This document shows, in pieces, positions 1 to 64,000 of a stretch of 64,000 nt of DNA. The first letter of the stretch is position 1; the number at the start of each line of letters is the position of its first letter. Below the pieces are notes generated by a model. It saw only the letters and a program-made list of their open reading frames with translations, had not been told where the DNA came from and did no database searches. Origin of the DNA: Saccharopolyspora erythraea NRRL 2338 (lineage in GTDB: Bacteria; Actinomycetota; Actinomycetes; Mycobacteriales; Pseudonocardiaceae); the NCBI RefSeq assembly GCF_000062885.1, contig NC_009142.1, positions 3,523,584 through 3,587,583 on the forward strand, in the 5' to 3' direction. Both the position numbers and the translations under genes were made by a program.

Positions 1-976
1 CGCGGCCGGGGCACAGGCTCGCCGGCTGCTCACCCATCACGCGCTCGTCGAGGTTGGTCGCGCTGACGACGATGTCGACCACCTCACCGGCCGGGACTGT
101 GACCTCGGAGTCGCCGTCGGGGACGCGGAGCTCGGCGTTGGTGCGTCGCCGGAGGTGCCCGACGACCGGCTCCAGGCGCAGGAGCTCGTGCAGGACCTCC
201 AGCCGCTCCGCCTCTTCGGCGGACCGGTAGCGTTCCCGCAGCGCCTCGTCGGTGAACAGGTGCCAGGCGGCGAGGTTGACGAACTCCCGCGTGGTCACCA
301 TCCCGGCGGCGGCGAAGGTGATGCACTCGCCGAGGATCTCGGCCGACGAGCAGCCCTCGTCCAGCAGGTGCGAGATCAGGTCGTCCTGCCGCCGCCGCTT
401 GCGGGCGCGGACGGCGGGCCGCACGTCGCCGAGGTAGATGCCCAGCCAGTTGCGCAACTGCCGGAAGATCCAGTAGATCCCGTTGATGCTGGTGAAGCCG
501 GGCTCCCCGAACTCCTCCGGGAAGAAGCGCTCCAGCCGCGCCTGGATGCCGGGCTTGCTCTCGGTCAGCCCGATCACCGAGGACGCCACGTCGATCGCCA
601 GGTGGAAGCTCAGCTCGGAAAGCTGTGCCCGGCCGTCGGCCCGCAGCTTGGCGAGCTGCTCGTCGGTGACCCGCTCCATGATGTCGCGGTAGTGCTCGTC
701 GACCCTGCGCGGCGTGAAGTACCTGGCGGTCTGCCTGCGGTGCTCGCGGTGCTCGGTGCCGTCCCGGTAGAGGACGGGGCGGCGGATGCGGGAAGGCATC
801 TTCTCGACCGTCTCGACGCCGAGCCCGGCCTGGACGGTGTCGGTGCTGCGCAGGACGGCCCGCGCGGAGGCGTAGCCGCGGACCTCCCACACACCGTCGG
901 GCCGCCGGTGCACCGGACAGCCTCCCTCGGTCTCGCCGCGGTCGATCTTGCGTGCGTCCGTGCTGTCGGTCGGCAT
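1..976 (-). CDS. Cytochrome P450, 5' part only (cut by window edge)
   Basis: About 325 residues of a bacterial soluble P450 read leftward and run off the window. The ATG at 976-974 (start MPTDSTDARK) is preceded by an AAAGGA-like ribosome site. Visible family marks are the I-helix segment AAGMVTT and the K-helix ExxR motif (ELLR in HELLRLEPVVGH). The heme-binding Cys region lies outside the window, so catalytic integrity cannot be judged. P450s insert oxygen from O2 using electrons from ferredoxin; no ferredoxin gene is visible next to it. The substrate is unknown. The opposite-strand reading frame here is long but lacks any family motif and is a GC-rich shadow. Confidence 0.85.
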   Translation of the reverse strand, partial: MPTDSTDARKIDRGETEGGCPVHRRPDGVWEVRGYASARAVLRSTDTVQAGLGVETVEKMPSRIRRPVLYRDGTEHREHRRQTARYFTPRRVDEHYRDIMERVTDEQLAKLRADGRAQLSELSFHLAIDVASSVIGLTESKPGIQARLERFFPEEFGEPGFTSINGIYWIFRQLRNWLGIYLGDVRPAVRARKRRRQDDLISHLLDEGCSSAEILGECITFAAAGMVTTREFVNLAAWHLFTDEALRERYRSAEEAERLEVLHELLRLEPVVGHLRRRTNAELRVPDGDSEVTVPAGEVVDIVVSATNLDERVMGEQPASLCPGR

Positions 977-1122
977 CCGGGTCTGGTCCTTTCCACGGCC
1001 GGTGTTGGTACCGAGATTCCTAGACTGTGTCAGAGAGCAAGATCCACTTGGGTTGCATCGCGGTATCGGTCCGGGCGCAAGACGGGGTGTGGACCGGCTG
1101 CGGGAGCAGGCACTGCTGCTGG

Positions 1123-1875
1123 TCAGCTCGCCAGAGCGTCGAAGAAGAAGCCGACGATGAACACCCACGGAGCCGACTTGCGCAGCACGTGTTCGTTCGC
1201 CATTTTCCCATGCGCGAGGATGGCCGAAGCCGTTCTCCACCACTTCGCGGTGAGCCACAACGGCAGGGCGTAGCGCGCCGGGGTGGCGACCAGCGCGAAG
1301 GCTATTGCGATGGCGATGATGTACACGACGAGGTCGGGCAAGCCCAGTAGGTGCCCCAGTCCGAATGGCGCCGGCACGGCCGGCACCGACGCGACGAACG
1401 AGGAAATGCTGAGGGAGTTGTAGTGGTCGGCGAAGATCCGGCGCGCTACGCGTTCCTCGCGGCTTGCACGCCGGCGCATGAACTCGTCGATGTGGCTGTC
1501 GAAGGACGGCCCGCCGTGTTCGCACTCCCAGAGCAGGACGGGGGCCGGAGGGTTTTCCGCGTCGAGTGGCAGATACCGGCATTGAGGGCACAGGATCGGC
1601 TTGTCGTTATGTGCATGCTCCTTTCGGCGCGGTCAGCGGATCGATCCCGCAGGGCTTCCAGTCGCTTGGGGCCGTAGATGTCGATGAGCACGACGAGGCC
1701 GGCGACGAACTGGAGACCCTTTCCGGCCCGGTCCCACCACAGGATCGCCCCCACAACTCATCCTGCCGGTGGATCCGGTTCTCCAGGGTGTTCCAGAGGC
1801 CGAACCACAGTGCCACGCCGAGTGCGGCGGCCACAGCGAGTCGTTGGAGCCATTTGCGTGGCCGATTCCGCTCTC
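1123..1875 (-). pseudogene. Frameshifted small membrane protein with CxxC zinc-ribbon-like centre
   Basis: Three stretches with good codon bias in three successive frames join into one roughly 250-aa protein. First comes a membrane segment (LAVAAALGVALWFGLW), then a second one (LQFVAGLVVLIDIYG), then CPQC and CEHG motifs and two C-terminal membrane segments (LPDLVVYIIAIAIAFALV, APWVFIVGFFFDALA). One extra G in the G5 run near 1754-1758 and one extra A in the AAA run near 1618-1621 would restore a single frame reading LWGAILWW and AEKEHAHNDKPILCPQC. The N-terminal start cannot be fixed. Either the gene is broken or the sequence has two homopolymer undercalls. The last 118 residues (1123-1479) are open from an internal ATG. 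Function unknown. Confidence 0.5.
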
Positions 1876-2132
1876 GCTGTTGCCGGGTGTGCGGGCTCTC
1901 CCCGGTTTCGCGTCCTCTCCCACGGCGGCGATTCTGCCGGTTGACGCGGTCCGAAAGCCCTCGTTCCCGCCATGTACGTCCCCGGTACGGCCGTGAACCG
2001 CCAGGGCTCCAGATCGAGTGCGCGGCACCGGGTGTTATCGCGTCGGCGCTGGTCAACGGCTATGTGCGGGGGAGTGGGGGTGGCCGCATAGGATGCCCGG
2101 ACGAGGTCGGCACGGAGGGGTAGCGCAACCGT

Positions 2133-3554
2133 ATGTGGCAGTTCGGGCCCTATCGGGTTGAGGGGTTGATCGCGCGCGGGGGTATGGGTGAGATCCTCCG
2201 CGCGTACGACACCAGGCACGACCGCGTGGTGGCGCTGAAGCTCCTCGCGGAGAACCTCGCCGCCGACGACGAGTTCCGCGAGCGGTTCAAGCGCGAGGCC
2301 CATGCGGCCGCGCGGCTGCGCGAACCGCACGTGATCCCCATCCACGCCTACGGTGAGATCGACGGCCGGCTCTACCTGGACATGCGCCTGGTGGAAGGCG
2401 GGGACGTGGGTTCCCTGCTCGCGTCGCGGGGGCCGATGCGGCCCGCCGAAGCGGTCGGCGTGATCGAGCAGGTCGCACGGGCGCTGGACGCCGCCCACGC
2501 CGAGGGGCTGGTGCACCGCGACGTCAAGCCGTCCAACATCCTGCTCGGCGATGGCGGCTTCGCCTACCTGGTGGACTTCGGCATCGCGCACTCGGTGCAG
2601 GCGGGCACCCTGACCTCCACCGGCTTCACGGTCGGCACGCTGGACTACATGGCGCCCGAGCGCTTCGACGACGCGCCGGTCGACCACCGCGCCGACGTGT
2701 ACTCCCTCGCGTGCGTGCTGTACCAGTGCCTGACCGGCGCCAAGCCGTTCTCCGGCGACACCGCGGCCTCGTTGATCAACGCCCACCTCAACCACCAGCC
2801 GCCGCTGCCCAGCTCCGCACGCTCCGACGTCCCGCGCGAGTTCGACCGGATCGTGGCGCGGGGGATGGCGAAGAACCCCGCCGAGCGCTTCTCCAGCGCC
2901 GGTGAGCTGGCCAGGGCCGCGCGGCAGGCGCTCACCACGATGTTCCCGGTGTCCGCGCCGGAGCCCGCGCGCCGGTCGAGGCGGTGGGGCTTCGTCGTCG
3001 CCGGTGCCGGCGCGGTCGTCGTGCTGGGTGCCGGGACGGCGCTGGCGCTGACCGCGATGCGAACCGAGGCGGGCAGCCCGGTCCCGGCCGAACCGACCGC
3101 GCCGCGGACGTCCGCGCCGGCTCCGCCGCAGCCCGTGACGTCGTCGACGACGTCGGTGCCCGCACCGTCTCCGACTGCTCTGCCCTCCGCGCCGCAGCTG
3201 CCGCCGCCCGCTCCGCCACCGTCGTCGCAGTCCCCCAAGCCGCCGGGTGGCACCAAGCAGTGCCGGACGATCGTGTTCGAGGGCAAGGAGCGGGGAGTCG
3301 GCTGCTTCGACCCGAACGGCGACCACCTCTACGCCCACGACACCGCGCGTGACGGCATGTGGATCCGCACCTACCTCGCCACGGACTACGGCCGCACCGA
3401 GGAGTGCAAGGACCTCAAGAGCGAGGGTGGGCCGATCGACTGCAAGTTCGACCTGAGCGAGCAGGGCAAGGGGCGGTTCCAGGTCGAGCTGTGGGACGCC
3501 AAGAAGCGCGTCGCCGAAACGCCCTGGACCGACTACTTCCCGATCGCCCAGTGA
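2133..3554 (+). CDS. Transmembrane Ser/Thr protein kinase (PknB/Hanks type)
   Basis: 473 aa. The N-terminal kinase domain (about 1-275) has the Gly loop RGGMGE (15-20), the ATP-anchoring Lys36 in VALKLL, the catalytic loop HRDVKPSN with Asp130, DFG at 148-150 and an APE-like MAPERF, so it should be active. A basic stretch (RRSRRW) precedes one membrane helix near 283-307. A long Pro/Ser/Thr linker follows, then an extracellular domain of about 115 aa with four Cys (QCRT, VGCF, EECKD, DCKF) and no PASTA repeats. The layout suggests an external sensor that phosphorylates cytoplasmic targets. The outer domain is not one I recognise. It is monocistronic, divergent from the small membrane gene, and ends at a hairpin shared with the convergent ABC exporter. 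Confidence 0.93.
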   Translation: MWQFGPYRVEGLIARGGMGEILRAYDTRHDRVVALKLLAENLAADDEFRERFKREAHAAARLREPHVIPIHAYGEIDGRLYLDMRLVEGGDVGSLLASRGPMRPAEAVGVIEQVARALDAAHAEGLVHRDVKPSNILLGDGGFAYLVDFGIAHSVQAGTLTSTGFTVGTLDYMAPERFDDAPVDHRADVYSLACVLYQCLTGAKPFSGDTAASLINAHLNHQPPLPSSARSDVPREFDRIVARGMAKNPAERFSSAGELARAARQALTTMFPVSAPEPARRSRRWGFVVAGAGAVVVLGAGTALALTAMRTEAGSPVPAEPTAPRTSAPAPPQPVTSSTTSVPAPSPTALPSAPQLPPPAPPPSSQSPKPPGGTKQCRTIVFEGKERGVGCFDPNGDHLYAHDTARDGMWIRTYLATDYGRTEECKDLKSEGGPIDCKFDLSEQGKGRFQVELWDAKKRVAETPWTDYFPIAQ

Positions 3555-3556
3555 GC

Positions 3557-3587
3557 GGTGGTCGGGTGCGCGAGGCACCCGACCACC
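3557..3587. terminator. Bidirectional terminator hairpin
   Basis: A perfect 13-bp stem GGTGGTCGGGTGC / GCACCCGACCACC with a 5-nt loop sits in the 37-bp space between the convergent kinase and ABC permease stop codons. There is no T-run, as is common in actinomycetes. Confidence 0.8.
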
Positions 3588-3591
3588 GGGT

Positions 3592-6069
3592 TCACTCGTC
3601 GGAGAGCGCCTCGGCGGGGGCGGCCCTGGCCGCGCGGCGCGCGGGCAGCACCGAGGCCAGCACCCCCGCGAGCACGGCGCAGCCGAGCACCAGCAGCAGC
3701 CTGCCGAACGGGACGTGGAAGCTCGACTCGAAGCCGAGCTGCCCGAACAGCGCCGTGGCGCCCGCCCACGCGAACAGCACTCCCAGCACCGCTCCGAGCA
3801 GTGCGCCGACCAGCGCCAGCAGCACCGCCTCGAAGGCCAGGGTGCCGCGGAGCTGGCCGCGGGTGAGCCCGAGCGCCCGCAGCAGCGCCGACTCGCGACC
3901 CCGTTCCAGCACCGACAGGCCCAGGGTGTTGGCGATGCCGACCACCGCGATGATCACCGCGACGCCGAGCAGCCCGGTGACCACCGACAGCATGATGTCG
4001 AGCACGGTGCCGATCTGCGCGCGCATCGGCGCGGCGCCCGACAACTGCACCGATCCGCCGCCGGAGCCGGTGTAGAAGCCGCTCAGGTCGTCCACGAACA
4101 CCTTGGTGTCGACCGAGTCGTCCGCGCGCAGCCACACCGCGCTCACCTGCGCGTCCGGTGCGATCTTCGCCAGGTCCGACTCGGCCAGCACGATCTGGTC
4201 GTCCTGCGCCAGGTCGCTGGCCACCAGCCGGACCGGCACGGTGCCGCCGTCGCGGGCCGGGATCCGAAGCTGCTCACCGGCCTTGACGTCGCTGTACTCG
4301 AGGTCGGTGGGGTTCATCAGCGCCGTGCCCGGCTTCAGCACGCCGCCGCCGTGCCGGGCGATGTCGCGGAACTTCGCCGGGTCGGCCCCGAGCACGCGGT
4401 GGCTGGAGTAGTCGATCTCCACGTCCGCGGCGCGCAGCTCCATCGCGGCCGCCACACCGTCGAGGTTGCGCGCCTTCTGCACGACCTCGGGCGGCAGGGC
4501 GCCGGTTTCGCTGGTCACCATCGCGTCGACCGGGAACCGCTCGTCGACGCGCGCGGTGGCCGTCTCCTGGGCCGTCGCCGTCCCGGTCAGCAGCGTGACG
4601 ATGAGACCGACGCCGATCATCAGGGCCGTGCTCGTGGACGCCGCGCGGTAGGGGTTGCGCACCGCGTTGCCGGTGGCCAGCACGCCGGTCGGACCGGCGA
4701 ACCGGAAGAGCCCGCCGAAGAGCGTCGCGACGGCCGGGATCAGCGAGGGTGTCCACAGCAGCACACCGATCGCGGCCAGCAGCGCGCCCGGCACGGCCAT
4801 CGCCAGCGAACCGCCGAAGGCCCCGGCCACCAGCAGCGCCAGCCCGATGACCGAGAGCACGAGCGCGAACACCAGGCGCACCCGGCCCATCCGTCTGGCC
4901 ACCGACGCCTCGACCACCGGCCGCAGCGCCGCCAGCGGGCTGACGCGCGTCGCGCGCCCCGCCGGGGCCAGCGCCGCCAGCAGCGTCACCAGCACTCCGA
5001 CGACCGGCGGCACCAGCAGCGAGAGCGCGGTGATGCCCAGCGAGCCGAAGTCCACCGCCGACTTCGTCAACCCCAGCGGCCAGCCGACCAGCGCCGCGAC
5101 GAACACCCCGAACGCGGTGCCCGCGACCGAGGCGACCGCGCCGATGATCAGCGCTTCCAGCAGCGCCGAACCGCGGATCTGCGACCGGCTCGCCCCGACG
5201 CAGCGCAGCAGCGCGTACTGGCGGCTGCGCTGGGCGAACAGCACGGAGAACGTGTTGACGATGACGAACCCTGCCACGAACAGCGCGATGGCCGAGAACG
5301 GCAGCAGCATCGCGTTGATGACCGCCGACATCGGGCCGAGCTGATCGGCCGCCTCCTTCGCGCGCTGCTCACCGGTCTTGACCGAGAAGCCCGGCCCCAT
5401 CGCCTCGCCGATCGCCGAGCGCACGGTCTCGGCGTCGGCTCCCTCGTCGACCAGCACGTCGATGCCGCCGACGCTGACCAGCCCGAGTTCCTCCAGCTTG
5501 GCGGGGGCGGCGAACAGCGACGGCGTCGAACCACCGGTGACCAGCGTGCGGCCGGTGTCGACCAGGCCGGTGATCCGGAACTCGGTCTGGACTTCTCCGG
5601 TGTCGTAGCTCAGCGTCTTGGCCGTGATGGTGCCGCCGACGCCGAGTCCCGCGCTGCGCGCGGCGACGCTGTCCAGCGCCACCTCGTTGCCCGCACCGGG
5701 CAACCTGCCCTCGGCGAGGGAGAACCACTGCAACCGCGGGTCGGGCGGTACCACGAACACCGACGAGTACCCGCTGCCGCCGTTCCAGAAGGTCTCGGCG
5801 TTGTCGTTGTAGCGGAACTGCGAGACGGCCACGCCGGGCACCGCGCCCACCTTCTGGGCGTCGCCTCTGCGGAAGCTCTCCGACTCGGTGCCCACCACCA
5901 GGTCGGCGGCGAGCTCCGGTGCGGCCACCGCGCGCGAGGTGGAGCTTTCGAGGGTGCCGGTGAACACCAGCGTGGCCGCCACGAAGGCCACCCCGAGCAC
6001 GATCGCCAGCGCCGCGGCCGAGACCCGGCCGACGTTGGCGCGCAGCTGGTTGAGCGTGTTCTGCAGCAT
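3592..6069 (-). CDS. ABC transporter permease, FtsX/MacB family
   Basis: 825 aa. It starts with a short cytoplasmic segment and a first membrane helix (AAALAIVLGVAFVAATLVF). A large periplasm-side domain follows, then groups of helices characteristic of the duplicated FtsX fold (around FSAIALFVAGFVIVNTFSVL and MLSVVTGLLGVAVIIAVVG). The second half repeats this pattern, giving the long two-FtsX-domain architecture usual in actinobacteria. The conserved cytoplasmic loop motif, ARSR..LLRCVGASR in the first half and LERGRESALLRALGLTRGQLRG in the second, is present twice. It follows the ATPase gene with 6 nt between, so the two are co-transcribed. Such exporters move lipids, lipoproteins or antimicrobial peptides; the cargo here is unknown. 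Confidence 0.93.
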   Translation of the reverse strand: MLQNTLNQLRANVGRVSAAALAIVLGVAFVAATLVFTGTLESSTSRAVAAPELAADLVVGTESESFRRGDAQKVGAVPGVAVSQFRYNDNAETFWNGGSGYSSVFVVPPDPRLQWFSLAEGRLPGAGNEVALDSVAARSAGLGVGGTITAKTLSYDTGEVQTEFRITGLVDTGRTLVTGGSTPSLFAAPAKLEELGLVSVGGIDVLVDEGADAETVRSAIGEAMGPGFSVKTGEQRAKEAADQLGPMSAVINAMLLPFSAIALFVAGFVIVNTFSVLFAQRSRQYALLRCVGASRSQIRGSALLEALIIGAVASVAGTAFGVFVAALVGWPLGLTKSAVDFGSLGITALSLLVPPVVGVLVTLLAALAPAGRATRVSPLAALRPVVEASVARRMGRVRLVFALVLSVIGLALLVAGAFGGSLAMAVPGALLAAIGVLLWTPSLIPAVATLFGGLFRFAGPTGVLATGNAVRNPYRAASTSTALMIGVGLIVTLLTGTATAQETATARVDERFPVDAMVTSETGALPPEVVQKARNLDGVAAAMELRAADVEIDYSSHRVLGADPAKFRDIARHGGGVLKPGTALMNPTDLEYSDVKAGEQLRIPARDGGTVPVRLVASDLAQDDQIVLAESDLAKIAPDAQVSAVWLRADDSVDTKVFVDDLSGFYTGSGGGSVQLSGAAPMRAQIGTVLDIMLSVVTGLLGVAVIIAVVGIANTLGLSVLERGRESALLRALGLTRGQLRGTLAFEAVLLALVGALLGAVLGVLFAWAGATALFGQLGFESSFHVPFGRLLLVLGCAVLAGVLASVLPARRAARAAPAEALSDE

Positions 6070-6075
6070 CGGGTA

Positions 6076-6957
6076 TCAGCCGCCCAGCCTGCGCAGCGCG
6101 TCCAGCACCGCTTCCGGGGTGGGCCGCTCGATCCGGCCCGCGATGTGGCCGTCGGCGAGCAGGGTGACGCTGTCGGCGTAGGAGGCCGCCACCGGGTCGT
6201 GGGTCACCATCACCACGGTCTGGCCGAACTGGTTGACCGACGTGCGCAGGAAGTTGAGCAGGTTCGTGCCGGACTTGGAGTCCAGCGCACCGGTCGGCTC
6301 GTCGGCGAAGACCACCTCGGGCCGGGTGACCAGCGCGCGGGCCACGGCTACGCGCTGCTGCTGACCGCCGGAGAGCTCGCTGGGCCGGTGCCGCAGCCGT
6401 TCGGCGATCCCGAGCGCCTGGGTGATGGTCTGGAACCACTGCGGGTCGGCCTTGCGGCCCGCCAGTTCCAGCGGAAGCAGGATGTTCTTCTCCGCGGTGA
6501 GCGTGGGCAGCAGGTTGAACGACTGGAAGATGAACCCGACGCGGTCGCGGCGCACCTGGGTGAGCTGCTTGTCCGGCATCCCGGTCAGTGCGATCCCGCC
6601 CAGCGTCACCTGCCCCTGGGTGGCCACGTCCAGCCCGGCCAGGCAGTGCATCAGGGTCGACTTGCCGGATCCCGACGGGCCCATGATCGCGCTGAACTGC
6701 CCGCGCGGGAAACCGACGTTGACACCGCCCAGCGCGTGGACCGCCGCCGGGCCGGACCCGTACACCTTGACCAGACCGGTGGCAGCCGTCGCGTACTGCG
6801 GCGGGCCCGGCACGGGCCGTCCCGGCGGGGACATCGGCCTGCCGGCCGGGGCGCCGGGCTGAGGCATCTGCCCGGCCGGAGCGCCCGCGTGCGGTGCGCC
6901 CGGCACGGGCGCGGCGGGCGCCTGTGGTGCGCCCTGGTTGACCGGTGGCACGGTCAT
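6076..6957 (-). CDS. ABC transporter ATP-binding protein, LolD/MacB type
   Basis: 293 aa. The Walker A motif GPSGSGKST (93-101), a Q-loop (FIFQSFNL), the signature LSGGQQQR, Walker B VVFADEP and the H-loop THD are all intact. The protein starts with an unusual 55-residue Pro/Ala/Gly-rich tail (repeats of GAPAG and PGAPA) that most LolD-type ATPases lack; it is probably disordered. It pairs with the FtsX-type permease immediately downstream and should power export. The start ATG is at 6957-6955. Confidence 0.94.
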   Translation of the reverse strand: MTVPPVNQGAPQAPAAPVPGAPHAGAPAGQMPQPGAPAGRPMSPPGRPVPGPPQYATAATGLVKVYGSGPAAVHALGGVNVGFPRGQFSAIMGPSGSGKSTLMHCLAGLDVATQGQVTLGGIALTGMPDKQLTQVRRDRVGFIFQSFNLLPTLTAEKNILLPLELAGRKADPQWFQTITQALGIAERLRHRPSELSGGQQQRVAVARALVTRPEVVFADEPTGALDSKSGTNLLNFLRTSVNQFGQTVVMVTHDPVAASYADSVTLLADGHIAGRIERPTPEAVLDALRRLGG

Positions 6958-7129
6958 GTGAGTCCCCCAGGAAGTTCGACGTGCGGAAAGCAGCTCACAA
7001 GCTAGTTGATCGAAGTGTCCGGTGTGTGCGAATCACTTCGGCCGGGATGTGAAGCCGCTCATGCGCGGGAAGGCGAGCGGGAGTGGTCCGGAGTGGACGG
7101 AGCAGCCGACGCCGCGGCGATGTCGCTGG

Positions 7130-7942
7130 TCAGGGCTTGCGGGCGAGACCGCAGCGCGAGACCACCTCGCTCGGCGAGCCGTCGTCCTCCGGCCGCCACC
7201 GCGCCGCGGGTACCAGGCCGGGCTCAACCAGCTCCAGGCCGTCGAACAGCGACGCGAGCTGCTCCGGGCTGCGCAGGCGGTAGGGCTCGGTGCCGCTCTC
7301 GTTGTAGGTGTCCTGGGCGCTGACCTGCTCGGGCGCGAGGTTCGTGCCGTCGCCGACGAGCAGGTAGCTGCCGGGCACGACCGCGTCCAGCAGCTCCCCG
7401 ATGATGCCGCGGAGCTCGTCGTCGTCGGCGATGTGGCCGACCACGCCCATCAGCATCACGGCCACCGGCTCGCGGTAGTCCAGCAGCCGCGCCGCGCCGT
7501 CGAGGATGGCCTTCGGTTCGCGCAGGTCGGCTTCCAGGTAGTCGGCGGCCCCCTCCGGCGTGCTGGTGAGCAGCACGCGGGCGTGCGCGAGGACCATCGG
7601 GTCGTTGTCCACGTAGACGATGCGGCTCTCGGGCGCGCGCCGCTGGGCGAGCTCGTGGGTGTTGTCGGCCGTCGGCAGCCCGGTGCCGATGTCGAGGAAC
7701 TGCCGGATGCCGCTGTCGACGAGGAAACCCACGGCGCGCGCGAGGAACTTGCGGCCCGCCAGCGACATGTCGACGATCTCGGGGAACGTCCGCCGATAGC
7801 GCTCGCCCGCTTCGCGGTCGACGGCGTAGTGGTCCTTGCCCCCGAGCCAGTAGTTGGTGATCCGCGCCGAGTGGGGGACGCTGCTGTCGGTGCCGCTCAG
7901 CGGCTGCTCGCTCGGAAACGCCTGGGAAGCCTCGTTCGGCAC
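7130..7942 (-). CDS. SAM-dependent methyltransferase, DUF574 / Methyltransf_19 type
   Basis: 270 aa. The family hallmarks are the N-terminal ARITNYWLGGKDHYAVDR, the SAM loop FLDIGTGLPTADNTHE and VVYVDNDPMVL-like segments. The GTG start at 7942 was chosen because GAGGAGG lies 8 nt upstream; ATG codons are absent there. This family is expanded in Streptomyces and Saccharopolyspora, and members mostly lack a known substrate. It is not clearly in an operon: the upstream gene is the broken dehydrogenase ending at 8064. Confidence 0.88.
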   Translation of the reverse strand: MPNEASQAFPSEQPLSGTDSSVPHSARITNYWLGGKDHYAVDREAGERYRRTFPEIVDMSLAGRKFLARAVGFLVDSGIRQFLDIGTGLPTADNTHELAQRRAPESRIVYVDNDPMVLAHARVLLTSTPEGAADYLEADLREPKAILDGAARLLDYREPVAVMLMGVVGHIADDDELRGIIGELLDAVVPGSYLLVGDGTNLAPEQVSAQDTYNESGTEPYRLRSPEQLASLFDGLELVEPGLVPAARWRPEDDGSPSEVVSRCGLARKP

Positions 7943-8063
7943 CGGTACCACCCTCCTCGACCGGTGGAGATCATATCGCCGCGGACTTCGGCACGGCGGA
8001 AAACCCCAGGTCCTGGGCTGTGTGGAGGAACGCTGTGCCGCCGGAAGCCGTACCGCGGGCGGG

Positions 8064-9120
8064 TCAGGCGCCGTGAACCGCCTCGACGATGGCGCGGGTC
8101 GCGGCCTCGGTGCCGTGCACCGGTGATCCTCCGGCCAGCCGGATCGCCCCGGTGCGGTACGCCGCCGCCACGGCGGTGCGGACGCGCCGGGCCGGACGGT
8201 GGTGGCCGAGGTGCTCCAGCAGCATCGCGCCCGCGAGGATCTGCGAGGTCGGGTTCGCCCTGTCCTGGCCCGCGATGCCGGGCGCACTGCCGTGGATCGG
8301 CTCGAAGTACGCCGCGTCCGCGCCGATGTTGCCCGACGGGCACATGCCCAGACCGCCGACGGTCGCTGAGGATGTCGCCGAGGAAGTTCTCCATCACCAG
8401 CACGTCGAAGCGGCCCGGGTCGGCGACCAGGTCGTGCCCGGCCGCGTCGGCGTAGCGGTGGTCGGCCTCGACCTGCGGGTACCTCGTGGCGACCTCGTCG
8501 AAGACCTCGCGGAAGAAGGCGAAGCTGCGCAACACGTTGCTCTTGTCCACGCACGTGACGCGGCGGACGCCGTCGGCCGGGGCACCCGTGCGCCGGGTGG
8601 CCAGCTCGAAGGCGTGGACGACCACGCGCTCGACGCCGTGCCGGGTCATCAGGAGCTGGTCGGCGCAGGCGCGGTCGTTGCCGACACCGCGCCCGCGCGA
8701 CAGGTACAGGCCCTCGGTGTTCTCCCGCACGATGACGTAGTCGACGGCGGTGCCGCGCAGCGGAGCGTCGACGCCGGGCAGGAGCGCGATCGGGCGCACG
8801 TTGGCGTAGGTGTCGAGCCCGCCGCGCAGGACGCCGCCGAGCAGCCCGGCCTCGGTGCCGTCGGGGTGGCGCACGCCGGGCAGCCCCACCGGCCCCTTGA
8901 GCACGCCGTGGTAGCGCGTGCGGATGCGCTCCAGCGTCGCGGCGCTCATCGCGGACCCGGTGCGGCGGAAGGCGTCCGCACCGGCGTCCTCGCTGGTGAA
9001 CCGCAGCTCCACGTCCCGCCCGGCGGCGGCCCGCAGGACCTCGACGGCGGAGCGGACCAGCTCCGGGCCGATGCCGTCGCCGGGGATCACCGCGATGTCC
9101 AGCGCGTGCGGTGCGTTCAA
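8064..9120 (-). pseudogene. Isocitrate/isopropylmalate (tartrate)-type dehydrogenase, frameshifted
   Basis: The N-terminal part begins at TTG 9120 with AGAGGAG upstream. It carries IAVIPGDGIGPELV, the YVIVRENTEGLYLSR substrate loop and VTCVDKSNVLRSF. The reading frame is good down to [10 protein letters not shown] near 8365, then the coding continues in another frame as [31 protein letters not shown] to the stop at 8064. In intact relatives roughly LGAAT separates ILSD and VGGLG. About 14 bases therefore seem missing, which breaks the frame and removes a cofactor-side loop. Without a repair the enzyme is dead. It lies downstream of the permease on the promoter-distal side of the HutC-controlled unit, separated by a hairpin. 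Confidence 0.8.
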
Positions 9121-9148
9121 CTCGGTCTCCTCTCGACAGCCACCCTGT

Positions 9149-9181
9149 TGACCGCCGCGGCGGCGTTGCCCGCGGCGGTCA
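9149..9181 (-). terminator. Hairpin overlapping the permease stop codon
   Basis: A 12-bp perfect stem TGACCGCCGCGG / CCGCGGCGGTCA with a 9-nt loop overlaps the permease stop (9179-9181) and lies 28 nt before the TTG of the dehydrogenase. It could terminate or attenuate transcription into the broken gene. Confidence 0.6.
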
Positions 9182-10564
9182 GCTCTCCACCGCGGCGGGC
9201 ACCTCGTCGGCGTTGCGAGGCCGCACCCAGATCCAGTGCACGACGGCGAGCAGGAGCAGCCAGACGACACCCACGACGAGCGCCACGCGGGTGTCCTCGC
9301 CGAAGGCGAGCAGCACGAACACACCCAGCATGAACGCGATCGTGAGGTACTGCCCGTAGGGCCAGAACGGCACCGGGAACTTCAGCGCCGCGGTCTGCTC
9401 CGCGCTCATCCGGCGCCGCGACCGGACGTGGGAGAGCAGGATCATCAGCCACACCCAGACGGTGGCGAAGGTGGCGATCGAGGCGATGATCACGAACACC
9501 CGCTCGGGGATCAGGTAGTTCAGCAGCACGCCGCCCAGCAGCGCCACCACCATGATCACCACCGTCATCCACGGCACCCCGTTGCGGGACACCCTGGCCA
9601 CGATCGCGGGAGCCTGCCCGCGCTGCGCCATGCCGTACATCATCCGGCCCGCGCCGAAGATGTCGCTGTTGATCGCCGACAGCGCGGCGGTGATGACGAC
9701 GACGTTGAGCACCGCGGCCGCCGAGGTCATGCCCAGGCCCTCGAAGATCTGCACGAAGGGGCTGCCCGAGGAGCTGATCGACTGCCACGGCGTGATCGAC
9801 ATGATCACCCCGAGCGTCAGCACGTAGAACAGCAGGACCCGGACCGGGACGGTGTTGACCGCGTGCGGGATCGTCCGCTCCGGCTGCTCGGCCTCGCCCG
9901 CGGTGATGCCGATGATCTCGGTGCCGCCGAAGGCGAACATCACCACCGCGAAGCACAGCACGAAGCCCTCGGCGCCGTTGGGGAAGAAGCCGCCGTGCGA
10001 CCACAGGTTGCTCACCCCGACCGCGCCGCCGTGCGCGCTGCCGAGGGCGATCAGCGCGATGCCGCCGGCGATCATCGCGATGATCGCGGCGATCTTGACC
10101 AGCGAGAACCAGAACTCGACCTCGCCGAAGACCCGGACGCTGAGCAGGTTGACCAGGCCGATCACCAGCAGCGCCCCGAGCACCCAGATCCAGCGCGGCA
10201 CGTCGGGGAACCAGAAGCCCATGTAGACGCCCAGGGCGGTCACGTCTGCCACGCAGACGATGACCATCTCGAAGGTGTAGGTCCAGCCGGTCACGAAGCC
10301 GGGCAGCCTTCCGAGGTGCCTGCTGGCGTACTCGCCGAACGACCCGGGCACCGGGTCGCTGACGGCCATCTCGCCGAGCGCCCGCAGCACGAGGTAGACC
10401 GCGGCGCCGCCGATCAGGTATGCCAGCAGCGCGGACGGGCCCGCCTGCGCGATGGCCTCCGACGAGCCGTAGAAGAGGCCGGTGCCGATCGCCGAGCCCA
10501 GCGCGATGAACCGGATGTGCCGCGCGTTGAGCCCCCTGCTCAGCGCCGCCGTGGCTGCCTTCAA
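9179..10564 (-). CDS. Amino-acid permease, AAT/APC family (probable histidine permease)
   Basis: 461 aa with about 12 membrane helices. The family N-terminus [25 protein letters not shown] and the motif [22 protein letters not shown] are typical of AAT amino acid:H+ symporters. It starts at TTG 10564, chosen for the GGAGGA 5 nt upstream and because the family consensus begins about 10 residues later. The gene lies downstream of the HutC-type repressor gene, with a TGTATATACA operator about 180 nt upstream of its start. That points to uptake of histidine or urocanate as the inferred substrate; proline- and aromatic-type permeases share the same fold. Confidence 0.88.
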
Positions 10565-10745
10565 CGTGTCCTCCTCCGGGAACGGCGGTGTTCCCCGTCG
10601 TGTTGCGACTCCGCGGTCCTGACCGGTGCTCGGGCGGTGACCGGGCGACCCCTGGAGTGTGGCGACCGAACGTCCGGGACCGGGCCGGCGCACGCCTGGA
10701 GTGTGCGCCACGGCACAGCCGGACGAGTGAGCAACTGTATAGTCC

Positions 10746-10755
10746 TGTATATACA
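10746..10755. promoter_or_regulatory. HutC-type operator TGTATATACA
   Basis: This perfect 10-bp palindrome fits TGTA-N2-TACA, the core reported for HutC repressors. It lies between the repressor gene (stop at 11056) and the permease it probably controls, with an overlapping half copy CTGTATAG just upstream (10735-10742). A direct repeat of CCTGGAGTGTG occurs at 10651-10661 and 10695-10705, closer to the permease start. No gene is credible in the 491-bp interval 10565-11055. Confidence 0.6.
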
Positions 10756-11055
10756 TCTGCGTCAAGGGGCGGTGGCAGCGAGCGCCGGCCGAACTCCGTG
10801 GGTTGTAGATCTTGGTTCGGAGTGGTGGCGGACGTGGTTGACGGGAGTTTCTGCCGCAGGAGCTGGGGATACGGATTCGGCTCGACCTGCTGGCGGCGGT
10901 TGGCCGAGTGGCAACAGGCCGGGGTGCAGGCAAGCCTGCGACGACCTGCACGACGGCTTCCTCCAATGCCGACTGCATGATCCTCGCAGCAGAACTCCCC
11001 GCCCACGCTTTCTGAAATGAACCCGGAGTGGTGAGCCGCGAGGCAGCCCCGCCGG

Positions 11056-11811
11056 TCACTGCGGGTCGAAGGCGCCCTCCAGCCGGTACCGCGAACCCGG
11101 GTGCAGCAGCCTCGCCGCGCTGACCAGCACGCCTTCCGACCACGTGCGGCGGTGGATCAGCAGGCAGGGCTCGGAAGCGTCGATGCCCAGCGCGGCGCAG
11201 TCCTCCGCGGTGCCCAGCACCGCCTCCACCACGTGCTCACCCCGGCCCAGGGGCGCGATCCTCGAGAGGTAGTCGTTCGGCGTGCGCTCGGTGAAGTCCT
11301 GGGCCAGGTAGTCGGGGGCCAGCGCCGGGTTGACGTGCCGGTCCTCCAGCTGGATCGCCACGTCCTCCTCGAAGTGCACTATCCGCGAGTGGAAGACCGG
11401 GCCGCCCTCCGCGATGCCGAACAGCCCGTGCACCCTCGCGTCGGCGGGCTCCTCCCGCACGAGCAGGACGTCGGTCCGGTGCCGGTGCCCCCTGCGGCTC
11501 ACCTCGTCGGCGATGTTGCGGACCTCCACCAGCGCCGAGCTGCCCTTGCGCTCGGCGACGAACGACCCGACGCCCGCGTGGCGCACGACCACGCCCTCGG
11601 CGCTCAGCTCCCGAAGTGCGCGGTTGATCGTCATCCGCGAGAGCCCCAGCGACTGCACCAGCATGCTCTCCGACGGCAGCAACTCGCCCTCCGGCCACCG
11701 GCCGCTGCTCACCTGCTCGACGATCAGGTCCTTGAGCCGCTGGTAGGCCGGGGCGGCTCCGGGTGAGCTCGCCCTGAACAGCGCGGCGACGTCCATCGCG
11801 TCAATGGCCAC
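11056..11811 (-). CDS. hutC: GntR/HutC-family repressor, HutC-like
   Basis: 251 aa. The N-terminal winged helix-turn-helix (about 20-90; [25 protein letters not shown]) is followed by a UTRA effector domain. The segment [18 protein letters not shown] then [12 protein letters not shown] and the C-terminal [13 protein letters not shown] are the strongest matches I know to histidine-utilisation repressors, which bind urocanate. The start is GTG 11811; an ATG 15 nt later is possible. No hut catabolic genes are in view, so it may control only the neighbouring permease unit. Confidence 0.82.
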
Positions 11812-11952
11812 ACTGGATCACCGCCCGGCTGCTCGGTCACGTCCGTCCGGGCGAGTCTATCCGGCCGGGCGGCACGGTAGGGCTGACGAGGCGGTTCGGC
11901 TCGACGCGGCGGTTCGGCCTGGTGCGGCGCCACAGTGGACGGAATCGTCGTG

Positions 11953-12412
11953 TCAGAAGCCGTACTGCAGGACGAGCGGCAGGTCGTGGTCGCGGAGGCG
12001 GTCGAGCACCAGCCGCTCGTGCGGAACGGTGGAGTCGGGCAGCGAGTCCAGCGGGAACCACCGCAGCTCAGCCGCCTTGTCCGGCTCGAGCCGGCGCGGC
12101 TGCGTCCCACCGCCGGTATTCGAAGAAGAAGTCGACGCGTTCGTCGATCGGCCGGCCGCGCTTGGTGCGGTGCATGACCGTGAGCGGGACGAGGTCATCG
12201 GGTGCCACCGCGATGCCGAGCTCCTCGGCGACCTCCCGGCGCGCCGCCTCGGTGACCGGCTCGCCCTTCTCCACGTGCCCGGCCGCGCCCCACGCCCAGT
12301 GGCCGTCCATGTAGCCGGTGTTGCGCCGCAGTTGCAGCAGCACCTGACCCGGGTGCTCCCCGCTGCGGAACAGCACGTACACCGACGGCACGACCTGGAA
12401 GCGCTTGCGCAT
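11953..12412 (-). pseudogene. Nudix hydrolase, frameshifted
   Basis: The ATG at 12412 opens MRKRFQVVPSVYVLF and the Nudix box GHVEKGEPVTEAARREVAEELGI is complete (GX5EX7REUXEEXGU). Just after FFFEYRRWD, near 12110, the frame is lost and would stop at 12068. The expected C-terminal half (PRRLEPDKAAELRWFPLDSL then PDSTVPHERLVLDRL) continues in another frame to a stop at 11953. Net one extra or two missing bases at GACGCAG explain it. The box itself is intact, so a truncated product of 114 aa could still be made, but it would lack the last strands and helix. Substrate unknown; nucleotide-sanitising roles are typical. Confidence 0.78.
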
Positions 12413-12622
12413 GAGGACGAGCCTAGACGCGGTCGGGTCGTCGTCGGACGGGGCGAAGCGGGTGAATCATGGGGAGTGACCCCGCGGGATGACATGTCGT
12501 CGACAAGGGCGACGCGAGATCGGAGAAACAGCCGTCCGGCTCATCGCTGATGAACAGCCGGGTGTCGAACATCCTTGGGGGGCAACGCCGAAATCTCGGC
12601 CCCCGCAACCCCTCGGATGCGG

Positions 12623-12670
12623 TGCTTCACGGTGCTTTCCCACTAGTGGAAGGGAAAGCACCGCGAAGCA
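12623..12670 (-). terminator. Strong hairpin after the DUF4239 gene
   Basis: The inner 11-bp stem GGTGCTTTCCC / GGGAAAGCACC (12631-12641, 12652-12662) extends outward to a 19-bp stem with one mismatch (TGCTTC / GAAGCA at the ends) and a 10-nt loop. It lies 22 nt after the stop of the leftward gene that ends at 12692. The rest of 12413-12691 holds nothing I recognise. Confidence 0.75.
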
Positions 12671-12691
12671 GGGCGGCGACCACGTGCGGGT

Positions 12692-13471
12692 TCACGCCCC
12701 GGTCAGCAGGGTGCCCTCGAAGCTCTCCAGCGCGGTGCGGAAAGGCCCGGGCTCGACCCCGAAGGGGCCGTGCAGCGGATGCATCAGCTGCAGCGAGACG
12801 AAGATCGTGAAGCCGAGGGTGAGCGTCAGCAGCACCATGGTCGCGATGTTGGCCGCGGTCGGGCTGATACCGATCAGCAGCGGGAAGGTCACCATGAGCA
12901 GCGCGCCGATGATGCTGGCCACCAGCAGCACCGTGTTGAAGACCTGGTCGTCGGTGGCCTGCTCGACCCGCTCCCGGTGGTTCTCGTCGATCACGCGGAT
13001 GTTCTGCAGGGCCTGCTCCCGCGCGGACTTCTGCTGCTCGGTGTCGGCGGGCAGGTCGGTCACCTCCGCGCGCATGGACGCCAGGACCGCGTCCACCTCC
13101 GGGTCGGTGCGGCCCTGGTCCAGCGCCGCCCACTCGTGCTCGGCGACGCGGGTCGCGTAGCGCGCCGCCAGCGACCGGATCGTCGACGCCGCGGGCTCGG
13201 GTGCCGAGCTCACCTGCCAGTACGTGTCGGTGAGCGCGTTGGCCTCGGTGGTCGACGCCTTCTCGATGTCGTCGCCGTCCTGCCAGGCGAACACGATGTA
13301 GAACGCGAGCACGACGGTGAACAGCGCGTTGAGCACGCCGCCGACGAACGACAGCGAGTCGGAGTCGGAGTCAGGACGGGTCGGGCCGGCTCTTTTCCGG
13401 CGCTTGCCCAGGACCAGCAGTCCCGCGACGAGGAGGGCGGGCAGGACGACGACGAGCAGCATGAGGAACAA
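12692..13471 (-). CDS. Bestrophin-like DUF4239 membrane protein
   Basis: About 259 aa. Two N-terminal helices (LFLMLLVVVLPALLVAGLLVL and LNALFTVVLAFYIVFAW), an alpha-helical soluble middle with EANAL, and two C-terminal helices (VASIIGALLMVTFPLLIGI, TMVLLTLTLGFTIFVSLQLM) fit the DUF4239 pattern. No good start is visible: TTG 13471 is given, ATG 13462 is the alternative, and both have weak ribosome sites. The family is suspected to form ion channels, but the role here is unknown. It is divergent from the surface protein gene. Confidence 0.75.
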   Translation of the reverse strand: MFLMLLVVVLPALLVAGLLVLGKRRKRAGPTRPDSDSDSLSFVGGVLNALFTVVLAFYIVFAWQDGDDIEKASTTEANALTDTYWQVSSAPEPAASTIRSLAARYATRVAEHEWAALDQGRTDPEVDAVLASMRAEVTDLPADTEQQKSAREQALQNIRVIDENHRERVEQATDDQVFNTVLLVASIIGALLMVTFPLLIGISPTAANIATMVLLTLTLGFTIFVSLQLMHPLHGPFGVEPGPFRTALESFEGTLLTGA

Positions 13472-13858
13472 CTTGAGATCCCGGATTTCTCGTGCAGACG
13501 GGGAATCACGGCGGACGAGTCGATGCGCCGTGCGGTCGCGCAGCGCGCGACACCGCGATGGTAGCCCCGGCCGGGAGCCGGAAAAGCCTTGTGCGGAACC
13601 GGATCCGCCAACTTCATCAGTTCGAGTGATCTTGGATTGCGGCCTCGGCCGCGCGACGCCATTCCGACCGGCCCACCGAACCCGAGAAAACAGCCCGGGA
13701 GCTGGACATACGCCTTCGGTGCTGCGGTCAAACCCGGCTGCGTGCAAAGGGATTTCCGGCGGATAACGTCGACCGCGTCGACTTCCCAGCAGACCCGTCG
13801 CCGGGCACCGGCAGGTGCACCCGGCGTGGTCGCGTTCCGAATCAGGGGCTCGTTTCCG
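13472..13858. other. Divergent intergenic region, no gene seen
   Basis: This is 387 bp between the leftward DUF4239 gene and the rightward surface-protein gene. It is less GC-rich than the flanks. No family motif or well-placed ribosome site was found on either strand; it presumably holds the two promoters. Confidence 0.5.
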
Positions 13859-15472
13859 GTGATCCGTTCGAGGAGAACACGTGCGCTGGCCGCCAGCGGC
13901 ATCCGGCTGTCGCTGGTGCTGCTGGCGAGCGCGTTCATGGTGGTGCCGGTGACCGCGTCGCGGGACGTGCCGGTGCGCAGGCTCGACGAGGGCCACCAGG
14001 CCCGGACGGGCTCGGTGACGGTGGGAGACCGGCTCGGTGGCCGTGGCTCCTCGTCGGCGCGGCTGGACCTCCCGGCCGGCGCGAGGATCGTCGAGGCCGA
14101 CCTCACCTGGACCGGCACCGACGCCCACTGCGGGGCCGGAGCCGGATGGCTGCTCTCCACGGGCCTGCAGGCCCCTTCGCTGGTCCTCGGTTCGACGCGG
14201 GTCAGCCCGCAGAGCGTCACCGCGGGGGCCGGTGGGCGGCCGTCGTCGGCCCGCGCCGACGTGTTCGACGAGCTCGCCCGCCTCGTCGGCGACCGCGGAG
14301 TGACGGTGGTCGTCGGTGGACCTTCGTGCGTGGAGGGGTGGTCCCTGCACGTCGTCTGGACGATCGAGGTCCCCGACCCGGCGATCTCGGCCGCCGGCCG
14401 GATCGACCGCGGGTCGGCGCACCCCGGGGACGTGGTGAGCCACGACGTGGTGGTCACCAACACCGGTGGAACGGAACTGCACGACGTGCTGGCGGAGTTC
14501 GACATCGGCGCCGGATGCCGCAAGCCCCTCGGGGTCCTCGCGCCAGGAGCGACGGTTCCGGTCTCATGCGCCGGCGCGGTCGGCGAGCGCGACGCGCCGG
14601 TGGCGGCCCGGGTCCGGGGAACCAGCGCCGACGGCAGGACGGTGACCGCCCGGACCGCGGACGTCGTCCGCGTGCTGCGCCCGGCCCTGGAGCTGGCGGT
14701 CGCGCGGCAGCACGGCATGGTGCTGGAGGGCGACGACGCGGTGCACGAGCTGACGCTCCGCAACAGCGGCAACACCGAACTTTCCGGGCTGTCGCTGACC
14801 GGAGACGGCGCGCGGTGCGGTCCACCGCCGGTGACCCTGGGGCCGGGCGAGCGACGGCAGATCCGCTGCTCTGTCCGGGCGGGTTCGGGTGAAGCCGTGA
14901 GCAACCTGACCGCGTCCGGACGCGACGCACTCGGCGCGGTGGCGGCGGATTCGTCATCGGTCACGACGAAGGGCGTGCGCCCGAGCATCGCCCTGGAGGT
15001 CTCCGAAGCCGGCACCGGGACCGACCGCGACGGCCGGGCGGAGGTCGACGTGCGGGTGCGCAACACCTCGCCCATCCCGCTGGACCGCGTCGTCGTCGGA
15101 GGTGAACCGGCGGACTGCCGCGAGGACATCGGGTGGCTCGACGCCGGTGAGAGCTCCGAGTACCGATGCCGGGTGGCGCGGGGCACCGCCGTCGCGCTGT
15201 CGGTGTCGGGTCGGCCGGTGATCGACGGCGTGGTGGCCGATGTGAGCCACACCGTCCGGACCACGGCGGTCCTGCAGGTGACTTACGCCGTGAACCCGGG
15301 CCGTGCGGGCCGCCCCGCGGCGGCGGTCGTGCCGCAGGAGCGCGAGCGCGTGGGTGGCGGCGGGCCGCTCGAATCACCCGAGCGGACGGCGGGTTTCATC
15401 GGCATCCTCGGCGCGCTGGTGATGATGGTGAGCGTCGGAGCGCTCTCGACGGCGAGCCGCGCGAAGCGGTGA
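13859..15472 (+). CDS. Cell-surface protein with DUF11/CARDB-like repeats and C-terminal anchor
   Basis: About 537 aa from GTG 13859. A hydrophobic export segment (GIRLSLVLLASAFMVVPVTA) leads into a domain resembling the DUF3344-like start of surface proteins (ARIVEADLTWTGTDAHCGAGA). Two or more Ig-like DUF11 repeats follow, with the recurring NTGGTEL, NSGNTELSGL and NTSPIPLDRV turns and paired Cys. A C-terminal helix (GFIGILGALVMMVSVGAL) with basic tail SRAKR should anchor it in the membrane. It is likely a structural or adhesive envelope protein; no enzyme motif is visible. Confidence 0.75.
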   Translation: MIRSRRTRALAASGIRLSLVLLASAFMVVPVTASRDVPVRRLDEGHQARTGSVTVGDRLGGRGSSSARLDLPAGARIVEADLTWTGTDAHCGAGAGWLLSTGLQAPSLVLGSTRVSPQSVTAGAGGRPSSARADVFDELARLVGDRGVTVVVGGPSCVEGWSLHVVWTIEVPDPAISAAGRIDRGSAHPGDVVSHDVVVTNTGGTELHDVLAEFDIGAGCRKPLGVLAPGATVPVSCAGAVGERDAPVAARVRGTSADGRTVTARTADVVRVLRPALELAVARQHGMVLEGDDAVHELTLRNSGNTELSGLSLTGDGARCGPPPVTLGPGERRQIRCSVRAGSGEAVSNLTASGRDALGAVAADSSSVTTKGVRPSIALEVSEAGTGTDRDGRAEVDVRVRNTSPIPLDRVVVGGEPADCREDIGWLDAGESSEYRCRVARGTAVALSVSGRPVIDGVVADVSHTVRTTAVLQVTYAVNPGRAGRPAAAVVPQERERVGGGGPLESPERTAGFIGILGALVMMVSVGALSTASRAKR

Positions 15473-15564
15473 CCGGCCCCCGGCGTTTCCTTCTTCTCCG
15501 TGTTCTCAAAAGGTTTTTGTTGTCGGCTGCCGTGTCCGGCAGCCCGTCCAAGGAGGTGGATGCA

Positions 15565-15870
15565 TTGCAGCGCAAGGTTTCCGTGGTCGCGGGGCTCGCG
15601 GGTGCCGTCCTGATCACCGGGTTCGCCGCCACGGCCGCTTCGGCCGCCACGGGTGAGGTGACGGTCTTCGAGACGGAGACCACGCGGCTCACCACGTACG
15701 CGGATCCCTCGGGGTGCCACAAGCTCCCGTTGGCCGCGCACGTGCTCAACAACCACACGGACAGGCCGGTCCGGATCTACGGCGACCCGTTCTGCGCCGG
15801 CCCGAGCGTGACGGTGCAGCCCGGCTTCGGTTCGCACGTCGCGCCGGGCAGCGGCAGCTTCTCGGTCTGA
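15565..15870 (+). CDS. Small secreted protein, two Cys
   Basis: 101 aa starting at TTG 15565, chosen because a full AAGGAGGT ribosome site lies 7 nt upstream. The signal peptide (VAGLAGAVLITGFAATAASA) ends with an Ala-Ser-Ala cleavage site near residue 30. The mature part of about 70 aa is beta-rich, with one Cys pair (SGCHKL, DPFCAG) and the ending GSHVAPGSGSFSV. It resembles small actinobacterial secreted proteins of the beta/gamma-crystallin or I36-inhibitor kind, but the match is weak and the function is unassigned. Confidence 0.7.
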   Translation: MQRKVSVVAGLAGAVLITGFAATAASAATGEVTVFETETTRLTTYADPSGCHKLPLAAHVLNNHTDRPVRIYGDPFCAGPSVTVQPGFGSHVAPGSGSFSV

Positions 15871-15974
15871 TCCGCGATCCGCGTCCAGCGGTGGAGCGGC
15901 GCCCGGCGGCGTGCGGCGCTCCACCGGTACCGAAGTCCAGCGCGCGAGCGCGCGCACTCGATCGAGGGGGAACT

Positions 15975-17237
15975 GTGGCAGACGTCGATCTGGTCGTGGT
16001 CGGTTTGGGTTACGTGGGGCTGCCGCTGGCCAGGCGGGCCTGCGAGGAAGGGCTCTCGGTGCGTGGACTCGACGTGCGCGCCGAGGTCGCCGAGGGGCTG
16101 AACGACGGGCGGTCGCACGTCGACGACGTCCCGGACTCGGCGGTCGCGGGGATGCGGGCCGCGGGCTTCGCGGCGACCACCGACACAGCGGTGATCTCGC
16201 GCGCGGAGGCGGTGGTGCTGTGCGTGCCCACCGGGCTCACCGCCGACGGGGAACCGGATCTCGGTTCGGTCCGAGCGGCCGCACGAGCGGCGGCGCCGCA
16301 CCTGCGCCCCGGGATGCTGGTGGTGCTGGAGTCGACGAGCTACCCGGGCACCACCGAGGAGGTGGTGCGGCCGATCCTCGAAGCCGGCAGCGGACTGCGC
16401 GTCGGCGAGGACTTCCACCTGGCCTACTCGCCGGAGCGCATCGACCCGGGCAACAAGCGCTTCGGGCTGCGCAACACGCCGAAGGTCGTCAGCGGCTGCA
16501 CCCCGCTGTGCGCGAAGTCGGCCGTCGCCTTCTACGGCAGGTTCGTCGACACCCTGGTGGTCTCGCGCGGCACGCGCGAGGCGGAGATGGCCAAGCTGCT
16601 GGAGAACACCTACCGCTACGTCAACATCGCGCTGGTGAACGAGGTGGCGCTGTTCTGCGACAAGGTCGGCATCGACGTCTGGGACGTGATGCACTGCGCC
16701 GCGACGAAGCCGTTCGGGTTCGCTCCCTTCGCACCAGGGCCGGGCGTAGGCGGGCACTGCATCCCGGTCGACCCGCTGTACCTGTCGAGCAAGGCCGAGG
16801 CGGAGGGCTTCACCTTCGACATGCTGGCCGCGGCGCGCTGGATCAACGGGCGGATGCCCGGGCACGTCGTGGACCGGGCCGTCAGCATGCTCGCGGGGAT
16901 GGGCAAGTCCGTGCGGGGAGCCGAGGTGCTGCTGCTCGGTGTCGCCTACAAACCCGACATCTCCGATACCCGCGAGACTCCCGCGCTGCCGGTGGCGCGC
17001 GAGCTGCTGGCCCGCGCGGCGTCTGTGACCTATCACGATCCGCACGTCACCGGCTTCGCGGTCGACGACGTGGAACTGCCGAGAGCTGAGGAATTGTCGG
17101 CCGCTCTGAGGAATTGCGATCTGGCGATCCTTCTCCAGGACCATTCGAGTTATGACCACGCGGTGCTCGCCGCCGCGGAATGCGTGCTTCTCGACACCCG
17201 CGGCCAGGTCGCGGGTGAACGAGTCACTTTGCTGTGA
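15975..17237 (+). CDS. UDP-N-acetylhexosamine / UDP-glucose 6-dehydrogenase family
   Basis: 420 aa from GTG 15975 (GAGGGGG upstream). The N-terminal Rossmann fold (VVVGLGYVGLPLARRA), the central domain segment AYSPERIDPGN and the catalytic Cys in GVGGHCIPVDPLYLSSKA are intact. The GNK and KLLENTYRYVNIALVNE motifs favour the WecC/TviB branch, which oxidises UDP-ManNAc or UDP-GlcNAc to uronic acids with two NAD+. No glycosyltransferase or epimerase is adjacent, so the polymer it serves is unknown. Neighbouring secreted and surface proteins make an envelope role plausible. Confidence 0.9.
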   Translation: MADVDLVVVGLGYVGLPLARRACEEGLSVRGLDVRAEVAEGLNDGRSHVDDVPDSAVAGMRAAGFAATTDTAVISRAEAVVLCVPTGLTADGEPDLGSVRAAARAAAPHLRPGMLVVLESTSYPGTTEEVVRPILEAGSGLRVGEDFHLAYSPERIDPGNKRFGLRNTPKVVSGCTPLCAKSAVAFYGRFVDTLVVSRGTREAEMAKLLENTYRYVNIALVNEVALFCDKVGIDVWDVMHCAATKPFGFAPFAPGPGVGGHCIPVDPLYLSSKAEAEGFTFDMLAAARWINGRMPGHVVDRAVSMLAGMGKSVRGAEVLLLGVAYKPDISDTRETPALPVARELLARAASVTYHDPHVTGFAVDDVELPRAEELSAALRNCDLAILLQDHSSYDHAVLAAAECVLLDTRGQVAGERVTLL

Positions 17238-17457
17238 CCCCAGTACATCGTTCTGTCCGAGGTGGACGTTCCTCTGGATCACCATAACGTGTGAATGACG
17301 GGATCTGATCAAGGAATATAGGCTTGCGCTGGGCTTCGTGGGGAAGTTCAACGCGAGGCGGCGTACTCGTCGATCCGGCTGATCGCAGTGGTGTGGATCT
17401 GAGCGTGGACGTCGTTTTTTCGCAGCACTATCCGATGGGAAAGGAAGTTCTGGTCTT

Positions 17458-17991
17458 ATGACTACGGCCATCGCCAGCGACCGTCTGAAGAAGCGCTTCG
17501 ACAGGTGGGACTTCGACGGCAACGGTGCTCTGGAGCGGGCGGACTTCGAGAAGGAGGCCCAGCACATCGCGGAGGCCTTCGGCAAGGACGCCGGTGCCGC
17601 TGAGGTCCAGACGCTCAAGAACGCCTTCGGCGGGCTCTTCGACTACCTGGCCAAGGAAGCCGGTGTCGGCTCGGACGGCTCCCTCACCGAGGAGCAGTTC
17701 ATCCGCGTCACCGAGAACCTCATCTTCGAGCAGGGCGAGGCCAGCTTCAACCGCGTCCTCGGCCCGGTGGTCAAGGGCATCGTGGGGATGTGCGACAAGA
17801 ACGCCGACGGCCAGATCAACGCCGACGAGTTCGCGGCGTGGCTGACCGCACTGGGCATGAGCAAGGCGGAGGCCGCGGAGGCCTTCAACCAGGTGGACAC
17901 CAACGGCAACGGCGAGCTGTCGCTCGACGAGCTGCTCACCGCCGTGCGTGACTTCCACTTCGGACGCCTGGACGTCGAGCTGCTCGGCTGA
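17458..17991 (+). CDS. Calerythrin, four-EF-hand calcium-binding protein
   Basis: 177 aa. Three canonical EF-hand loops are visible (DFDGNGALERADF near 18-30, DKNADGQINADEF near 113-125, DTNGNGELSLDEL near 147-159). A degenerate second site (SDGSLTEEQF) makes up the sarcoplasmic-calcium-binding-protein-like fold. From memory the sequence matches calerythrin of Saccharopolyspora erythraea, a cytosolic Ca2+ buffer of uncertain role. It is monocistronic, preceded by a 220-bp promoter region and followed by a perfect hairpin. Confidence 0.97.
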   Translation: MTTAIASDRLKKRFDRWDFDGNGALERADFEKEAQHIAEAFGKDAGAAEVQTLKNAFGGLFDYLAKEAGVGSDGSLTEEQFIRVTENLIFEQGEASFNRVLGPVVKGIVGMCDKNADGQINADEFAAWLTALGMSKAEAAEAFNQVDTNGNGELSLDELLTAVRDFHFGRLDVELLG

Positions 17992-18028
17992 TCCTGCCGA
18001 CGGCTGCGCGGGAAGACTCCTGAACGAA

Positions 18029-18071
18029 CAGCGGCCGGTGCACCGGATTCGATCCGGTGCACCGGCCGCTG
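18029..18071. terminator. Perfect 20-bp stem terminator after calerythrin
   Basis: CAGCGGCCGGTGCACCGGAT pairs perfectly with its complement across a 3-nt TCG loop, 38 nt after the calerythrin stop. It is the strongest hairpin in the window. Confidence 0.9.
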
Positions 18072-18423
18072 CCGCGTTCAGCGGGGTTGGGGACGGAAAA
18101 CCTCAGGCTCGCGGCTATTGGGCGTGAGTGACGTGCGGGACCAGGTGTTCGGGCCGGGGGGAGCCTCGGGCTGTCGGCCCTTCGGCGAGGGGGTGTCGGG
18201 TTGCCGGCGCACTTCGATGAGGCCGGGGCGTTCGAGGGGCAGCCGCTGCCATGTTCGGTCGTAGTCCGGAGAACTGCGGCACAGCTCGACTCGGGGCACA
18301 CCTTCACCAAGCTTGGGAATTCCGCCAGAGCAGCGAAACCGCCCGCTGTGAAGGCGCGAGGGAGCGGAACTCGGCTTGGTAGCGGGGCATGGGCACGATC
18401 AGACCGGCACGTCAGTCGGCGCC
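18072..18423. other. Gene-free stretch between calerythrin and MFS gene
   Basis: This is 352 bp without a convincing gene. A leftward open stretch (18078-18299, with RSSPDYDRTWQRLPLERPG) has no ribosome site and no recognisable family; it could be a gene remnant. Confidence 0.4.
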
Positions 18424-19689
18424 TCAACCGTCGCCCGGAGAGGCCGGTGCGTCAGGTGTGGCTGCGGTCTCTTGCCGCTGTGACGCGTGGTCCTGGCGGG
18501 GGAGCAGGAGCGGTGTCGCCAGGATGAGCAGCCCGGCGACCGCGATCGCGGTGCGAGGGCTGGTGGTGCTCGCCAGCACGCCCCACAGGGCGGTCATGAC
18601 CGCGATGGTGAGGTTGCCGGTGACCGACCAGGCGGACAGGGTGCGGGCGAGCCGGTCCGGCGCGATCTGCTCGAGGCGGTAGGTGGCGAAGATCGGGTTG
18701 AACACGCCCACACACGTGATCAGCGCGAGTTCGACAGCGATCACCAGGACGAGCCCGGTGGTGCCGGGGTGGACGAAGGCCAACCCGACCAGCCAGCACG
18801 CCCGCAGCGCTCCAGTGGTGAGCATCGTCCGGTGCCGCCCGAACCGCGCGACGAGAGGGTGGGCGAGGCGTGCACCGATGAGACCACCGATGCAGGGCAC
18901 GCCGAACGCCAGGCCGTACTGCAGGGGCGTGAAACCGAGCCGGCCCAGCATGAGAACGGCGAGCAGCGGCGCGGTCGCCATGATCAGGCCATTGACCAAG
19001 ATCGTGTTGAAGAACAGCGGGCGCAGCGCCGGGTGGGCCAGGATGTAGCGCCATCCTTCGAGAACGTCGCGGGGACGCAGCCGTGATGTCCCGGTTCGCG
19101 CGGGGTGCGGCTCCCCGCCACCGATCGCGCGGATTGCCGATGCCGAAAGCAGGTAGCTGACCGCATCGGCCACCACGGTCGTCACCGGGCCGAACAACCC
19201 GATCGCGGCCCCGCCCAGCGGTGGGCCGAGCGCGGTCGCGGTCCAGGCGGTGGACTCGAACCTCCCGTTCGCGACGAGCAGGTCCTCCCGCCGCACGAGC
19301 GCTTTCAGGCACGCTCCGCTCGCCGCCCGGAAAGCGATGTCGGCCGCGGCGACGGCGACCGACACCACCAGGAGCTGCGCGAAGCTGAGCAGGCCCAGCG
19401 CGAAGGCCGCGGGCACGCTCATCACCGCCGCGAACCGGATCAGGTCCGCCGCGATCATCACCGGGCGCTTGCGGCGGAACTCCACCCACGGGCCGAGCGG
19501 CACCGCCACCACCGCGCCGACCGCCATCCCCGCCGCCGCCAGCGCCGACACCTCCGCCGGCCCGGCGTGCAGCACCAGGACCGCGATCAGGGGGAATGCG
19601 TCGAACGCGAACCGCGTGCCGAACGTGCTGACCGCGTAGGCCGCCCAGAGCCACCCGAACCGCCGCCCCAGCGACCGCCTGCCCACCAT
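18424..19689 (-). CDS. MFS transporter (drug/metabolite exporter type)
   Basis: 421 aa with about 12 helices. LPLGPWVEFRRKRPVM is the loop 2-3 motif and NPIFATYRLEQIAPDRLARTLSAW lies in the second half. It resembles the EntS/macrolide-efflux branch of the major facilitator superfamily, which pumps small molecules out by proton antiport. It lies just beyond the leftward biosynthetic operon, separated by a hairpin, so it may export that product, but it has its own start region. Confidence 0.85.
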   Translation of the reverse strand: MVGRRSLGRRFGWLWAAYAVSTFGTRFAFDAFPLIAVLVLHAGPAEVSALAAAGMAVGAVVAVPLGPWVEFRRKRPVMIAADLIRFAAVMSVPAAFALGLLSFAQLLVVSVAVAAADIAFRAASGACLKALVRREDLLVANGRFESTAWTATALGPPLGGAAIGLFGPVTTVVADAVSYLLSASAIRAIGGGEPHPARTGTSRLRPRDVLEGWRYILAHPALRPLFFNTILVNGLIMATAPLLAVLMLGRLGFTPLQYGLAFGVPCIGGLIGARLAHPLVARFGRHRTMLTTGALRACWLVGLAFVHPGTTGLVLVIAVELALITCVGVFNPIFATYRLEQIAPDRLARTLSAWSVTGNLTIAVMTALWGVLASTTSPRTAIAVAGLLILATPLLLPRQDHASQRQETAATPDAPASPGDG

Positions 19690-19796
19690 CCCCGCGCCCC
19701 CTCGCCGACTCGCGTACGTGGCATTCGACCAGCGACACCGAAGCGAGCGGCGAGGAGGGTGGAGTCACCCCGGCCCGCGAGCCAAAGCAAAGCACA

Positions 19797-19845
19797 ACCC
19801 GTGAGTCTTTTGGGCCGCTATGGCAACCACAGAAGACTCACGGGT
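19797..19845 (-). terminator. Hairpin at the end of the leftward biosynthetic operon
   Basis: Perfect 13-bp arms ACCCGTGAGTCTT / AAGACTCACGGGT are separated by 23 nt, 17 nt past the last stop of the operon (19862). The minus strand continues with TGTGCTTTGCTTTG, a weak T-rich tail. Confidence 0.7.
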
Positions 19846-19861
19846 GCGTCCGCCCTTCGCT

Positions 19862-20281
19862 TCAGCCGGCGGGGACCAGTGCCGGGGCGAAGCCGATCGG
19901 GAGTTCCGGGCGCAGGTCCAGGTCGGCCCCGGTGACCGGTGACGTGGTGCTGATCAGGATGTTGTAGTGGTTGGGGAAGTGGCACGCGTCGAAGCCGAGC
20001 ACGGTGCCGACGACGGTGTCGCCCACCCAGAACTGGTCGCCGCGGTCGATCACCCCGGCGCAGGCGATCTCGGCGAACCCGAGGAAGCCGACCCGGTCGA
20101 TGCGGGCGCCGGGCGCGGTCTCGCGGTGGTCGGTCGTGACCAACTCGTGCACCTCGCCGCGACGCATGCACCGGCTGGCGTGCGGTTCGAGCGACATCCC
20201 GCGGTCGTCGCGCCGGTGCAGCAGCACCTTGACGAGCGTTCCGCGTACCGCGCGCTTCGCGCCGTCCTCGTCGTGGTTCAT
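19862..20281 (-). CDS. Small conserved protein of unknown function
   Basis: 139 aa. The start ATG at 20281 overlaps the previous stop as ATGA, with GGAGGG upstream. It is soluble with no signal peptide. Conserved-looking segments are RIDRVGFLGFAEIACAGVI, FWVGDTVVGTVLGFDACHFPNHYNIL and the C-terminal LRPELPIGFAP; the beta-rich, His/Asn-containing HFPNHYN segment could bind a metal or substrate. I believe similar proteins occur in actinobacterial secondary-metabolite loci (perhaps the DUF6917 group), but this is from memory. It is translationally coupled to the dehydrogenase, so it is likely part of the same pathway. Confidence 0.7.
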   Translation of the reverse strand: MNHDEDGAKRAVRGTLVKVLLHRRDDRGMSLEPHASRCMRRGEVHELVTTDHRETAPGARIDRVGFLGFAEIACAGVIDRGDQFWVGDTVVGTVLGFDACHFPNHYNILISTTSPVTGADLDLRPELPIGFAPALVPAG

Positions 20282-21216
20282 GATCCCTCCAGGTCCGTCA
20301 GTGCGGTGCTCGGCCGTTCGGCGCGGTATGCGGCTTCGACCAGCTCCAGTGCCGCGAGGCCGCCGTCGCCGGTGCGGGGTGCCGCGAGGGCGTCGGTGAA
20401 GTCGTCGAGGATGCCCGCGTACTCGTGCCAGAGCGAGGACTTGAACTCGGGGTGGCCTTCCAGCATGTCGGCGCGCAGCGTCGAACCGTCGTCCAGGACG
20501 AGTTCGACGTCCTTGGTCTCCCCCGGGTGCGACCAGTCGAGTTCGACCACCGCATCGACGCCGGTGCCGGAGCGCAGCGCGATGCGCGCCTGCCGGTCGG
20601 TACCGGTCCCGTCGCGGGTGATCTCCGATTCGACCACCTCGGCGTCGCCGAGGAACAGGCGGACGAGGTCGAACGCGTTGGGACCGTTGTCGGCAACGCA
20701 GCCGCCGCCGCAGCGCGCGGCGTCGAGGTACCAGGTGTCCTGCCCGATGTGCTCCTCGATGAGTTCGAGGTAGCGCACCGTCATCGACCGGATCGGCGTC
20801 CCCGTGGCGCGTTGGCGGGCGAGCAGGGCCCGCACGTTGCGGTTGTAGCGGCGGTGGAAGGCGGTGAGGAGCGCGACCTCGCGCATGCGCGCGAGCGCGT
20901 CCAGCTCCCGTCCTTCGGCGGCGGAGAGCGTCAGCGGCTTCTCCACGCACACCGCGAGTCCGGCCAGCAGCGCGTCCCGGCAGATCGCACCGTGCGCGTC
21001 GTTGGGCACGGTGACCACCACCGCGTCGAGCTGGGCCTGCGCCATCATCGTGCGGTGGTCCGCGTAGCACGCGACGGTCCCGCGGTGCGGATCGAGCGCG
21101 GCGTCCCGGACATCGCACACCGCCGCGAGCTCCCACGCGCGGGACGACTCGATGGCGGCCAGGTAGAACCTGGAGATCACGCCCAGGCCGACGACCGCGA
21201 TGCGCCTGGCGGTCAT
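20278..21216 (-). CDS. Gfo/Idh/MocA-family oxidoreductase (second of two)
   Basis: 312 aa. The N-terminal NAD(P) fold (IAVVGLGVISRFYLAAIESS) and the EKPL motif (VEKPLTLS) are typical, and the C-terminal domain has GGGCVADNGPNAFDLVRLFLGD, where the usual G.h.D/H motif sits. The family oxidises or reduces sugars and cyclitols such as myo-inositol or UDP-amino-sugars at one carbon. It overlaps its upstream neighbour by 4 nt. Substrate not deducible. Confidence 0.9.
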   Translation of the reverse strand: MTARRIAVVGLGVISRFYLAAIESSRAWELAAVCDVRDAALDPHRGTVACYADHRTMMAQAQLDAVVVTVPNDAHGAICRDALLAGLAVCVEKPLTLSAAEGRELDALARMREVALLTAFHRRYNRNVRALLARQRATGTPIRSMTVRYLELIEEHIGQDTWYLDAARCGGGCVADNGPNAFDLVRLFLGDAEVVESEITRDGTGTDRQARIALRSGTGVDAVVELDWSHPGETKDVELVLDDGSTLRADMLEGHPEFKSSLWHEYAGILDDFTDALAAPRTGDGGLAALELVEAAYRAERPSTALTDLEGS

Positions 21217-22340
21217 CGGTGCTCACCGGCCGGTTCGGCACCGAGCCCGAGCCGGACGAGATCGGCGTGCAGACCGGCCGGAACCGGCACGCCCTCGCGC
21301 AGGCGGCTCTGCGCGCGCTCGGCCTCCCACCAGCCCGGATACCGCACGTCGGCGTGTCCGGGTGCGGGTGGGCAGGCGTTGATCGTCTCGAACAGCGCCC
21401 TGGCGGCGCCGGCGAAGTCGCGGTCCGGGCGCAGCAGCCGCGGTGCGATGGCGATGGCGGAGAAGCCGATGTCGTCGTCGCGACCGTGCGGACGCCCGTC
21501 GCCGTCGAGCGCCTCGGGTGCCGGGCCGAGTCCGGCGCCGGGCAGCAGCGCGCCGAGCAGCTCGACCACCAGACCCAAGCCGAAACCCTTGTACGCGCCG
21601 GTGTCCTGGTCGCCGCCGAGCCAGTTGAGGTACGCCTCGCCGCGGTCGAAGGCGGCCGGATCGGTCACCGCCGCGCCGGAGGAGTCCACCAGCCAGCCCG
21701 GCGGGACCGGCTCGCCACGTGCCGCGGCGGTGCGGACCCGCCCGGTGGGCACCACCGTCGTGCTCATGTCGAGCACGAACGGATGCCCGGGCAGCGCCGG
21801 GGCGGCGACGCTGAGCGGGTTGGTGCCGAGCATGGCCGGCGTCCCGCCCGGCGGCCGGGCGATGCGCTGACCGCCGCAGTTGCCCGCCAGCACACCGATC
21901 ACGCCGCGTTCGGCCGCCCGCGCGGTGTGGAAACCGGCGCAACCGAAGTGCGTGGCGTCGCGCACCGTGACCAGCCCGATCCCGTGCTGGGCGGCCCGGT
22001 CGGCCGCCGAGTCCATCGCTTCGGCCGCCGACCAGAGCCCGAGCGCGCGGCGCGAGTCGACCACCGCGCACGCGCCGAGGTCGGTCAGCACGCGCGGTTG
22101 CGCGGCGGGGTCCACCCTGCCGCTGTCGAACAGCGGCAGGTACAGGCGGGTCAGGTTGAACAGGCCGTGCGCCTCCAGGCCGGTGAGGTCGCCGTAGCAG
22201 AGCGCGCTCGCCGCCGTGTGCGCCCGGTCGGCCGGGACGCCCCTCTCGGCGAACAGCCGGGTGGTGAACGAGAGCAGGTCGGCGTAGTCCACCCGCACCA
22301 CGCCGTTCCGGCGTGCCGCGGGCACTTCGTGCAGCGTCAT
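21213..22340 (-). CDS. Ldh2-family NAD(P)H-dependent reductase (malate/ureidoglycolate dehydrogenase type)
   Basis: 375 aa. The family marks HGLFNLTRLYLPLFDSG, the catalytic His in VRDATHFGCAGFH, AMLGTNPLSVAAPA and YKGFGLGLVVELLGALL are all present. These enzymes interconvert 2-keto and 2-hydroxy acids, or reduce cyclic imines such as piperideine-2-carboxylate. ATG 22340 overlaps the upstream stop (ATGA). Its presence in a cluster rich in aminotransferases suggests it acts on a keto-acid or imine intermediate (inferred). Confidence 0.9.
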   Translation of the reverse strand: MTLHEVPAARRNGVVRVDYADLLSFTTRLFAERGVPADRAHTAASALCYGDLTGLEAHGLFNLTRLYLPLFDSGRVDPAAQPRVLTDLGACAVVDSRRALGLWSAAEAMDSAADRAAQHGIGLVTVRDATHFGCAGFHTARAAERGVIGVLAGNCGGQRIARPPGGTPAMLGTNPLSVAAPALPGHPFVLDMSTTVVPTGRVRTAAARGEPVPPGWLVDSSGAAVTDPAAFDRGEAYLNWLGGDQDTGAYKGFGLGLVVELLGALLPGAGLGPAPEALDGDGRPHGRDDDIGFSAIAIAPRLLRPDRDFAGAARALFETINACPPAPGHADVRYPGWWEAERAQSRLREGVPVPAGLHADLVRLGLGAEPAGEHR

Positions 22341-23635
22341 GGGCGGTTTCCGTTCGGTTGGTCCTTGCAGTCCTTCACGAAGTCGATGAGCACGTCGGCG
22401 ACGGCCGACGCGAACTCCTCCAGTTCGGCCAGCTCGGCGAACTCGCCTTCGGCGTGGGCGTTGTTGCGGTCGAGGGATCCCGGCCCCAGCACCGCGGTGG
22501 CGGTGCCGGGCACGCCGTCCATCCAGATGGCGTCGCAGGTGAAAGCGGGTTCGTCGTCGGGCCATCGGCGCAGCCCGGACCGTTCGAGGAGCTCGGCGGC
22601 CCACGGCTCGGTGCCGCGCAGGCACGGGAGGCCGCGCTTGTGCCATTCCAGAGTGGTGATGGCCGCGCAGTCGGCCGCGGTGCGACCGAACTCCCTGCTG
22701 CCGGCGAAGCGCGTCGCGAAGGAGTGCAGGCCGCTCCGCAGTGCCTCGGCGACCGCCTGTTCCAGCTCGGCGCCTTCGGACGACGTCGCGTACGACAGGT
22801 TGAGCAGCAACCGTCCCGAGCCGTAGACGCGGTTGTGCATGTCGCCGGTGTGCAGCCCGGCGACGCACACCCGTCCCGGCCGCGTGCCGGAGTCGAGCTC
22901 GGCGGCGAGGTGCTGTGCCAGGAACCCGAGGAGGACGGTCGCGTTGTGCCCGGTGTCGGGCCGGTCGTCGATGGCGCCCTCCCCGTCGACGCGCACGCAG
23001 GCGGTCATCGCGGCCGTGGACCGGGTCAGGTAGCGCAGCCCGGTCGGCTCGCAGAAGACGTTGAGCCGGCCCACGAATCCGGACTCGACCAGCGGGCGGG
23101 TGCCGAAGGTGCCCATCGCGCCGCCCTCTTCTCCCGACACGACCTGCACCAGCACCGCGATGTCGCGGCCCACAGCGACTTCCCGCGCCATCGCGGCCCT
23201 GATGCCCGAGAGCAGAGCCACGGCGGGCCCCTTCGCGTCGATGGCGCCGCGCCCGGTGAAGCGGGAACCGTTGAACGACACGGGTTCCATCCCGGAGACG
23301 GTGTCCAGGTGCACGTTGAACATCACCGTTCGCTCCACCGGCAGCGCCGCGCCGAGCCGCATCACCAGGCTCGGCTGCTGGGACAGGAAAGACGGGTCGC
23401 GCGCGGCGTCGCGGACGGTCAGCGGCACGTCGGGACGCGTCACCGCCGCGAGCGGAGGGCTCGCGTGGCGCACCCGGCGCAGGCCGATGGCCTCGGCCGC
23501 ACGGGCGTACTCGTCCTGCGCCAGCCACATCCGGGTCTGCTCGGCGACGGAGGCGGCCTCCAGCGGACCGACCGTGCACGTCGAGAGCAGGTTCAGCAGC
23601 AGCTTGCGGTCGGACTCGGCCAGCAGGCCCGCCAC
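22337..23635 (-). CDS. M20-family metallopeptidase / deacylase
   Basis: 432 aa from GTG 23635, whose first base is the last base of the previous stop. The di-zinc site is recognisable: NVHLDTV, GRGAIDAKGP and SGEEGG (catalytic Glu next to the ligand). The family includes ArgE, DapE and carboxypeptidases that split an amide from an N-acyl amino acid. In this operon it could remove a protecting acyl group or trim a peptide-like intermediate. Confidence 0.88.
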   Translation of the reverse strand: MAGLLAESDRKLLLNLLSTCTVGPLEAASVAEQTRMWLAQDEYARAAEAIGLRRVRHASPPLAAVTRPDVPLTVRDAARDPSFLSQQPSLVMRLGAALPVERTVMFNVHLDTVSGMEPVSFNGSRFTGRGAIDAKGPAVALLSGIRAAMAREVAVGRDIAVLVQVVSGEEGGAMGTFGTRPLVESGFVGRLNVFCEPTGLRYLTRSTAAMTACVRVDGEGAIDDRPDTGHNATVLLGFLAQHLAAELDSGTRPGRVCVAGLHTGDMHNRVYGSGRLLLNLSYATSSEGAELEQAVAEALRSGLHSFATRFAGSREFGRTAADCAAITTLEWHKRGLPCLRGTEPWAAELLERSGLRRWPDDEPAFTCDAIWMDGVPGTATAVLGPGSLDRNNAHAEGEFAELAELEEFASAVADVLIDFVKDCKDQPNGNRP

Positions 23636-24522
23636 TACGCCACCCCCGGACCGCGCGACTGCGCCGCGGAAGTCGTCGTCTGCTGGACGAGCTGCCGGAG
23701 CCGCTGCCCGGCACGCACGAACAGCTCCGCGGAGTCGCCGTGGGCCCGCAGCCCTTCGTGGGGCCTCGTGGCCAGATGCGGTTCCAGCGAGAGCCACCCG
23801 GTGTAGCCTGCGTCGCCGAGCATCCGCAGGCATTCGGCGACGCCCGCGTGGCCCTCGCCGGGCAGCGTGTACCCGACCCCGTTCGGCGTCGCCACGGCGT
23901 CCTTGACGTGGACGTGCGCGACGTGCGGCAGGACGCGGCCGAGCATCGTGACGGCGTCGTAGCCGTGGGCGACTCCGTTGCCCGTGTCGAAGAGCAGCCG
24001 CAGCGCCGGGCTGCCGACCTCGTCGAGCAACCGCAACATCCGGTCGGCGTCGGTACCGGCCCAGCCTGAGCAGTTCTCGTGCAGCAGCACCAGACCGGCC
24101 TGTTCCGCGCGTTCGGCCAGACGCCGGATCCGGGTGATGACCCGGTACGCCCAGTCCTGCTCGTCGAGTTCGCCGCCGGGGTAGGACATGATGCGGATGA
24201 ACCGGGTTCCCAGCGCCGCGCACTGCGCGGTGAGCACGTCGAGCTCGGCCAGGTCGTGATGGAAGGAACCCGTGATCGGGCGGGCCCAGTTGCCGATCCG
24301 CGAAGCCAGGCACACCACTTCGAGCCCGGCCTCGCGCACGGCGTCGCGCACCGCCTCGAACCCGCGCGGGTCCAGGTCGGCCATCGCGACACCGTCCACT
24401 GTGCGCAGTTCGATCGCACGCCAGTCGAGGCGCCGCAGCGCCGATATCTGCCCCGCGAGACCGACGTCGGCCTCGTCGCCGATTCCGGTGAGCGCGAACG
24501 CGTTGTGCGGATGGGGTTTCAC
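23635..24522 (-). CDS. Sugar-phosphate isomerase/epimerase, AP-endonuclease-2 TIM barrel
   Basis: 295 aa from GTG 24522 (GGAGGAG upstream; GTGA overlap with the previous stop). Metal-binding landmarks of the IolE/IolI/xylose-isomerase-like family are seen: LLHENCSGW, LLFDTGNG, HVHVKDAV and the terminal SLEPHL. Members isomerise or dehydrate keto-sugars and inososes. Combined with two Gfo/Idh dehydrogenases and two DegT aminotransferases, it points to processing of a keto-sugar or keto-cyclitol. Confidence 0.88.
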   Translation of the reverse strand: MKPHPHNAFALTGIGDEADVGLAGQISALRRLDWRAIELRTVDGVAMADLDPRGFEAVRDAVREAGLEVVCLASRIGNWARPITGSFHHDLAELDVLTAQCAALGTRFIRIMSYPGGELDEQDWAYRVITRIRRLAERAEQAGLVLLHENCSGWAGTDADRMLRLLDEVGSPALRLLFDTGNGVAHGYDAVTMLGRVLPHVAHVHVKDAVATPNGVGYTLPGEGHAGVAECLRMLGDAGYTGWLSLEPHLATRPHEGLRAHGDSAELFVRAGQRLRQLVQQTTTSAAQSRGPGVA

Positions 24523-25526
24523 GTCGAGATCTCCTCCGAGGTCGAGCCGCGAGCGGTCTCCTTGGCTTCGCACATCAGCCGGATCGCCTCGCTGTGGAGC
24601 TGGAAACCGGCCTCGGCCGAGGGTTCGCCGGACTGGAAGGCCCGGTACGTCGCGACGACGAACGCGGTCAGCGCGTCGTCCCGGAACACGTGGTGCGCGC
24701 GCCGCGGACCGTCGACGGTCAGCTGCGCGTGGTCGTCGTTCTCGCTCAGCGGGTAGTGCCCGGTGGCCGAACCGCGCTCGAACTCCAGCCGCACCCTGCG
24801 CTGCTGCACCGGCGAGGTGAGGTCGGAGAAGATCTCGCTGAGGACCCCGGACTCGTGCCCGAGGGCGAGACGTGCGCTGCCCATCCCGGGCAGCACGACG
24901 TCGTCGCCGACCCGCATGTCGGTCCGCTCGGCCGAGAGCAGCCGGGCCGGTCCGGCGAGGCAGAGCACGACGCCGAGCGAGTGCGGCACCTCCACGTCGA
25001 AGGCGGTGGGGTGCCCGTTGGTGCTCAACGAACGGGAGAAGCGGGGCTTGTGCTGGGTGAAGGTGATCGCGCGCAGCGCTCCGAACGGCTGCTCCCGCAC
25101 CAGCTCGGCCAGCCGGCGGGTCAGCTCGGAGGCCAGCCAGTGCGCGACCACCACCACTTCCAGCCCCAGCTCGCGCCGCAACCGGTCGATGCGCAGCAGT
25201 TCGTCCAGGCCGGTCGCCAGCGGTTTCTCCACCACGAGCTTGCGGACCCCGAGCGCGCCCAGCTGCCTGATGACCTCCAGCCGCGCGACGGGAGGCGTGC
25301 AGACGTGGGCCACAGTGGACTCCGGATCGGTGGTGGCCACCGCCGCGGCGAGGGAGTCCCGCACGCTCAGGCCCGGCACGCGCTGCCCGGCTTCCTGGCG
25401 CGGATCCCAGGCGGGTACCGGGCCCGGGGCGATGAGCCCCTGCTCGCACGACCGGGCGCGGGCGAGCACGCGCAGGTGCAGGCCGACCCCGGCGCGGCCG
25501 AGTCCGACCACGAGTGGTTGCAGCAT
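24519..25526 (-). CDS. Gfo/Idh/MocA-family oxidoreductase (first of two)
   Basis: 335 aa. The start MLQPLVVGLGRAGVGLHLRVL at 25526 opens the NAD(P) fold and VVEKPLAT is the EKP motif. A His/Asp-rich C-terminal half follows. It is the first gene of the leftward operon, 268 bp from the divergent operon. It is only distantly similar to its sister at 20278-21216 (different helices around EKP), so the two probably act on different steps. Confidence 0.88.
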   Translation of the reverse strand: MLQPLVVGLGRAGVGLHLRVLARARSCEQGLIAPGPVPAWDPRQEAGQRVPGLSVRDSLAAAVATTDPESTVAHVCTPPVARLEVIRQLGALGVRKLVVEKPLATGLDELLRIDRLRRELGLEVVVVAHWLASELTRRLAELVREQPFGALRAITFTQHKPRFSRSLSTNGHPTAFDVEVPHSLGVVLCLAGPARLLSAERTDMRVGDDVVLPGMGSARLALGHESGVLSEIFSDLTSPVQQRRVRLEFERGSATGHYPLSENDDHAQLTVDGPRRAHHVFRDDALTAFVVATYRAFQSGEPSAEAGFQLHSEAIRLMCEAKETARGSTSEEIST

Positions 25527-25794
25527 CGTTCTCCGTAGACGTCGGCGTCGATTCGGGTGGAAGGAGAAAAGGTGCGCCCGGCCGTGTCGTGGCGGAAGCC
25601 GGGAACGCGGTTCGCGGACGCGGCGAGGCGGTCCGGCCGGACACCATAGCGAGTGTTTTCCGAGGCGCCGCAACCGACTCCGGAACCAACGGCCGATCCT
25701 CACCGCAACGGGTGAAAAACTCCGTTGTGAGGGAACTTTGCTTTTCAGCCGAACCGCGCGTCCGCTAGCTTCGTCGGCGAAGATCAGCTACTGG
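25527..25794. promoter_or_regulatory. Shared promoter region of the two divergent operons
   Basis: This 268-bp, relatively AT-richer gap separates the first genes of both operons. I see no clear -35/-10 pair or operator. The only marked feature is the AT-rich segment around 25705-25745. No pathway-specific regulator gene is in the cluster. Confidence 0.45.
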
Positions 25795-27066
25795 GTGTGG
25801 AGAGTGGTCGAATTGTCCCGCTGGTTTCGCGGGCAGGACCCTGCTGGGTCGGACACCGAGGACGCGGAGGTCGATGACCCGGGATCGGCGGCCACCGCTG
25901 TGCGGGCACTGGAACCGGTTCCCTTCTTCTCGCAGGCCGCGTCGTTCGAGAGCGCGTGGGCGCTGATCCGGGAGCGGATCGGCGCGGTTTTCGACAACGG
26001 GAAATTCTCGCACGGCGCGCAGGTCGCGGAATTCGAGGAAGCGCTGGCTGCATATACCGGCGCTCGATACGCCATCGGGGTCAACAGCGGTACCGACGCG
26101 CTGGTGCTCCTGCTGCGCGCCTGCGGGCTGCGGCCCGGCGACGAGGTGGTGGTGCCCGCCTTCTCGTTCGTGGCGACCGCGTCGTCGGTCGTGCTCGCCG
26201 GAGGCAGACCGCGGTTCGCCGACATCGATCCGGCCACCTACGCCCTGGACCCCGCCGAGGTCGACAGGAGGGCAGGCCCGGACAGCCGTTTCGTGCTGCC
26301 TTCGCACCTGTTCTGGCAGATGGCGGACATGACGGGACTGGCCGAAGCCGCCGCCGCGCACGACCTGACCGTCGTCGAGGACAGCGCCGAGGGCATCGGC
26401 ATGCGCCAGGGCGGGGTGCACGCGGGCCTGCACGGCGCGGGCGGCGTGCTGTCGTTCTTCCCGAGCAAGACGCTCGGCGCGATCGGCGACGCCGGCGCGG
26501 TGCTCACCGACGACCCCGAGGTCGCCGAACTGGTCTCCGGACTCCGCCACCACGGGCGGCTCGGCCGGACGCTGGACAATTTCCCCGGGATTTCCACCGA
26601 GACCGCGCTGCCGGGGATGAACAGCAAGATGGACGACATCCAGGCCGCGGTCCTGCTGGCCAAGATGACATTCCTCGACCGCGACATCGCGCGCCGGGCG
26701 ATGCTGGCCGAGGCATATCGGCAGCGGTTGCGCGACATGCCGGGAATTGTGCGCATCCCCGAATCGGCCGAACGCGGACCGGGCTCGAACACCGTTTTCT
26801 ACGTCTACCTGATCGAGGTGGAACGGCGTGACGAGCTGGTCGAGCACCTGACGTGGCGCGGAATAGGGACCGAGACCTACTACCCGGTCCCGCTGCACCT
26901 GCAACCCTGTTTCGCCGAGCTCGGCCATGCCGAGGGCGATTTCCCGCACGCGGAGGCCGCCTGTTCGCGCGCGGTGGCGCTGCCGCTCTACCCGGACCTC
27001 GGCGTGGACCAGGTCGACCGGGTGTGTGAAGCGATCGGCGAGTTCTGCACCGGGAGGAACGCGTGA
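25795..27066 (+). CDS. DegT/DnrJ/EryC1 PLP aminotransferase (first of two)
   Basis: About 423 aa. The catalytic Lys is in SFFPSKTLGAIGDAG, the cofactor Asp region is VVEDSAEGIGM, and GVNSGTDALVLLLRA binds phosphate. This family transfers amino groups onto keto-sugars or keto-cyclitols. The start is uncertain: GTG 25795 is given, but TTG 25813 sits 8 nt after GGAGAG and may be the real one. The N-terminal 40 residues before VPFFSQAASFESAW are acidic and poorly conserved. It is translationally coupled to a second DegT gene. Confidence 0.9.
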   Translation: MWRVVELSRWFRGQDPAGSDTEDAEVDDPGSAATAVRALEPVPFFSQAASFESAWALIRERIGAVFDNGKFSHGAQVAEFEEALAAYTGARYAIGVNSGTDALVLLLRACGLRPGDEVVVPAFSFVATASSVVLAGGRPRFADIDPATYALDPAEVDRRAGPDSRFVLPSHLFWQMADMTGLAEAAAAHDLTVVEDSAEGIGMRQGGVHAGLHGAGGVLSFFPSKTLGAIGDAGAVLTDDPEVAELVSGLRHHGRLGRTLDNFPGISTETALPGMNSKMDDIQAAVLLAKMTFLDRDIARRAMLAEAYRQRLRDMPGIVRIPESAERGPGSNTVFYVYLIEVERRDELVEHLTWRGIGTETYYPVPLHLQPCFAELGHAEGDFPHAEAACSRAVALPLYPDLGVDQVDRVCEAIGEFCTGRNA

Positions 27067-28412
27067 ATTCCGACGAGATTCCGTTCTTCCCGCCCGACCT
27101 GTTCGAGGGCGACCGCAAGGTGCTGCTCAACCTGGTCCGCGAGATCGGCACCTCCCGCGACCAGCGCTTCATCCTCGGCGACCGGACCAGGGCGTTCGAG
27201 GAGCAGCTCCGCGCGCAGCTCGGTGCTGCCGACGTCGTCGCGTGCGGCAGCGGCACCACGGCCCTCACGCTCGTGCTGCGGGCGATGGGCATCGGTGCGG
27301 GCGACGAGGTGGTCGTCCCGGCGTTCGGCTGCGCGCCGCTGGCGTCGTCGGTGGTGAGCGTGGGCGCCGAGCCGGTTTTCGCCGACATCGACCCCGACAC
27401 GATGGTGCTGGACCCCGACCGCGCGGAGGAGGGGATCTCACCGCGCACCAGGGCGGTGATGCCCGCGCACATGTTCTCGGTGATGGCCGACATGCCGCGG
27501 TTCGCCGAGCTGGCCGACCGCGCCGGCCTGCGGCTGGTCGAGGACTCGGCCGTCGCGCAGGGCGCCGTGCTGCGCGGAGTCCCTGCGGGGCTGTGGGGCG
27601 AGGCGGGCGTGTTCTCCTTCGTGCAGGTCAAGTCCTTCGGCATGCCGGGGGAGGGCGGCGCGGTCGTCACCCGCGACGACGAGATCGCCCGCGTGGTGCG
27701 GATGCTGCGCAACCACGGTCAGGACGGCAGGCAGCGCTTCGTGCACCACCTCGTCGGCTACAACAGCAGGTTCGACGAGATCCAGGCCGCCTTCCAGTCC
27801 TACCGGCTCGCGGGCTTCGCCGCCCGGTTGGAGCGCCGCGCCCGCATCGCCGAGTACTACACCGAACGGTTCGCCCCGCTGGCCGACTCGGGCGTGGTGC
27901 CTCCTCCGCCCGGCCGCGAGGGGCGTTGCTACTACGTGTACTCGGTGCAGGCCGAGCGCCGCGACGAGCTGCGCGAACACCTCGCGTCGCTGGGCATCGC
28001 CTCCCACGTGTACTACCCGGCGCCGCTGCCGATGCAGCCCGCGTTCAGCCGGTACACCGCGGAGGGACAGCGGTGGCCGAACGCGGAACGGGCGAGTCGC
28101 CGAATCCTGGCGCTACCGGTCTACCCGCACCTGACCGACGCGCAGGTGGAGCGCATCGCCGACGCGGTGTGCGAGTTCGCGGGCGAGCGGTCGGAGGCGC
28201 ACGCGTGGTTCACCGCCTCCGGGCCCGCGCCGGCCGGTGAGCTGGTCTCCGACCGCGAACCCGGCCACCGCGCCGGAAGCGCGTGGGACGACGAGGACGG
28301 CAACGGCGCCGAACCGCATCAAGAACAGGACTTCACCACCGACCCGGCGGTCGCCGAGGACTCCGGTGGTGACCGGACACGAGCAGACCAGAAGGAACCG
28401 AGCAGCAAATGA
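27063..28412 (+). CDS. DegT/DnrJ/EryC1 PLP aminotransferase (second of two)
   Basis: 449 aa, starting with GTG 27063 in a GTGA overlap. The catalytic Lys lies in SFVQVKSFGMPGEGG, and ACGSGTTALTLVLRAMG and VEDSAVAQGAV complete the PLP site. It diverges clearly from its partner, and ends with a 60-residue acidic, hydrophilic tail (from about 390) not usual for the family. Two different DegT enzymes could aminate two positions, or form a heteromeric pair. Confidence 0.9.
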   Translation: MNSDEIPFFPPDLFEGDRKVLLNLVREIGTSRDQRFILGDRTRAFEEQLRAQLGAADVVACGSGTTALTLVLRAMGIGAGDEVVVPAFGCAPLASSVVSVGAEPVFADIDPDTMVLDPDRAEEGISPRTRAVMPAHMFSVMADMPRFAELADRAGLRLVEDSAVAQGAVLRGVPAGLWGEAGVFSFVQVKSFGMPGEGGAVVTRDDEIARVVRMLRNHGQDGRQRFVHHLVGYNSRFDEIQAAFQSYRLAGFAARLERRARIAEYYTERFAPLADSGVVPPPPGREGRCYYVYSVQAERRDELREHLASLGIASHVYYPAPLPMQPAFSRYTAEGQRWPNAERASRRILALPVYPHLTDAQVERIADAVCEFAGERSEAHAWFTASGPAPAGELVSDREPGHRAGSAWDDEDGNGAEPHQEQDFTTDPAVAEDSGGDRTRADQKEPSSK

Positions 28413-29383
28413 CGAGCGGTACCCACGTCGCACGGCCGGACACGGCGGTGCGACCGGAGAGCAAGGTCCGGAGTTACGCCCGGCTGGGCAAGCTCGACGT
28501 GTACGACTACTACCTGAGCTTCCTGGTGGTGCTCTCGGCGCTGGTCCTGCCGGTCGGCGCGCTCGGTGCGGGCACCGCGGTGATGCTGCTGGTGTACCTG
28601 CTGGGCGCGGTCTTCACGATCGTGGCGATGGTGGCGTTCGACGATCTGACCGGTTACCGGGACGGCAGCGACATCAGGAACTACGGGCCGGACGCGCCGA
28701 CCCGCAAGAAGCTGCGCAAGCCGTTGGTCGCGGGCACTCTGACCCCGCGTGAAGCACTGTGGTTCGGCTGGACCACCGCCGCCGTCGGCGGGGTGCTGTG
28801 GGTGGCGGCGGTCGCGCTGGCGCCCCATCGTCCGATGTGGACGATCATCACCATCGCGGCCACGTTCGTCATCTCCCTGCAGTACTCCTACGGCGTCAAG
28901 CTGAGCTACCACGGGTTCCAGGAGGTCTTCCTGGTCGCACTGGGCGCCTCGCTCGTGGTGTCGCCACTCGGGCTCGCCACCGGTGCGTTCTCCGGTTTCC
29001 TGCTCGTGCAGTCGGTGCTGTTCGGGCTCGGGCCGCTGATGTTCGGGGTGTACTCCAACACCAACGACGTCGAGGGCGACCGCAGCGTCGGACGGCCCAC
29101 CGTCGCGTCGCTGGTCTCACCCAGGGGAAACGCGGTCTTCATCGGTGCGCTGTCGGCGGCCGAGTACCTGATCGCGCTGGTGGCGTCGGCGACGGGGATC
29201 GCGCCGTGGTGGTTCGCGGTGCTGATGCTGCCCGCGGCCGCGCTGCGCGCCCGGCAGTTCCAACTCGGCTTCGGCAAGGGCGACATCATGCGCGCTCGCA
29301 AGCTCGGCTTCGCCGTGCACCGCGTGACCGTCGTGCTGCTGGTGGTGGCCAACCTGCTGGCCGGGCTGGGAATCGCGGTATGA
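28409..29383 (+). CDS. UbiA-family prenyltransferase (integral membrane)
   Basis: 324 aa with about eight or nine helices. The second Asp-rich motif SNTNDVEGDRSVGRPT is close to the MenA/DHNA type. The first is a variant (FDDLTGYRDGSD) lacking the leading Asn. The YSYGVKL segment is also typical. UbiA enzymes move a prenyl chain from its diphosphate to an aromatic or other acceptor at the membrane, using Mg2+. It has an ATGA overlap with the aminotransferase upstream. The acceptor is presumably made by this cluster; a UbiA enzyme beside two sugar-type aminotransferases is unusual. Confidence 0.88.
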   Translation: MTSGTHVARPDTAVRPESKVRSYARLGKLDVYDYYLSFLVVLSALVLPVGALGAGTAVMLLVYLLGAVFTIVAMVAFDDLTGYRDGSDIRNYGPDAPTRKKLRKPLVAGTLTPREALWFGWTTAAVGGVLWVAAVALAPHRPMWTIITIAATFVISLQYSYGVKLSYHGFQEVFLVALGASLVVSPLGLATGAFSGFLLVQSVLFGLGPLMFGVYSNTNDVEGDRSVGRPTVASLVSPRGNAVFIGALSAAEYLIALVASATGIAPWWFAVLMLPAAALRARQFQLGFGKGDIMRARKLGFAVHRVTVVLLVVANLLAGLGIAV

Positions 29384-30729
29384 CGCCGGATCTGGACGTG
29401 GCCGTGGTCGGTGCCGGCATCGCCGGGCTGACCGCAGCGCACGAACTGCAGCGGGCCGGGCTCGCCGTCCGGGTCTACGAGGCCGAGCCGCACGTCGGCG
29501 GCAGGATGGCGAGCTTCCGCTACGAGGGCTACACGATCGACCAGGGCGCCGAGCAGATCTCCCCGCACGGCTACCGCGCGACGTGGGAGCTGCTGCGCAG
29601 GCTGGGTGTGCCGCTCGACGACATCCCGTTGATCGGCAAGTCCATCGGCATGTGGCGCGACGGGCGCGCGCATCCCGGTGTCGCCGAACGCCGCGCGCTG
29701 CTGACCGGTGCCGGGCTGTCCCCGCGGGCCCGGCTGGACCTGGCGCGGTTCCTGGCCTGGGCGTCGCGGCGCAGGCGCGAGTTCGACCCGGACCACCCCG
29801 AGGCCACACCCGCGGGCGAGGCCACGGTCGCCGCGTTCGCCCGGCGCTACCACCCCGACCTGCACGACTACCTGTTCCAGCCGGTGGCGGGCAGCTTCTT
29901 CGGCTGGGACACCACGCGTTCGGCCGCGGCGTCGATGCTGAGCCTGCTGGTCGCGGTCGGCGACGCCGCGTCCTGGCGCACCTACCGGGACGGCATGGAC
30001 ACCCTCGCGCTGCGGCTGGCCCGCGAGCTCGACGTGGTGGTCGGGCGCATGGTCGGCGAGGTGGTCGCCGACCGCGACTCCGCCCGCCTGTCGGTCGGCG
30101 GCGAGGTGGTGACGGCGCGCACGGTGCTGCTGTGCGTACCCGCGCCGATCGCGGCGCGGCTGCACGCCAACCCGCCTGCCGCCGAGCTGGCGTTCCTGCG
30201 GGCCTGCACGTTCACCCCGGCGCTGAAGGTGAGCTGCCTGCTCGACCGCCCGCTCACACCGGAGTCGAGCAGGCCGCTGTACGTGCTGCTGACACCGGAG
30301 GCCGAGGACGACGTGCTCTCCGGCATCATCGTCGACCACGCCAAGCACCCCGGCCGGGCGCCGGCGGGCCGGGGACTGCTCAGCCTGATGGCCAATGCCA
30401 GGACCATCCCGTCGCTGCTGGAGGCACCGGAGCAGGAGGTCGTCGCGCGGCTCACCGCCGCCGTTCCGCGCTACCTGCCCGGGTTCGGGTCGGCCAACGT
30501 CGCCAACTTCGTCCACGGCTTCCGCTACGGGCTGCCCGAAGCCACTCCGGCGGCGCTGCGGGCGCGCGCCGGGTTCATGGCGCGGCCCGTCCGTCCGGTC
30601 GACTACGCCGGTGACTGGGTGATGCTGCGTCCCGCGAGCGAGGGAGCCGTGCGCGCGGGCGCGCTCGCGGCGTCCCGAACCCTCAGCAGGCTCGGCGCGT
30701 CGCGACCGGCCGCACGAACCGCCGCATAG
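29380..30729 (+). CDS. FAD-dependent amine-oxidase/protoporphyrinogen-oxidase-like enzyme
   Basis: 449 aa. The dinucleotide motif VAVVGAGIAGLTAAHELQ, the GGRM motif (VGGRMASFRYEGYTIDQGAE) and the C-terminal FAD contact GDWVMLRPASEGAVRAG are conserved. Relatives desaturate or oxidise hydrophobic rings and carotenoids. The start ATG overlaps the prenyltransferase stop (ATGA), so the two likely act in sequence, perhaps oxidising the prenylated product. Confidence 0.88.
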   Translation: MTPDLDVAVVGAGIAGLTAAHELQRAGLAVRVYEAEPHVGGRMASFRYEGYTIDQGAEQISPHGYRATWELLRRLGVPLDDIPLIGKSIGMWRDGRAHPGVAERRALLTGAGLSPRARLDLARFLAWASRRRREFDPDHPEATPAGEATVAAFARRYHPDLHDYLFQPVAGSFFGWDTTRSAAASMLSLLVAVGDAASWRTYRDGMDTLALRLARELDVVVGRMVGEVVADRDSARLSVGGEVVTARTVLLCVPAPIAARLHANPPAAELAFLRACTFTPALKVSCLLDRPLTPESSRPLYVLLTPEAEDDVLSGIIVDHAKHPGRAPAGRGLLSLMANARTIPSLLEAPEQEVVARLTAAVPRYLPGFGSANVANFVHGFRYGLPEATPAALRARAGFMARPVRPVDYAGDWVMLRPASEGAVRAGALAASRTLSRLGASRPAARTAA

Positions 30730-30830
30730 ACCGCGCACGTGGGTCGGTCCCGGAGAGGGACGGCGCCCGAGGTCGCGTCGACGACCCACTGCGCAGGCCA
30801 CTTCCGAAGAACCCCAGGAGACGAGAGCGC
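30730..30830 (+). promoter_or_regulatory. Intraoperonic gap with nested hairpins
   Basis: This is the only real gap (101 bp) inside the rightward operon. Arms GTGGGTCG (30739-30746) and CGACCCAC (30782-30789) enclose a small GTCCC/GGGAC hairpin (30747-30761). It could be an attenuator, an RNA-processing site, or a break between two transcription units. Confidence 0.45.
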
Positions 30831-32426
30831 GTGAAACCGCACGACATGGGTGTCCTGTTCGACGAGTGCGCGCAGCGCGGGACGGACACGAGGGTGCACC
30901 TGGACCGCCCCTTCGACATCGCCCCGGACGGCGGTCGCGACCACGACGTCGCGTCGCTGGCCGCGCTGGTCCGCGACGCCGCCGGCTGGCTCGCGGCGGC
31001 CGGGGCCCGGCGCGCCGACCGGATCGCGATCGTCAAGGCCGACCACTGGGACTACGACCTGCTCGCCTGCGCGGCGGTGCGGCTGGGCGCCGTCCCCGCG
31101 CAGCTGTCGGCGCACCTGCCCGGCGAGTCGCTGGGCGTGCTGCTCAAGCGCCTGCAGCCCGCGGTGCTGGTCACCGACGCCGCGATGCTCGAACGCTGCC
31201 GCGAGGAGGGTGTGGACATCGCCTCCTTCGCACGCGCGGTGCTGGCGCTGGGTGATCCGGTGGAAGGTGCGCTCGGGCCGCACGACGTGCTCGGTGCCGA
31301 ACCTCCGGCTCCGCGCAGCCGGGACGACGGGGCACCCCTGGTGATCCACCACACCTCCGGCACGACCGGCGTGCCGAAGCTGGTGGTGCACTCGACCCGG
31401 ACGATCATCGGCAAGCTGGCCCGCTTCGAGTCCAACCGGATACCGCGCATCGGGCTGCGCACCGACGACACCGTCCTCAACGCGAACACGTTCGCCCACG
31501 GGCGGACCTTCTGCTGGACGGCCAGCGCGATGTGCCTGGCGCCCGAGCGCATCACCATCCTCACCGACCACGACCCCGATCGCGCCGACCCGGTGCTGCG
31601 CGCGCATCCGCCGACGGTCGTGGAGGCGCTGCCTGCCACCTACGTCCGGCTCCAGCGGCTGACCGAGCGGCTGGACAACCCGTTCCGCCGGGTCCGGCTG
31701 TTCGTCAGCACCTACGACGCGATGCACCCGCCGGCGATCCGCGCCTACCTCGCCGCCAGCCGCCACCGCAGTCCGCTGTGGATGCAGGGGTGGGGGCAGA
31801 CCGAGACCGGACCGCTCACCTTCCGCTTCCACACCCGCGGCTCGATGGTGTCGAAGTACAGCCGCAAGCCGGGCACCCGCAACCTCGGGCGGCCGGTTCC
31901 GTTCAAGACCGGCATCAAGGTGGTCGACCCGGACACCTTCGCACCGGTCCGGCGCGGCCGGCCGGGCCTGGTGTTCACCCGGACCGAGGCGCTGTGCCTG
32001 GGATATCTCGGGGAGATGCGGCGCTGGTCGGCCAAGCGCGTCGGGGACTGGTGGAACACCGGCGACATCGGGGTGCGCAACCGCGACGGCAGCGTGCTCC
32101 TGCTGGACCGCGAGGTCGACCGGGCCGACGGGATGAGCTGCCTGGAGATCGAGGACATCCTCGACGACCGGCTGCGGGAGGTGCAGGAGTGCGTGGTCCT
32201 GGCCTGCCGGGACCGTCCGCCGCTGCCGGTCGCGGTGACCGAGGACGGCGCGCTCGACCGGGCGGCCTGGCAGCGCGCGGTCCGCGATCTGCCGCGAATG
32301 CAGGACCCGGTTCCGCTGACCTGGCAGCAGGTGCCGCGGACCGGCACCGGCAAGGTCCGCAGGCTCGACCTGCTGGAGCAGCTCACCGGGCGCACCGACA
32401 CCTACGGCTCGGGCCGCTGGACGTAG
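30831..32426 (+). CDS. Acyl-AMP ligase / acyl-CoA synthetase
   Basis: 531 aa from GTG 30831 (AGGAG about 10 nt upstream). ANL-family motifs are present: the P-loop HHTSGTTGVPKLVV, the WGQTETGP motif, the hinge GDWWNTGDIGV and a C-terminal TGTGKVRR Lys. It activates a carboxylic acid with ATP, normally passing it to CoA. The substrate is unknown. It begins the second block of the operon, with the methyltransferase following after 7 nt. Confidence 0.88.
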   Translation: MKPHDMGVLFDECAQRGTDTRVHLDRPFDIAPDGGRDHDVASLAALVRDAAGWLAAAGARRADRIAIVKADHWDYDLLACAAVRLGAVPAQLSAHLPGESLGVLLKRLQPAVLVTDAAMLERCREEGVDIASFARAVLALGDPVEGALGPHDVLGAEPPAPRSRDDGAPLVIHHTSGTTGVPKLVVHSTRTIIGKLARFESNRIPRIGLRTDDTVLNANTFAHGRTFCWTASAMCLAPERITILTDHDPDRADPVLRAHPPTVVEALPATYVRLQRLTERLDNPFRRVRLFVSTYDAMHPPAIRAYLAASRHRSPLWMQGWGQTETGPLTFRFHTRGSMVSKYSRKPGTRNLGRPVPFKTGIKVVDPDTFAPVRRGRPGLVFTRTEALCLGYLGEMRRWSAKRVGDWWNTGDIGVRNRDGSVLLLDREVDRADGMSCLEIEDILDDRLREVQECVVLACRDRPPLPVAVTEDGALDRAAWQRAVRDLPRMQDPVPLTWQQVPRTGTGKVRRLDLLEQLTGRTDTYGSGRWT

Positions 32427-32433
32427 GCGCGCC

Positions 32434-33252
32434 ATGCCAGTCACCGACACCGGCGGGCGGACCGGTTACGTCTTCGACAACGACAACGCGCACAGCGGCG
32501 GCCAGCACCGCTTCCTCGCCTCGGCGCACGATCCGATGACCACCGCGCGGTTGGCCGAGACCGGCGTCGGTGCCGGGTGGCGGTGCCTGGAGGTGGGCGC
32601 CGGAGGCGGCAGCGTCGCGGTGTGGCTGGCCGGACGGGTCGCGCCGACGGGCAGCGTGCTTGCCACCGACGTGAAGCCGCAGCGCATCCCGCGGCGTCCG
32701 GGGCTGACCGTCGTCCGGCACGACGTGACGAGCGACCCGCTGCCGGAGTCGGAGTTCGACCTCGTCGTCGCGAGACTCGTGCTGCGCCACCTGCCGCAGC
32801 GCCTCGAGGTGCTGGACAGGCTCGTCCGCGCGCTCAAGCCCGGGGGACGGCTCCAGATCGACGAGTTCGACACCTCCTACGAGCCGCCGCTGGTCACGCC
32901 GGACGAGCGGTCGCGGCGGGTGTACGAGGACTTCATCGCCGCCAAGGACGCGGTGATGCGCGCGGCGGGAGTCGATCCCGCGTTCGGCCGGCACGTCGCC
33001 GCGGCGATGCGCGACGCAGGGCTGGCCGACATCGACCCGCGACCGTTCATCCAGCTCCGGCGCGCCGGATCGGCGGACCTGGAGCAACTGGTCAACCACA
33101 CGTTCCACCTCAGGGACGCGCTGGTCGCGGCGGGCATGACCGACGAGCGGCTCGCCGAGGTCCGGTCCGCGATGCGGGACCCGTCCTTCCTCGCCGCTTC
33201 CAGCGTCATGTACTCGGTGCACGGCACCCGCCCACTGGACGGTGCGTTCTGA
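32434..33252 (+). CDS. Class I SAM-dependent methyltransferase
   Basis: 272 aa. Motif I CLEVGAGGGSVAVWLA and the acidic loop ATDVKP bind SAM; motif IV region FDLVVARLVLRHLP and LKPGGRLQIDEFD follow. It resembles UbiE/ubiquinone-type O- or C-methyltransferases acting on small molecules. Its stop shares a base with the ATG of the CoA transferase. Confidence 0.9.
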   Translation: MPVTDTGGRTGYVFDNDNAHSGGQHRFLASAHDPMTTARLAETGVGAGWRCLEVGAGGGSVAVWLAGRVAPTGSVLATDVKPQRIPRRPGLTVVRHDVTSDPLPESEFDLVVARLVLRHLPQRLEVLDRLVRALKPGGRLQIDEFDTSYEPPLVTPDERSRRVYEDFIAAKDAVMRAAGVDPAFGRHVAAAMRDAGLADIDPRPFIQLRRAGSADLEQLVNHTFHLRDALVAAGMTDERLAEVRSAMRDPSFLAASSVMYSVHGTRPLDGAF

Positions 33253-34919
33253 TGACCCTGTCACCCACGTCGAGCGGTTCCCGCTGCGCGGTGGCCTCGG
33301 AGGTCGCGGCGCGGAACCTGGCGCTGCTACCGGACGTCCCGTTCGACGAGACCGAGTGCGAGATCGACTGGGCGGGACCCGTCGACCTGCCGCTGGGCGA
33401 CGAGACCGCCGTGCAGGCCGCGTGCGGGATCATGCACGTCCACGGTCGTGCCGTCGGCCGCCCGACACCGCTCGCGGTGGACTACGCGTCGGCGACCGCG
33501 GGCGTGCTCGCCGCCCAGGGCGTTCTCGCCGCGCGGATCGCACGGGCCAGGGGACTGGAACTTCGCCGGGTGCGCACGTCGGTGAGCCAGGCGGCGTTGC
33601 TCGCCGTCTCGCAGTACCTGGCCGCGGCCACCACCGACGATCCCGAGGAGCCCGCACCGGCCGGGAAACCGGATCTGTGCTCGTCCGACGGAGTCCGGTT
33701 CGAGATCGAGACCCTCGACGCGCTGGACTGGCTGCGGTTCTGGAGCGTGCTGGACGCCGACCCGGCAGCGGTTCGGCGGGGCTGGCGGCCGTTCCAGCAG
33801 CGGTTTGCGACCGCCACCTGCGCGCTTCCCGCGGCGTTGCAGGAGACCGCGGCGAGCCGGACGTTCATCGCGATCGCCGAAACCGCGACCGCTACGGGTG
33901 TCAGCGTGCTGCCCGTCCGGGACCGTCCCGGCCATCCGGCAGACGTTCCCGCATGGCACATCACGTCGATGCCGGAAGGGGAAGTCCGCCCATCCACGCG
34001 GCCCGGCGCACTGCCGCTGGAGGGCCTGGTCGTCGTGGAGTCGACCCGGCGTGTCCAGGGCCCCGTCGCGGGGCATGTGCTGCGACTGCTCGGCGCCGAG
34101 GTCGTGCGGATCGAACCACCAGGAGGCGACCCGATGCGCGGCATCCCGCCGATGGCGGGGGACTGCTCGGCGCGCTTCAGCGCCCTCAACGCGGGCAAGC
34201 GGGTCGTCGAACTGGACCTGAAGTCGGCGGCCGGGCGTCGGGGCGTCCACGAGCTCGTCGCCGATGCCGACGTCTTCCTGCACAACTGGGCGCCGGGCAA
34301 GGCCGAGCAGCTGGGGCTGGACGCCTGCGACCTGGCGCGCAGCCGGCCGGGCCTGGTCCACGCGTGGGCGTCGGGCTGGGGTGCGGAGTTCGGGGAGGAC
34401 CCGCCACTGGGAACGGACTTCCTGGTGCAGGCCCACAGCGGGCTGGCCGCGGCCATCGGTCCGGACGGCGCGGCACCGCGGCCGTCGCTGATGACGCTCA
34501 CCGACGTGGTGGGTGGTCTGGTGTGCGCGCAGGGCGTGCTGGCGGCGCTGCTGAACAGGCTGCTGACCCGTCGAGGCGCCAGGGTCGACTCGTCGTTGTT
34601 CTCGGCCGCGGGTGTGATCCCCCGCGCGAGGAGGACTTCTCGCGGTCCATTGCGGACAGCGGACGGATGCCTATTGCTGGAAGCCGAATCGTGGGCCCAG
34701 GCTGCCGCAGCGCTGGCACCGGGCGCCGGGCCTGAAGGCGTCGAGGCGCGTTGCGCTGACGAGCCGACCGCCGCAGTGCAGGAATCCCTCCGCACCGCCG
34801 GCATCCACGCGACCGCGGTGTGCACCGACCTGCGCGCGTTGGCGGCCGACCCCCGGTTCGGCCGGGCGCTGGGCAGCGCGGCGCACGCCTTCCCGCTCGC
34901 ACCTTGGGAGTTCTCATGA
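33252..34919 (+). CDS. CaiB/BaiF family III CoA transferase with degenerate N-terminal copy
   Basis: 555 aa, longer than the usual 390-400. The C-terminal half (about 257 onward) is a standard start of the family (LPLEGLVVVESTRRVQGPVA then LLGAEVVRIEPPGGDPMRG) with NWAPGKAEQLGL and the likely catalytic Asp in ARVDSSLFSAAG. The N-terminal 240 residues look like a second, eroded copy, with RVRTSVSQAALLAVSQYLA where the Asp position is Ser. The enzyme would shuttle CoA between carboxylates, fitting the two ligases on either side. Confidence 0.85.
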   Translation: MTLSPTSSGSRCAVASEVAARNLALLPDVPFDETECEIDWAGPVDLPLGDETAVQAACGIMHVHGRAVGRPTPLAVDYASATAGVLAAQGVLAARIARARGLELRRVRTSVSQAALLAVSQYLAAATTDDPEEPAPAGKPDLCSSDGVRFEIETLDALDWLRFWSVLDADPAAVRRGWRPFQQRFATATCALPAALQETAASRTFIAIAETATATGVSVLPVRDRPGHPADVPAWHITSMPEGEVRPSTRPGALPLEGLVVVESTRRVQGPVAGHVLRLLGAEVVRIEPPGGDPMRGIPPMAGDCSARFSALNAGKRVVELDLKSAAGRRGVHELVADADVFLHNWAPGKAEQLGLDACDLARSRPGLVHAWASGWGAEFGEDPPLGTDFLVQAHSGLAAAIGPDGAAPRPSLMTLTDVVGGLVCAQGVLAALLNRLLTRRGARVDSSLFSAAGVIPRARRTSRGPLRTADGCLLLEAESWAQAAAALAPGAGPEGVEARCADEPTAAVQESLRTAGIHATAVCTDLRALAADPRFGRALGSAAHAFPLAPWEFS

Positions 34920-36550
34920 CCGCACCGTGGGTTTCGTCGAACGGTGTCGAGATCCGCGATCTCGTGCCCGCGCGTCTGCGCAGGCAGTGGTGCGACGAAG
35001 GCCGTTGCCCGGACCGGGATCTGTACTCGTCGTTCAGCGAACACGTGCGCCGCCATCCCGGTCGCCCCGCGGTGATCGACGCCCGCGGCACCCTGGACTA
35101 CGCCGGTCTCGACACCCGGGTGCGCGGCATCGCGGCCGCGTTCGCCGCGGCCGGACTGGGGGAGCGCGACATCATCGGCATCCGGCTGCCCAACGGACGC
35201 GACATGGTCGCCACCGAGCTCGCGGTCGCCGCGATCGGTGCGGTGGCGCTGCCGTACCCGGCGGGCCGCGGCACCCGGGACACGCTGAGCCTGCTCGGCC
35301 GCTCCCGCGCAGGCGCCGCCGTCTTCGCCGACCCCGCCGACGTGGCGTCGTGTGGCGAGCTACCCGACCTGCGGGCGGTGTTCACCTTCGGGCGGCCGGT
35401 GGCCGGGGCGAGGTCGCTCGGCCTGCTGCCCGCCGACGCGCGGTGGCGGCCCGGGCGCCGCGACGCCGACTCACCGGCGCGAATCCTGGTCTCCTCCGGT
35501 TCGGAGGCGGAACCGAAGATGGTCGCCTACTCGCACAACGCGATGGTCGGCGGGCGGGCGAACTACGTCCGCGCGCTGCACGGCGGAACGGAACTCGTGC
35601 GCGACCTCGTGCTCGTGCCGCTCGCGTCGTCGTTCGGTTCGTGCGGCACGTCGGTGACGATCGCCGCGCTGGGCGGCACCCTGGTGCTCGTTGACGCCTT
35701 CGATCCCGGCACCGCGCTGCGCGCGATCACCGAGCACCGGCCGACCCACGTGTTCGGGGTGCCGACGATGCTGCGCAGGCTGGCCGACCACCCGCCGGCC
35801 GGAGGAGAGGACCTGTCGAGCCTTCGGGCGCTGGTCTCCAGCGGGGCGGCACTGCCGGAGGCGACCGCGCAGGCGTGCCGGGACCGGTTCGGCCGCGAGA
35901 TGATCGCGGTGTACGGGTCGTCGGACGGCGTCAACTGCCACACCGCTCGCACCGGGCTCGCGCCGGAAACCGGCACCGGACTGCCGGACCCGGCGGTCGC
36001 CGACATCCGCATCACCGACGAGCGGGGCGAGCCGGTCGCCGCCGGTGAACCGGGTGAGATCTGCGCGCTGGGTCCGATGACGCCCATGTGCTACGTCGCC
36101 AGTCCGGAGCTCGACACCCGCTACCGCACGCCCGGAGGCTGGGTTCGCACCGGAGACCGGGGTTTCCTGGACGGTCGGGGCCGCCTGCACGTGCTCGGGC
36201 GGATCAAGCAGGTCGTCGTGCGCGGCGGCTACAACATCAGCCCCGCGGAGGTCGAGCGGGAGCTCGGCGCGCACCCGGCGATCGCGGACGCGGTGTGCGT
36301 GGCCGTCGCCGATCCGGACCTGGGGGAGCGGATGTGCGTGTGCGTCACCCAGCCGGCCGGCGTGCCGCCCGTGACCCTCGACGAGATCACCACTTTCCTG
36401 GAGCGGGAACGCGGGCTGGAACGCAGGAAGCTCCCCGAACTGCTGCTCGCCGTCGACGAGATGCCGCTCGGGCCTACGGGCAAGATCTGCCGGCGCACGC
36501 TGTCCGAGATGGCCACAGAGCAGCGGCGAACATCCGGAGCCGCGGTCTGA
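34916..36550 (+). CDS. Acyl-AMP ligase / acyl-CoA synthetase (second of two)
   Basis: 544 aa, ATG 34916 in an ATGA overlap. The P-loop is the variant SSGSEAEPKMV (no TG pair), and YGSSDGVN replaces YGxTE. The hinge GGWVRTGDRGFLDGRG, then RIKQVVVRGGYNISP and PTGKICRR, are conserved, so adenylation and thioester formation should work. It resembles aryl- or cyclohexanecarboxylate-type ligases. It is the last gene of the operon; it ends 7 bp from the convergent ion channel gene. Confidence 0.88.
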   Translation: MTAPWVSSNGVEIRDLVPARLRRQWCDEGRCPDRDLYSSFSEHVRRHPGRPAVIDARGTLDYAGLDTRVRGIAAAFAAAGLGERDIIGIRLPNGRDMVATELAVAAIGAVALPYPAGRGTRDTLSLLGRSRAGAAVFADPADVASCGELPDLRAVFTFGRPVAGARSLGLLPADARWRPGRRDADSPARILVSSGSEAEPKMVAYSHNAMVGGRANYVRALHGGTELVRDLVLVPLASSFGSCGTSVTIAALGGTLVLVDAFDPGTALRAITEHRPTHVFGVPTMLRRLADHPPAGGEDLSSLRALVSSGAALPEATAQACRDRFGREMIAVYGSSDGVNCHTARTGLAPETGTGLPDPAVADIRITDERGEPVAAGEPGEICALGPMTPMCYVASPELDTRYRTPGGWVRTGDRGFLDGRGRLHVLGRIKQVVVRGGYNISPAEVERELGAHPAIADAVCVAVADPDLGERMCVCVTQPAGVPPVTLDEITTFLERERGLERRKLPELLLAVDEMPLGPTGKICRRTLSEMATEQRRTSGAAV

Positions 36551-36556
36551 ACGCTT

Positions 36557-37348
36557 TCAGGGGCGGCTTTCGCGCAACGCGTTGACCTCGAGCCGCAGGG
36601 AGCGCAGCTCGGCGAGCAGTTCGGACTCGCCGTGCGTGCGCGGCGCGGGGATCTCGGCTTCCTCCTCCTTGATCTGCGACTCCATGGCGTTGACCACGAC
36701 CGCGATGAACAGGTTCAGCACGGTGAAGCTGGAGATCAGGATGTAGCCGACGAAGAACACCCACGCCAGCGGCTTGGTCTCCATGACGCTCTGCATGGTG
36801 TCCGCCCAGCCGTCACCCGTCATGATCTGGAACAGCGTCAGCAGCGAGGTGCCCAGGTCGCCGAAGTGCTCGCCATCGGCCTCGGAGAACAGCCTCGTGG
36901 CCATCACGCCCGCGACGTAGAGCACCAGCATCAGCAGCCCGACGATGGAGAAGACCCCCGGCAGCGCCTTCAGCAGGGCGGCGACGATCCGCCGCATGCT
37001 GGGGACCGTGGACAGCAGCCGCAGTGCGCGCAGGATGCGCAGGGACCGCACGACGGAGAACGCCGCCGAAGCGGGCAGCAGCGACAGCGACACGATCACG
37101 AAGTCGAAGTTGTTCCAGTGGTCGCGGAAGAACCGCCAGCCGTAGGCGTAGATCTTGGCCACGAGCTCGGCCACGAAGATGACGAGCGCGGTGCTGTCCA
37201 CCAGGCCTATCAGACCGCCGTAGCTCGCGGTCAGCGCCGAGGAGGTCTCGCAGCCGAGCGCGAGCGCGTTGACGACGATCACGGTGATGATCGACCACTG
37301 GAACCCGCGGGACTCGAAGACCGACCGGAGGCGCGCACGCAACGTCAC
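36557..37348 (-). CDS. Voltage-gated cation channel, NaChBac superfamily, atypical filter
   Basis: 263 aa, one six-helix subunit of a tetramer. S4 carries four spaced Arg (101, 104, 107, 110 in VVRSLRILRALRLL). The pore region FQIMTGDGWADTM places TGDGWAD (177-183) where sodium channels have TLESWAS. S6 is FTVLNLFIAVVVNAM, and a C-terminal acidic coiled coil (SELLAELRSLRLEVNALRE) would hold the tetramer. The Asp-rich filter suggests Ca2+ or unselective conduction rather than Na+ selectivity (inferred from known filter mutants). It is monocistronic, leftward, and abuts the biosynthetic operon tail to tail. Confidence 0.92.
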   Translation of the reverse strand: MTLRARLRSVFESRGFQWSIITVIVVNALALGCETSSALTASYGGLIGLVDSTALVIFVAELVAKIYAYGWRFFRDHWNNFDFVIVSLSLLPASAAFSVVRSLRILRALRLLSTVPSMRRIVAALLKALPGVFSIVGLLMLVLYVAGVMATRLFSEADGEHFGDLGTSLLTLFQIMTGDGWADTMQSVMETKPLAWVFFVGYILISSFTVLNLFIAVVVNAMESQIKEEEAEIPAPRTHGESELLAELRSLRLEVNALRESRP

Positions 37349-37545
37349 TGGTTCTCCTCAGGAGGGAGGAAGGATCCGGAAGCACTGCGGGGGGATACTA
37401 GTCCGCTGCGGAGGGGAATCCCGTTCCGGCGAATGTCTAGTGTGGACTGTCCGGTCCGGTGACTGAACGTGTTCGAACCCGCGGTCCGGTCGACCCGAGC
37501 CGAGGGTTCGGCGTGGGTGCTCGACACGGCGCCTAAGCTCGGTGC

Positions 37546-38166
37546 ATGGCGAAGTACATCGACGTGCACCCGGAGAACCCGCAGCGCCGGGCGATCGGCC
37601 AGGTCGTCGACATCCTCGACCGCGACGGCGTGATCGTGTACCCGACCGACTCCTGCTTCGCGCTCGGGTGCCGGCTGGGCAACAAGGAGGGGATCGACCG
37701 CATCCGCTCGATCCGGGACCTCGACGAGCGGCACCACTTCACGCTGGTGTGCCAGAACTTCGCCCAGCTCGGCCAGTTCGTGCACATCAACAACGCCGTC
37801 TTCCGCGCGGTCAAGGCGTCGACGCCCGGCAGCTACACCTTCATCCTCCCGGCGACCAGGGAGGTGCCGCGCAGGCTGATGCACCCGAAGAAGAAGACCG
37901 TGGGCATCCGCATCCCCGACCACGTGGCCGCGCAGGCGCTTCTGTCGGAGGTCGGCGAGCCGCTGGTGTCGAGCACCCTGCTGCTGCCGGACCAGGAGGA
38001 TCCGCTGACCCAGGGCTGGGAGATCAAGGAGCTGCTCGACCACGCGGTCGACGCCGTGGTGGACTCCGGTGACTGCGGTGTCGAGCCCACCACGGTCATC
38101 GACTTCTCCGGCGACGAGCCGGAGATCGTGCGACGCGGGGCGGGGGACACGTCGCGGTTCGAGTGA
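37546..38166 (+). CDS. YrdC/YciO/Sua5-family protein (threonylcarbamoyl-AMP synthase fold)
   Basis: 206 aa. The family N-terminus (IVYPTDSCFALGCRLGNKEGIDRI) and the TLVCQNFAQLGQF, FILPATREVP and VGIRIPDH segments match the YciO branch more than the true tRNA-modifying TsaC/Sua5. The KxR-type motif (KEGIDRIRSIRDL) is present in modified form, so synthesis of threonylcarbamoyl-AMP for tRNA t6A is possible but not assured. It is monocistronic. Confidence 0.85.
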   Translation: MAKYIDVHPENPQRRAIGQVVDILDRDGVIVYPTDSCFALGCRLGNKEGIDRIRSIRDLDERHHFTLVCQNFAQLGQFVHINNAVFRAVKASTPGSYTFILPATREVPRRLMHPKKKTVGIRIPDHVAAQALLSEVGEPLVSSTLLLPDQEDPLTQGWEIKELLDHAVDAVVDSGDCGVEPTTVIDFSGDEPEIVRRGAGDTSRFE

Positions 38167-38221
38167 GCGAACCGCTCCGGCCGCCGCCACGCCCGCGCGT
38201 CGACCGCCAGGTGTCGTGGCG

Positions 38222-39757
38222 TCAGATCCGGCGGATCCTGGCCAGCCAGGCCGGCAGGTCGCCCAGTTCCCAGGTACCGGGGTCGTCGGGGTCCGTGGCG
38301 CCCACGACACCCCGGTAGGTGCTCGCACTCACGTCCTCGACGACCCATCCCGCGCCGAAGGCCGCGCGGATCTCCTCCGCGCTGACCTGCGGTCCGTAGC
38401 CGGGACCCTCGTCGGACAGGGCGAGCACGTGGACCAGCGCGCCGGGCCGGCAGACACGGTGCAGTGCGCGCGCGTACCGGAGGCGGTCGGCGGCGTCGAA
38501 GACGTGGAACAGCGCACTGTCGACGACGGTGTCGAACCTCGGTGGACCTTCGAGGGCCAGCGCGTCGGAGACCTCGAACCTCGCCGAGCAGCCGTGCTCC
38601 ACCGCGTTGAGCCGGGCCTGGGCTACGGCGATCTCGGAGAAGTCCGTGCCCAGCACGTCGTGGCCGAGCGAGGCGAGGTGGATGGAGTTCTCCCCGGTGC
38701 CGCACCCGGGATCGAGCACCGCGCCGCGGACCCAGCCGTCGCGCGCGAGCCCGACGACGACAGGTTGCGGCTCGCCGATGACCCACGGGGCGCTTCCGGC
38801 CTCATATGCCTGGTCGTACATGGCGGTCGGCTCCGCCTGCTGCTTCGCGTCGGCCAGCTTCTCCCGCGCTTCGGCGAGGTCGTCGTCGGTGGGGGCGTCG
38901 TCCTGCGACAGTGCGAGCCGCCAGTACCCGGCGAAGTCCACGGCGCGCTTGTCCATCCCGCGCTCGCCGACCAGGTGGCGCCGCAACGTGCGCACCACCC
39001 CGGCCTCCCCTGCGAGCCAGGCGAACACCGAGCCCGCCGGGATGTCGGCGGCGCGCACGGCATCGAGCAGCAGCGTCGACCGCCCGGGCGGCGTGGCTCC
39101 CCGGTGCAGCCAGTGCACGGTGAGGTCAGCGCGCGTGTCGAGGCGCTGTTCCTCGGCGCTGTCGGCCACCTCGAGATAGGCGACCGCTCGAGCGCCGTCG
39201 GGCAGTGACTCGACGAGCGTGCCGATGGCGGGCAGGGCGGTCTCGTCCCCGGCCATCAGCACCAGGTCGCTGCCGGCGATGGTGCTGCTCAGCGGGACGC
39301 GCCGGGCGTAGTCCGCCGACGGTCCGAACACGCCGATGGTGTCGCCTGGTGCGGCCGACAGCGCCCACCGGGTCGCCGGGCCCGCGTCGTCGTGCAGGAC
39401 GAAGTCGATGGTGACCAGGTCGCGGCCGGCGTCGTGCGAACGGATCGTGTAGCTGCGCATCCACGGGCGCTGGTCTTCAGGTATCTCCAGGAACGACTGG
39501 TACCAGCGCATCACGTCGCCGTCGCCGTCCGGCTCGGGCAGGCGCGGGCGGTCCTGCCCCGGCCTGGGGAAGTACAACTTCACCTGCTGGTCGGGTTCGT
39601 CGCCGATGGCGGCGGCGAGTCCGTCCGCGGCGAAGGTGATGCGCGCCGTGCGCGGCGTGATCCTCTCGACCTCGGTGACCTCGACGAGCGAAACCGGCAA
39701 GGACTGCTGCAACTCGGTTCTCCTGTGCGCGTTGGTGTGTGCGGTTCCGGCGCGCAT
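38222..39757 (-). CDS. Siderophore-interacting FAD reductase fused to a methyltransferase
   Basis: 511 aa from ATG 39757 (GTG 39805 is an alternative). Residues 15-275 form a SIP/ViuB-type flavin reductase: VKLYFPRPG, the FAD motif RSYTIRSHD, the NAD(P)H-side GDETALPAIGTLVESLP and the terminal DFAGYWRLALSQ. These reduce ferric siderophores in the cytoplasm. After a linker, the remaining 200 residues are a class I methyltransferase (MYDQAYEAGSAPWVIGEPQP, LDPGCGTGENSIHLASLGHDV, GTDFS) close to thiopurine-type enzymes. The two are in one frame with no stop. It is divergent from a TetR gene that probably regulates it. Confidence 0.88.
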   Translation of the reverse strand: MRAGTAHTNAHRRTELQQSLPVSLVEVTEVERITPRTARITFAADGLAAAIGDEPDQQVKLYFPRPGQDRPRLPEPDGDGDVMRWYQSFLEIPEDQRPWMRSYTIRSHDAGRDLVTIDFVLHDDAGPATRWALSAAPGDTIGVFGPSADYARRVPLSSTIAGSDLVLMAGDETALPAIGTLVESLPDGARAVAYLEVADSAEEQRLDTRADLTVHWLHRGATPPGRSTLLLDAVRAADIPAGSVFAWLAGEAGVVRTLRRHLVGERGMDKRAVDFAGYWRLALSQDDAPTDDDLAEAREKLADAKQQAEPTAMYDQAYEAGSAPWVIGEPQPVVVGLARDGWVRGAVLDPGCGTGENSIHLASLGHDVLGTDFSEIAVAQARLNAVEHGCSARFEVSDALALEGPPRFDTVVDSALFHVFDAADRLRYARALHRVCRPGALVHVLALSDEGPGYGPQVSAEEIRAAFGAGWVVEDVSASTYRGVVGATDPDDPGTWELGDLPAWLARIRRI

Positions 39758-39909
39758 ATGTCCACTGAGGACTGATTCGGTGCCGGACTGGTGGTCGTCT
39801 CCCACGGGGTTCCCGGGGTGTGCGCCGTCGACGGGTGTCCTGTCGACGGGGGTGCCGGTCTGCGGGCGTGCGCGACCGGCACCGAGCTGCCACGGGCCCC
39901 GGCAATGAG

Positions 39910-39922
39910 CTTACAATGTAAG
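39910..39922. promoter_or_regulatory. Probable TetR operator CTTACAATGTAAG
   Basis: This perfect odd-centred palindrome is 45 bp upstream of the TetR GTG. It is followed by a looser copy, TTATGGTGTAAG (39946-39957), which runs into the AAGGAG ribosome site. The position in the divergent promoter suits autoregulation plus control of the siderophore reductase/methyltransferase. Confidence 0.6.
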
Positions 39923-39966
39923 GAGATGACTCGGGCAACGTTACTTTATGGTGTAAGGAGTCGCAA

Positions 39967-40773
39967 GTGGTCGTCTACGCCGGGCAGGGGGACCCCCGTC
40001 GTTCGATGTCGCTGCTGTGGCGGGACGCCGGTACGGCGGAGCGGACCGGCCCCGGTCCGAAGCCCGGCCTCAGCGTGGACCTCGTCGTGGACACCGCGAT
40101 CGAGCTGGCCGACGCCGAGGGCATGCCGGCGCTGTCGATGCGCGCGGTGGGCGAGCGGCTCGGCCGCACCGCCATGGCGCTCTACACCTACGTGCCCGGC
40201 AAGAACGAGCTGATCGACCTGATGTACGACCGGGCCCTCGCCGAGCTGCCGACCGACTACCCGGCGGACCAGGGATGGCGCAGCGCGGTGACCGCGTGGG
40301 CCGACGACCTCTGGCGGTTCTACCTGCGGCACCCCTGGGTCCTGCAGGTGTCGCAGGCGCGCCCGGTGCTCGGACCCAACGAGTACGGCGTCCTGGAGGC
40401 GCTGGTCCGCGTCCTGGACGGGACCGGGCTGGCCGCCGGTGAGCTGCGCCGGGTCGTCGGGACGCTGTTCCACGTCGTGCGGGGTGCGGCGCAGACGATC
40501 GCGGAGTCGCGCCACGCGGCGGCGGCGACCGGTGTGTCCGACGAGGAGTGGTGGTTCGCCCGCGCCGGCGTGCTGCGCGAAGTGGCGCCGGACTTCGCCG
40601 AGCGGTTTCCGATGGTGCTCCGGCTGGAGGCCGACCAGGCGGCCGGGTGGGAGGACGACGGCTCCCCGTATTTGGAGCGGGAGGCGAAGCGGACTTTCGA
40701 GGCCGGGCTGGCGGTGGTCCTCGACGGAATCGAGGCCGCGATGGCAAGGACCCAACGAGACCGGGCGCGGTGA
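39967..40773 (+). CDS. TetR-family transcriptional regulator
   Basis: 268 aa from GTG 39967, with AAGGAG 6 nt upstream. An N-terminal DNA-binding domain (GLSVDLVVDTAIELADAEG then MRAVGERLGRTAMALYTYV, about 35-80) is followed by a TetR_C-type helical ligand domain with HPWVLQVSQARPVLGPNEY. It belongs to the large TetR group that senses small hydrophobic molecules. It is likely self-regulated through the CTTACAATGTAAG site. Confidence 0.9.
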   Translation: MVVYAGQGDPRRSMSLLWRDAGTAERTGPGPKPGLSVDLVVDTAIELADAEGMPALSMRAVGERLGRTAMALYTYVPGKNELIDLMYDRALAELPTDYPADQGWRSAVTAWADDLWRFYLRHPWVLQVSQARPVLGPNEYGVLEALVRVLDGTGLAAGELRRVVGTLFHVVRGAAQTIAESRHAAAATGVSDEEWWFARAGVLREVAPDFAERFPMVLRLEADQAAGWEDDGSPYLEREAKRTFEAGLAVVLDGIEAAMARTQRDRAR

Positions 40774-41528
40774 TTGTCTTTCAGGGCTTCCCGGTGCGTT
40801 GCGGGCAGTAGTCGATTGCGCACCGAAGGCGGGTTGAACGGCTTTCCCGATCATCGCGGCAAGGGCGGTGACCTGGAGTCCTGTGCTTGCGCGGTGGTGT
40901 GAACGCGCGGTGACGGCCGGGTGGGCGAACATCGCGAAAACCTTTTCCGCCGGGTAGCGGCAGATATTTCCGGATAACCGGGCGAGTGATCGGGTTCGCT
41001 ATTCGCTCGTGGCGTGAAGAGCTGTCTGAGAAAGCGCCCTATTCGGTGCTCGCCGAAATTGGTGTTGTGCGTTTCCGGAGCAGTTCTCGGCGCTGTCCGT
41101 GCCGATATTTGGTTGCACGTTTCCGGGCGGCATTTCGGCAGGATTCCGGGTGGATAACCCTGGGTTGCGGAACCGGATCGTGCAGGCTCTCGTGCCGAGA
41201 AATCTGTGGTAGATGGGTTGCGCGAGCTCTCTGGGTCTGCGGTGGCGCCTCCTGCGGTCAACATCGGAGATCCAACCGCGTCGGAATGATCCATGGCAGG
41301 GTCACAAGTCCTGTTCGACTTGCGCCGAAGAAGTCGGGCCGCGTCACGAAAGATTAGTCGCTCTCTGTGTTGGGCGATTGCGCAGCGTGTGTCGCCTGGG
41401 TATTCCGGTCTTTCGTTACCACTCGGATGGGTGAACCGCGAGCCGCATTGTTGCGCTGCCTTCCCGGGCGTCGACTTATTGTGCGTTACGGCTCATCGGA
41501 GCTCAGCGGAGAGAAAGTTTTAGGTTTC
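40774..41528 (+). promoter_or_regulatory. Long AT-richer upstream region of the polymer-synthetase operon
   Basis: These 755 bp hold no convincing gene; a 123-codon open stretch at 40986-41357 has poor codon bias and no family. The GC content drops visibly compared with the flanks. TTCCGGATAACCGG (near 40970) and GGGTGGATAACCC (near 41148) are related small inverted motifs that could be regulator sites. The coding start at 41529 has only a weak AGG 5 nt upstream. Confidence 0.5.
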
Positions 41529-44500
41529 ATGGAACCCAGGACTTTGGACCCTGGGAATGGCCAACCCGTGCGCGCAACGGGGCCATCCCATGGTCGACTG
41601 CACGATTTCTTCACCACGACCTGCGACCGGACGCCCGGCAAGGTCGCGCTGGAGGCCGGTGACGTCCGGATGACCTACCGGCAGCTCGACAGGCGGGCCA
41701 ACCAGCTCGCGCACCACCTGCTCACCCTCGGTCTCGGGACCGGCTCGCGGGTGGGGATCCTGCTGGAGCGGTCCGCGTGGACCTACGTCAGCCTGCTGGG
41801 GGTGCTCAAGGCCGGTGCGGCGTTCGTACCCATCGACGCGGTCTCCCCTTCGGACCGGGTCGGCTACATCTGCGGCGACTCCCGGCTCGACCTGGTGATC
41901 ACCTCCGGTGACCTGGCCGGCAAGGTGGGCGGAGCCTGCCCGGTGCTCGACGTCGACCTGGTCGGGACGACGCTGGACCACACGCCCTCCACCAGGCCCG
42001 AGCTGCCCGACACCGCGGACCCGCCCGCCTACGTCATCTACACCTCCGGTTCGAGCGGCCGCCCCAAGGGCGTCGAGGTGTCGCAGTCCAGCATCTGCAA
42101 CTTCATCGACGTGGTGCCCGCGATCTACGACGTGCGCGAGTCCGACCGCGTGTACCAGGGCATGTCGATCTCGTTCGACTTCTCCATCGAGGAGATCTGG
42201 CCGACCTGGGCGGTGGGGGCGACGCTGGTGGCGGGCCCCAACGACTCGCGCAGGCTCGGCGAGGAGCTCGCCGAGTTCCTCGACGACAACGGCGTCTCGG
42301 TCCTGTACTGCGTGCCGACGCTGCTGGCCACCATCCACCGCGAGCTGCCGAAGGTGCGCAGCGTGCTGGTCGGCGGCGAGGCGTGCCCGGCCGAGCTCGT
42401 GGAGCGCTGGAGCACTCCCAAGCGGCGCATCCTCAACACCTACGGGCCGACCGAGGCCACGGTCACCGCGTCGTGGTGCGAGCTGCTGCCCGGCAGGCGA
42501 GTGACCATCGGACGCGCTCTGCCGACCTACACGGTGGTGCTGCTCGACGAAGCCTTGCATCCGGTACCGGATGGCGATGTCGGTGAGATATGCATCGGCG
42601 GACCCGGCGTGGCCAACGGCTACGTCGGCCTGCCGGAGAAGACCGCCGACCGGTTCGTCGAGCACCCGCTGGCGCCCCGCGGCGGACGGCTGTACCGCAC
42701 CGGCGACCTGGGCCGCACCACCGAGGACGGCGAGATCGAGTACCTCGGCAGGGCCGACGCCGAGGTCAAGATCCGCGGTCGCCGGGTCGACCTGGGCGAG
42801 ATCGACAACGTGCTGCTGGAGCACCCGGCGGTCTCCGGCGCGGTGACCGCGCTGACCGCCGACGGCATGGCGCTGGCGTCCTACCTGACCGTGCGCGGGG
42901 ATGCCGGCGACGAGCTGATCGCCGACCTGCACGACCGCGCCCGGGCGAAGCTGCCGGAGTACATGGTTCCCGCTCTGGTCGACGTGCTCGACGAGCTGCC
43001 GACGATGCCCAGCGGCAAGGTCCACCGCGCCCGGCTGCCCGCACCCAGCGGGAGGCGGTTCAGCGCGGGCGCGGGCGAGGTCGTCCCGCCCGAGACCGAC
43101 ATGCAGAAGCAGGTCGCGGTGGTGTGGGCGGAGGTCTTCGGCCTCGATCCGCGCGAGCTGTCGGTGGACGCGGACTTCTTCGGCGACCTCGGCGGGCACT
43201 CGTTGCTCGCGGCCAACGTCGTCTCGGCGCTGCGGGAGCGGCGCATCGGCGGCAGCCCGGCCGTGCGCGATCTCTACGCCCACCCGACCGTGCGGTCGCT
43301 GGCCGACCACCTGGACCGCGCACCCGCGCCCGCACCCGCCGACGCACCGGCGCGCCGGGTCGAGGCGGCGGTGCACCGGCGGCGCCGCACGGTGCCCGCC
43401 GGGCTCGCGCAGCTGGCGTTCCTCTACGTGTTGCTGCTGGTCGGCGTCATCCCGGTGGCTCTGGTCTACAGCCGCTACGACGGCGTCGTGGGCATCTCCG
43501 GAGTCCTCGGCGAGCTGGCGCTGGCGGCCCTGACGACCTACGTGGTGCTGCGGTGGGTGCTGCCGGTGCCGCTGGCCAGAGCGCTCGCGGCCGGGATACA
43601 CCCCGGCCGGTACCGGTTGTGGGGGCTGACCTACCTGCGGTTGTGGGCGCTGGACCTGGTGCTGACCCTGGCGCCGCTGCCCGCGCTCAGCGGGTCGCCG
43701 CTGTACGCGCCGTACCTGCGGCTGCTCGGCGCCCGCGTCGGACGGCGGACCCAGATCGCCACCAGCGCGATCTCGCTGCCCACCCTGCTCGACATCGGCG
43801 ACGACGCGAGCCTGGGCTACGACGTGCAGGTGCAGCCATGGGTCGTCGACGACGGCTGGGTGGTCGTCGAGCCCATCCGGGTCGGCGAGGACGCCTTCGT
43901 CGGTTCCAGCACGGTGCTGGAACCGGGTGCCTCGGTGGGAGCGGGGGCCGGCATCGCCGAGCATTCGGCGGTGGGTGGCCGCCAGGCCGTGCCACCGCAG
44001 CAGTGGTGGGCCGGCTCCCCGCTGGTCGAGGTGTCCAGGCCCGAACCGATGGTGCAGGCGATGGCCGAGCTGCCCACCGCCCCCGGCTGGCGGGCCGGTC
44101 CGCTGCTGGGCGCGGCGGGCGGGCTGCTGCTGCTCGAGCTCACCCTCATCGCCATGGTGCTGCCGAGCATCGTGATGGTGTGGGCGCCGCTGCTGCTGTG
44201 GGGAACGCTCGCCGGACTCGTCGCCGCGGCGCTGGTCGGTCCGGTGTTCGTGGTGACGGTCTGCGTGCTCGTGGCGTGCATCCGCCGGCTCGTGCTGCCG
44301 CGCACCGAGATCGGCATCCACCACGCGCGTTCCGGGCTCGGGGTGCGCAAGTGGATCGGGGACAAGCTGCTCGAGTCAAGCCTGGTCGCCACGAACTCGC
44401 TGTACGCCACGCTCTACACGGTGCCGTGGCTGCGGATGCTCGGCGCCCGCGTCGGGCGCGGTTCGGAAGTCTCCACTGCCGCGTACTTCGACCCGGCGCT

Positions 44501-45476
44501 GCTGACCCTCGGCGAGCAGAGCTTCGTGGCCGACATGGCCAGCATCGGTTCGGCCCGCTTCTACAACGGCTACGTCGGGTTCGCGCGGACCGCGATCGGG
44601 CGACGCTCGTTCGTGGGCAACGCCGCGTTCGTGCCGTCGGGCACCTCCACCGGTGACGGCTCGCTGCTCGGCGTGCACACCGTGCCGCCCGCGGCCGAGG
44701 TGCCCGCCGAGTCCTCGTGGCTGGGCTCGCCGGCGATCTTCCTGCCGCAGCGGCAGTCCAGCGGAACCTTCTCGGAGCGCACGACTTTCCGGCCGCCACC
44801 GCGGGCCGTGGTCGAGCGTTTGGCGATCGAGTACTTCCGCGTCACGATGCCGGCCTCGGTGCTGGCCGTGGCGGTGTACCTGACCCTGCTCGGGCTCTCC
44901 GAGCTGGCCGGCGCCACCGGCACGCTGGCCACGCTGCTGCTGGCACCGGTGCTGTTCGCGCTGGGCAGCGTGCTGGTGCTGCTGTTCGTCGTCGCGCTCA
45001 AGTGGGTGCTGGTGGGTGCCTACCGGCCGCGGATCGAACCGCTGTGGAGCAGGTTCGTGCGGCGGACCGAACTGGTGACAGGGGTGTACGAGGCCGCGGC
45101 GGTGCCCGCGCTGCTGGGCACGCTGACCGGCACGCCGCTGCTGCCGCCCGCGTTGCGGCTGCTGGGCACCAGGATCGGCAAGTGCGCCTGGATCGGCACG
45201 ACCTACCTCACCGAGTTCGACCTGGTCCACATCGGGCAGAACGCGACGGTGGGCAAGGGCGTGTCGTTGCAGACGCACCTGTTCGAGGACCGGGTGATGA
45301 AGATGTCGCAGGTGCGGGTCGGCGACGGCGCCACGGTCGGGGAGCGCTCGATCGTGCTCTACGACGCCGAGGTCGGCGTCGGCACCGCGCTGGAGTCGCT
45401 GTCGCTGGCGATGAAGGGCGAGCAGCTCACCCCGGGCACCCGGTGGCGGGGCATCCCGGCGCAGGGGGTCCTGTGA
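41529..45476 (+). CDS. Pls-type single-module NRPS (homopoly-amino-acid synthetase-like)
   Basis: 1315 aa. An adenylation domain (about 20-510; core motifs VIYTSGSSGRPKG, NTYGPTEATVT, YRTGDLGR, PSGKVHR) is followed by a carrier domain with the phosphopantetheine Ser558 in DLGGHSLLA. Then, instead of condensation or thioesterase domains, come membrane helices alternating with three left-handed hexapeptide-like domains (each opening LRLLGARVGR, LRMLGARVGRG, LRLLGTRIGK). Size and order match epsilon-poly-L-lysine synthetase (about 1319 aa), in which the C-terminal domains join carrier-bound and free amino acids. Read by hand, the A-domain pocket is D-F-E-Y-L-G-T-V-T-K (D217, F218, E221 first); the Glu fits a basic amino acid. 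It is the first gene of a six-gene operon. Confidence 0.9.
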   Translation: MEPRTLDPGNGQPVRATGPSHGRLHDFFTTTCDRTPGKVALEAGDVRMTYRQLDRRANQLAHHLLTLGLGTGSRVGILLERSAWTYVSLLGVLKAGAAFVPIDAVSPSDRVGYICGDSRLDLVITSGDLAGKVGGACPVLDVDLVGTTLDHTPSTRPELPDTADPPAYVIYTSGSSGRPKGVEVSQSSICNFIDVVPAIYDVRESDRVYQGMSISFDFSIEEIWPTWAVGATLVAGPNDSRRLGEELAEFLDDNGVSVLYCVPTLLATIHRELPKVRSVLVGGEACPAELVERWSTPKRRILNTYGPTEATVTASWCELLPGRRVTIGRALPTYTVVLLDEALHPVPDGDVGEICIGGPGVANGYVGLPEKTADRFVEHPLAPRGGRLYRTGDLGRTTEDGEIEYLGRADAEVKIRGRRVDLGEIDNVLLEHPAVSGAVTALTADGMALASYLTVRGDAGDELIADLHDRARAKLPEYMVPALVDVLDELPTMPSGKVHRARLPAPSGRRFSAGAGEVVPPETDMQKQVAVVWAEVFGLDPRELSVDADFFGDLGGHSLLAANVVSALRERRIGGSPAVRDLYAHPTVRSLADHLDRAPAPAPADAPARRVEAAVHRRRRTVPAGLAQLAFLYVLLLVGVIPVALVYSRYDGVVGISGVLGELALAALTTYVVLRWVLPVPLARALAAGIHPGRYRLWGLTYLRLWALDLVLTLAPLPALSGSPLYAPYLRLLGARVGRRTQIATSAISLPTLLDIGDDASLGYDVQVQPWVVDDGWVVVEPIRVGEDAFVGSSTVLEPGASVGAGAGIAEHSAVGGRQAVPPQQWWAGSPLVEVSRPEPMVQAMAELPTAPGWRAGPLLGAAGGLLLLELTLIAMVLPSIVMVWAPLLLWGTLAGLVAAALVGPVFVVTVCVLVACIRRLVLPRTEIGIHHARSGLGVRKWIGDKLLESSLVATNSLYATLYTVPWLRMLGARVGRGSEVSTAAYFDPALLTLGEQSFVADMASIGSARFYNGYVGFARTAIGRRSFVGNAAFVPSGTSTGDGSLLGVHTVPPAAEVPAESSWLGSPAIFLPQRQSSGTFSERTTFRPPPRAVVERLAIEYFRVTMPASVLAVAVYLTLLGLSELAGATGTLATLLLAPVLFALGSVLVLLFVVALKWVLVGAYRPRIEPLWSRFVRRTELVTGVYEAAAVPALLGTLTGTPLLPPALRLLGTRIGKCAWIGTTYLTEFDLVHIGQNATVGKGVSLQTHLFEDRVMKMSQVRVGDGATVGERSIVLYDAEVGVGTALESLSLAMKGEQLTPGTRWRGIPAQGVL

Positions 45477-46063
45477 TGCGCGCACCGGTCTCGCTCAACC
45501 TGATCGACCTGGACCTGGCACCCGTCCCGGCCGGTCACGCCGCCGCGCACGACGCCGGTGGCCCGGCGCCCGCGCGCCGCTCGCTCGCGGCGCGGGACGC
45601 GTTGCTGGAGGTGCTGTCGGACGTTCTCGGCCATCGCCCGGACGAGGGCGCGGTCCGGCCTGGGACGCCCTGCGACGGGGTGTTCTTCAGCGAGGCCCGA
45701 CGCGACGAGCGGTACCTGGTCGGCACGTCGACGTGGTATCCGCTTGGTGTGGAGTGCAAGTCCGCGGTGCCCGGTCGTCCGCCCCCGCTGGTGGAGCGGC
45801 TGCTGCCCGCCGGGGAGCGGCGGGAGGTCGCCCGGCTGCCCGCCGCGGCGCGTCCGCTGGCGTTCGCGCTGTGCTGGTGCCGGATGGTCGCCGCGGTCAA
45901 GGCCTGCGGCGCGGCGCTCGACGACGCGGCGCACTGCATGGCCGCGACCTCGCAATGGGCCGCCGTCGTCGCCCCGGGGCTGGTGGCGGGCGCCGCCGTG
46001 CTCACCGAGCGGGGGATCGACGTGCGGTGGCGCACCACCGCCTGGGAGAAGGACGCGTCATGA
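45476..46063 (+). CDS. 4'-phosphopantetheinyl-transferase-like protein with altered active site
   Basis: 195 aa; the ATG shares a base with the synthetase stop (TGATG). It can be aligned with Sfp-type transferases: YPLGVECKS stands for the GVDhE metal motif, and WCRMVAAVKACG (W134 to G145) for WxxKEAxxKxxG. The catalytic Lys-Glu pair is Met137-Val138, and the metal Asp is Glu, although Lys142 remains. It may be a pseudoenzyme or a divergent partner of the carrier domain. The assignment rests on the motif frame and the position next to a carrier-domain enzyme. Confidence 0.6.
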   Translation: MRAPVSLNLIDLDLAPVPAGHAAAHDAGGPAPARRSLAARDALLEVLSDVLGHRPDEGAVRPGTPCDGVFFSEARRDERYLVGTSTWYPLGVECKSAVPGRPPPLVERLLPAGERREVARLPAAARPLAFALCWCRMVAAVKACGAALDDAAHCMAATSQWAAVVAPGLVAGAAVLTERGIDVRWRTTAWEKDAS

Positions 46064-46728
46064 GACGACCACTGGCACTGGTGTACCGGGGGCCCGCGGC
46101 CAAACCGGTGGAGTGCTCCGAGGCGGCGGCCGAGTTGCTCAGCAGCTCGCCGCGGCGCTTCGACGTCTGCTACGTCGGTCCGAAGGAGCGGCTGGAGATC
46201 AGCCCGCGGACGTTGGCTTCGGCGACGCTCTACATCCAGCCCGGCGGCGGCGGGCTCAAGCGCGGCTACCGCGCGATGAAGTCCTACAAGAAGGTGATCC
46301 GCGAGTTCGTCGGGGACGGCGGCCGTTACGTGGGGTTCTGCCTGGGGGGCTACCTCGCCGGTGCGTCACCCGGTTTCGCACTGCTGCCGGGGGATACCGA
46401 CCAGTACATCTCGACCTGCGGCGCGACCGTGAGGTCAACTGACGAGACGGTCGTGGAGGTGCTCTGGCGGGGCCGGGCGCGCTACCTGTACTTCCAGGAC
46501 GGTGCGATGTTCCTGCTGCGCCCGGACGCCCGAGGTGTCGACGTGCTGGCCAGGTACCGCAGCGGGGAGATCGCCGCGCTGGCGGCCCCCTTCGGTGCGG
46601 GACGGGTGGCCGTGGCCGGACCGCACCCGGAGGCCACATCCGACTGGTTCGAGGACGCCGGCCTGCACGTTCCGGGCGGGTCGGGCTTCGACCTCGGGCA
46701 CGACCTCATCGAGGCGGTGATGGCTTGA
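46060..46728 (+). CDS. BPL_N / class I glutamine-amidotransferase-like protein
   Basis: 222 aa, ATG 46060 in an ATGA overlap. The fold matches the biotin-protein-ligase N-terminal family: an oxyanion strand YIQPGGGG, the nucleophile elbow YVGFCLGGYLAG with Cys94, and the His189-Glu191 pair in AGPHPEAT. The triad is complete, so a hydrolase or amidase activity is possible. No substrate is known for the family. Its co-translation with a polymer synthetase suggests a step on an amide or amino group of the product (inferred). Confidence 0.78.
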   Translation: MRRPLALVYRGPAAKPVECSEAAAELLSSSPRRFDVCYVGPKERLEISPRTLASATLYIQPGGGGLKRGYRAMKSYKKVIREFVGDGGRYVGFCLGGYLAGASPGFALLPGDTDQYISTCGATVRSTDETVVEVLWRGRARYLYFQDGAMFLLRPDARGVDVLARYRSGEIAALAAPFGAGRVAVAGPHPEATSDWFEDAGLHVPGGSGFDLGHDLIEAVMA

Positions 46729-46729
46729 G

Positions 46730-48214
46730 ATGAGCAGGACCTCCAGGGGGCTGCTGGCCATCGGTTCGGCCTGCTTGCTGGTGACCGCGGTCGCCTGCGC
46801 GCCGGAGGCCACCGACCAGCCGTGGCCGCAGCGGCCGGTGGTCGACCTGGACTACCGGGTCGCCGACGACCTGAGCTCGGTGACCGGTCGGGAGCGGGTG
46901 GTGTTCACCCCGGACATGCGGGTGTGCGAGCTGGTCTTCCGCCTGTGGCCCAACGAGCCGACCGCGGCGCGCACCGGTACCTCGATCGTGGTGACCGGTG
47001 CGTCGGTCGACGGCAGGCCCGTGGCACCGCGGCCGTCGGCGGACGCCGCCGCCGGATCGCAGGGCACGCTGGTCGAGCTGCCGCTGGGCCGCTGCGTGCA
47101 GGCGGATGACGCGGTGACGGCCGTGCTGGACTTCCGGCTGACCCTCGGGCGGGACTCCGGCGAGCGGTGGGGCTACCTGCCATCCCGCGAGATGGCGTGG
47201 TTCGGCAACGGCTTCCCGCTGCTGCCGTGGGTGCGGGGGCAGGGCTGGGCCCGCGACGCCGCCACGGTGATCCCGGGGGAGACGGCCACCAGCGAGGACT
47301 TCGACCTGGCATCGCTGTCGGTGACCGCGCCGTCGCGGCTGACCGTGTTCGGCACCGGGACCCGCAGGGCGGCCGAGTCGGGCCGGGCACCGGGCACCAC
47401 CATCCACCACTTCGCCGCCGACGCGGTGCGCGACGTCCTGGTGACGGTCGGGAACCTCGACGTGCTGGAGCGAACGGTCAGCGGGGTGCAGATCCGGCTC
47501 GCCACGCCGAAGCCCGGCCGCAACGGCGACGGCAACGGGAATGGGAACGGGGACGGAGAGGGAGAGGGAGAGGGAGAAGGCAACGGCAACGGCAAGGGGA
47601 CGAAGGTGTCCCCGCAGCGGTGGATGGAGGAGCTCTCCGACGAGCTGCGCGCCCTGCAGCACCTGCTCGGGCCGCTGCCGTACCGGGACCTGTGGGTGAC
47701 CGTCGTGCCGACGATCGGCGACGGCGTCGAGTTCCCGAGCGCGCTGCTGTTCGGCGACCTGCGGCGCAGGGAGGTGCGCTCGCTGGTCGCCCACGAGCTC
47801 GGCCACCAGTGGTTCTACGCGCTGGTCGGAAACAACCAGGCGCGCGACCCGTGGATCGACGAGTCCTTCACGACGTTCGCGCAGGCGCTGGTGGTCGGCC
47901 AGCAGGACGACTACCGGCTGGAGGATGTTCCGCAGGGCGTCGTCGGGCACCTCGGCGAGCCCATGGAGTACTGGGGGCGGACCGGCGGCTACGACAACTA
48001 CGTGGCCGGGGTGTACCAGCAGGGGGCGGCGGTGCTGCTGGAGGCGCGCAGGCGGGCGGGACCCCATCGGTTCGACAGGGCCCTGCGCGACTACGTGGCC
48101 CGTTCGGCGCACCGCGTGGTCGGGCCCAGGGACGTTTTCGCGGCGTTCCAGGACCTGCCGCAGGTGACCGACCTGCTCAGGCAGTACGGAGTGCGTGAAG
48201 GGGGAAACAGGTGA
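46730..48214 (+). CDS. Lipoprotein M1-family zinc metallopeptidase
   Basis: 494 aa. A signal peptide ends in a lipobox (VTAVAC, Cys23), so it is anchored outside the membrane. After a beta-rich M1 N-domain comes a 26-residue Gly/acidic repeat. The catalytic domain follows, with the substrate-strand GVEFPSALLF, HELGH (His355, His359) and the third ligand Glu 19 residues on in WIDESF. M1 enzymes are aminopeptidases. A membrane-bound Zn aminopeptidase is known to degrade epsilon-poly-lysine in its producer, so trimming or self-protection is a reasonable role here. Confidence 0.88.
   Translation: MSRTSRGLLAIGSACLLVTAVACAPEATDQPWPQRPVVDLDYRVADDLSSVTGRERVVFTPDMRVCELVFRLWPNEPTAARTGTSIVVTGASVDGRPVAPRPSADAAAGSQGTLVELPLGRCVQADDAVTAVLDFRLTLGRDSGERWGYLPSREMAWFGNGFPLLPWVRGQGWARDAATVIPGETATSEDFDLASLSVTAPSRLTVFGTGTRRAAESGRAPGTTIHHFAADAVRDVLVTVGNLDVLERTVSGVQIRLATPKPGRNGDGNGNGNGDGEGEGEGEGNGNGKGTKVSPQRWMEELSDELRALQHLLGPLPYRDLWVTVVPTIGDGVEFPSALLFGDLRRREVRSLVAHELGHQWFYALVGNNQARDPWIDESFTTFAQALVVGQQDDYRLEDVPQGVVGHLGEPMEYWGRTGGYDNYVAGVYQQGAAVLLEARRRAGPHRFDRALRDYVARSAHRVVGPRDVFAAFQDLPQVTDLLRQYGVREGGNR
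47522..47599 (+). repeat. In-frame simple repeat coding for (N/D/E/K)-Gly dipeptides
   Basis: 78 nt of 6-bp units (mainly AACGGC/GACGGC and GAGGGA) encode 26 residues, alternating Gly with Asn, Asp, Glu or Lys, inside the M1 peptidase. The GGAGAG core is nearly perfect and prone to length change. Confidence 0.85.
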
Positions 48215-49002
48215 ACACGAGGCTGCTGGTGTCGGACGCGGAGCACTTCCGGATCGACTACGAGATCAACCCGTACATGACGACGGACAACCAGCCCGAC
48301 ACGGCGCTGGCCGTCGCCGAGCACAAGGCGATCCTGGAGGCGCACCTCAACGCGGGCCGGTTCCTGGAGCACGTGCCGTCGGAGCCGGAGTGCCCGGACA
48401 TGGTCTACGTGGCCAACTCCGCGCTGGTCTGCGGCGGCCGCGCCGTGCTGGGCAGCCTTCCCGCGGCCCGCAGGCCGGAGACCCGCCACCACCGGCGCTG
48501 GTTCGAGCGACTGGGCCTGGAGGTGATCGACGCGCCGTTCGCGTTCAGCGGCCAGGGAGACGCCCTTCCCTGCGGCGGGTTGCTGTTCGCGGGCAGCGGG
48601 TGGCGGACCGATCCCCGCATGCACGGGTTCCTGCGCCGCAGGCTCGGCTACGAGGTCGTGTCCCTGCGGACGGTCAACGACCACTGGTACGACATCGACC
48701 TCGCCGTCGCGGTGCTGGACCAGCGCACCGTCGCCTACTGCCCCCAGGTGCTGGACGAGCCCAGCAGGCGCCGCATCCGCGGGCTGGGCCTGGACCTCAT
48801 CGAGGTGCCGGTCGCCGAAGCCGAGCGCTTCGCGCTGAACCTGGTCAGCGACGGGGCGAGCGTCACGATGGCCTGCGGCGCCCCGGAGTTCGCGGGTGAG
48901 CTGCGGGCCCGCGGGTTCACCGTGTTCGAGCTGGACATCACCGAGCTGGCCAAGGGCGGTGGGGGAGTCCGCTGCACATCGCTCACGCTGGACAACCCGT
49001 GA
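48211..49002 (+). CDS. Dimethylarginine-hydrolase / arginine-dihydrolase-like protein
   Basis: 263 aa, GTG 48211 in a GTGA overlap. It belongs to the guanidino-group-modifying superfamily: YVANSALVCGG (the N-terminal arm), FSGQGDAL (substrate carboxylate site) and the nucleophile Cys255 in GGGGVRCTSLTL. The usual FYHLD, which holds the catalytic His, reads WYDID (Asp161), though a His lies three residues earlier (DHWYDID). Relatives turn arginine derivatives into citrulline or ornithine. In this operon it could supply or process the amino acid that is polymerised (inferred). Confidence 0.75.
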   Translation: MNTRLLVSDAEHFRIDYEINPYMTTDNQPDTALAVAEHKAILEAHLNAGRFLEHVPSEPECPDMVYVANSALVCGGRAVLGSLPAARRPETRHHRRWFERLGLEVIDAPFAFSGQGDALPCGGLLFAGSGWRTDPRMHGFLRRRLGYEVVSLRTVNDHWYDIDLAVAVLDQRTVAYCPQVLDEPSRRRIRGLGLDLIEVPVAEAERFALNLVSDGASVTMACGAPEFAGELRARGFTVFELDITELAKGGGGVRCTSLTLDNP

Positions 49003-49015
49003 CAGGACGGTGGGG

Positions 49016-50242
49016 ATGAACCTGGACGAGACGACCATCTCCGGGCGCAGCCACCCCGCGCAGCCCAAGGCCCGGCGTCTGCGCGGGGTGGATGCCACCC
49101 GCGGGATCGCGCTGGTCGGGATGATGGGCGTGCACGCGCTGTACACCGGCGACCTCGACGAGGGCCCCGCCCTCTGGTACTCGGTCGCCGGTGGACGCGC
49201 CGCGGCGACCTTCGCGGTGCTCGCGGGGTTGGGCATCGCGTTCAGCACCGGCCGCGAGCGGATCCGGCCGGGCGCGCAGGGCTGGTCGATCGCGGCGTCG
49301 CTGACCGTCCGGGCGCTGGCCATCGCCTTCATCGGCCTGGCGCTGGGCTACTCCGACCCCGACATCGCCGACGTGATCCTCACCTACTACGGCGTGCTGT
49401 TCCTGCTCGCGATCCCGCTGGTGTTCCTCAGCACCCGCGCGCTGGCGGTCACCGGCGTGGCCGTCGCGCTGCTGATGCCCGTGGTGAGCATGCCGCTGCG
49501 GGTCCTGCTGCCCGCCCCCCGGCTGGAGAACCCGACCTTCGCGTGGCTGTTCTCCGACCCGCTCGGGCTGCTGGCGGAGATCCTGCTGACCGGCGTCTAC
49601 CCGGTGCTGCCCTGGACGACCTACCTGTGCGCCGGGCTGCTGCTGGGGCGGCTGAGGCTGTCGACGGTGCGCACCGCGTGGCGGCTGCTGGTGGGCGGCA
49701 CGGCACTGGCCGCCGGCGCGTGGCTGGTGTCCTGGTCGCTGCTGCGGCCGCTCGGCGGCCTGGAGAAGATCACCGAAGCAGGGGAGGCCGCGGGCATGCC
49801 CTCCGGCGCCGTCGACTACATCGTCGCGTTCGGACCCACGGGCAACCCGCCCACCTCGTCGTGGTGGTGGCTCGCGCTGTGCTCCCAGCACTCGGCGACG
49901 CCGTCAGACCTGCTGCACACCACCGGCGTCGCGGTCGGGCTGCTGGGTCTGATGCTGCTGCTCGCGCACGTGTCGAACCCGAACTACCGGTTGGCGCTGG
50001 ACGCCTTCATCGAGCCGCTGGCCGCGGCGGGATCGATGACGCTGACCCTCTACAGCGCGCACGTGGTGTTCATGAACTCGCCGCTGGACGTCTTCGACGA
50101 GGAGCTCAGCCTCGCGATCCAGGTCCTGGTCGCGGTGTTCTTCGCGCTGCTGTGGCAGCACCACGTCGGCCGGGGACCGCTGGAGTCCGGCGTCACCTGG
50201 CTGTCCAAGAAGGCCCGCACCGCGGTCGAACACCGCGCGTGA
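49016..50242 (+). CDS. DUF418 / acyltransferase-3-like membrane protein
   Basis: 408 aa, about ten helices. The start RLRGVDATRGIALVGMMGVHA is the DUF418/DUF1624 opening. The C-terminal AAGSMTLTLYSAHVVFM and the last helices match DUF418. Members are poorly understood; some modify extracytoplasmic groups with acyl chains, others are suspected transporters. ATG 49016 is 13 nt after the previous stop; a perfect hairpin closes the operon. Confidence 0.82.
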   Translation: MNLDETTISGRSHPAQPKARRLRGVDATRGIALVGMMGVHALYTGDLDEGPALWYSVAGGRAAATFAVLAGLGIAFSTGRERIRPGAQGWSIAASLTVRALAIAFIGLALGYSDPDIADVILTYYGVLFLLAIPLVFLSTRALAVTGVAVALLMPVVSMPLRVLLPAPRLENPTFAWLFSDPLGLLAEILLTGVYPVLPWTTYLCAGLLLGRLRLSTVRTAWRLLVGGTALAAGAWLVSWSLLRPLGGLEKITEAGEAAGMPSGAVDYIVAFGPTGNPPTSSWWWLALCSQHSATPSDLLHTTGVAVGLLGLMLLLAHVSNPNYRLALDAFIEPLAAAGSMTLTLYSAHVVFMNSPLDVFDEELSLAIQVLVAVFFALLWQHHVGRGPLESGVTWLSKKARTAVEHRA

Positions 50243-50243
50243 T

Positions 50244-50280
50244 CCGGTCCGCCCGCCGCGGGCTGCGGCGGGCGGACCGG
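50244..50280. terminator. Bidirectional terminator closing the polymer operon
   Basis: A perfect 16-bp stem CCGGTCCGCCCGCCGC / GCGGCGGGCGGACCGG with a 5-nt loop lies between the convergent DUF418 and adenosine deaminase genes. Confidence 0.9.
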
Positions 50281-50290
50281 GCGCGCCGGG

Positions 50291-51424
50291 TCAGGCCAGC
50301 GCCACCGCGTGCGAGGCGACCGTGCCGAACAGCGACTCCGAGCGCAGCGCGGCGTAGCCGGGCTTGATGACCTCGTTGATCAGCGCGAGCCGCTGGTCGA
50401 ACGGCAGGAACGCCGACTTCATCGCGTTCACCGTGAACCACTGGAGGTCGTCGAGGGTGTAGTCGAAGCACTCCACCAGCTCGCCGAACTCCCGGGACAT
50501 CGAGGTCTGGCTCATCAGCCGGTTGTCGGTGTTGACCGTGACCCGGAAGTTCAGCCTGCGCAGCAGCGCGATCGGGTGCTCGGCCACCGACGGCACGGTG
50601 CCGGTGTGCACGTTGGACCGCGGGCACATCTCCAGCGGGATCCGGCGGTCGCGGACGAACGAGGCGAGCCTGCCGAGCCGGGCCGTGCCGTCCTCGGCCA
50701 CGGTGATGTCGTCGACGATGCGCACGCCGTGGCCGAGCCGAGCGGCGCCGCACCACTGGATCGCCTCCCAGATCGAGGGCAGCCCGAAGCCCTCGCCGGC
50801 GTGGATGGTGAAGTGGCAGTTCTCCCGCCGCAGGTACTCGAAGGCGTCCAGCGAACGGGTGGGAGGAAAGCCGGCCTCCGGCCCGGCGATGTCGAAGCCG
50901 ACCACGCCCGAGTCGCGGTACTTCACGGCGAGCTCGGCGATCTCCCTGGCCCGCGGCTCCTGGCGCATCGCGCACAGCAGGACGCCGATGCGGATGCGCC
51001 TGCCTGCGGCGGCCGCCCTGGCCGCGCCCTGGCGGAAGCCGTCCAGGATCGACTCGACGACCTCGTCGAGGCCCATGCCGCGCTGCGTGCTGAGCTCGGG
51101 CGCGTAGCGGACCTCGGCGTAGACCACGCCGTCGGCGGCCAGGTCCTCGGCGCACTCGGCGGCGACCCGGCTGATCGCGCCGGGGGTCTGCATGACCCCG
51201 ACGGTGTGCACGAAGCGCTCCAGGTACTCCTCCAGGGACCCGGCCGTGGTCGCCCCGGCGAACCACCGGTCCAGACCGTCGACGTCGGTGGTCGGCAGCG
51301 CGTCGTAGCCGGTCTCCTCGGCGAGCTCGGCGACGGTGCTCGGCCGGACACCGCCGTCGAGGTGGTCGTGCAGCAGCACCTTCGGGCTGCGGCGGATCTG
51401 GTCTTCGGTCGGCACGATGTGCAC
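50291..51424 (-). CDS. add: Adenosine deaminase
   Basis: 377 aa from GTG 51424 (AGGAGGT 7 nt upstream). The zinc and catalytic residues are visible: [21 protein letters not shown] (catalytic Glu), RLGHGV and [11 protein letters not shown]. It converts adenosine to inosine plus ammonia. It is downstream of an MFS gene by 32 nt. With the divergent nucleoside hydrolase and ribokinase it completes a route from adenosine to inosine, then hypoxanthine and ribose 5-phosphate. Confidence 0.95.
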
Positions 51425-51456
51425 GACTGCTACCTCCTGATCGTTCTCGGTGGGGT

Positions 51457-52860
51457 TCAGTTCTCGGTTGCGGGGCGGATGAGCAGCGCGGTCAGCAGGG
51501 CCAGCGCCACGAAGACCGCCGACGACCACAGGGCCGCCTGGAAGGCGCCCGCGGTCGGCGGTCCGCCCGCGGTGGCGGCGGTGACGACGCTGGAGGAGAC
51601 CGCGATGCCCAGCGACGCGCCGACGCCGAAGCACGCGCCGTTGAGCCCGGGCAGCGAACCGGGCTTGTCCGCCGGGGCGGAGGCCACGGCCAGCCCGTTG
51701 AGCGCGGTCAGGCTGTAGCCGGTGTAGGTGATGCCCAGGGCGGCCAGGGCCGCGCACGCCACCCAGGGCGACTGCGGGAGCAGCACCAGCGGGACGAAGG
51801 CGGCGGCGGTGCCCACCGCGCCGATCAGCACCGAGCGGCGCCAGCCCAGACGGGGCGCGAACTGGCCGGCCAGCGGGGCGGCCAGCAGGCCAAGCGCCGA
51901 GGCCGGGGTGAGGAACAGCAGCGCCGAGGTGGTGGCCGACATCCCGTAGCCCGCGCCGGGGGTCTGGGTCAGCAGCGGGATGGTGAAGTTGAGCATCCCG
52001 AACACGCCGGCCAGGGTGAACACCGTGGTCAGCAGCAGCGGCCACACCTGGCGCGAGGCGAGGACCGAGACGTCGATGATGCCGTCGCGCGTGCGCTTCT
52101 GGACGACGGCGAACAGCACGAGCGAGGCCAGCCCGGCGAGCAGCAGCACGAGCGTGGCGGGGGAAGTCCATCCCCAGGAACCGCCCTCGTTCAGCGCGAG
52201 CAGCACACCGGTCAGCCCGATGCCCAGCAGCGCGGCGCCCCGCCAGTCCATCCGCCCGGAAGCCGGCACGCGGGACTCCGGGACGGCGAAGTGCACCGCG
52301 GCGGTGGCCACCGCGGTGAGCACCAGGGTGATCAGGAAGATCCCGCGGAAGCCGACGCTGTCGGCGACGGTGCCGCCGATGACCGCGTCCACCCCGGCGA
52401 TGCCGCCGTTGACGGCGGTGATGACGCCCAGGGCGCGGCCGAACCGCTGCGGCGACAGCGACTCGTGCAGGATCAGGTAGGCCAGCGTGAACGCGGCGGA
52501 GGAGATGCCCTGCAGCATCCGGCCGACCACGAAGACCTCGATGTTCGGGGCCAGTACGCAGACCACCTCGCCGACGATCAGGATCGCCAGCGTGACCAGC
52601 AGCATCCGGCGGCGGCCGAGGTGGTCGCTCAGCCGCGCGATCGTCACCTGGCCGATCGCGGCGAACAGGAAGAACAGCGTCTGGGACAGCCCGGCCGGGC
52701 CGCTGGTGGTGTGCAGGCGCTCGATCACGTCCGGCAGCGCGGGCGTGAGCATGGTGGCGTTGATCTGGAAGCCGGCCACCGCGAGCACCAGCGCGGCGAG
52801 CAGGCCGGCCTGGCGCGTCGGTGGCGCGGCCGGGGCCGACTGGTTGCGGATCGTGGTCAT
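51457..52860 (-). CDS. MFS transporter, probable nucleoside or drug permease
   Basis: 467 aa with 12 to 14 helices. The DHA-type loop [14 protein letters not shown] and [14 protein letters not shown] are recognisable. ATG 52860 follows GGAGG by 5 nt. Its family usually exports drugs, but it heads the operon with adenosine deaminase and shares a promoter region with nucleoside-catabolic genes, so nucleoside transport is plausible. Confidence 0.85.
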
Positions 52861-52961
52861 GAGAGCCTCCGCCTCGGGAGAGGACATGGGGAAGGTCGAC
52901 CGCGTTCGGGTGGGCGAACGGCGTGGAGGAGTCGCGTTTCTGGGTCGAACCCGACTGCTCT

Positions 52962-52970
52962 TGTCAGACA
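52962..52970. promoter_or_regulatory. GntR operator TGTCAGACA (left)
   Basis: A perfect odd palindrome, 102 bp from the MFS start. It is the exact reverse complement of the right copy, TGTCTGACA, so both have the form TGTCnGACA. Confidence 0.65.
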
Positions 52971-53102
52971 TGTGGATGTGTTGAGCGAAGGGTCTACCCG
53001 CTCCACGGCGGCGAAGTCAATAGCTGTGCGGCGCTAACTTGCACCGTTCTCCCGGGCTTCTGGTGTCCCGGTGGTTGACTTGGCTGCCTGTCGTCTTTAA
53101 CT

Positions 53103-53111
53103 TGTCTGACA
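53103..53111. promoter_or_regulatory. GntR operator TGTCTGACA (right)
   Basis: The second copy of TGTCnGACA, inside CTTGTCTGACATC, is 25 bp before the GntR GTG, where it would block the regulator's own transcription. The two copies are 141 bp apart, allowing looping across the divergent promoters. Confidence 0.65.
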
Positions 53112-53136
53112 TCAACTGGAAGGCAGGGGGTGCAGC

Positions 53137-53880
53137 GTGGCGGCCAGAAGACCGCAACGGCGGCCGGTCGTGGAGCTCTACGAGCGGATCGTCGACGCCA
53201 TCCGGGAGGGCGGCTACCCGCCCGGTTCGACGCTGCCGTCCGAACCCGAGCTGGCCGCGGCCCTCGGCGTGAGCAGGCCGGCGCTGCGCGAGGCGCTGAT
53301 CCTGCTGCAGGAGGACGGTGTGATCACCGTCCGGCGCGGGGTGGGCCGCACGGTCAGCGAGCGGCCCCCGCGGCGCGGCTTCGAGCGGTTGCAGCCGATC
53401 GAGATGCTGCTCGGCCAGGACGCCGCCAAGGTTCGGCCGCTGGTGCGCGACATCGAGGAGCCGACCGACCTGGTGATGCAGCACCTGCCGGTGCCCGCGG
53501 CCGGTGAGGTGCGGTTCTGGGAGAGCGCCGTCGACGTCGACGGCGTGCCCGCGTGCCTGGCCGAGGAGTGGTGCGTGCACGACGCGGCGCTCGCCGCCGT
53601 CGACCCGGCGCTGCCGGAGGCGATGACCGCCGGGGCGCACGAACCGAGGACGATGCTGCACACCCTGGCCTCCGCCGACCCCTACCTCCCGTTGAGCGGG
53701 GCGAGCACGGTCACCGCGACCGTGCTCGGGCGGCGCCGCGGGACGACGCTGGAGCGCTCGGCCGACACCCCGGTCGTGCTGATCACCCAGGTCGTCTCGA
53801 TCGAGCGGACCCCGCTGCTCGTGGCCAAGTACGTGCTGCCCAGCGGTGCCCCGGGCATCGCGGTGCACCAGTCCCGATGA
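53137..53880 (+). CDS. GntR-family regulator with UTRA domain
   Basis: 247 aa from GTG 53137 (AGGGGGTG upstream). The winged helix GSTLPSEPELAAALGVSRPALREALILLQ (about 30-60), wing ITVRRGVGRTVSE and a UTRA-type C-terminal domain (EWCVHDAALAAVDP, YVLPSGAPGIAVHQSR) are typical. It probably senses a nucleoside or sugar phosphate and represses both operons through the TGTCnGACA sites. Confidence 0.9.
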   Translation: MAARRPQRRPVVELYERIVDAIREGGYPPGSTLPSEPELAAALGVSRPALREALILLQEDGVITVRRGVGRTVSERPPRRGFERLQPIEMLLGQDAAKVRPLVRDIEEPTDLVMQHLPVPAAGEVRFWESAVDVDGVPACLAEEWCVHDAALAAVDPALPEAMTAGAHEPRTMLHTLASADPYLPLSGASTVTATVLGRRRGTTLERSADTPVVLITQVVSIERTPLLVAKYVLPSGAPGIAVHQSR

Positions 53881-53923
53881 GCCACCGACCCACCGACGAG
53901 TTCCCCAGAGAGGCAAGTGACCG

Positions 53924-54907
53924 ATGGCGCCCAAGGAAACACTGATCGTCGACTGCGACACGGGCATCGACGACGCGCTGGCGTTGCTCTACCTCCTGCG
54001 GGACCCCGGCGTCGACATCCGGGCGGTGACCAGCGTGTTCGGCAACACCGACGTCGAGACGGCGGCCGACAACACCCTGCGCGTGCTGGAGCTGGCCGGG
54101 CGCACCGACATCCCGGTGGCCATCGGCGCGCGCAGCAACTGGCGCGGCTCCACCCATCCGGCGCCGCACGTGCACGGCGGCAACGGCCTCGGCGAAGTCG
54201 GGCTGCCCGCCGCGAGCGCGAAGCCGGTCCGGGAACCGGCGGCGGAGCTGATCGTGCGGCTGGCCCGGGAGAACCCCGGCGAGCTGCACCTGCTCGCGGT
54301 CGGACCGCTGACCAACCTGGCCACCGCGCTGCTGCTGGAACCCGGGCTGCCCGGGCTGGTCAAGCACGTCACGATCATGGGCGGTGCCGTCCACCATCCC
54401 GGAAACGTCACCCCGGCGGCCGAGGCCAACATCCACAACGACCCCGAGGCTGCCCGGATGGTCCTGGCCGCCGGGTGGGACGTCACCCTCGTGCCGCTCG
54501 ACGTGACCATGACCGAGGTGATCACCGAAGAGCTGGCCGGACGGCTGCGCGCGGAGGGTTCGTCCTGCGCGGGCTTCGCGGCCGGGATCCTGACCCACTA
54601 CCTCGACTTCTACGAGCGCGAGGTCTTCGGCGAGCGGGGCGCGGCCTGCCACGACCCGCTCGCGGCGGCGATCGCGGTCGGCGACGTCGACGCGGAGCTG
54701 GCGCCCACCGTCGTGGTGGACGTCGAGACCGGGGACGGGCCGGGGCGGGGCGCCACCATCGCCGACACGCGAGGGAAGTACCGCGGCTTCCCCGGTGTGG
54801 AGGGCGCGAGGGTGCGCGTGGTGCTCAAGACCGACGGCACGTTCCCGCAGCGGCTGACCGAACGGCTGTGCGGTCCGTCCGGCGCCGGTTCCCGCAACGT
54901 CGCCTAG
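53924..54907 (+). CDS. Nucleoside hydrolase (IUNH family)
   Basis: 327 aa. The Ca2+/ribose-binding start LIVDCDTGIDDALAL is intact, followed by IMGGAVHHPGNVTPAAEAN and the HDPLAAAIAV catalytic region. It splits nucleosides into base and ribose. It lies 44 bp after the GntR gene and 29 bp before the ribokinase, in one operon. Confidence 0.95.
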   Translation: MAPKETLIVDCDTGIDDALALLYLLRDPGVDIRAVTSVFGNTDVETAADNTLRVLELAGRTDIPVAIGARSNWRGSTHPAPHVHGGNGLGEVGLPAASAKPVREPAAELIVRLARENPGELHLLAVGPLTNLATALLLEPGLPGLVKHVTIMGGAVHHPGNVTPAAEANIHNDPEAARMVLAAGWDVTLVPLDVTMTEVITEELAGRLRAEGSSCAGFAAGILTHYLDFYEREVFGERGAACHDPLAAAIAVGDVDAELAPTVVVDVETGDGPGRGATIADTRGKYRGFPGVEGARVRVVLKTDGTFPQRLTERLCGPSGAGSRNVA

Positions 54908-54936
54908 CCGATGCCTCGAGCGAGAGGAGGCGCGTG

Positions 54937-55866
54937 ATGCCGCGTGCCGCGACAACCGCGCCCGAGCTGGTGGTGGTCGGTTCGCTGAACGCCGACCTGA
55001 CCGCGCGGGTGCGCCGCCATCCCGCGCCGGGGGAGACCGTGCGGGGCGACGCGCTGACCGTCAGCGGTGGCGGCAAGGGCGCCAACCAGGCCGTGGCCGC
55101 CGCCCGGCTCGGTGCCCGCACCGCCATGGTCGGCCGCGTGGGCGCAGACGCCCACGGCGACATGCTGCTCGAAGCGCTGAGAGCCGATGGCGTGGACACC
55201 ACTCACACCATGCGCGACCACGGCGCCCCGACCGGGACAGCGTTGATCACGGTGGCGGACTCGGGCGAGAACAACATCATCGTGTGCGCGGGCGCGAACG
55301 AGCGGCTGTCGCCGCACGTCGTCGAAGCCGCCGAGGCCGTGATCGGCGCGGCGCGGGTCGTTTCGCTGGTCCTGGAGGTGCCGGTCGCCACGGTCGTCGC
55401 GGCGGCCCGCGCGGCGAGCGAGGCGGGCACCCGGGTGGTGCTGAACCTGTCGCCGGTCGTCGAGCTGCCGCCGGAGGTGCTGGCGCTGGCGGACCCGCTG
55501 GTCGTCAACGAGCACGAGGCCCGGCAGCTCCTGGCCGCGGGCGCCCCGGATGACGACCGGGGGCTCTCGACCGCGCTGCTCGCGCTCGGCGTCCGGTCGG
55601 CCGTGGTCACCCTCGGCGAGCGAGGTGCCGTCGTGGCCGAGTCCGGCCGCGTCGAGCACGTACCGGCAGTACCCACCGACGCCGTCGACACCACCGGCGC
55701 CGGTGACGCCTTCGCCGCCACCGCGGCCTGGCGTCTGGGCCGAGGCGACGCGCTGCCCGACGCGGCCCGTTGGGCGAGTCGCGTGAGCGCCCGCTGCGTG
55801 CGCGAACCCGGCGCGCAACCGTCCTATCCCACGCTGGACGCCGTGGCCGAGGCAGCGCGCTGCTGA
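54937..55866 (+). CDS. rbsK: Ribokinase, PfkB family
   Basis: 309 aa. The family marks LVVVGSLNADLTARVRRHPA, SGGGKGANQAVAAARLG and the anion-hole/catalytic DTTGAGDAFAATAAW are intact. It phosphorylates ribose released by the nucleoside hydrolase upstream. The ATG at 54937 has AGAGGAGG 7 nt upstream. Confidence 0.95.
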   Translation: MPRAATTAPELVVVGSLNADLTARVRRHPAPGETVRGDALTVSGGGKGANQAVAAARLGARTAMVGRVGADAHGDMLLEALRADGVDTTHTMRDHGAPTGTALITVADSGENNIIVCAGANERLSPHVVEAAEAVIGAARVVSLVLEVPVATVVAAARAASEAGTRVVLNLSPVVELPPEVLALADPLVVNEHEARQLLAAGAPDDDRGLSTALLALGVRSAVVTLGERGAVVAESGRVEHVPAVPTDAVDTTGAGDAFAATAAWRLGRGDALPDAARWASRVSARCVREPGAQPSYPTLDAVAEAARC

Positions 55867-55902
55867 GAGGCGCGGCGTCCGGGACTCCCGAAGCTGGTGA
55901 TC

Positions 55903-56598
55903 ATGGCAACCAACCGCAACGCCGTCGTCCTGTCCGCTCTCGGCCTCACCGCCCTGCTGGCCTCCGGGTGCGCCGCCGCCCACGGCTCCACGGCGCGGTC
56001 CGCCGAACCGACGCCGAACCTCCACTACCTGAAGAAGTCGATCTCCGAGTACCACGACTCGGGGCGGTGGGACGCCGACATCGCGCGGGCGGACCAGCGG
56101 GCGCGCGAGTACCTGGAGCGCCGCCTGGCCGAGGGGGTGCCCAACCCGGCGATCGTGCTCGACATCGACGAGACGAGCCTGTCCACCTACGGCTACGAGG
56201 CGGAGCACGACTTCGGCTACATGCCCGAGGAGTTCGACCGCTACGTGCTCGACCGCGCGCCGACGGCGATCCCCGCGACCCGGGACCTGGTCGGCTACGC
56301 GCACTCGCGCGGGGTGGCGGTCTTCTTCGTCACCGGCAGGCGCGAGGACCCGCGGATGCGGGAGGCGACCGCCCAGGACCTGCGGGAGGAGGGCTACCCG
56401 CAGCCTGCGGGGCTGTTCCTGCGGCCGGAGGGCGACCACGACCCGTCGGTGGTGCCGTACAAGAGCGGCGCGCGGGAGGGCATCGAACAGCAGGGCTACC
56501 GCATCGTGCTCAACGTGGGGGACCAGGACGCCGACCTGGCCGGCGGCCACGCGGAGCGCGGTGTGAAGCTGCCGAACCCGATCTACCGGACGCCCTGA
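55903..56598 (+). CDS. Lipoprotein acid phosphatase, HAD class B
   Basis: About 231 aa. A signal peptide with a lipobox (LASGC) suggests membrane attachment outside the cell. The HAD nucleophile motif IVLDIDETSLS, motif II FVTGR and the Lys in VVPYKSGAR mark a phosphatase, with the final NVGDQDADLAGG as motif III. It could release nucleosides from nucleotides outside the cell, which would feed the neighbouring salvage genes. GTG 55897 is an alternative start. Confidence 0.9.
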   Translation: MATNRNAVVLSALGLTALLASGCAAAHGSTARSAEPTPNLHYLKKSISEYHDSGRWDADIARADQRAREYLERRLAEGVPNPAIVLDIDETSLSTYGYEAEHDFGYMPEEFDRYVLDRAPTAIPATRDLVGYAHSRGVAVFFVTGRREDPRMREATAQDLREEGYPQPAGLFLRPEGDHDPSVVPYKSGAREGIEQQGYRIVLNVGDQDADLAGGHAERGVKLPNPIYRTP

Positions 56599-56604
56599 AC
56601 ACGC

Positions 56605-56639
56605 GACGGGGCCGGAACCGGTCCGGTTCCGGCCCCGTC
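56605..56639. terminator. Bidirectional terminator after the phosphatase
   Basis: A perfect stem of about 16 bp built on GACGGGGCCGGAACCG / CGGTTCCGGCCCCGTC lies between the convergent phosphatase and the leftward small membrane protein. Confidence 0.88.
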
Positions 56640-56653
56640 CTCGATCGCGGCGG

Positions 56654-57094
56654 TCACTCCGCGGTCTTCCCGCTTTCGGGCAGTTCGCGCATGTGGACGG
56701 CGAGCGCCCAGATCACGGCCACGTCGATGGCGATGATCAGCAGCGACCACATCGGCTGGTAGGGGATGAACAGGAAGTTCCCCAACGCGCTGAGGCCGAC
56801 GATGATCATGCCGACGACCCTGGCCCACGTCTGCCCCATCACCAGGGCGATGCCGGTGGCGCCGACCAGGACGCCCAGGACGAGGTGCGCCCAGCCCCAG
56901 CCGGTGACGTCGTAGCTGAAGATGTAGCTGTCGGTCACGACGTAGTAGGAGCTGCGCAGGATCGCCGCGAGACCGATGATCAGGTGGAACAGTCCGACGA
57001 TCATCATCATGATGGCGGCGAACAGTTCCAGCCCGCCGACCCAGGACTGCTTGGCCGTCGGGATGCGGTAGGTGCCGTGCGATGCCTGTGCCAT
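56654..57094 (-). CDS. Small four-helix membrane protein of unknown function
   Basis: 146 aa with four helices (ELFAAIMMMIVGLFHLIIGL, WGWAHLVLGVLVGATGIALV, ARVVGMIIVGLSALGNFLFI, LLIIAIDVAVIWALAV). It is of a type common and abundant in actinomycete genomes (DUF7144-like). ATG 57094 follows AAGGAG. It lies 67 bp behind the HdeD-like gene, so the two may be co-transcribed. Confidence 0.8.
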   Translation of the reverse strand: MAQASHGTYRIPTAKQSWVGGLELFAAIMMMIVGLFHLIIGLAAILRSSYYVVTDSYIFSYDVTGWGWAHLVLGVLVGATGIALVMGQTWARVVGMIIVGLSALGNFLFIPYQPMWSLLIIAIDVAVIWALAVHMRELPESGKTAE

Positions 57095-57161
57095 GGCAGT
57101 CAACTCCTTCGCGTCTGTTTGCCGGGCGCGTTCGGCGACGCGCCAACCCCGCCGCGGACGC

Positions 57162-57767
57162 TCAGGCGTGCGCCGCTCCGGTTTGCGGCGGGAGGTCGGT
57201 GGCCGCATGCGGCCGCATCTGGATGGCTCGCGTGGCGGCGATGGCGCCGTAGACCACCAGCAGCGCCCCGAGCAGGTAGGTCAGCGTGACCAGTCCGACG
57301 CCGGGGTAGACCAGCAGCGCGATGCCCGCCAGGATGCTCAGCACCCCGCCCGCGATCGCCCAGCCGCGCGAGGGCACGTCGCGGTGCACCAGCGCGTGGA
57401 AGGTCTCGCCGATGCCGCTCACCGTCCAGTACACGCCCAGCACCAGCGGGAACAGCACCGCGGTGGCGACCGGCGAGCGAAGGACGAGCAGCCCGGCGAT
57501 GACGGCCAGCACAGCCAGCAGGATCGGCACGAAGCCGCCCTCGCCGTGGGAGCTCACCGCCCGGACGAACCAGTAGATCCCGCCGACCAGCAGTTGGACG
57601 CCGAAGATGATCGCGATGGCCAGGATCGTCGGTCCAGGCCAGAACAACGCGAGCACACCGGCCAGCACGGTGAGGATTCCGAAGGTCAGCAGCCACCCCC
57701 AGGACCGCCCGAGCTTGCCCAACGGCTCGGCTGTCGATGTGGTGGCCTGCCACTGTGCTTGAGACAT
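57162..57767 (-). CDS. HdeD-family membrane protein
   Basis: About 201 aa with six helices in three pairs, the HdeD/DUF308 pattern (WGWLLTFGILTVLAGVLALF then PTILAIAIIFGVQLLVGGIY). The ATG at 57767 follows GAGGTGAT; GTG 57773 is possible. The role of the family is poorly known; acid stress is cited in enterobacteria. Confidence 0.85.
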   Translation of the reverse strand: MSQAQWQATTSTAEPLGKLGRSWGWLLTFGILTVLAGVLALFWPGPTILAIAIIFGVQLLVGGIYWFVRAVSSHGEGGFVPILLAVLAVIAGLLVLRSPVATAVLFPLVLGVYWTVSGIGETFHALVHRDVPSRGWAIAGGVLSILAGIALLVYPGVGLVTLTYLLGALLVVYGAIAATRAIQMRPHAATDLPPQTGAAHA

Positions 57768-57911
57768 GATCACCTCGCAGGAGAGCGGGTCGCGCGAATA
57801 TCAGACTGCCGACCCGCTCACACGAATCCACAGAGTCGAACGACCCGGCTATACCCACACCCCAACAGGGCGGTGTTGTGGTTCTCGTCCCGTCGACCTG
57901 GCGCCAGCCCG

Positions 57912-57989
57912 ATCAGACCGGGTCAAGGGGGCCCGCTGGATGCGTGCCGCACGTTGCCTCGAGAAATGGCCCCCTTGACGCGGTCTGAT
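57912..57989. repeat. Large inverted repeat, 22-bp arms
   Basis: ATCAGACCGGGTCAAGGGGG at 57912-57931 pairs with CCCCCTTGACGCGGTCTGAT at 57970-57989 with one mismatch (an outer GCC/GGC pair extends it). The spacer is 34 nt. It is outside any operon end, so it may be a dispersed element or a mobile-element end rather than a terminator. Confidence 0.75.
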
Positions 57990-58144
57990 AGCCCTCGTGG
58001 AGGTCGGCGGGATGAGAACCACCCACCCATCGCACGGCACGATGCTCCGAAAACTCATCCCGGAGACCTGCCGGGGGTCTGGGGCGGCGAGCGCCCCGGA
58101 AACTGACCCACCCACCGCAAGCCGCAAGGCCAGGGTGGGTGCGT

Positions 58145-58309
58145 CGAAAACTTGTGTGCCCCCGGCTCTGAAGGTGCCCCGCCAGCCCAAGCCGCTGCCT
58201 CGAAAAGCTGCGCGTCCCCGCTCTGAAGGTGCCCCGCGAGGCCAAGCCGCTGCCTCGAAAACTTGTGCGCCCCCGGCTCTGAAGGTGCCCCGCCAGCCCA
58301 AGCCGCGAC
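58145..58309. repeat. Three tandem copies of a roughly 56-bp unit
   Basis: Copies start at 58145, 58201 and 58256. Each begins CGAAAACTTGTG or a variant, contains CTCTGAAGGTGCCCCGC and ends in CAAGCCGC. Copies 1 and 3 are nearly identical; copy 2 has diverged. Confidence 0.85.
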
Positions 58310-58560
58310 CCCACAAACCCCCGCGCCCGCGCTCTGACCCCCGCCCGCTCCGCGAGCGGCCACCCCGCTCCGCGACCGGGCCACCTCCCCCTCTCCAAGT
58401 AGGGCTGTCCCCAAGTCAGGACCAAGGACCCAGTCGCGAGGTGGCTTCGGGCATGCATGCTCGCAGTGGTAGCCGACAGCAACCGCCAGGAAGCGGTGCG
58501 TGTCGGCGTTCCCCGTGTGCATCCCGCGTACCAGCAGTGTCGCCCGTTTGGAGAACGATC

Positions 58561-58986
58561 ATGACCCGTACCCGATCCGACGTGCTGTCGCCCCCGGACA
58601 CCACCGGTGTTCAGGCGACGAGGCCCGGCATGGTGATCCCCGCCGCACGCCCCTCCGAGGACCTCGTGGGTGCTCCGCAGCGCCTCGAAGTCGGCGGCTC
58701 GGCGTGGCTGGTGGTGAACCGGGGGCCGGACAAGGGTTCGGGTTTCGCGATCACGAGCGCCACCACGACGATCGGCAGGCACCGCGAGTGCGACATCGTG
58801 CTGGACGACGTCACCGTGTCCCGCTTCCACGCCGAGCTGATCCGCCAGGACGGCCGCTACTTCCTGGCCGATGGCGGCTCGCTGAACGGCACCTACCTCA
58901 ACCGGCAGCCGGTGGACTGGAAGCGCTTGGCCGACGGCGACGAGATCTGGATCGGCAAGGTCCGGTTCACCTTCCACATCGCCTGA
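58561..58986 (+). CDS. FHA-domain protein, GarA/OdhI-like
   Basis: 141 aa, ATG 58561 with GGAG 8 nt upstream. The C-terminal FHA domain has GRHRECDIVLDDVTVSRFHAE and GGSLNGTYLN, the residues that bind phosphothreonine. It matches mycobacterial GarA closely in this half. The N-terminus has DTTGV where GarA has the kinase target ETTSV, so the phospho-switch is partly kept. GarA-type proteins control 2-oxoglutarate metabolism when phosphorylated by Ser/Thr kinases. Confidence 0.85.
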   Translation: MTRTRSDVLSPPDTTGVQATRPGMVIPAARPSEDLVGAPQRLEVGGSAWLVVNRGPDKGSGFAITSATTTIGRHRECDIVLDDVTVSRFHAELIRQDGRYFLADGGSLNGTYLNRQPVDWKRLADGDEIWIGKVRFTFHIA

Positions 58987-59122
58987 TCCCTCCACACTCG
59001 GCTCGCCGCGCCCGCGCGCCGCGAGGCCCCGCAACCGCGAGGCCCCGCCGCTGCGCCGAATCGCCACCGCGCCGCTTCGCCGAAAAGCAAGCCGCCTTCT
59101 GACTGCTCGGTCAAACCCCTGC

Positions 59123-60802
59123 TCAGTCGAAGGGCTGCTTGTCGGGGTGGCACACCTGGCCGGGCTCGGGCACCTCCAGGTCGGTCAGGTACGCCGCGGT
59201 GATCCGGTCCGCGCAGGAGCTGTCACCGAGGATGCAGTGCCCGAAGGCGTCCACGCTCACCAGCCGCGCGTTGCCGAGCTGGTCGGTGATCCGGCGCGAG
59301 AACTCGTACTGCGTCGCGGGGTCGTAGTAGTTGCCGAGCACCAGTACCGGGTTGGCCGCGCGGTGCTTCCACGGTCCGCGGTGGACGTCGGGGTTCGTCG
59401 GCGGCCAGTAGGAGCACCCCGCGAGGTCGCTGAACGCCTGGTAGCGGCCGAAGGTCGGCGACTCCCGCTCCCACTGCGCGGCGATGCCGGGCACCTTCCA
59501 CGGGTGCCTGGGCATCGGCTTGTCGGTGCAGTTCACGCCGAAGTAGGTGTCGTCGGTGTAGGTCTCGGCCTCGGCCGGAGGCAGCCCGTCGTAGCGGCCA
59601 CCGTGGGTGGGCCCGCCGAGGACGGTCAGGGGCCGGGGCGGCACGACGGCGGCCTGTTCCGGGTGCACCGCCTGGTAGAGCATCTGCAGGTCGGTGGCGA
59701 TCGCGCGGAAGTCCTCGGGGTCGTAGAGCGCCCCCGCGATACCCGCGGTGAACATGTCGAGGGTGATGACCGAGCCGTCCGGCATGGTCACCGGCCCCTG
59801 GCGCAGCCGCTCCCGCATCTCGTCGAGCTTCGCCCGCGGGTCACCCGGGCTGAACGCGCACTTGTCCGCGGATTCGGCGCAGCGCTTGAGGAAGGCGTCG
59901 AGGGCGAGCTCGAAGCCCCGAGCGCGTTCCCGGTCGTACTGCACGCCGTCGGAGGTCCGCAGCGCCGGGTCCACGTTGCCGTCCAGGACGATCGCCCTGC
60001 TGCGTTCCGGGAAGAGGTTGACGTAGGTCGCGCCCAGGAGTGTGCCGTAGGAGAAGCCGACGTAGTTGAGCTGCTGGTCGCCGACGCCCTGGCGCATCAG
60101 GTCCAGGTCGCGCGCGACGTCCTTGGTGGACATGCGCCGAAGCAGCTCACCGGCGTTCTTCCGGCACAGCGCGCCCTGGTCGCGGTAGGCCTCCATGGTG
60201 CTGTCGATCTGCGCGCCGGTGACCGGCACGGCCCACATCCGCCCGAAGACCTCGTCGGCCTGCTCGGCGGAGGTGAAGCAGCGCAGCCGGGTGCTGCGGT
60301 CGACGCCTCGCGGGTCGAACCCGATGATGTCGAAGCGGTTCAGCACCGCGGGGTCGAACTTCTCCGGAGCGGTCACCGGCCGGGAGAACCCGGCCCCGCC
60401 CGGCCCGCCGGGGTTGAGGAACAGCGAGCCGATGCGCTGGCCGGGCACGGCCGCGGCCCGCCGCATCATCGCCAGCTCGACGGTGCCCTTGCCCGGGTCG
60501 TCGTGGTCGAGAGGGACCGGGTACTTCGCGCACGAGAACAGGTGGCGCTGCGCGGGTGAGACCCCGGAGAGCGCTTCGTCGTCGCACTGGACCCAGGTGA
60601 CCGGCGGTGCAGGCGCCGGCGCGCCGACCTGCGCCGCGGCCACACCGGGCTGCGCTGTCGCCGCCGCACCGGCGAGAGTCGTCCCCGCGACCAGCGCGCT
60701 CACCGTGACCGCCAGAACGCGGCTGACACCCAGAACGCGGCTGACGCCCGGAACGCGGCTGACACCCAGCACACGGCCGCGACGGCCGGATGGCACTCCC
60801 AC
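59123..60802 (-). CDS. Secreted alpha/beta-hydrolase, TAP-type tripeptidyl aminopeptidase
   Basis: 559 aa from GTG 60802 (GAGGAGG upstream). The export signal begins with six-residue repeats (VLGVSR) and ends near AAATAQP. The mature enzyme shows the oxyanion segment LFLNPGGPGGAG, the nucleophile GFSYGTLLG and, near the C-terminus, LVLGNYYDPATQYEF with DAFGHCIL (Asp and His). It resembles Streptomyces SlpD/SlpE and tripeptidyl aminopeptidases that trim secreted peptides. Confidence 0.9.
   Translation of the reverse strand: MGVPSGRRGRVLGVSRVPGVSRVLGVSRVLAVTVSALVAGTTLAGAAATAQPGVAAAQVGAPAPAPPVTWVQCDDEALSGVSPAQRHLFSCAKYPVPLDHDDPGKGTVELAMMRRAAAVPGQRIGSLFLNPGGPGGAGFSRPVTAPEKFDPAVLNRFDIIGFDPRGVDRSTRLRCFTSAEQADEVFGRMWAVPVTGAQIDSTMEAYRDQGALCRKNAGELLRRMSTKDVARDLDLMRQGVGDQQLNYVGFSYGTLLGATYVNLFPERSRAIVLDGNVDPALRTSDGVQYDRERARGFELALDAFLKRCAESADKCAFSPGDPRAKLDEMRERLRQGPVTMPDGSVITLDMFTAGIAGALYDPEDFRAIATDLQMLYQAVHPEQAAVVPPRPLTVLGGPTHGGRYDGLPPAEAETYTDDTYFGVNCTDKPMPRHPWKVPGIAAQWERESPTFGRYQAFSDLAGCSYWPPTNPDVHRGPWKHRAANPVLVLGNYYDPATQYEFSRRITDQLGNARLVSVDAFGHCILGDSSCADRITAAYLTDLEVPEPGQVCHPDKQPFD
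60716..60769 (-). repeat. 18-bp tandem repeat inside the peptidase signal sequence
   Basis: Three units of AACGCGGCTGAC followed by A/GCCC and A/GG; copies 1 and 3 are identical. On the coding strand they give the six-residue repeat VLGVSR / VPGVSR. Confidence 0.88.
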
Positions 60803-61324
60803 GCTGCCTCCTCAGCTTCGAGCGAGCATGCAGGCCGTGAGTCAACCGCCTGATCGGCCTCGCGCCACACCGCGAAAAGTAGGAACGCGATCCCACATTC
60901 CCAGTTGTCCGTGGTCGGTGCGGGCCGAGTCACCCGAATGGAAAAAAGCAATCATGATTGCTTGCTTCTCGCCACGGGCTGCTGCCACGATGTCCCGCAT
61001 GGTGTTGGGGCGCAGTGCAGGCGCGGTCCGGCCACCCGGTCGCGCCGGTTCGACCAGGCGGCCACGTCCGGCGGTGGTGACCGCCCATCCGGGCCGCGCC
61101 GAAGCAACCACGGACCGCGCTGAGGCAACCGCCAAGCCTGGCCATGCCAAAGCAGCCGCCTGCCCGAGCTGCGCCAAGCCTGGCCGCGCCAGATCAGCCG
61201 CCCATCCGGGCCGCGCCGAAACAACCACGGACCGCACCGAGGCGACCGCCCGGCCAGCCCCCGTCACGGCAGCCGCCAAAGCAAGCCCCGCCGCAAAGAG
61301 CCCCCGCCACCCCGGGGCGACGGC
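60803..61324. other. Divergent interval with palindrome and duplicated segments
   Basis: 522 bp between the leftward peptidase and the rightward AtuA-like gene. The long open frames here are Ala/Arg/Pro-rich low-complexity shadows. It contains a 50-bp segment duplicated at 61084-61133 and 61201-61250 (each beginning CCCATCCGGGCCGCGCCGAA), and the 18-bp palindrome at 60946. Confidence 0.55.
60946..60963. promoter_or_regulatory. 18-bp perfect palindrome, probable operator
   Basis: AAGCAATCATGATTGCTT is AT-rich and exactly symmetrical in otherwise GC-rich sequence. It lies in the divergent promoter region between the peptidase and the AtuA operon. TetR or MarR proteins commonly bind such sites; no regulator gene is adjacent. 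Confidence 0.6.
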
Positions 61325-63052
61325 GTGACCGCCGGGAAGCCGGTGCGGATCGGCAACGCGTCCGGGTTCTACGGCGACCGCTTCTCCGCCGTGCGGGAGA
61401 TGCTGACCGGCGGGCCGCTCGACGTGCTCACGGGCGACTACCTCGCCGAGCTGACGATGCTGATTCTCGGCCGCGACCGGATGAAGGACCCGGACCGGGG
61501 CTATGCCAGGACTTTCCTGCGCCAGATGGAGGACGGTCTCGGCCTGGCGCTGGAGTGCGGAGTCAAGGTCGTGGTCAACGCCGGTGGGCTCAACCCGCGC
61601 GGGCTGCGCGCGGCGCTGGTGGAGCTGGCGTCGCGGTTGGGGCTGGACCTCGCGGTCGCCCACGTCGAAGGTGACGACCTGCTCGATCGCGCCGGCGAGC
61701 TCGGTTTCGGCGAGCCGCTGACCGCCAACGCCTACCTCGGGGCGTGGGGCATCGCCGAGTGCCTGCGGGGCGGGGCCGACGTCGTGGTCACCGGCCGGGT
61801 CACCGACGCGTCGCTGCTGGTCGGTGCGGCCGCCGCGCACCACGGATGGGGCCGGGAGGACTACGACGCGCTCGCGGGCGCGGTCGTCGCAGGCCACGTC
61901 CTCGAGTGCGGCGCGCAGGCCACCGGCGGCAACTACTCCTTCTTCACCGAGCTCACCCGTGACGGCCACGACCTCTCCAGACCGGGTTTCCCGATCGCCG
62001 AGGTCCACGCCGACGGCACCAGCGTCGTCACCAAGCACGAGGGCACGGGCGGCGCGGTCACGGTGGGCACGGTCACCGCGCAACTGCTCTACGAGATCGC
62101 GGGCGCCCGTTACCCGGGGCCCGACGTCACGACCCGCTTCGACTCGGTCGAGCTGGAACAGGTCGGGCCCGACCGGGTCCGCGTCAGCGGGGCGACGGGG
62201 GAGCCGCCGCCACCGCAGCTCAAGGTGTCGCTCAACCGGCTCGGCGGGTTCCACAACCAGGTCGAGTTCGTGCTGACCGGGCTCGACGTGGCGGAGAAGG
62301 CCGCGCTGGCGCGCGCCCAGCTCGACGCCGCGCTCGCCGTGAAGCCGCCCGCCGAGGTGCGCTGGACGCTGGCGCGCACCGAGAACGCCGACGCGGGCGT
62401 GCAGGAGGAGGCCAGCGCCCTGCTCCGCTGCTCGGTGAAGGACCCCGATCCGAAGGTCGCCGGGCGGGCGTTCAGCGGTGCCGCGGTGGAGCTGGCGCTG
62501 GCCAGCTATCCCGGCTTCCACGTCACAGTCCCGCCGTCCGACGCCGCGCCATACGGCGTGTTCACCGCGTCCTATGTGGACGCGAAACAGGTACCTCACG
62601 TCGCGGTGCTGTCGTCCGGCGAGCAGGTCGCGATCGCGCCTCCATCGGAATTCCGGGAACTGGAGCCGGTTTTCGGCCCCGTTCTGCCCGAGCCGTTGCC
62701 CGACCCGCTGCCCGACGGCCCTACCCGCGATGCGCCGCTCGGCCGGATTGCCGGTGCACGCAGCGGGGACAAGGGCGGTGACGCCAACATCGGAGTGTGG
62801 GTCCGCAGCGACCAGGCGTGGCGGTGGCTGGCGCACGCGCTGACCGTCGACGAACTGCGCCGTCTGCTCCCGGAGACCGCTGACCTGCCGGTCCGGCGGC
62901 ACGTGTTCCCGAATCTGCGCGCGGTCAACTTCGTGGTGGAAGGGCTGCTGGGCGAAGGGGTCGCGGCACGGGCGCGGTTCGACCCGCAGGCCAAAGCGGT
63001 CGGTGAATGGCTGCGCGGACGAGCAGTGGAGATCCCGGAGGTGTTGCTGTGA
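61325..63052 (+). CDS. AtuA-family protein (DUF1446), acyclic terpene/branched acyl catabolism
   Basis: 575 aa from GTG 61325. The start VRIGNASGFYGDRFSAVREML, then GGLNPRG, VTGRVTDASL, ATGGNYSFF and the C-terminal AGARSGDKGGDANIGVWVR, match the AtuA family across its length, including the short C-terminal domain often encoded apart. AtuA belongs to geraniol/citronellol and leucine-type degradation loci in pseudomonads, with an unknown reaction. The acyl-CoA carboxylase gene that follows fits that context. Confidence 0.9.
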   Translation: MTAGKPVRIGNASGFYGDRFSAVREMLTGGPLDVLTGDYLAELTMLILGRDRMKDPDRGYARTFLRQMEDGLGLALECGVKVVVNAGGLNPRGLRAALVELASRLGLDLAVAHVEGDDLLDRAGELGFGEPLTANAYLGAWGIAECLRGGADVVVTGRVTDASLLVGAAAAHHGWGREDYDALAGAVVAGHVLECGAQATGGNYSFFTELTRDGHDLSRPGFPIAEVHADGTSVVTKHEGTGGAVTVGTVTAQLLYEIAGARYPGPDVTTRFDSVELEQVGPDRVRVSGATGEPPPPQLKVSLNRLGGFHNQVEFVLTGLDVAEKAALARAQLDAALAVKPPAEVRWTLARTENADAGVQEEASALLRCSVKDPDPKVAGRAFSGAAVELALASYPGFHVTVPPSDAAPYGVFTASYVDAKQVPHVAVLSSGEQVAIAPPSEFRELEPVFGPVLPEPLPDPLPDGPTRDAPLGRIAGARSGDKGGDANIGVWVRSDQAWRWLAHALTVDELRRLLPETADLPVRRHVFPNLRAVNFVVEGLLGEGVAARARFDPQAKAVGEWLRGRAVEIPEVLL

Positions 63053-63150
63053 TCGGTCGAGCGAGCAGCGCGGGCGTTGCCGCGCCCACCGCCGACCAGC
63101 GCGGCCGGTTCGGCCGGACCGCGGCGAATCAGGCGGGGGAGAGGGCATGA
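63049..63150 (+). CDS. Possible 33-aa small protein between AtuA and carboxylase genes
   Basis: GTG 63049 overlaps the AtuA stop (GTGA), GGAGGT lies about 5 nt upstream, and the stop TGA overlaps the carboxylase ATG (ATGA). The peptide starts VIGRASSAGVAAPTADQRG and is rich in Ala, Gly and Arg. Exact coupling at both ends is suggestive, but the composition is what chance would give in this sequence. Confidence 0.3.
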   Translation: MIGRASSAGVAAPTADQRGRFGRTAANQAGERA

Positions 63151-64000
63151 CGGCGCTGAAGTCGCAAGTGGACACCACCGGCGAGGCGTTCCTCGCCAAC
63201 CGCGCCGCGATGCGGGAAAAGCTCGACGAGCTGGCCGCAGAGCACGCCAAGGCGGTGGCCGGCGGCGGACCCAAGTACACCGAACGCCACCACAAGCGCG
63301 GCAAGCTGCTGGTGCGCGAGCGCATCGAGGCGCTGCTCGACGAGGACGCGCCGTTCCTGGAGCTCTCGCCGCTGGCGGCGTGGGGCTCGGACTACCAGGT
63401 CGGCGGCAGCGTCGTCACGGGCATCGGCGTGGTCGAAGGCGTCGAGTGCGTGATCACCGGAAACGATCCGACGGTGCGCGGCGGCGCGAGCAACCCGTGG
63501 ACGCTCAAGAAGGTCCTGCGGGCGCACGAGATCGCGATGAGCAACCGGCTGCCGCTGATCAACCTGGTCGAGTCCGGTGGCGCGGACCTGCCGTCGCAGA
63601 AGGAGATCTTCATCCCCGGCGGCCGGATCTTCCGCGACCTCACCAGGCTCTCGGCGGCGGGGATCCCGACGATCTCGCTGGTGTTCGGCAACTCCACCGC
63701 GGGTGGCGCCTACGTACCGGGCATGTCCGACCACGTCGTGATGGTCGCCGAGCAGGCCAAGGTGTTCCTCGGCGGCCCGCCGCTGGTGAAGATGGCCACC
63801 GGCGAGGAGTCCGACGACGAGTCGCTCGGCGGCGCGAGGATGCACGCGGGCACCTCAGGGCTGGCCGACCACTACGCCGCCGACGAGCTGGACGCGCTGC
63901 GCATCGGCCGCCGCATCGTCGCCCGCCTCAACTGGACCAAGAAGGGGCCCGCGCCGAGGCACCGGGTGCAGGCGCCGCGGTTCGACGAGGACGACCTGCT
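63147..64000 (+). CDS. Acyl-CoA carboxylase carboxyltransferase subunit, 5' part (cut by window edge)
   Basis: At least 284 aa, running off the window. The crotonase-like carboxyltransferase domain is clear: RHHKRGKLLVRERIEALLDE, VITGNDPTVRGGASNPWTLK, LINLVESGGADLPSQ, GNSTAGGAYVPGMSD and LGGARMHAGTSG. These resemble methylcrotonyl- or geranyl-CoA carboxylase beta subunits (AtuC/LiuB) rather than propionyl-CoA ones. It would carry carboxyl groups from a biotinylated alpha subunit, probably encoded just beyond the edge. Confidence 0.93.
   Translation, partial: MTALKSQVDTTGEAFLANRAAMREKLDELAAEHAKAVAGGGPKYTERHHKRGKLLVRERIEALLDEDAPFLELSPLAAWGSDYQVGGSVVTGIGVVEGVECVITGNDPTVRGGASNPWTLKKVLRAHEIAMSNRLPLINLVESGGADLPSQKEIFIPGGRIFRDLTRLSAAGIPTISLVFGNSTAGGAYVPGMSDHVVMVAEQAKVFLGGPPLVKMATGEESDDESLGGARMHAGTSGLADHYAADELDALRIGRRIVARLNWTKKGPAPRHRVQAPRFDEDDL

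What the first reader, a model, noticed from the sequence alone, without database searches (positions are those of the whole stretch)
41529..50242. Six-gene operon built around a Pls-type homopoly(amino acid) synthetase
The first gene has the rare A-PCP-membrane-(hexapeptide domain)x3 architecture of epsilon-poly-lysine synthetase and almost the same length. Five more genes follow with overlaps or gaps of 13 nt or less: a PPTase-like protein, a BPL_N/GATase-like protein, a lipoprotein M1 peptidase, a guanidino-modifying enzyme and a DUF418 membrane protein. This set suggests synthesis, tailoring, export-side trimming and self-protection for a cationic isopeptide polymer whose monomer may not be lysine. 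I know of no characterised product with this gene set.
Basis: partly seen in the sequence, partly recalled or inferred. Interest (0 to 1): 0.87.

Follow-up and report, generated by a model that had tools for sequence, protein, structure and literature searches.

The report
Predicted poly-diaminopropionate-type polymer operon
A six-gene stretch in a Saccharopolyspora-like bacterium encodes an enzyme of the family that strings small diamino acids into positively charged chains, and several of its partner genes recur next to the same enzyme type in other actinobacteria, which points to a shared but, as far as I could find, undescribed way of finishing or controlling such polymers.

Summary
The operon is real. 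Gene 1 (41529-45476) is a Pls/PosA-family synthetase: A domain, PCP, TIGR02353 terminal domain at 566 bits (cut-off 423). Its pocket code DFEYLGTVTK differs from the Lys code (DAESIGTVVK) and the Dat/Ask-linked Dab code (DFECLSAVTK). It falls in a 22-row clade (100/99) with the only non-Lys TIGR02353 gene found in Streptomyces noursei A-2-1, the species under which NCBI files the poly-Dap producer PD-1. L-2,3-diaminopropionate is thus the likeliest monomer, by elimination.

Searching with gene 1, of 77 readable loci 54 carry glutaminase-like gene 3, 37 HGSNAT-like gene 6, 19 M1 peptidase gene 4 and 13 arginine-dihydrolase-fold gene 5. All 18 Lys-type control loci have the M1 peptidase; none has 3, 5 or 6.

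Two labels need correcting. The "PPTase" lacks the usual acidic residues. The "guanidino-modifying enzyme" keeps its Cys, but the expected His is Asp and the expected Glu is missing. I judge this a new variant of a known kind.

The parts
41529..45476 (+). Gene 1: Pls/PosA-family membrane-bound single-module synthetase, 1315 aa
   Evidence: TIGR02353 566 bits over the 423.1 cut-off; clade with the S. noursei non-Lys enzyme
41586..43037 (+). adenylation domain, pocket code DFEYLGTVTK (residues 217,218,221,260,280,282,304,312,313,497)
   Evidence: residues 217, 218, 221, 304 and 313 carry the same numbers as the ligand contacts of PosA (PMC10522769, passages)
43110..43313 (+). carrier (PCP) domain with DLGGHSLL, Ser present
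   Evidence: PF00550 55.7 bits
43407..45461 (+). NRPS terminal domain (membrane segments and C1-C3 region)
   Evidence: TIGR02353 residues 627-1311; six hydrophobic stretches in gene 1, five of them between residues 620 and 1167
45476..46063 (+). Gene 2: 195-aa PPTase-like protein lacking the usual acidic residues (GVDxE -> GVECK, WxRKE -> WCRMV)
   Evidence: PF01648 22.7 bits, below cut-off; alignment with 9 PPTases from other gene-1 loci
46060..46728 (+). Gene 3: class-I glutamine-amidotransferase-fold protein (BPL_N), C94-H189-E191
   Evidence: 39 of 39 members hit BPL_N; the three residues are invariant in 39 rows; model pLDDT 95.8, best structural matches Pdx2 and HisH-type glutaminases
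46730..48214 (+). Gene 4: M1 metallopeptidase, putative lipoprotein, HELGH at 355 with Glu378
   Evidence: PF01433 50.5 bits; lipobox by eye
48211..49002 (+). Gene 5: arginine-dihydrolase/DDAH-fold protein with Cys255 but Asp161 at the catalytic His position and Ser113 at or beside the catalytic Glu position
   Evidence: model closest to ArgZ, TMq 0.88
49016..50242 (+). Gene 6: HGSNAT-type polytopic membrane acyltransferase-like protein
   Evidence: PF07786 43.8 bits, cut-off 22

Best explanation
This is a biosynthetic operon for a cationic isopeptide polymer of a short diamino acid, most likely beta-poly-L-2,3-diaminopropionate (Dap). Shown from sequence: gene 1 has the parts needed for the Pls cycle (adenylation, loading on its own carrier, membrane-embedded polymerisation region), has the pocket of a class that is neither the Lys nor the Dab class, and belongs to a lineage in which a GATase-fold protein (54 of 77 loci) and an HGSNAT-like membrane protein (37 of 77) often accompany it. 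Inferred: (1) L-Dap is adenylated and polymerised at the membrane. (2) Gene 6 works on the polymer at the membrane, most likely moving an acetyl group from cytosolic acetyl-CoA onto free amines (capping or self-protection). (3) Gene 4, anchored outside, trims polymer as PldII does for epsilon-PL. (4) Gene 3, with an apparently intact Cys-His-Glu site, hydrolyses an amide or thioester: either glutamine, to supply ammonia, or the chain end, for release. (5) Gene 5 probably binds an amino-acid-like ligand but cannot use the normal guanidine-hydrolase chemistry. Gene 2 is probably a non-catalytic PPTase relic or accessory.
For: TIGR02353 566 bits. Code DFE[YC]xGTVTK in 80 of 80 named relatives kept by the scan. 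PosA study: Phe at position 2 marks poly-Dap/poly-Dab synthetases, Ala lysine, Met ornithine (PMC10522769, passages). S. noursei A-2-1 shows 2 TIGR02353 genes at E 1e-60: one Lys-type with M1 peptidase (L208), the other in gene 1's clade. NCBI taxonomy returns S. noursei for S. albulus and lists PD-1 as its strain; PD-1's PDAP synthetase EXU85975.1 was proven by disruption and heterologous expression (PMC4668381, passages). S. celluloflavus and S. olivoreticuli each carry a Lys type, a Dat/Ask-linked Dab type and the gene-1 type, so the third type plausibly has a third monomer. The genome encodes two SbnA and two SbnB homologues over cut-off. Neighbours: genes 3, 6, 4 and 5 in 54, 37, 19 and 13 of 77 against 0, 0, 18 and 0 of 18 Lys controls.
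Against: I could not compare with EXU85975.1 itself. Its ORF is 4,338 bp (1445 aa) while the S. noursei A-2-1 open frame is 1422 codons, so identity with PDAPs is by elimination. No Dap-making gene lies in the operon (SbnA/SbnB queries find nothing in window 34001-58000). The two SbnA/SbnB sets of this genome sit in other NRPS clusters, and SbnB was not found in S. noursei A-2-1 or S. celluloflavus at E 1e-60. SbnB co-occurrence in the family is modest (26 of 33 genomes against 135 of 261) and uncorrected for kinship. 23 of 77 gene-1 loci have no gene 3 in the run, so it is not always needed there. Against a release role for gene 3: recombinant Pls by itself makes glycerol and PEG esters of its product in vitro (PMC9606270, passages), so a Pls enzyme may release chains without a partner; and the Dab type lacks gene 3.
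Confidence: 0.6

Rival explanations
1. Gene 1 makes a poly-2,4-diaminobutyrate (Dab) variant, the neighbouring class, with Dab drawn from ectoine or other metabolism.
For: The two Dab-type enzymes (L204, L205) join gene 1's clade with 99/98 support, share Phe at position 2, and have a gene-6 relative in or beside the cluster.
Against: No Dat or Ask homologue at E 1e-20 in window 34001-58000; code differs at positions 4, 6 and 7 (Y,G,T against C,S,A); S. celluloflavus and S. olivoreticuli carry both types.
Confidence: 0.15
2. Gene 1 polymerises an arginine- or ornithine-derived monomer made by gene 5.
For: Gene 5 has the arginine-dihydrolase fold; a Pls relative with an arginine-preferring A domain exists (PMC10522769, section 11 read).
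Against: Gene 5 has Asp where the catalytic His is expected and no Glu, invariant in 17 of 17 aligned members. It is in 13 of 77 loci, although the pocket class is the same with and without it. Phe at position 2 is the short-chain residue in the PosA study.
Confidence: 0.08
3. The product is not a plain homopolymer: genes 3 and 6 (and 5 where present) make a tailored polymer, for example comb-like, acetylated or C-terminally amidated poly-Dap.
For: Gene 3 keeps its Cys-His-Glu site and goes with gene 1's class and some other non-lysine classes, not the Lys type. A comb-like Dap polymer is on record (a reference title seen in PMC9606270).
Against: No chemistry has been tested; pdaps expressed alone in S. 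lividans fed with L-Dap gave PDAP (PMC4668381, passages); recombinant Pls ends its own chains on glycerol or PEG (PMC9606270, passages); the Dab type lacks gene 3 and a beta-Lys-like type (L076) has it, so gene 3 does not simply follow monomer length.
Confidence: 0.22
4. The operon is decayed and makes nothing.
For: Genes 2 and 5 lack residues expected for catalysis.
Against: Six open frames with tight coupling; genes 1-5 are 92-98% identical in the same-genus relative; gene 5's altered residues are invariant across 17 aligned members, which fits selection.
Confidence: 0.05

Closest known systems
beta-poly-L-diaminopropionate synthetase (PDAPs, S. albulus PD-1; PMC4668381)
   Same: architecture, no TE or C domain; gene 1 is in one clade with the only non-Lys TIGR02353 gene found in S. 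noursei A-2-1
   Different: sequence not compared directly; accessory genes not described in the passages read
epsilon-poly-L-lysine synthetase Pls with PldII (PMC8117764)
   Same: same terminal domain and length; M1 peptidase partner
   Different: pocket DAESIGTVVK; 18 of 18 control loci lack genes 3, 5 and 6
gamma-poly-Dab synthetase cluster (pls-dat-ask type, here S. celluloflavus L204)
   Same: neighbouring clade, Phe at position 2, gene-6 relative present
   Different: Dat and Ask genes; code DFECLSAVTK; no gene 3
delta-poly-L-ornithine synthetase PosA (PMC10522769)
   Same: named in the TIGR02353 description; same Asp and Glu pocket anchors
   Different: Met at position 2; ornithine
ArgZ/AgrE arginine dihydrolase and DDAH
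   Same: fold and Cys position
   Different: gene 5 has Asp at the His position and no Glu at the Glu position
Pdx2 and HisH-type class-I glutaminases
   Same: fold and Cys-His-Glu site
   Different: 16-19% identity in the best matches; no synthase partner known

Membership tests
Pls/PosA-family synthetase (TIGR02353) | terminal domain over curated cut-off | tested here: met
   566.2 bits against 423.1
Pls/PosA-family synthetase (TIGR02353) | A domain plus PCP with attachment Ser, no condensation or thioesterase domain | tested here: met
   Pfam rows (E 0.01)
Pls/PosA-family synthetase (TIGR02353) | Asp and Glu at code positions 1 and 3 | tested here: met
   D217, E221
Pls/PosA-family synthetase (TIGR02353) | makes an isopeptide polymer | not testable with these tools
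   needs assay
poly-L-Dap synthetase | shared clade with the poly-Dap producer's enzyme | tested here: inconclusive
   clade support 100/99 with the S. noursei A-2-1 enzyme; EXU85975.1 itself not available
poly-L-Dap synthetase | activates L-Dap | not testable with these tools
   needs assay
epsilon-poly-lysine synthetase | Lys pocket (Ala at position 2) | tested here: not met
   Phe218 against Ala in 18 of 18 Lys controls
gamma-poly-Dab synthetase cluster | dat and ask beside the synthetase | tested here: not met
   no homologue at E 1e-20 in window 34001-58000
Sfp-type PPTase (gene 2) | acidic residues in GVDxE and WxxKE (role recalled) | tested here: not met
   GVECK, WCRMV
guanidino hydrolase ArgZ/DDAH (gene 5) | Cys-His-Glu catalytic set (roles recalled) | tested here: not met
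   Cys255 kept; His is Asp161; Glu aligns with Ser113 in ArgZ and with a gap beside it in the paralogue; invariant in 17 rows
class-I glutamine amidotransferase fold (gene 3) | Cys-His-Glu triad | tested here: met
   invariant in 39 rows
class-I glutamine amidotransferase fold (gene 3) | glutaminase activity | not testable with these tools
   needs assay
M1 peptidase, Pld-like (gene 4) | HEXXH and downstream Glu | tested here: met
   H355ELGH, E378
M1 peptidase, Pld-like (gene 4) | cleaves the polymer | not testable with these tools
   needs assay
HGSNAT membrane acyltransferase (gene 6) | PF07786 over cut-off | tested here: met
   43.8 bits against 22
HGSNAT membrane acyltransferase (gene 6) | transfers acetyl across the membrane | not testable with these tools
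   needs assay

The most novel reading that the evidence does not exclude
The recurring cassette is a dedicated finishing system for a class of non-lysine cationic isopeptides. Gene 3 is a release or chain-end enzyme of these TE-less synthetases (hydrolysis or amidation at the carrier-bound end), gene 6 acetylates or branches the chain across the membrane, and gene 5 is an arginine-dihydrolase fold rebuilt for a new reaction on the amino-acid monomer. The true product would then be a tailored polymer, not plain poly-Dap.
Probability: 0.22. Interest if true: 0.72.

Novelty: new variant of a known kind. Interest (0 to 1): 0.52.

Why it matters
The poly-Dap study says that how the chain is released from its TE-less synthetase remains to be determined (PMC4668381, passages). 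A recurring partner set that separates this synthetase class from the lysine type gives concrete candidate genes for release and modification, and the organism appears to be the workhorse erythromycin producer (recalled from genome length), where deletions are routine (recalled).

Tried and rejected
Gene 5 as a source of ornithine or citrulline: set aside because the catalytic His position is Asp and the Glu is missing. Gene 2 as the priming PPTase: set aside on residues; PPTases that keep the motifs do lie near gene 1 in nine other loci (8 of one cluster plus L164). SbnB co-occurrence as proof of Dap: modest, and not found in S. noursei A-2-1, so not used as proof. BPL_N as biotin-related: the best folds are glutaminases. 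Self-BLAST for the triplicated region gave nothing. A PDB profile search with gene 3 gave only weak hits (best E 0.025, an imidazole glycerol phosphate synthase chain). Paper searches for ArgZ residues gave nothing that I used. A first reading of pocket codes picked wrong-strand frames in several loci (L018, L023, L029, L032-L037); those rows were not used, and the 20 control loci were read again.

Error corrected: gene 6 was first taken one base early (49015), so its rows and the 'g6' query were out of frame. The gene-called product and the family clusters were in frame. The profile was rebuilt and gave the same 80 hits.

Full report
Setting. The window is bases 3523584-3587583 of a single-contig genome of 8,212,805 bp. 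I recall that length as that of Saccharopolyspora erythraea NRRL 2338; no tool named the organism.

The observation. Six same-strand reading frames with overlaps or gaps of 13 bases or less are present. Gene 1 carries an AMP-binding domain, a carrier domain with the attachment serine and a TIGR02353 terminal domain at 566.2 bits, against a curated cut-off of 423.1. The genome has one other TIGR02353 gene over cut-off.

Which monomer. The ten pocket positions (placed from recalled GrsA positions; their numbers agree with PosA's) read DFEYLGTVTK. All 80 named relatives kept from a scan with a profile of gene 1 read DFE[YC]xGTVTK. Of 20 control loci around other TIGR02353 genes of the family, 18 read DAESIGTVVK, the lysine type; the other two (L234, L235) are another type that sits with SbnA/SbnB genes. 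Two synthetases beside diaminobutyrate transaminase and aspartate kinase genes (L204 S. celluloflavus; L205 S. olivoreticuli) read DFECLSAVTK; the L204 pair was scanned, the L205 pair assigned by similarity. The PosA study states that position 2 tracks chain length: Phe in poly-Dap/Dab, Met in ornithine, Ala in lysine enzymes (PMC10522769, passages and sections 10 and 11 read). In a 37-row tree gene 1 lies in a 22-row clade (100/99); the two Dab-type enzymes join it with 99/98; the lysine type is far off (the tree is rooted at the midpoint only, and the program warned of long branches around the lysine rows). Streptomyces noursei A-2-1 shows two TIGR02353 genes at E 1e-60: one lysine-type, 1319 aa, with an M1 peptidase, and one in gene 1's clade. 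The taxonomy returns S. noursei for S. albulus and lists PD-1 as its strain. In PD-1 the poly-Dap synthetase was proven by disruption and by expression in S. lividans fed with L-Dap (PMC4668381, passages). By elimination the gene-1 orthologue is the poly-Dap synthetase. Two facts cut against certainty: I could not align EXU85975.1, and its stated length (4,338 bp) exceeds the 1422-codon open frame in A-2-1. S. celluloflavus and S. olivoreticuli carry Lys, Dab and gene-1 types together, which argues that the third type has its own monomer.

Supply of Dap. The genome has two SbnA and two SbnB homologues over cut-off, both sets inside other NRPS clusters. In the family, SbnB is found in 26 of 33 genomes that I scored as carrying gene 1's type and in 135 of 261 others (Fisher p 0.003). 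The 33 were reached through gene 3, so genomes with gene 1 but no gene 3 count among the others, and kinship is not corrected for. S. noursei A-2-1 and S. celluloflavus show none at E 1e-60 (the model does ring), and the PD-1 paper proposes serine plus ornithine as precursors (passage). So supply is compatible with Dap but proves nothing.

Conservation of the neighbours. Two directions were used. Searching with gene 3, 42 of 294 family genomes, the window's own included, have a homologue. In 44 fetched loci plus the window, 37 of 45 have a gene-1 relative within six genes, 31 a gene-6 relative, 20 gene 4 and 9 gene 5; eight gene-3 loci have no synthetase nearby. Searching with gene 1 instead, 77 of 81 loci (80 plus the window) had a gene 1 that my gene caller could read. 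In the same-strand run below it (gaps up to 200 bases) 54 carry gene 3, 37 gene 6, 19 gene 4 and 13 gene 5. Twenty runs were empty; some end at a contig edge (L126), and two (L118, L139) have gene 3 beyond a longer gap. The two sets share genomes and must not be added. Control: of 20 loci around other TIGR02353 genes, the 18 lysine-type ones all have the M1 peptidase next to the synthetase and none has genes 3, 5 or 6 in the fetched 15.8-19 kb. Gene 2 appears only in the window and its same-genus relative. The set is patchy: 252 of 294 family genomes have no gene-3 homologue at E 1e-8.

What each partner is. Gene 3: 39 of 39 aligned members hit BPL_N; Cys94, His189 and Glu191 are invariant. 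The model (pLDDT 95.8) matches Pdx2 best, then HisH-type glutaminases (best E 1.4e-9), so it looks like an active class-I amidotransferase-type hydrolase. Gene 3 does not simply follow monomer length: it is also beside a synthetase whose pocket, DGESVSVVNK, is one letter from the poly-beta-lysine code quoted in PMC10522769 (L076) and beside four DFECLSVV[TS]K enzymes, but not in the two Dab loci. Gene 4: M1 peptidase with HELGH-X18-E and a lipobox-like start (lipobox by eye). Lysine clusters pair Pls with PldII, which the cited paper says was shown to degrade epsilon-PL (PMC8117764, Results read). Gene 5: model closest to ArgZ (TMq 0.88). Where ArgZ and the genome's own DDAH paralogue (424.6 bits) have His, gene 5 has Asp161. 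The ArgZ glutamate aligns with Ser113; in the paralogue alignment the Glu faces a gap beside it. Both residues and Cys255 are invariant in 17 rows. The catalytic roles of these positions are recalled. A guanidine hydrolase is therefore unlikely; which other reaction it could run is open. Gene 6: HGSNAT_cat 43.8 bits; relatives lie in or beside the two Dab clusters and in the SbnA/SbnB cluster L234. Gene 2: PPTase-like, yet GVDxE is GVECK and WxRKE is WCRMV in both genomes that have it, while nine PPTases near gene 1 elsewhere keep the motifs.

Mechanism. Shown from sequence: an intact-looking synthetase of a distinct pocket class, with a recurring partner set that the lysine type lacks apart from the M1 peptidase. 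Inferred: L-Dap is loaded and polymerised at the membrane, gene 6 modifies free amines using cytosolic acetyl-CoA, gene 4 trims outside, gene 3 hydrolyses glutamine or the carrier-bound end, and genes 5 and 2 play binding or accessory roles. Against a release role, recombinant Pls by itself forms glycerol and PEG esters of its product (PMC9606270, passages). I put the Dap reading at 0.6 and the 'finishing system' reading at 0.22.

Print. Searches in the open-licence library listed papers on the polymers and synthetases; none of the passages or sections I read described genes 3, 5 or 6 as partners. Closed papers and supplements were not searched.

Noticed in passing
L217 (own genome C1:3294000-3313900), 5759-15267: The genome's second TIGR02353 protein (807 aa by my gene call, no A domain; a carrier-like start by eye) sits with SbnA, SbnB, a protein that looks TauD-like by eye and a large NRPS-like protein; a similar set with a gene-6 relative is in L234. 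It looks like a separate Dap-using assembly line.
   Followed up: partly
L076: A Pls-type gene with pocket DGESVSVVNK, one letter from the poly-beta-lysine code quoted in PMC10522769, has a gene-3 homologue directly downstream.
   Followed up: no
L074, L083, L084, L085, L086, L087, L090, L091: Eight gene-3 homologues stand without a synthetase within six genes; their role is unknown.
   Followed up: no
L166, L169, L172, L174, L180, L184, L185, L187, L164: PPTase genes that keep the usual motifs lie near the gene-1 relative; seven of the nine are in Modestobacter or Geodermatophilus.
   Followed up: partly
L186: A metagenome bin titled Nostocales encodes a gene-1 relative with the same pocket class, apparently outside actinobacteria.
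   Followed up: no
L205, L206, L131 (Streptomyces olivoreticuli): One genome carries three Pls types: Dab-like with Dat/Ask, Lys-like with M1 peptidase, and the gene-1 type.
   Followed up: partly
window 36557-37348 (-): By eye, a single-domain voltage-gated ion-channel-like protein (pore stretch TLFQIMTGDGWAD); not searched.
   Followed up: no
L097, L098, L101, L103, L107 and several Micromonosporaceae loci: Two gene-3 copies flank the gene-6 relative (order 1-3-6-3, or 1-5-3-6-3), suggesting paired or specialised copies.
   Followed up: no
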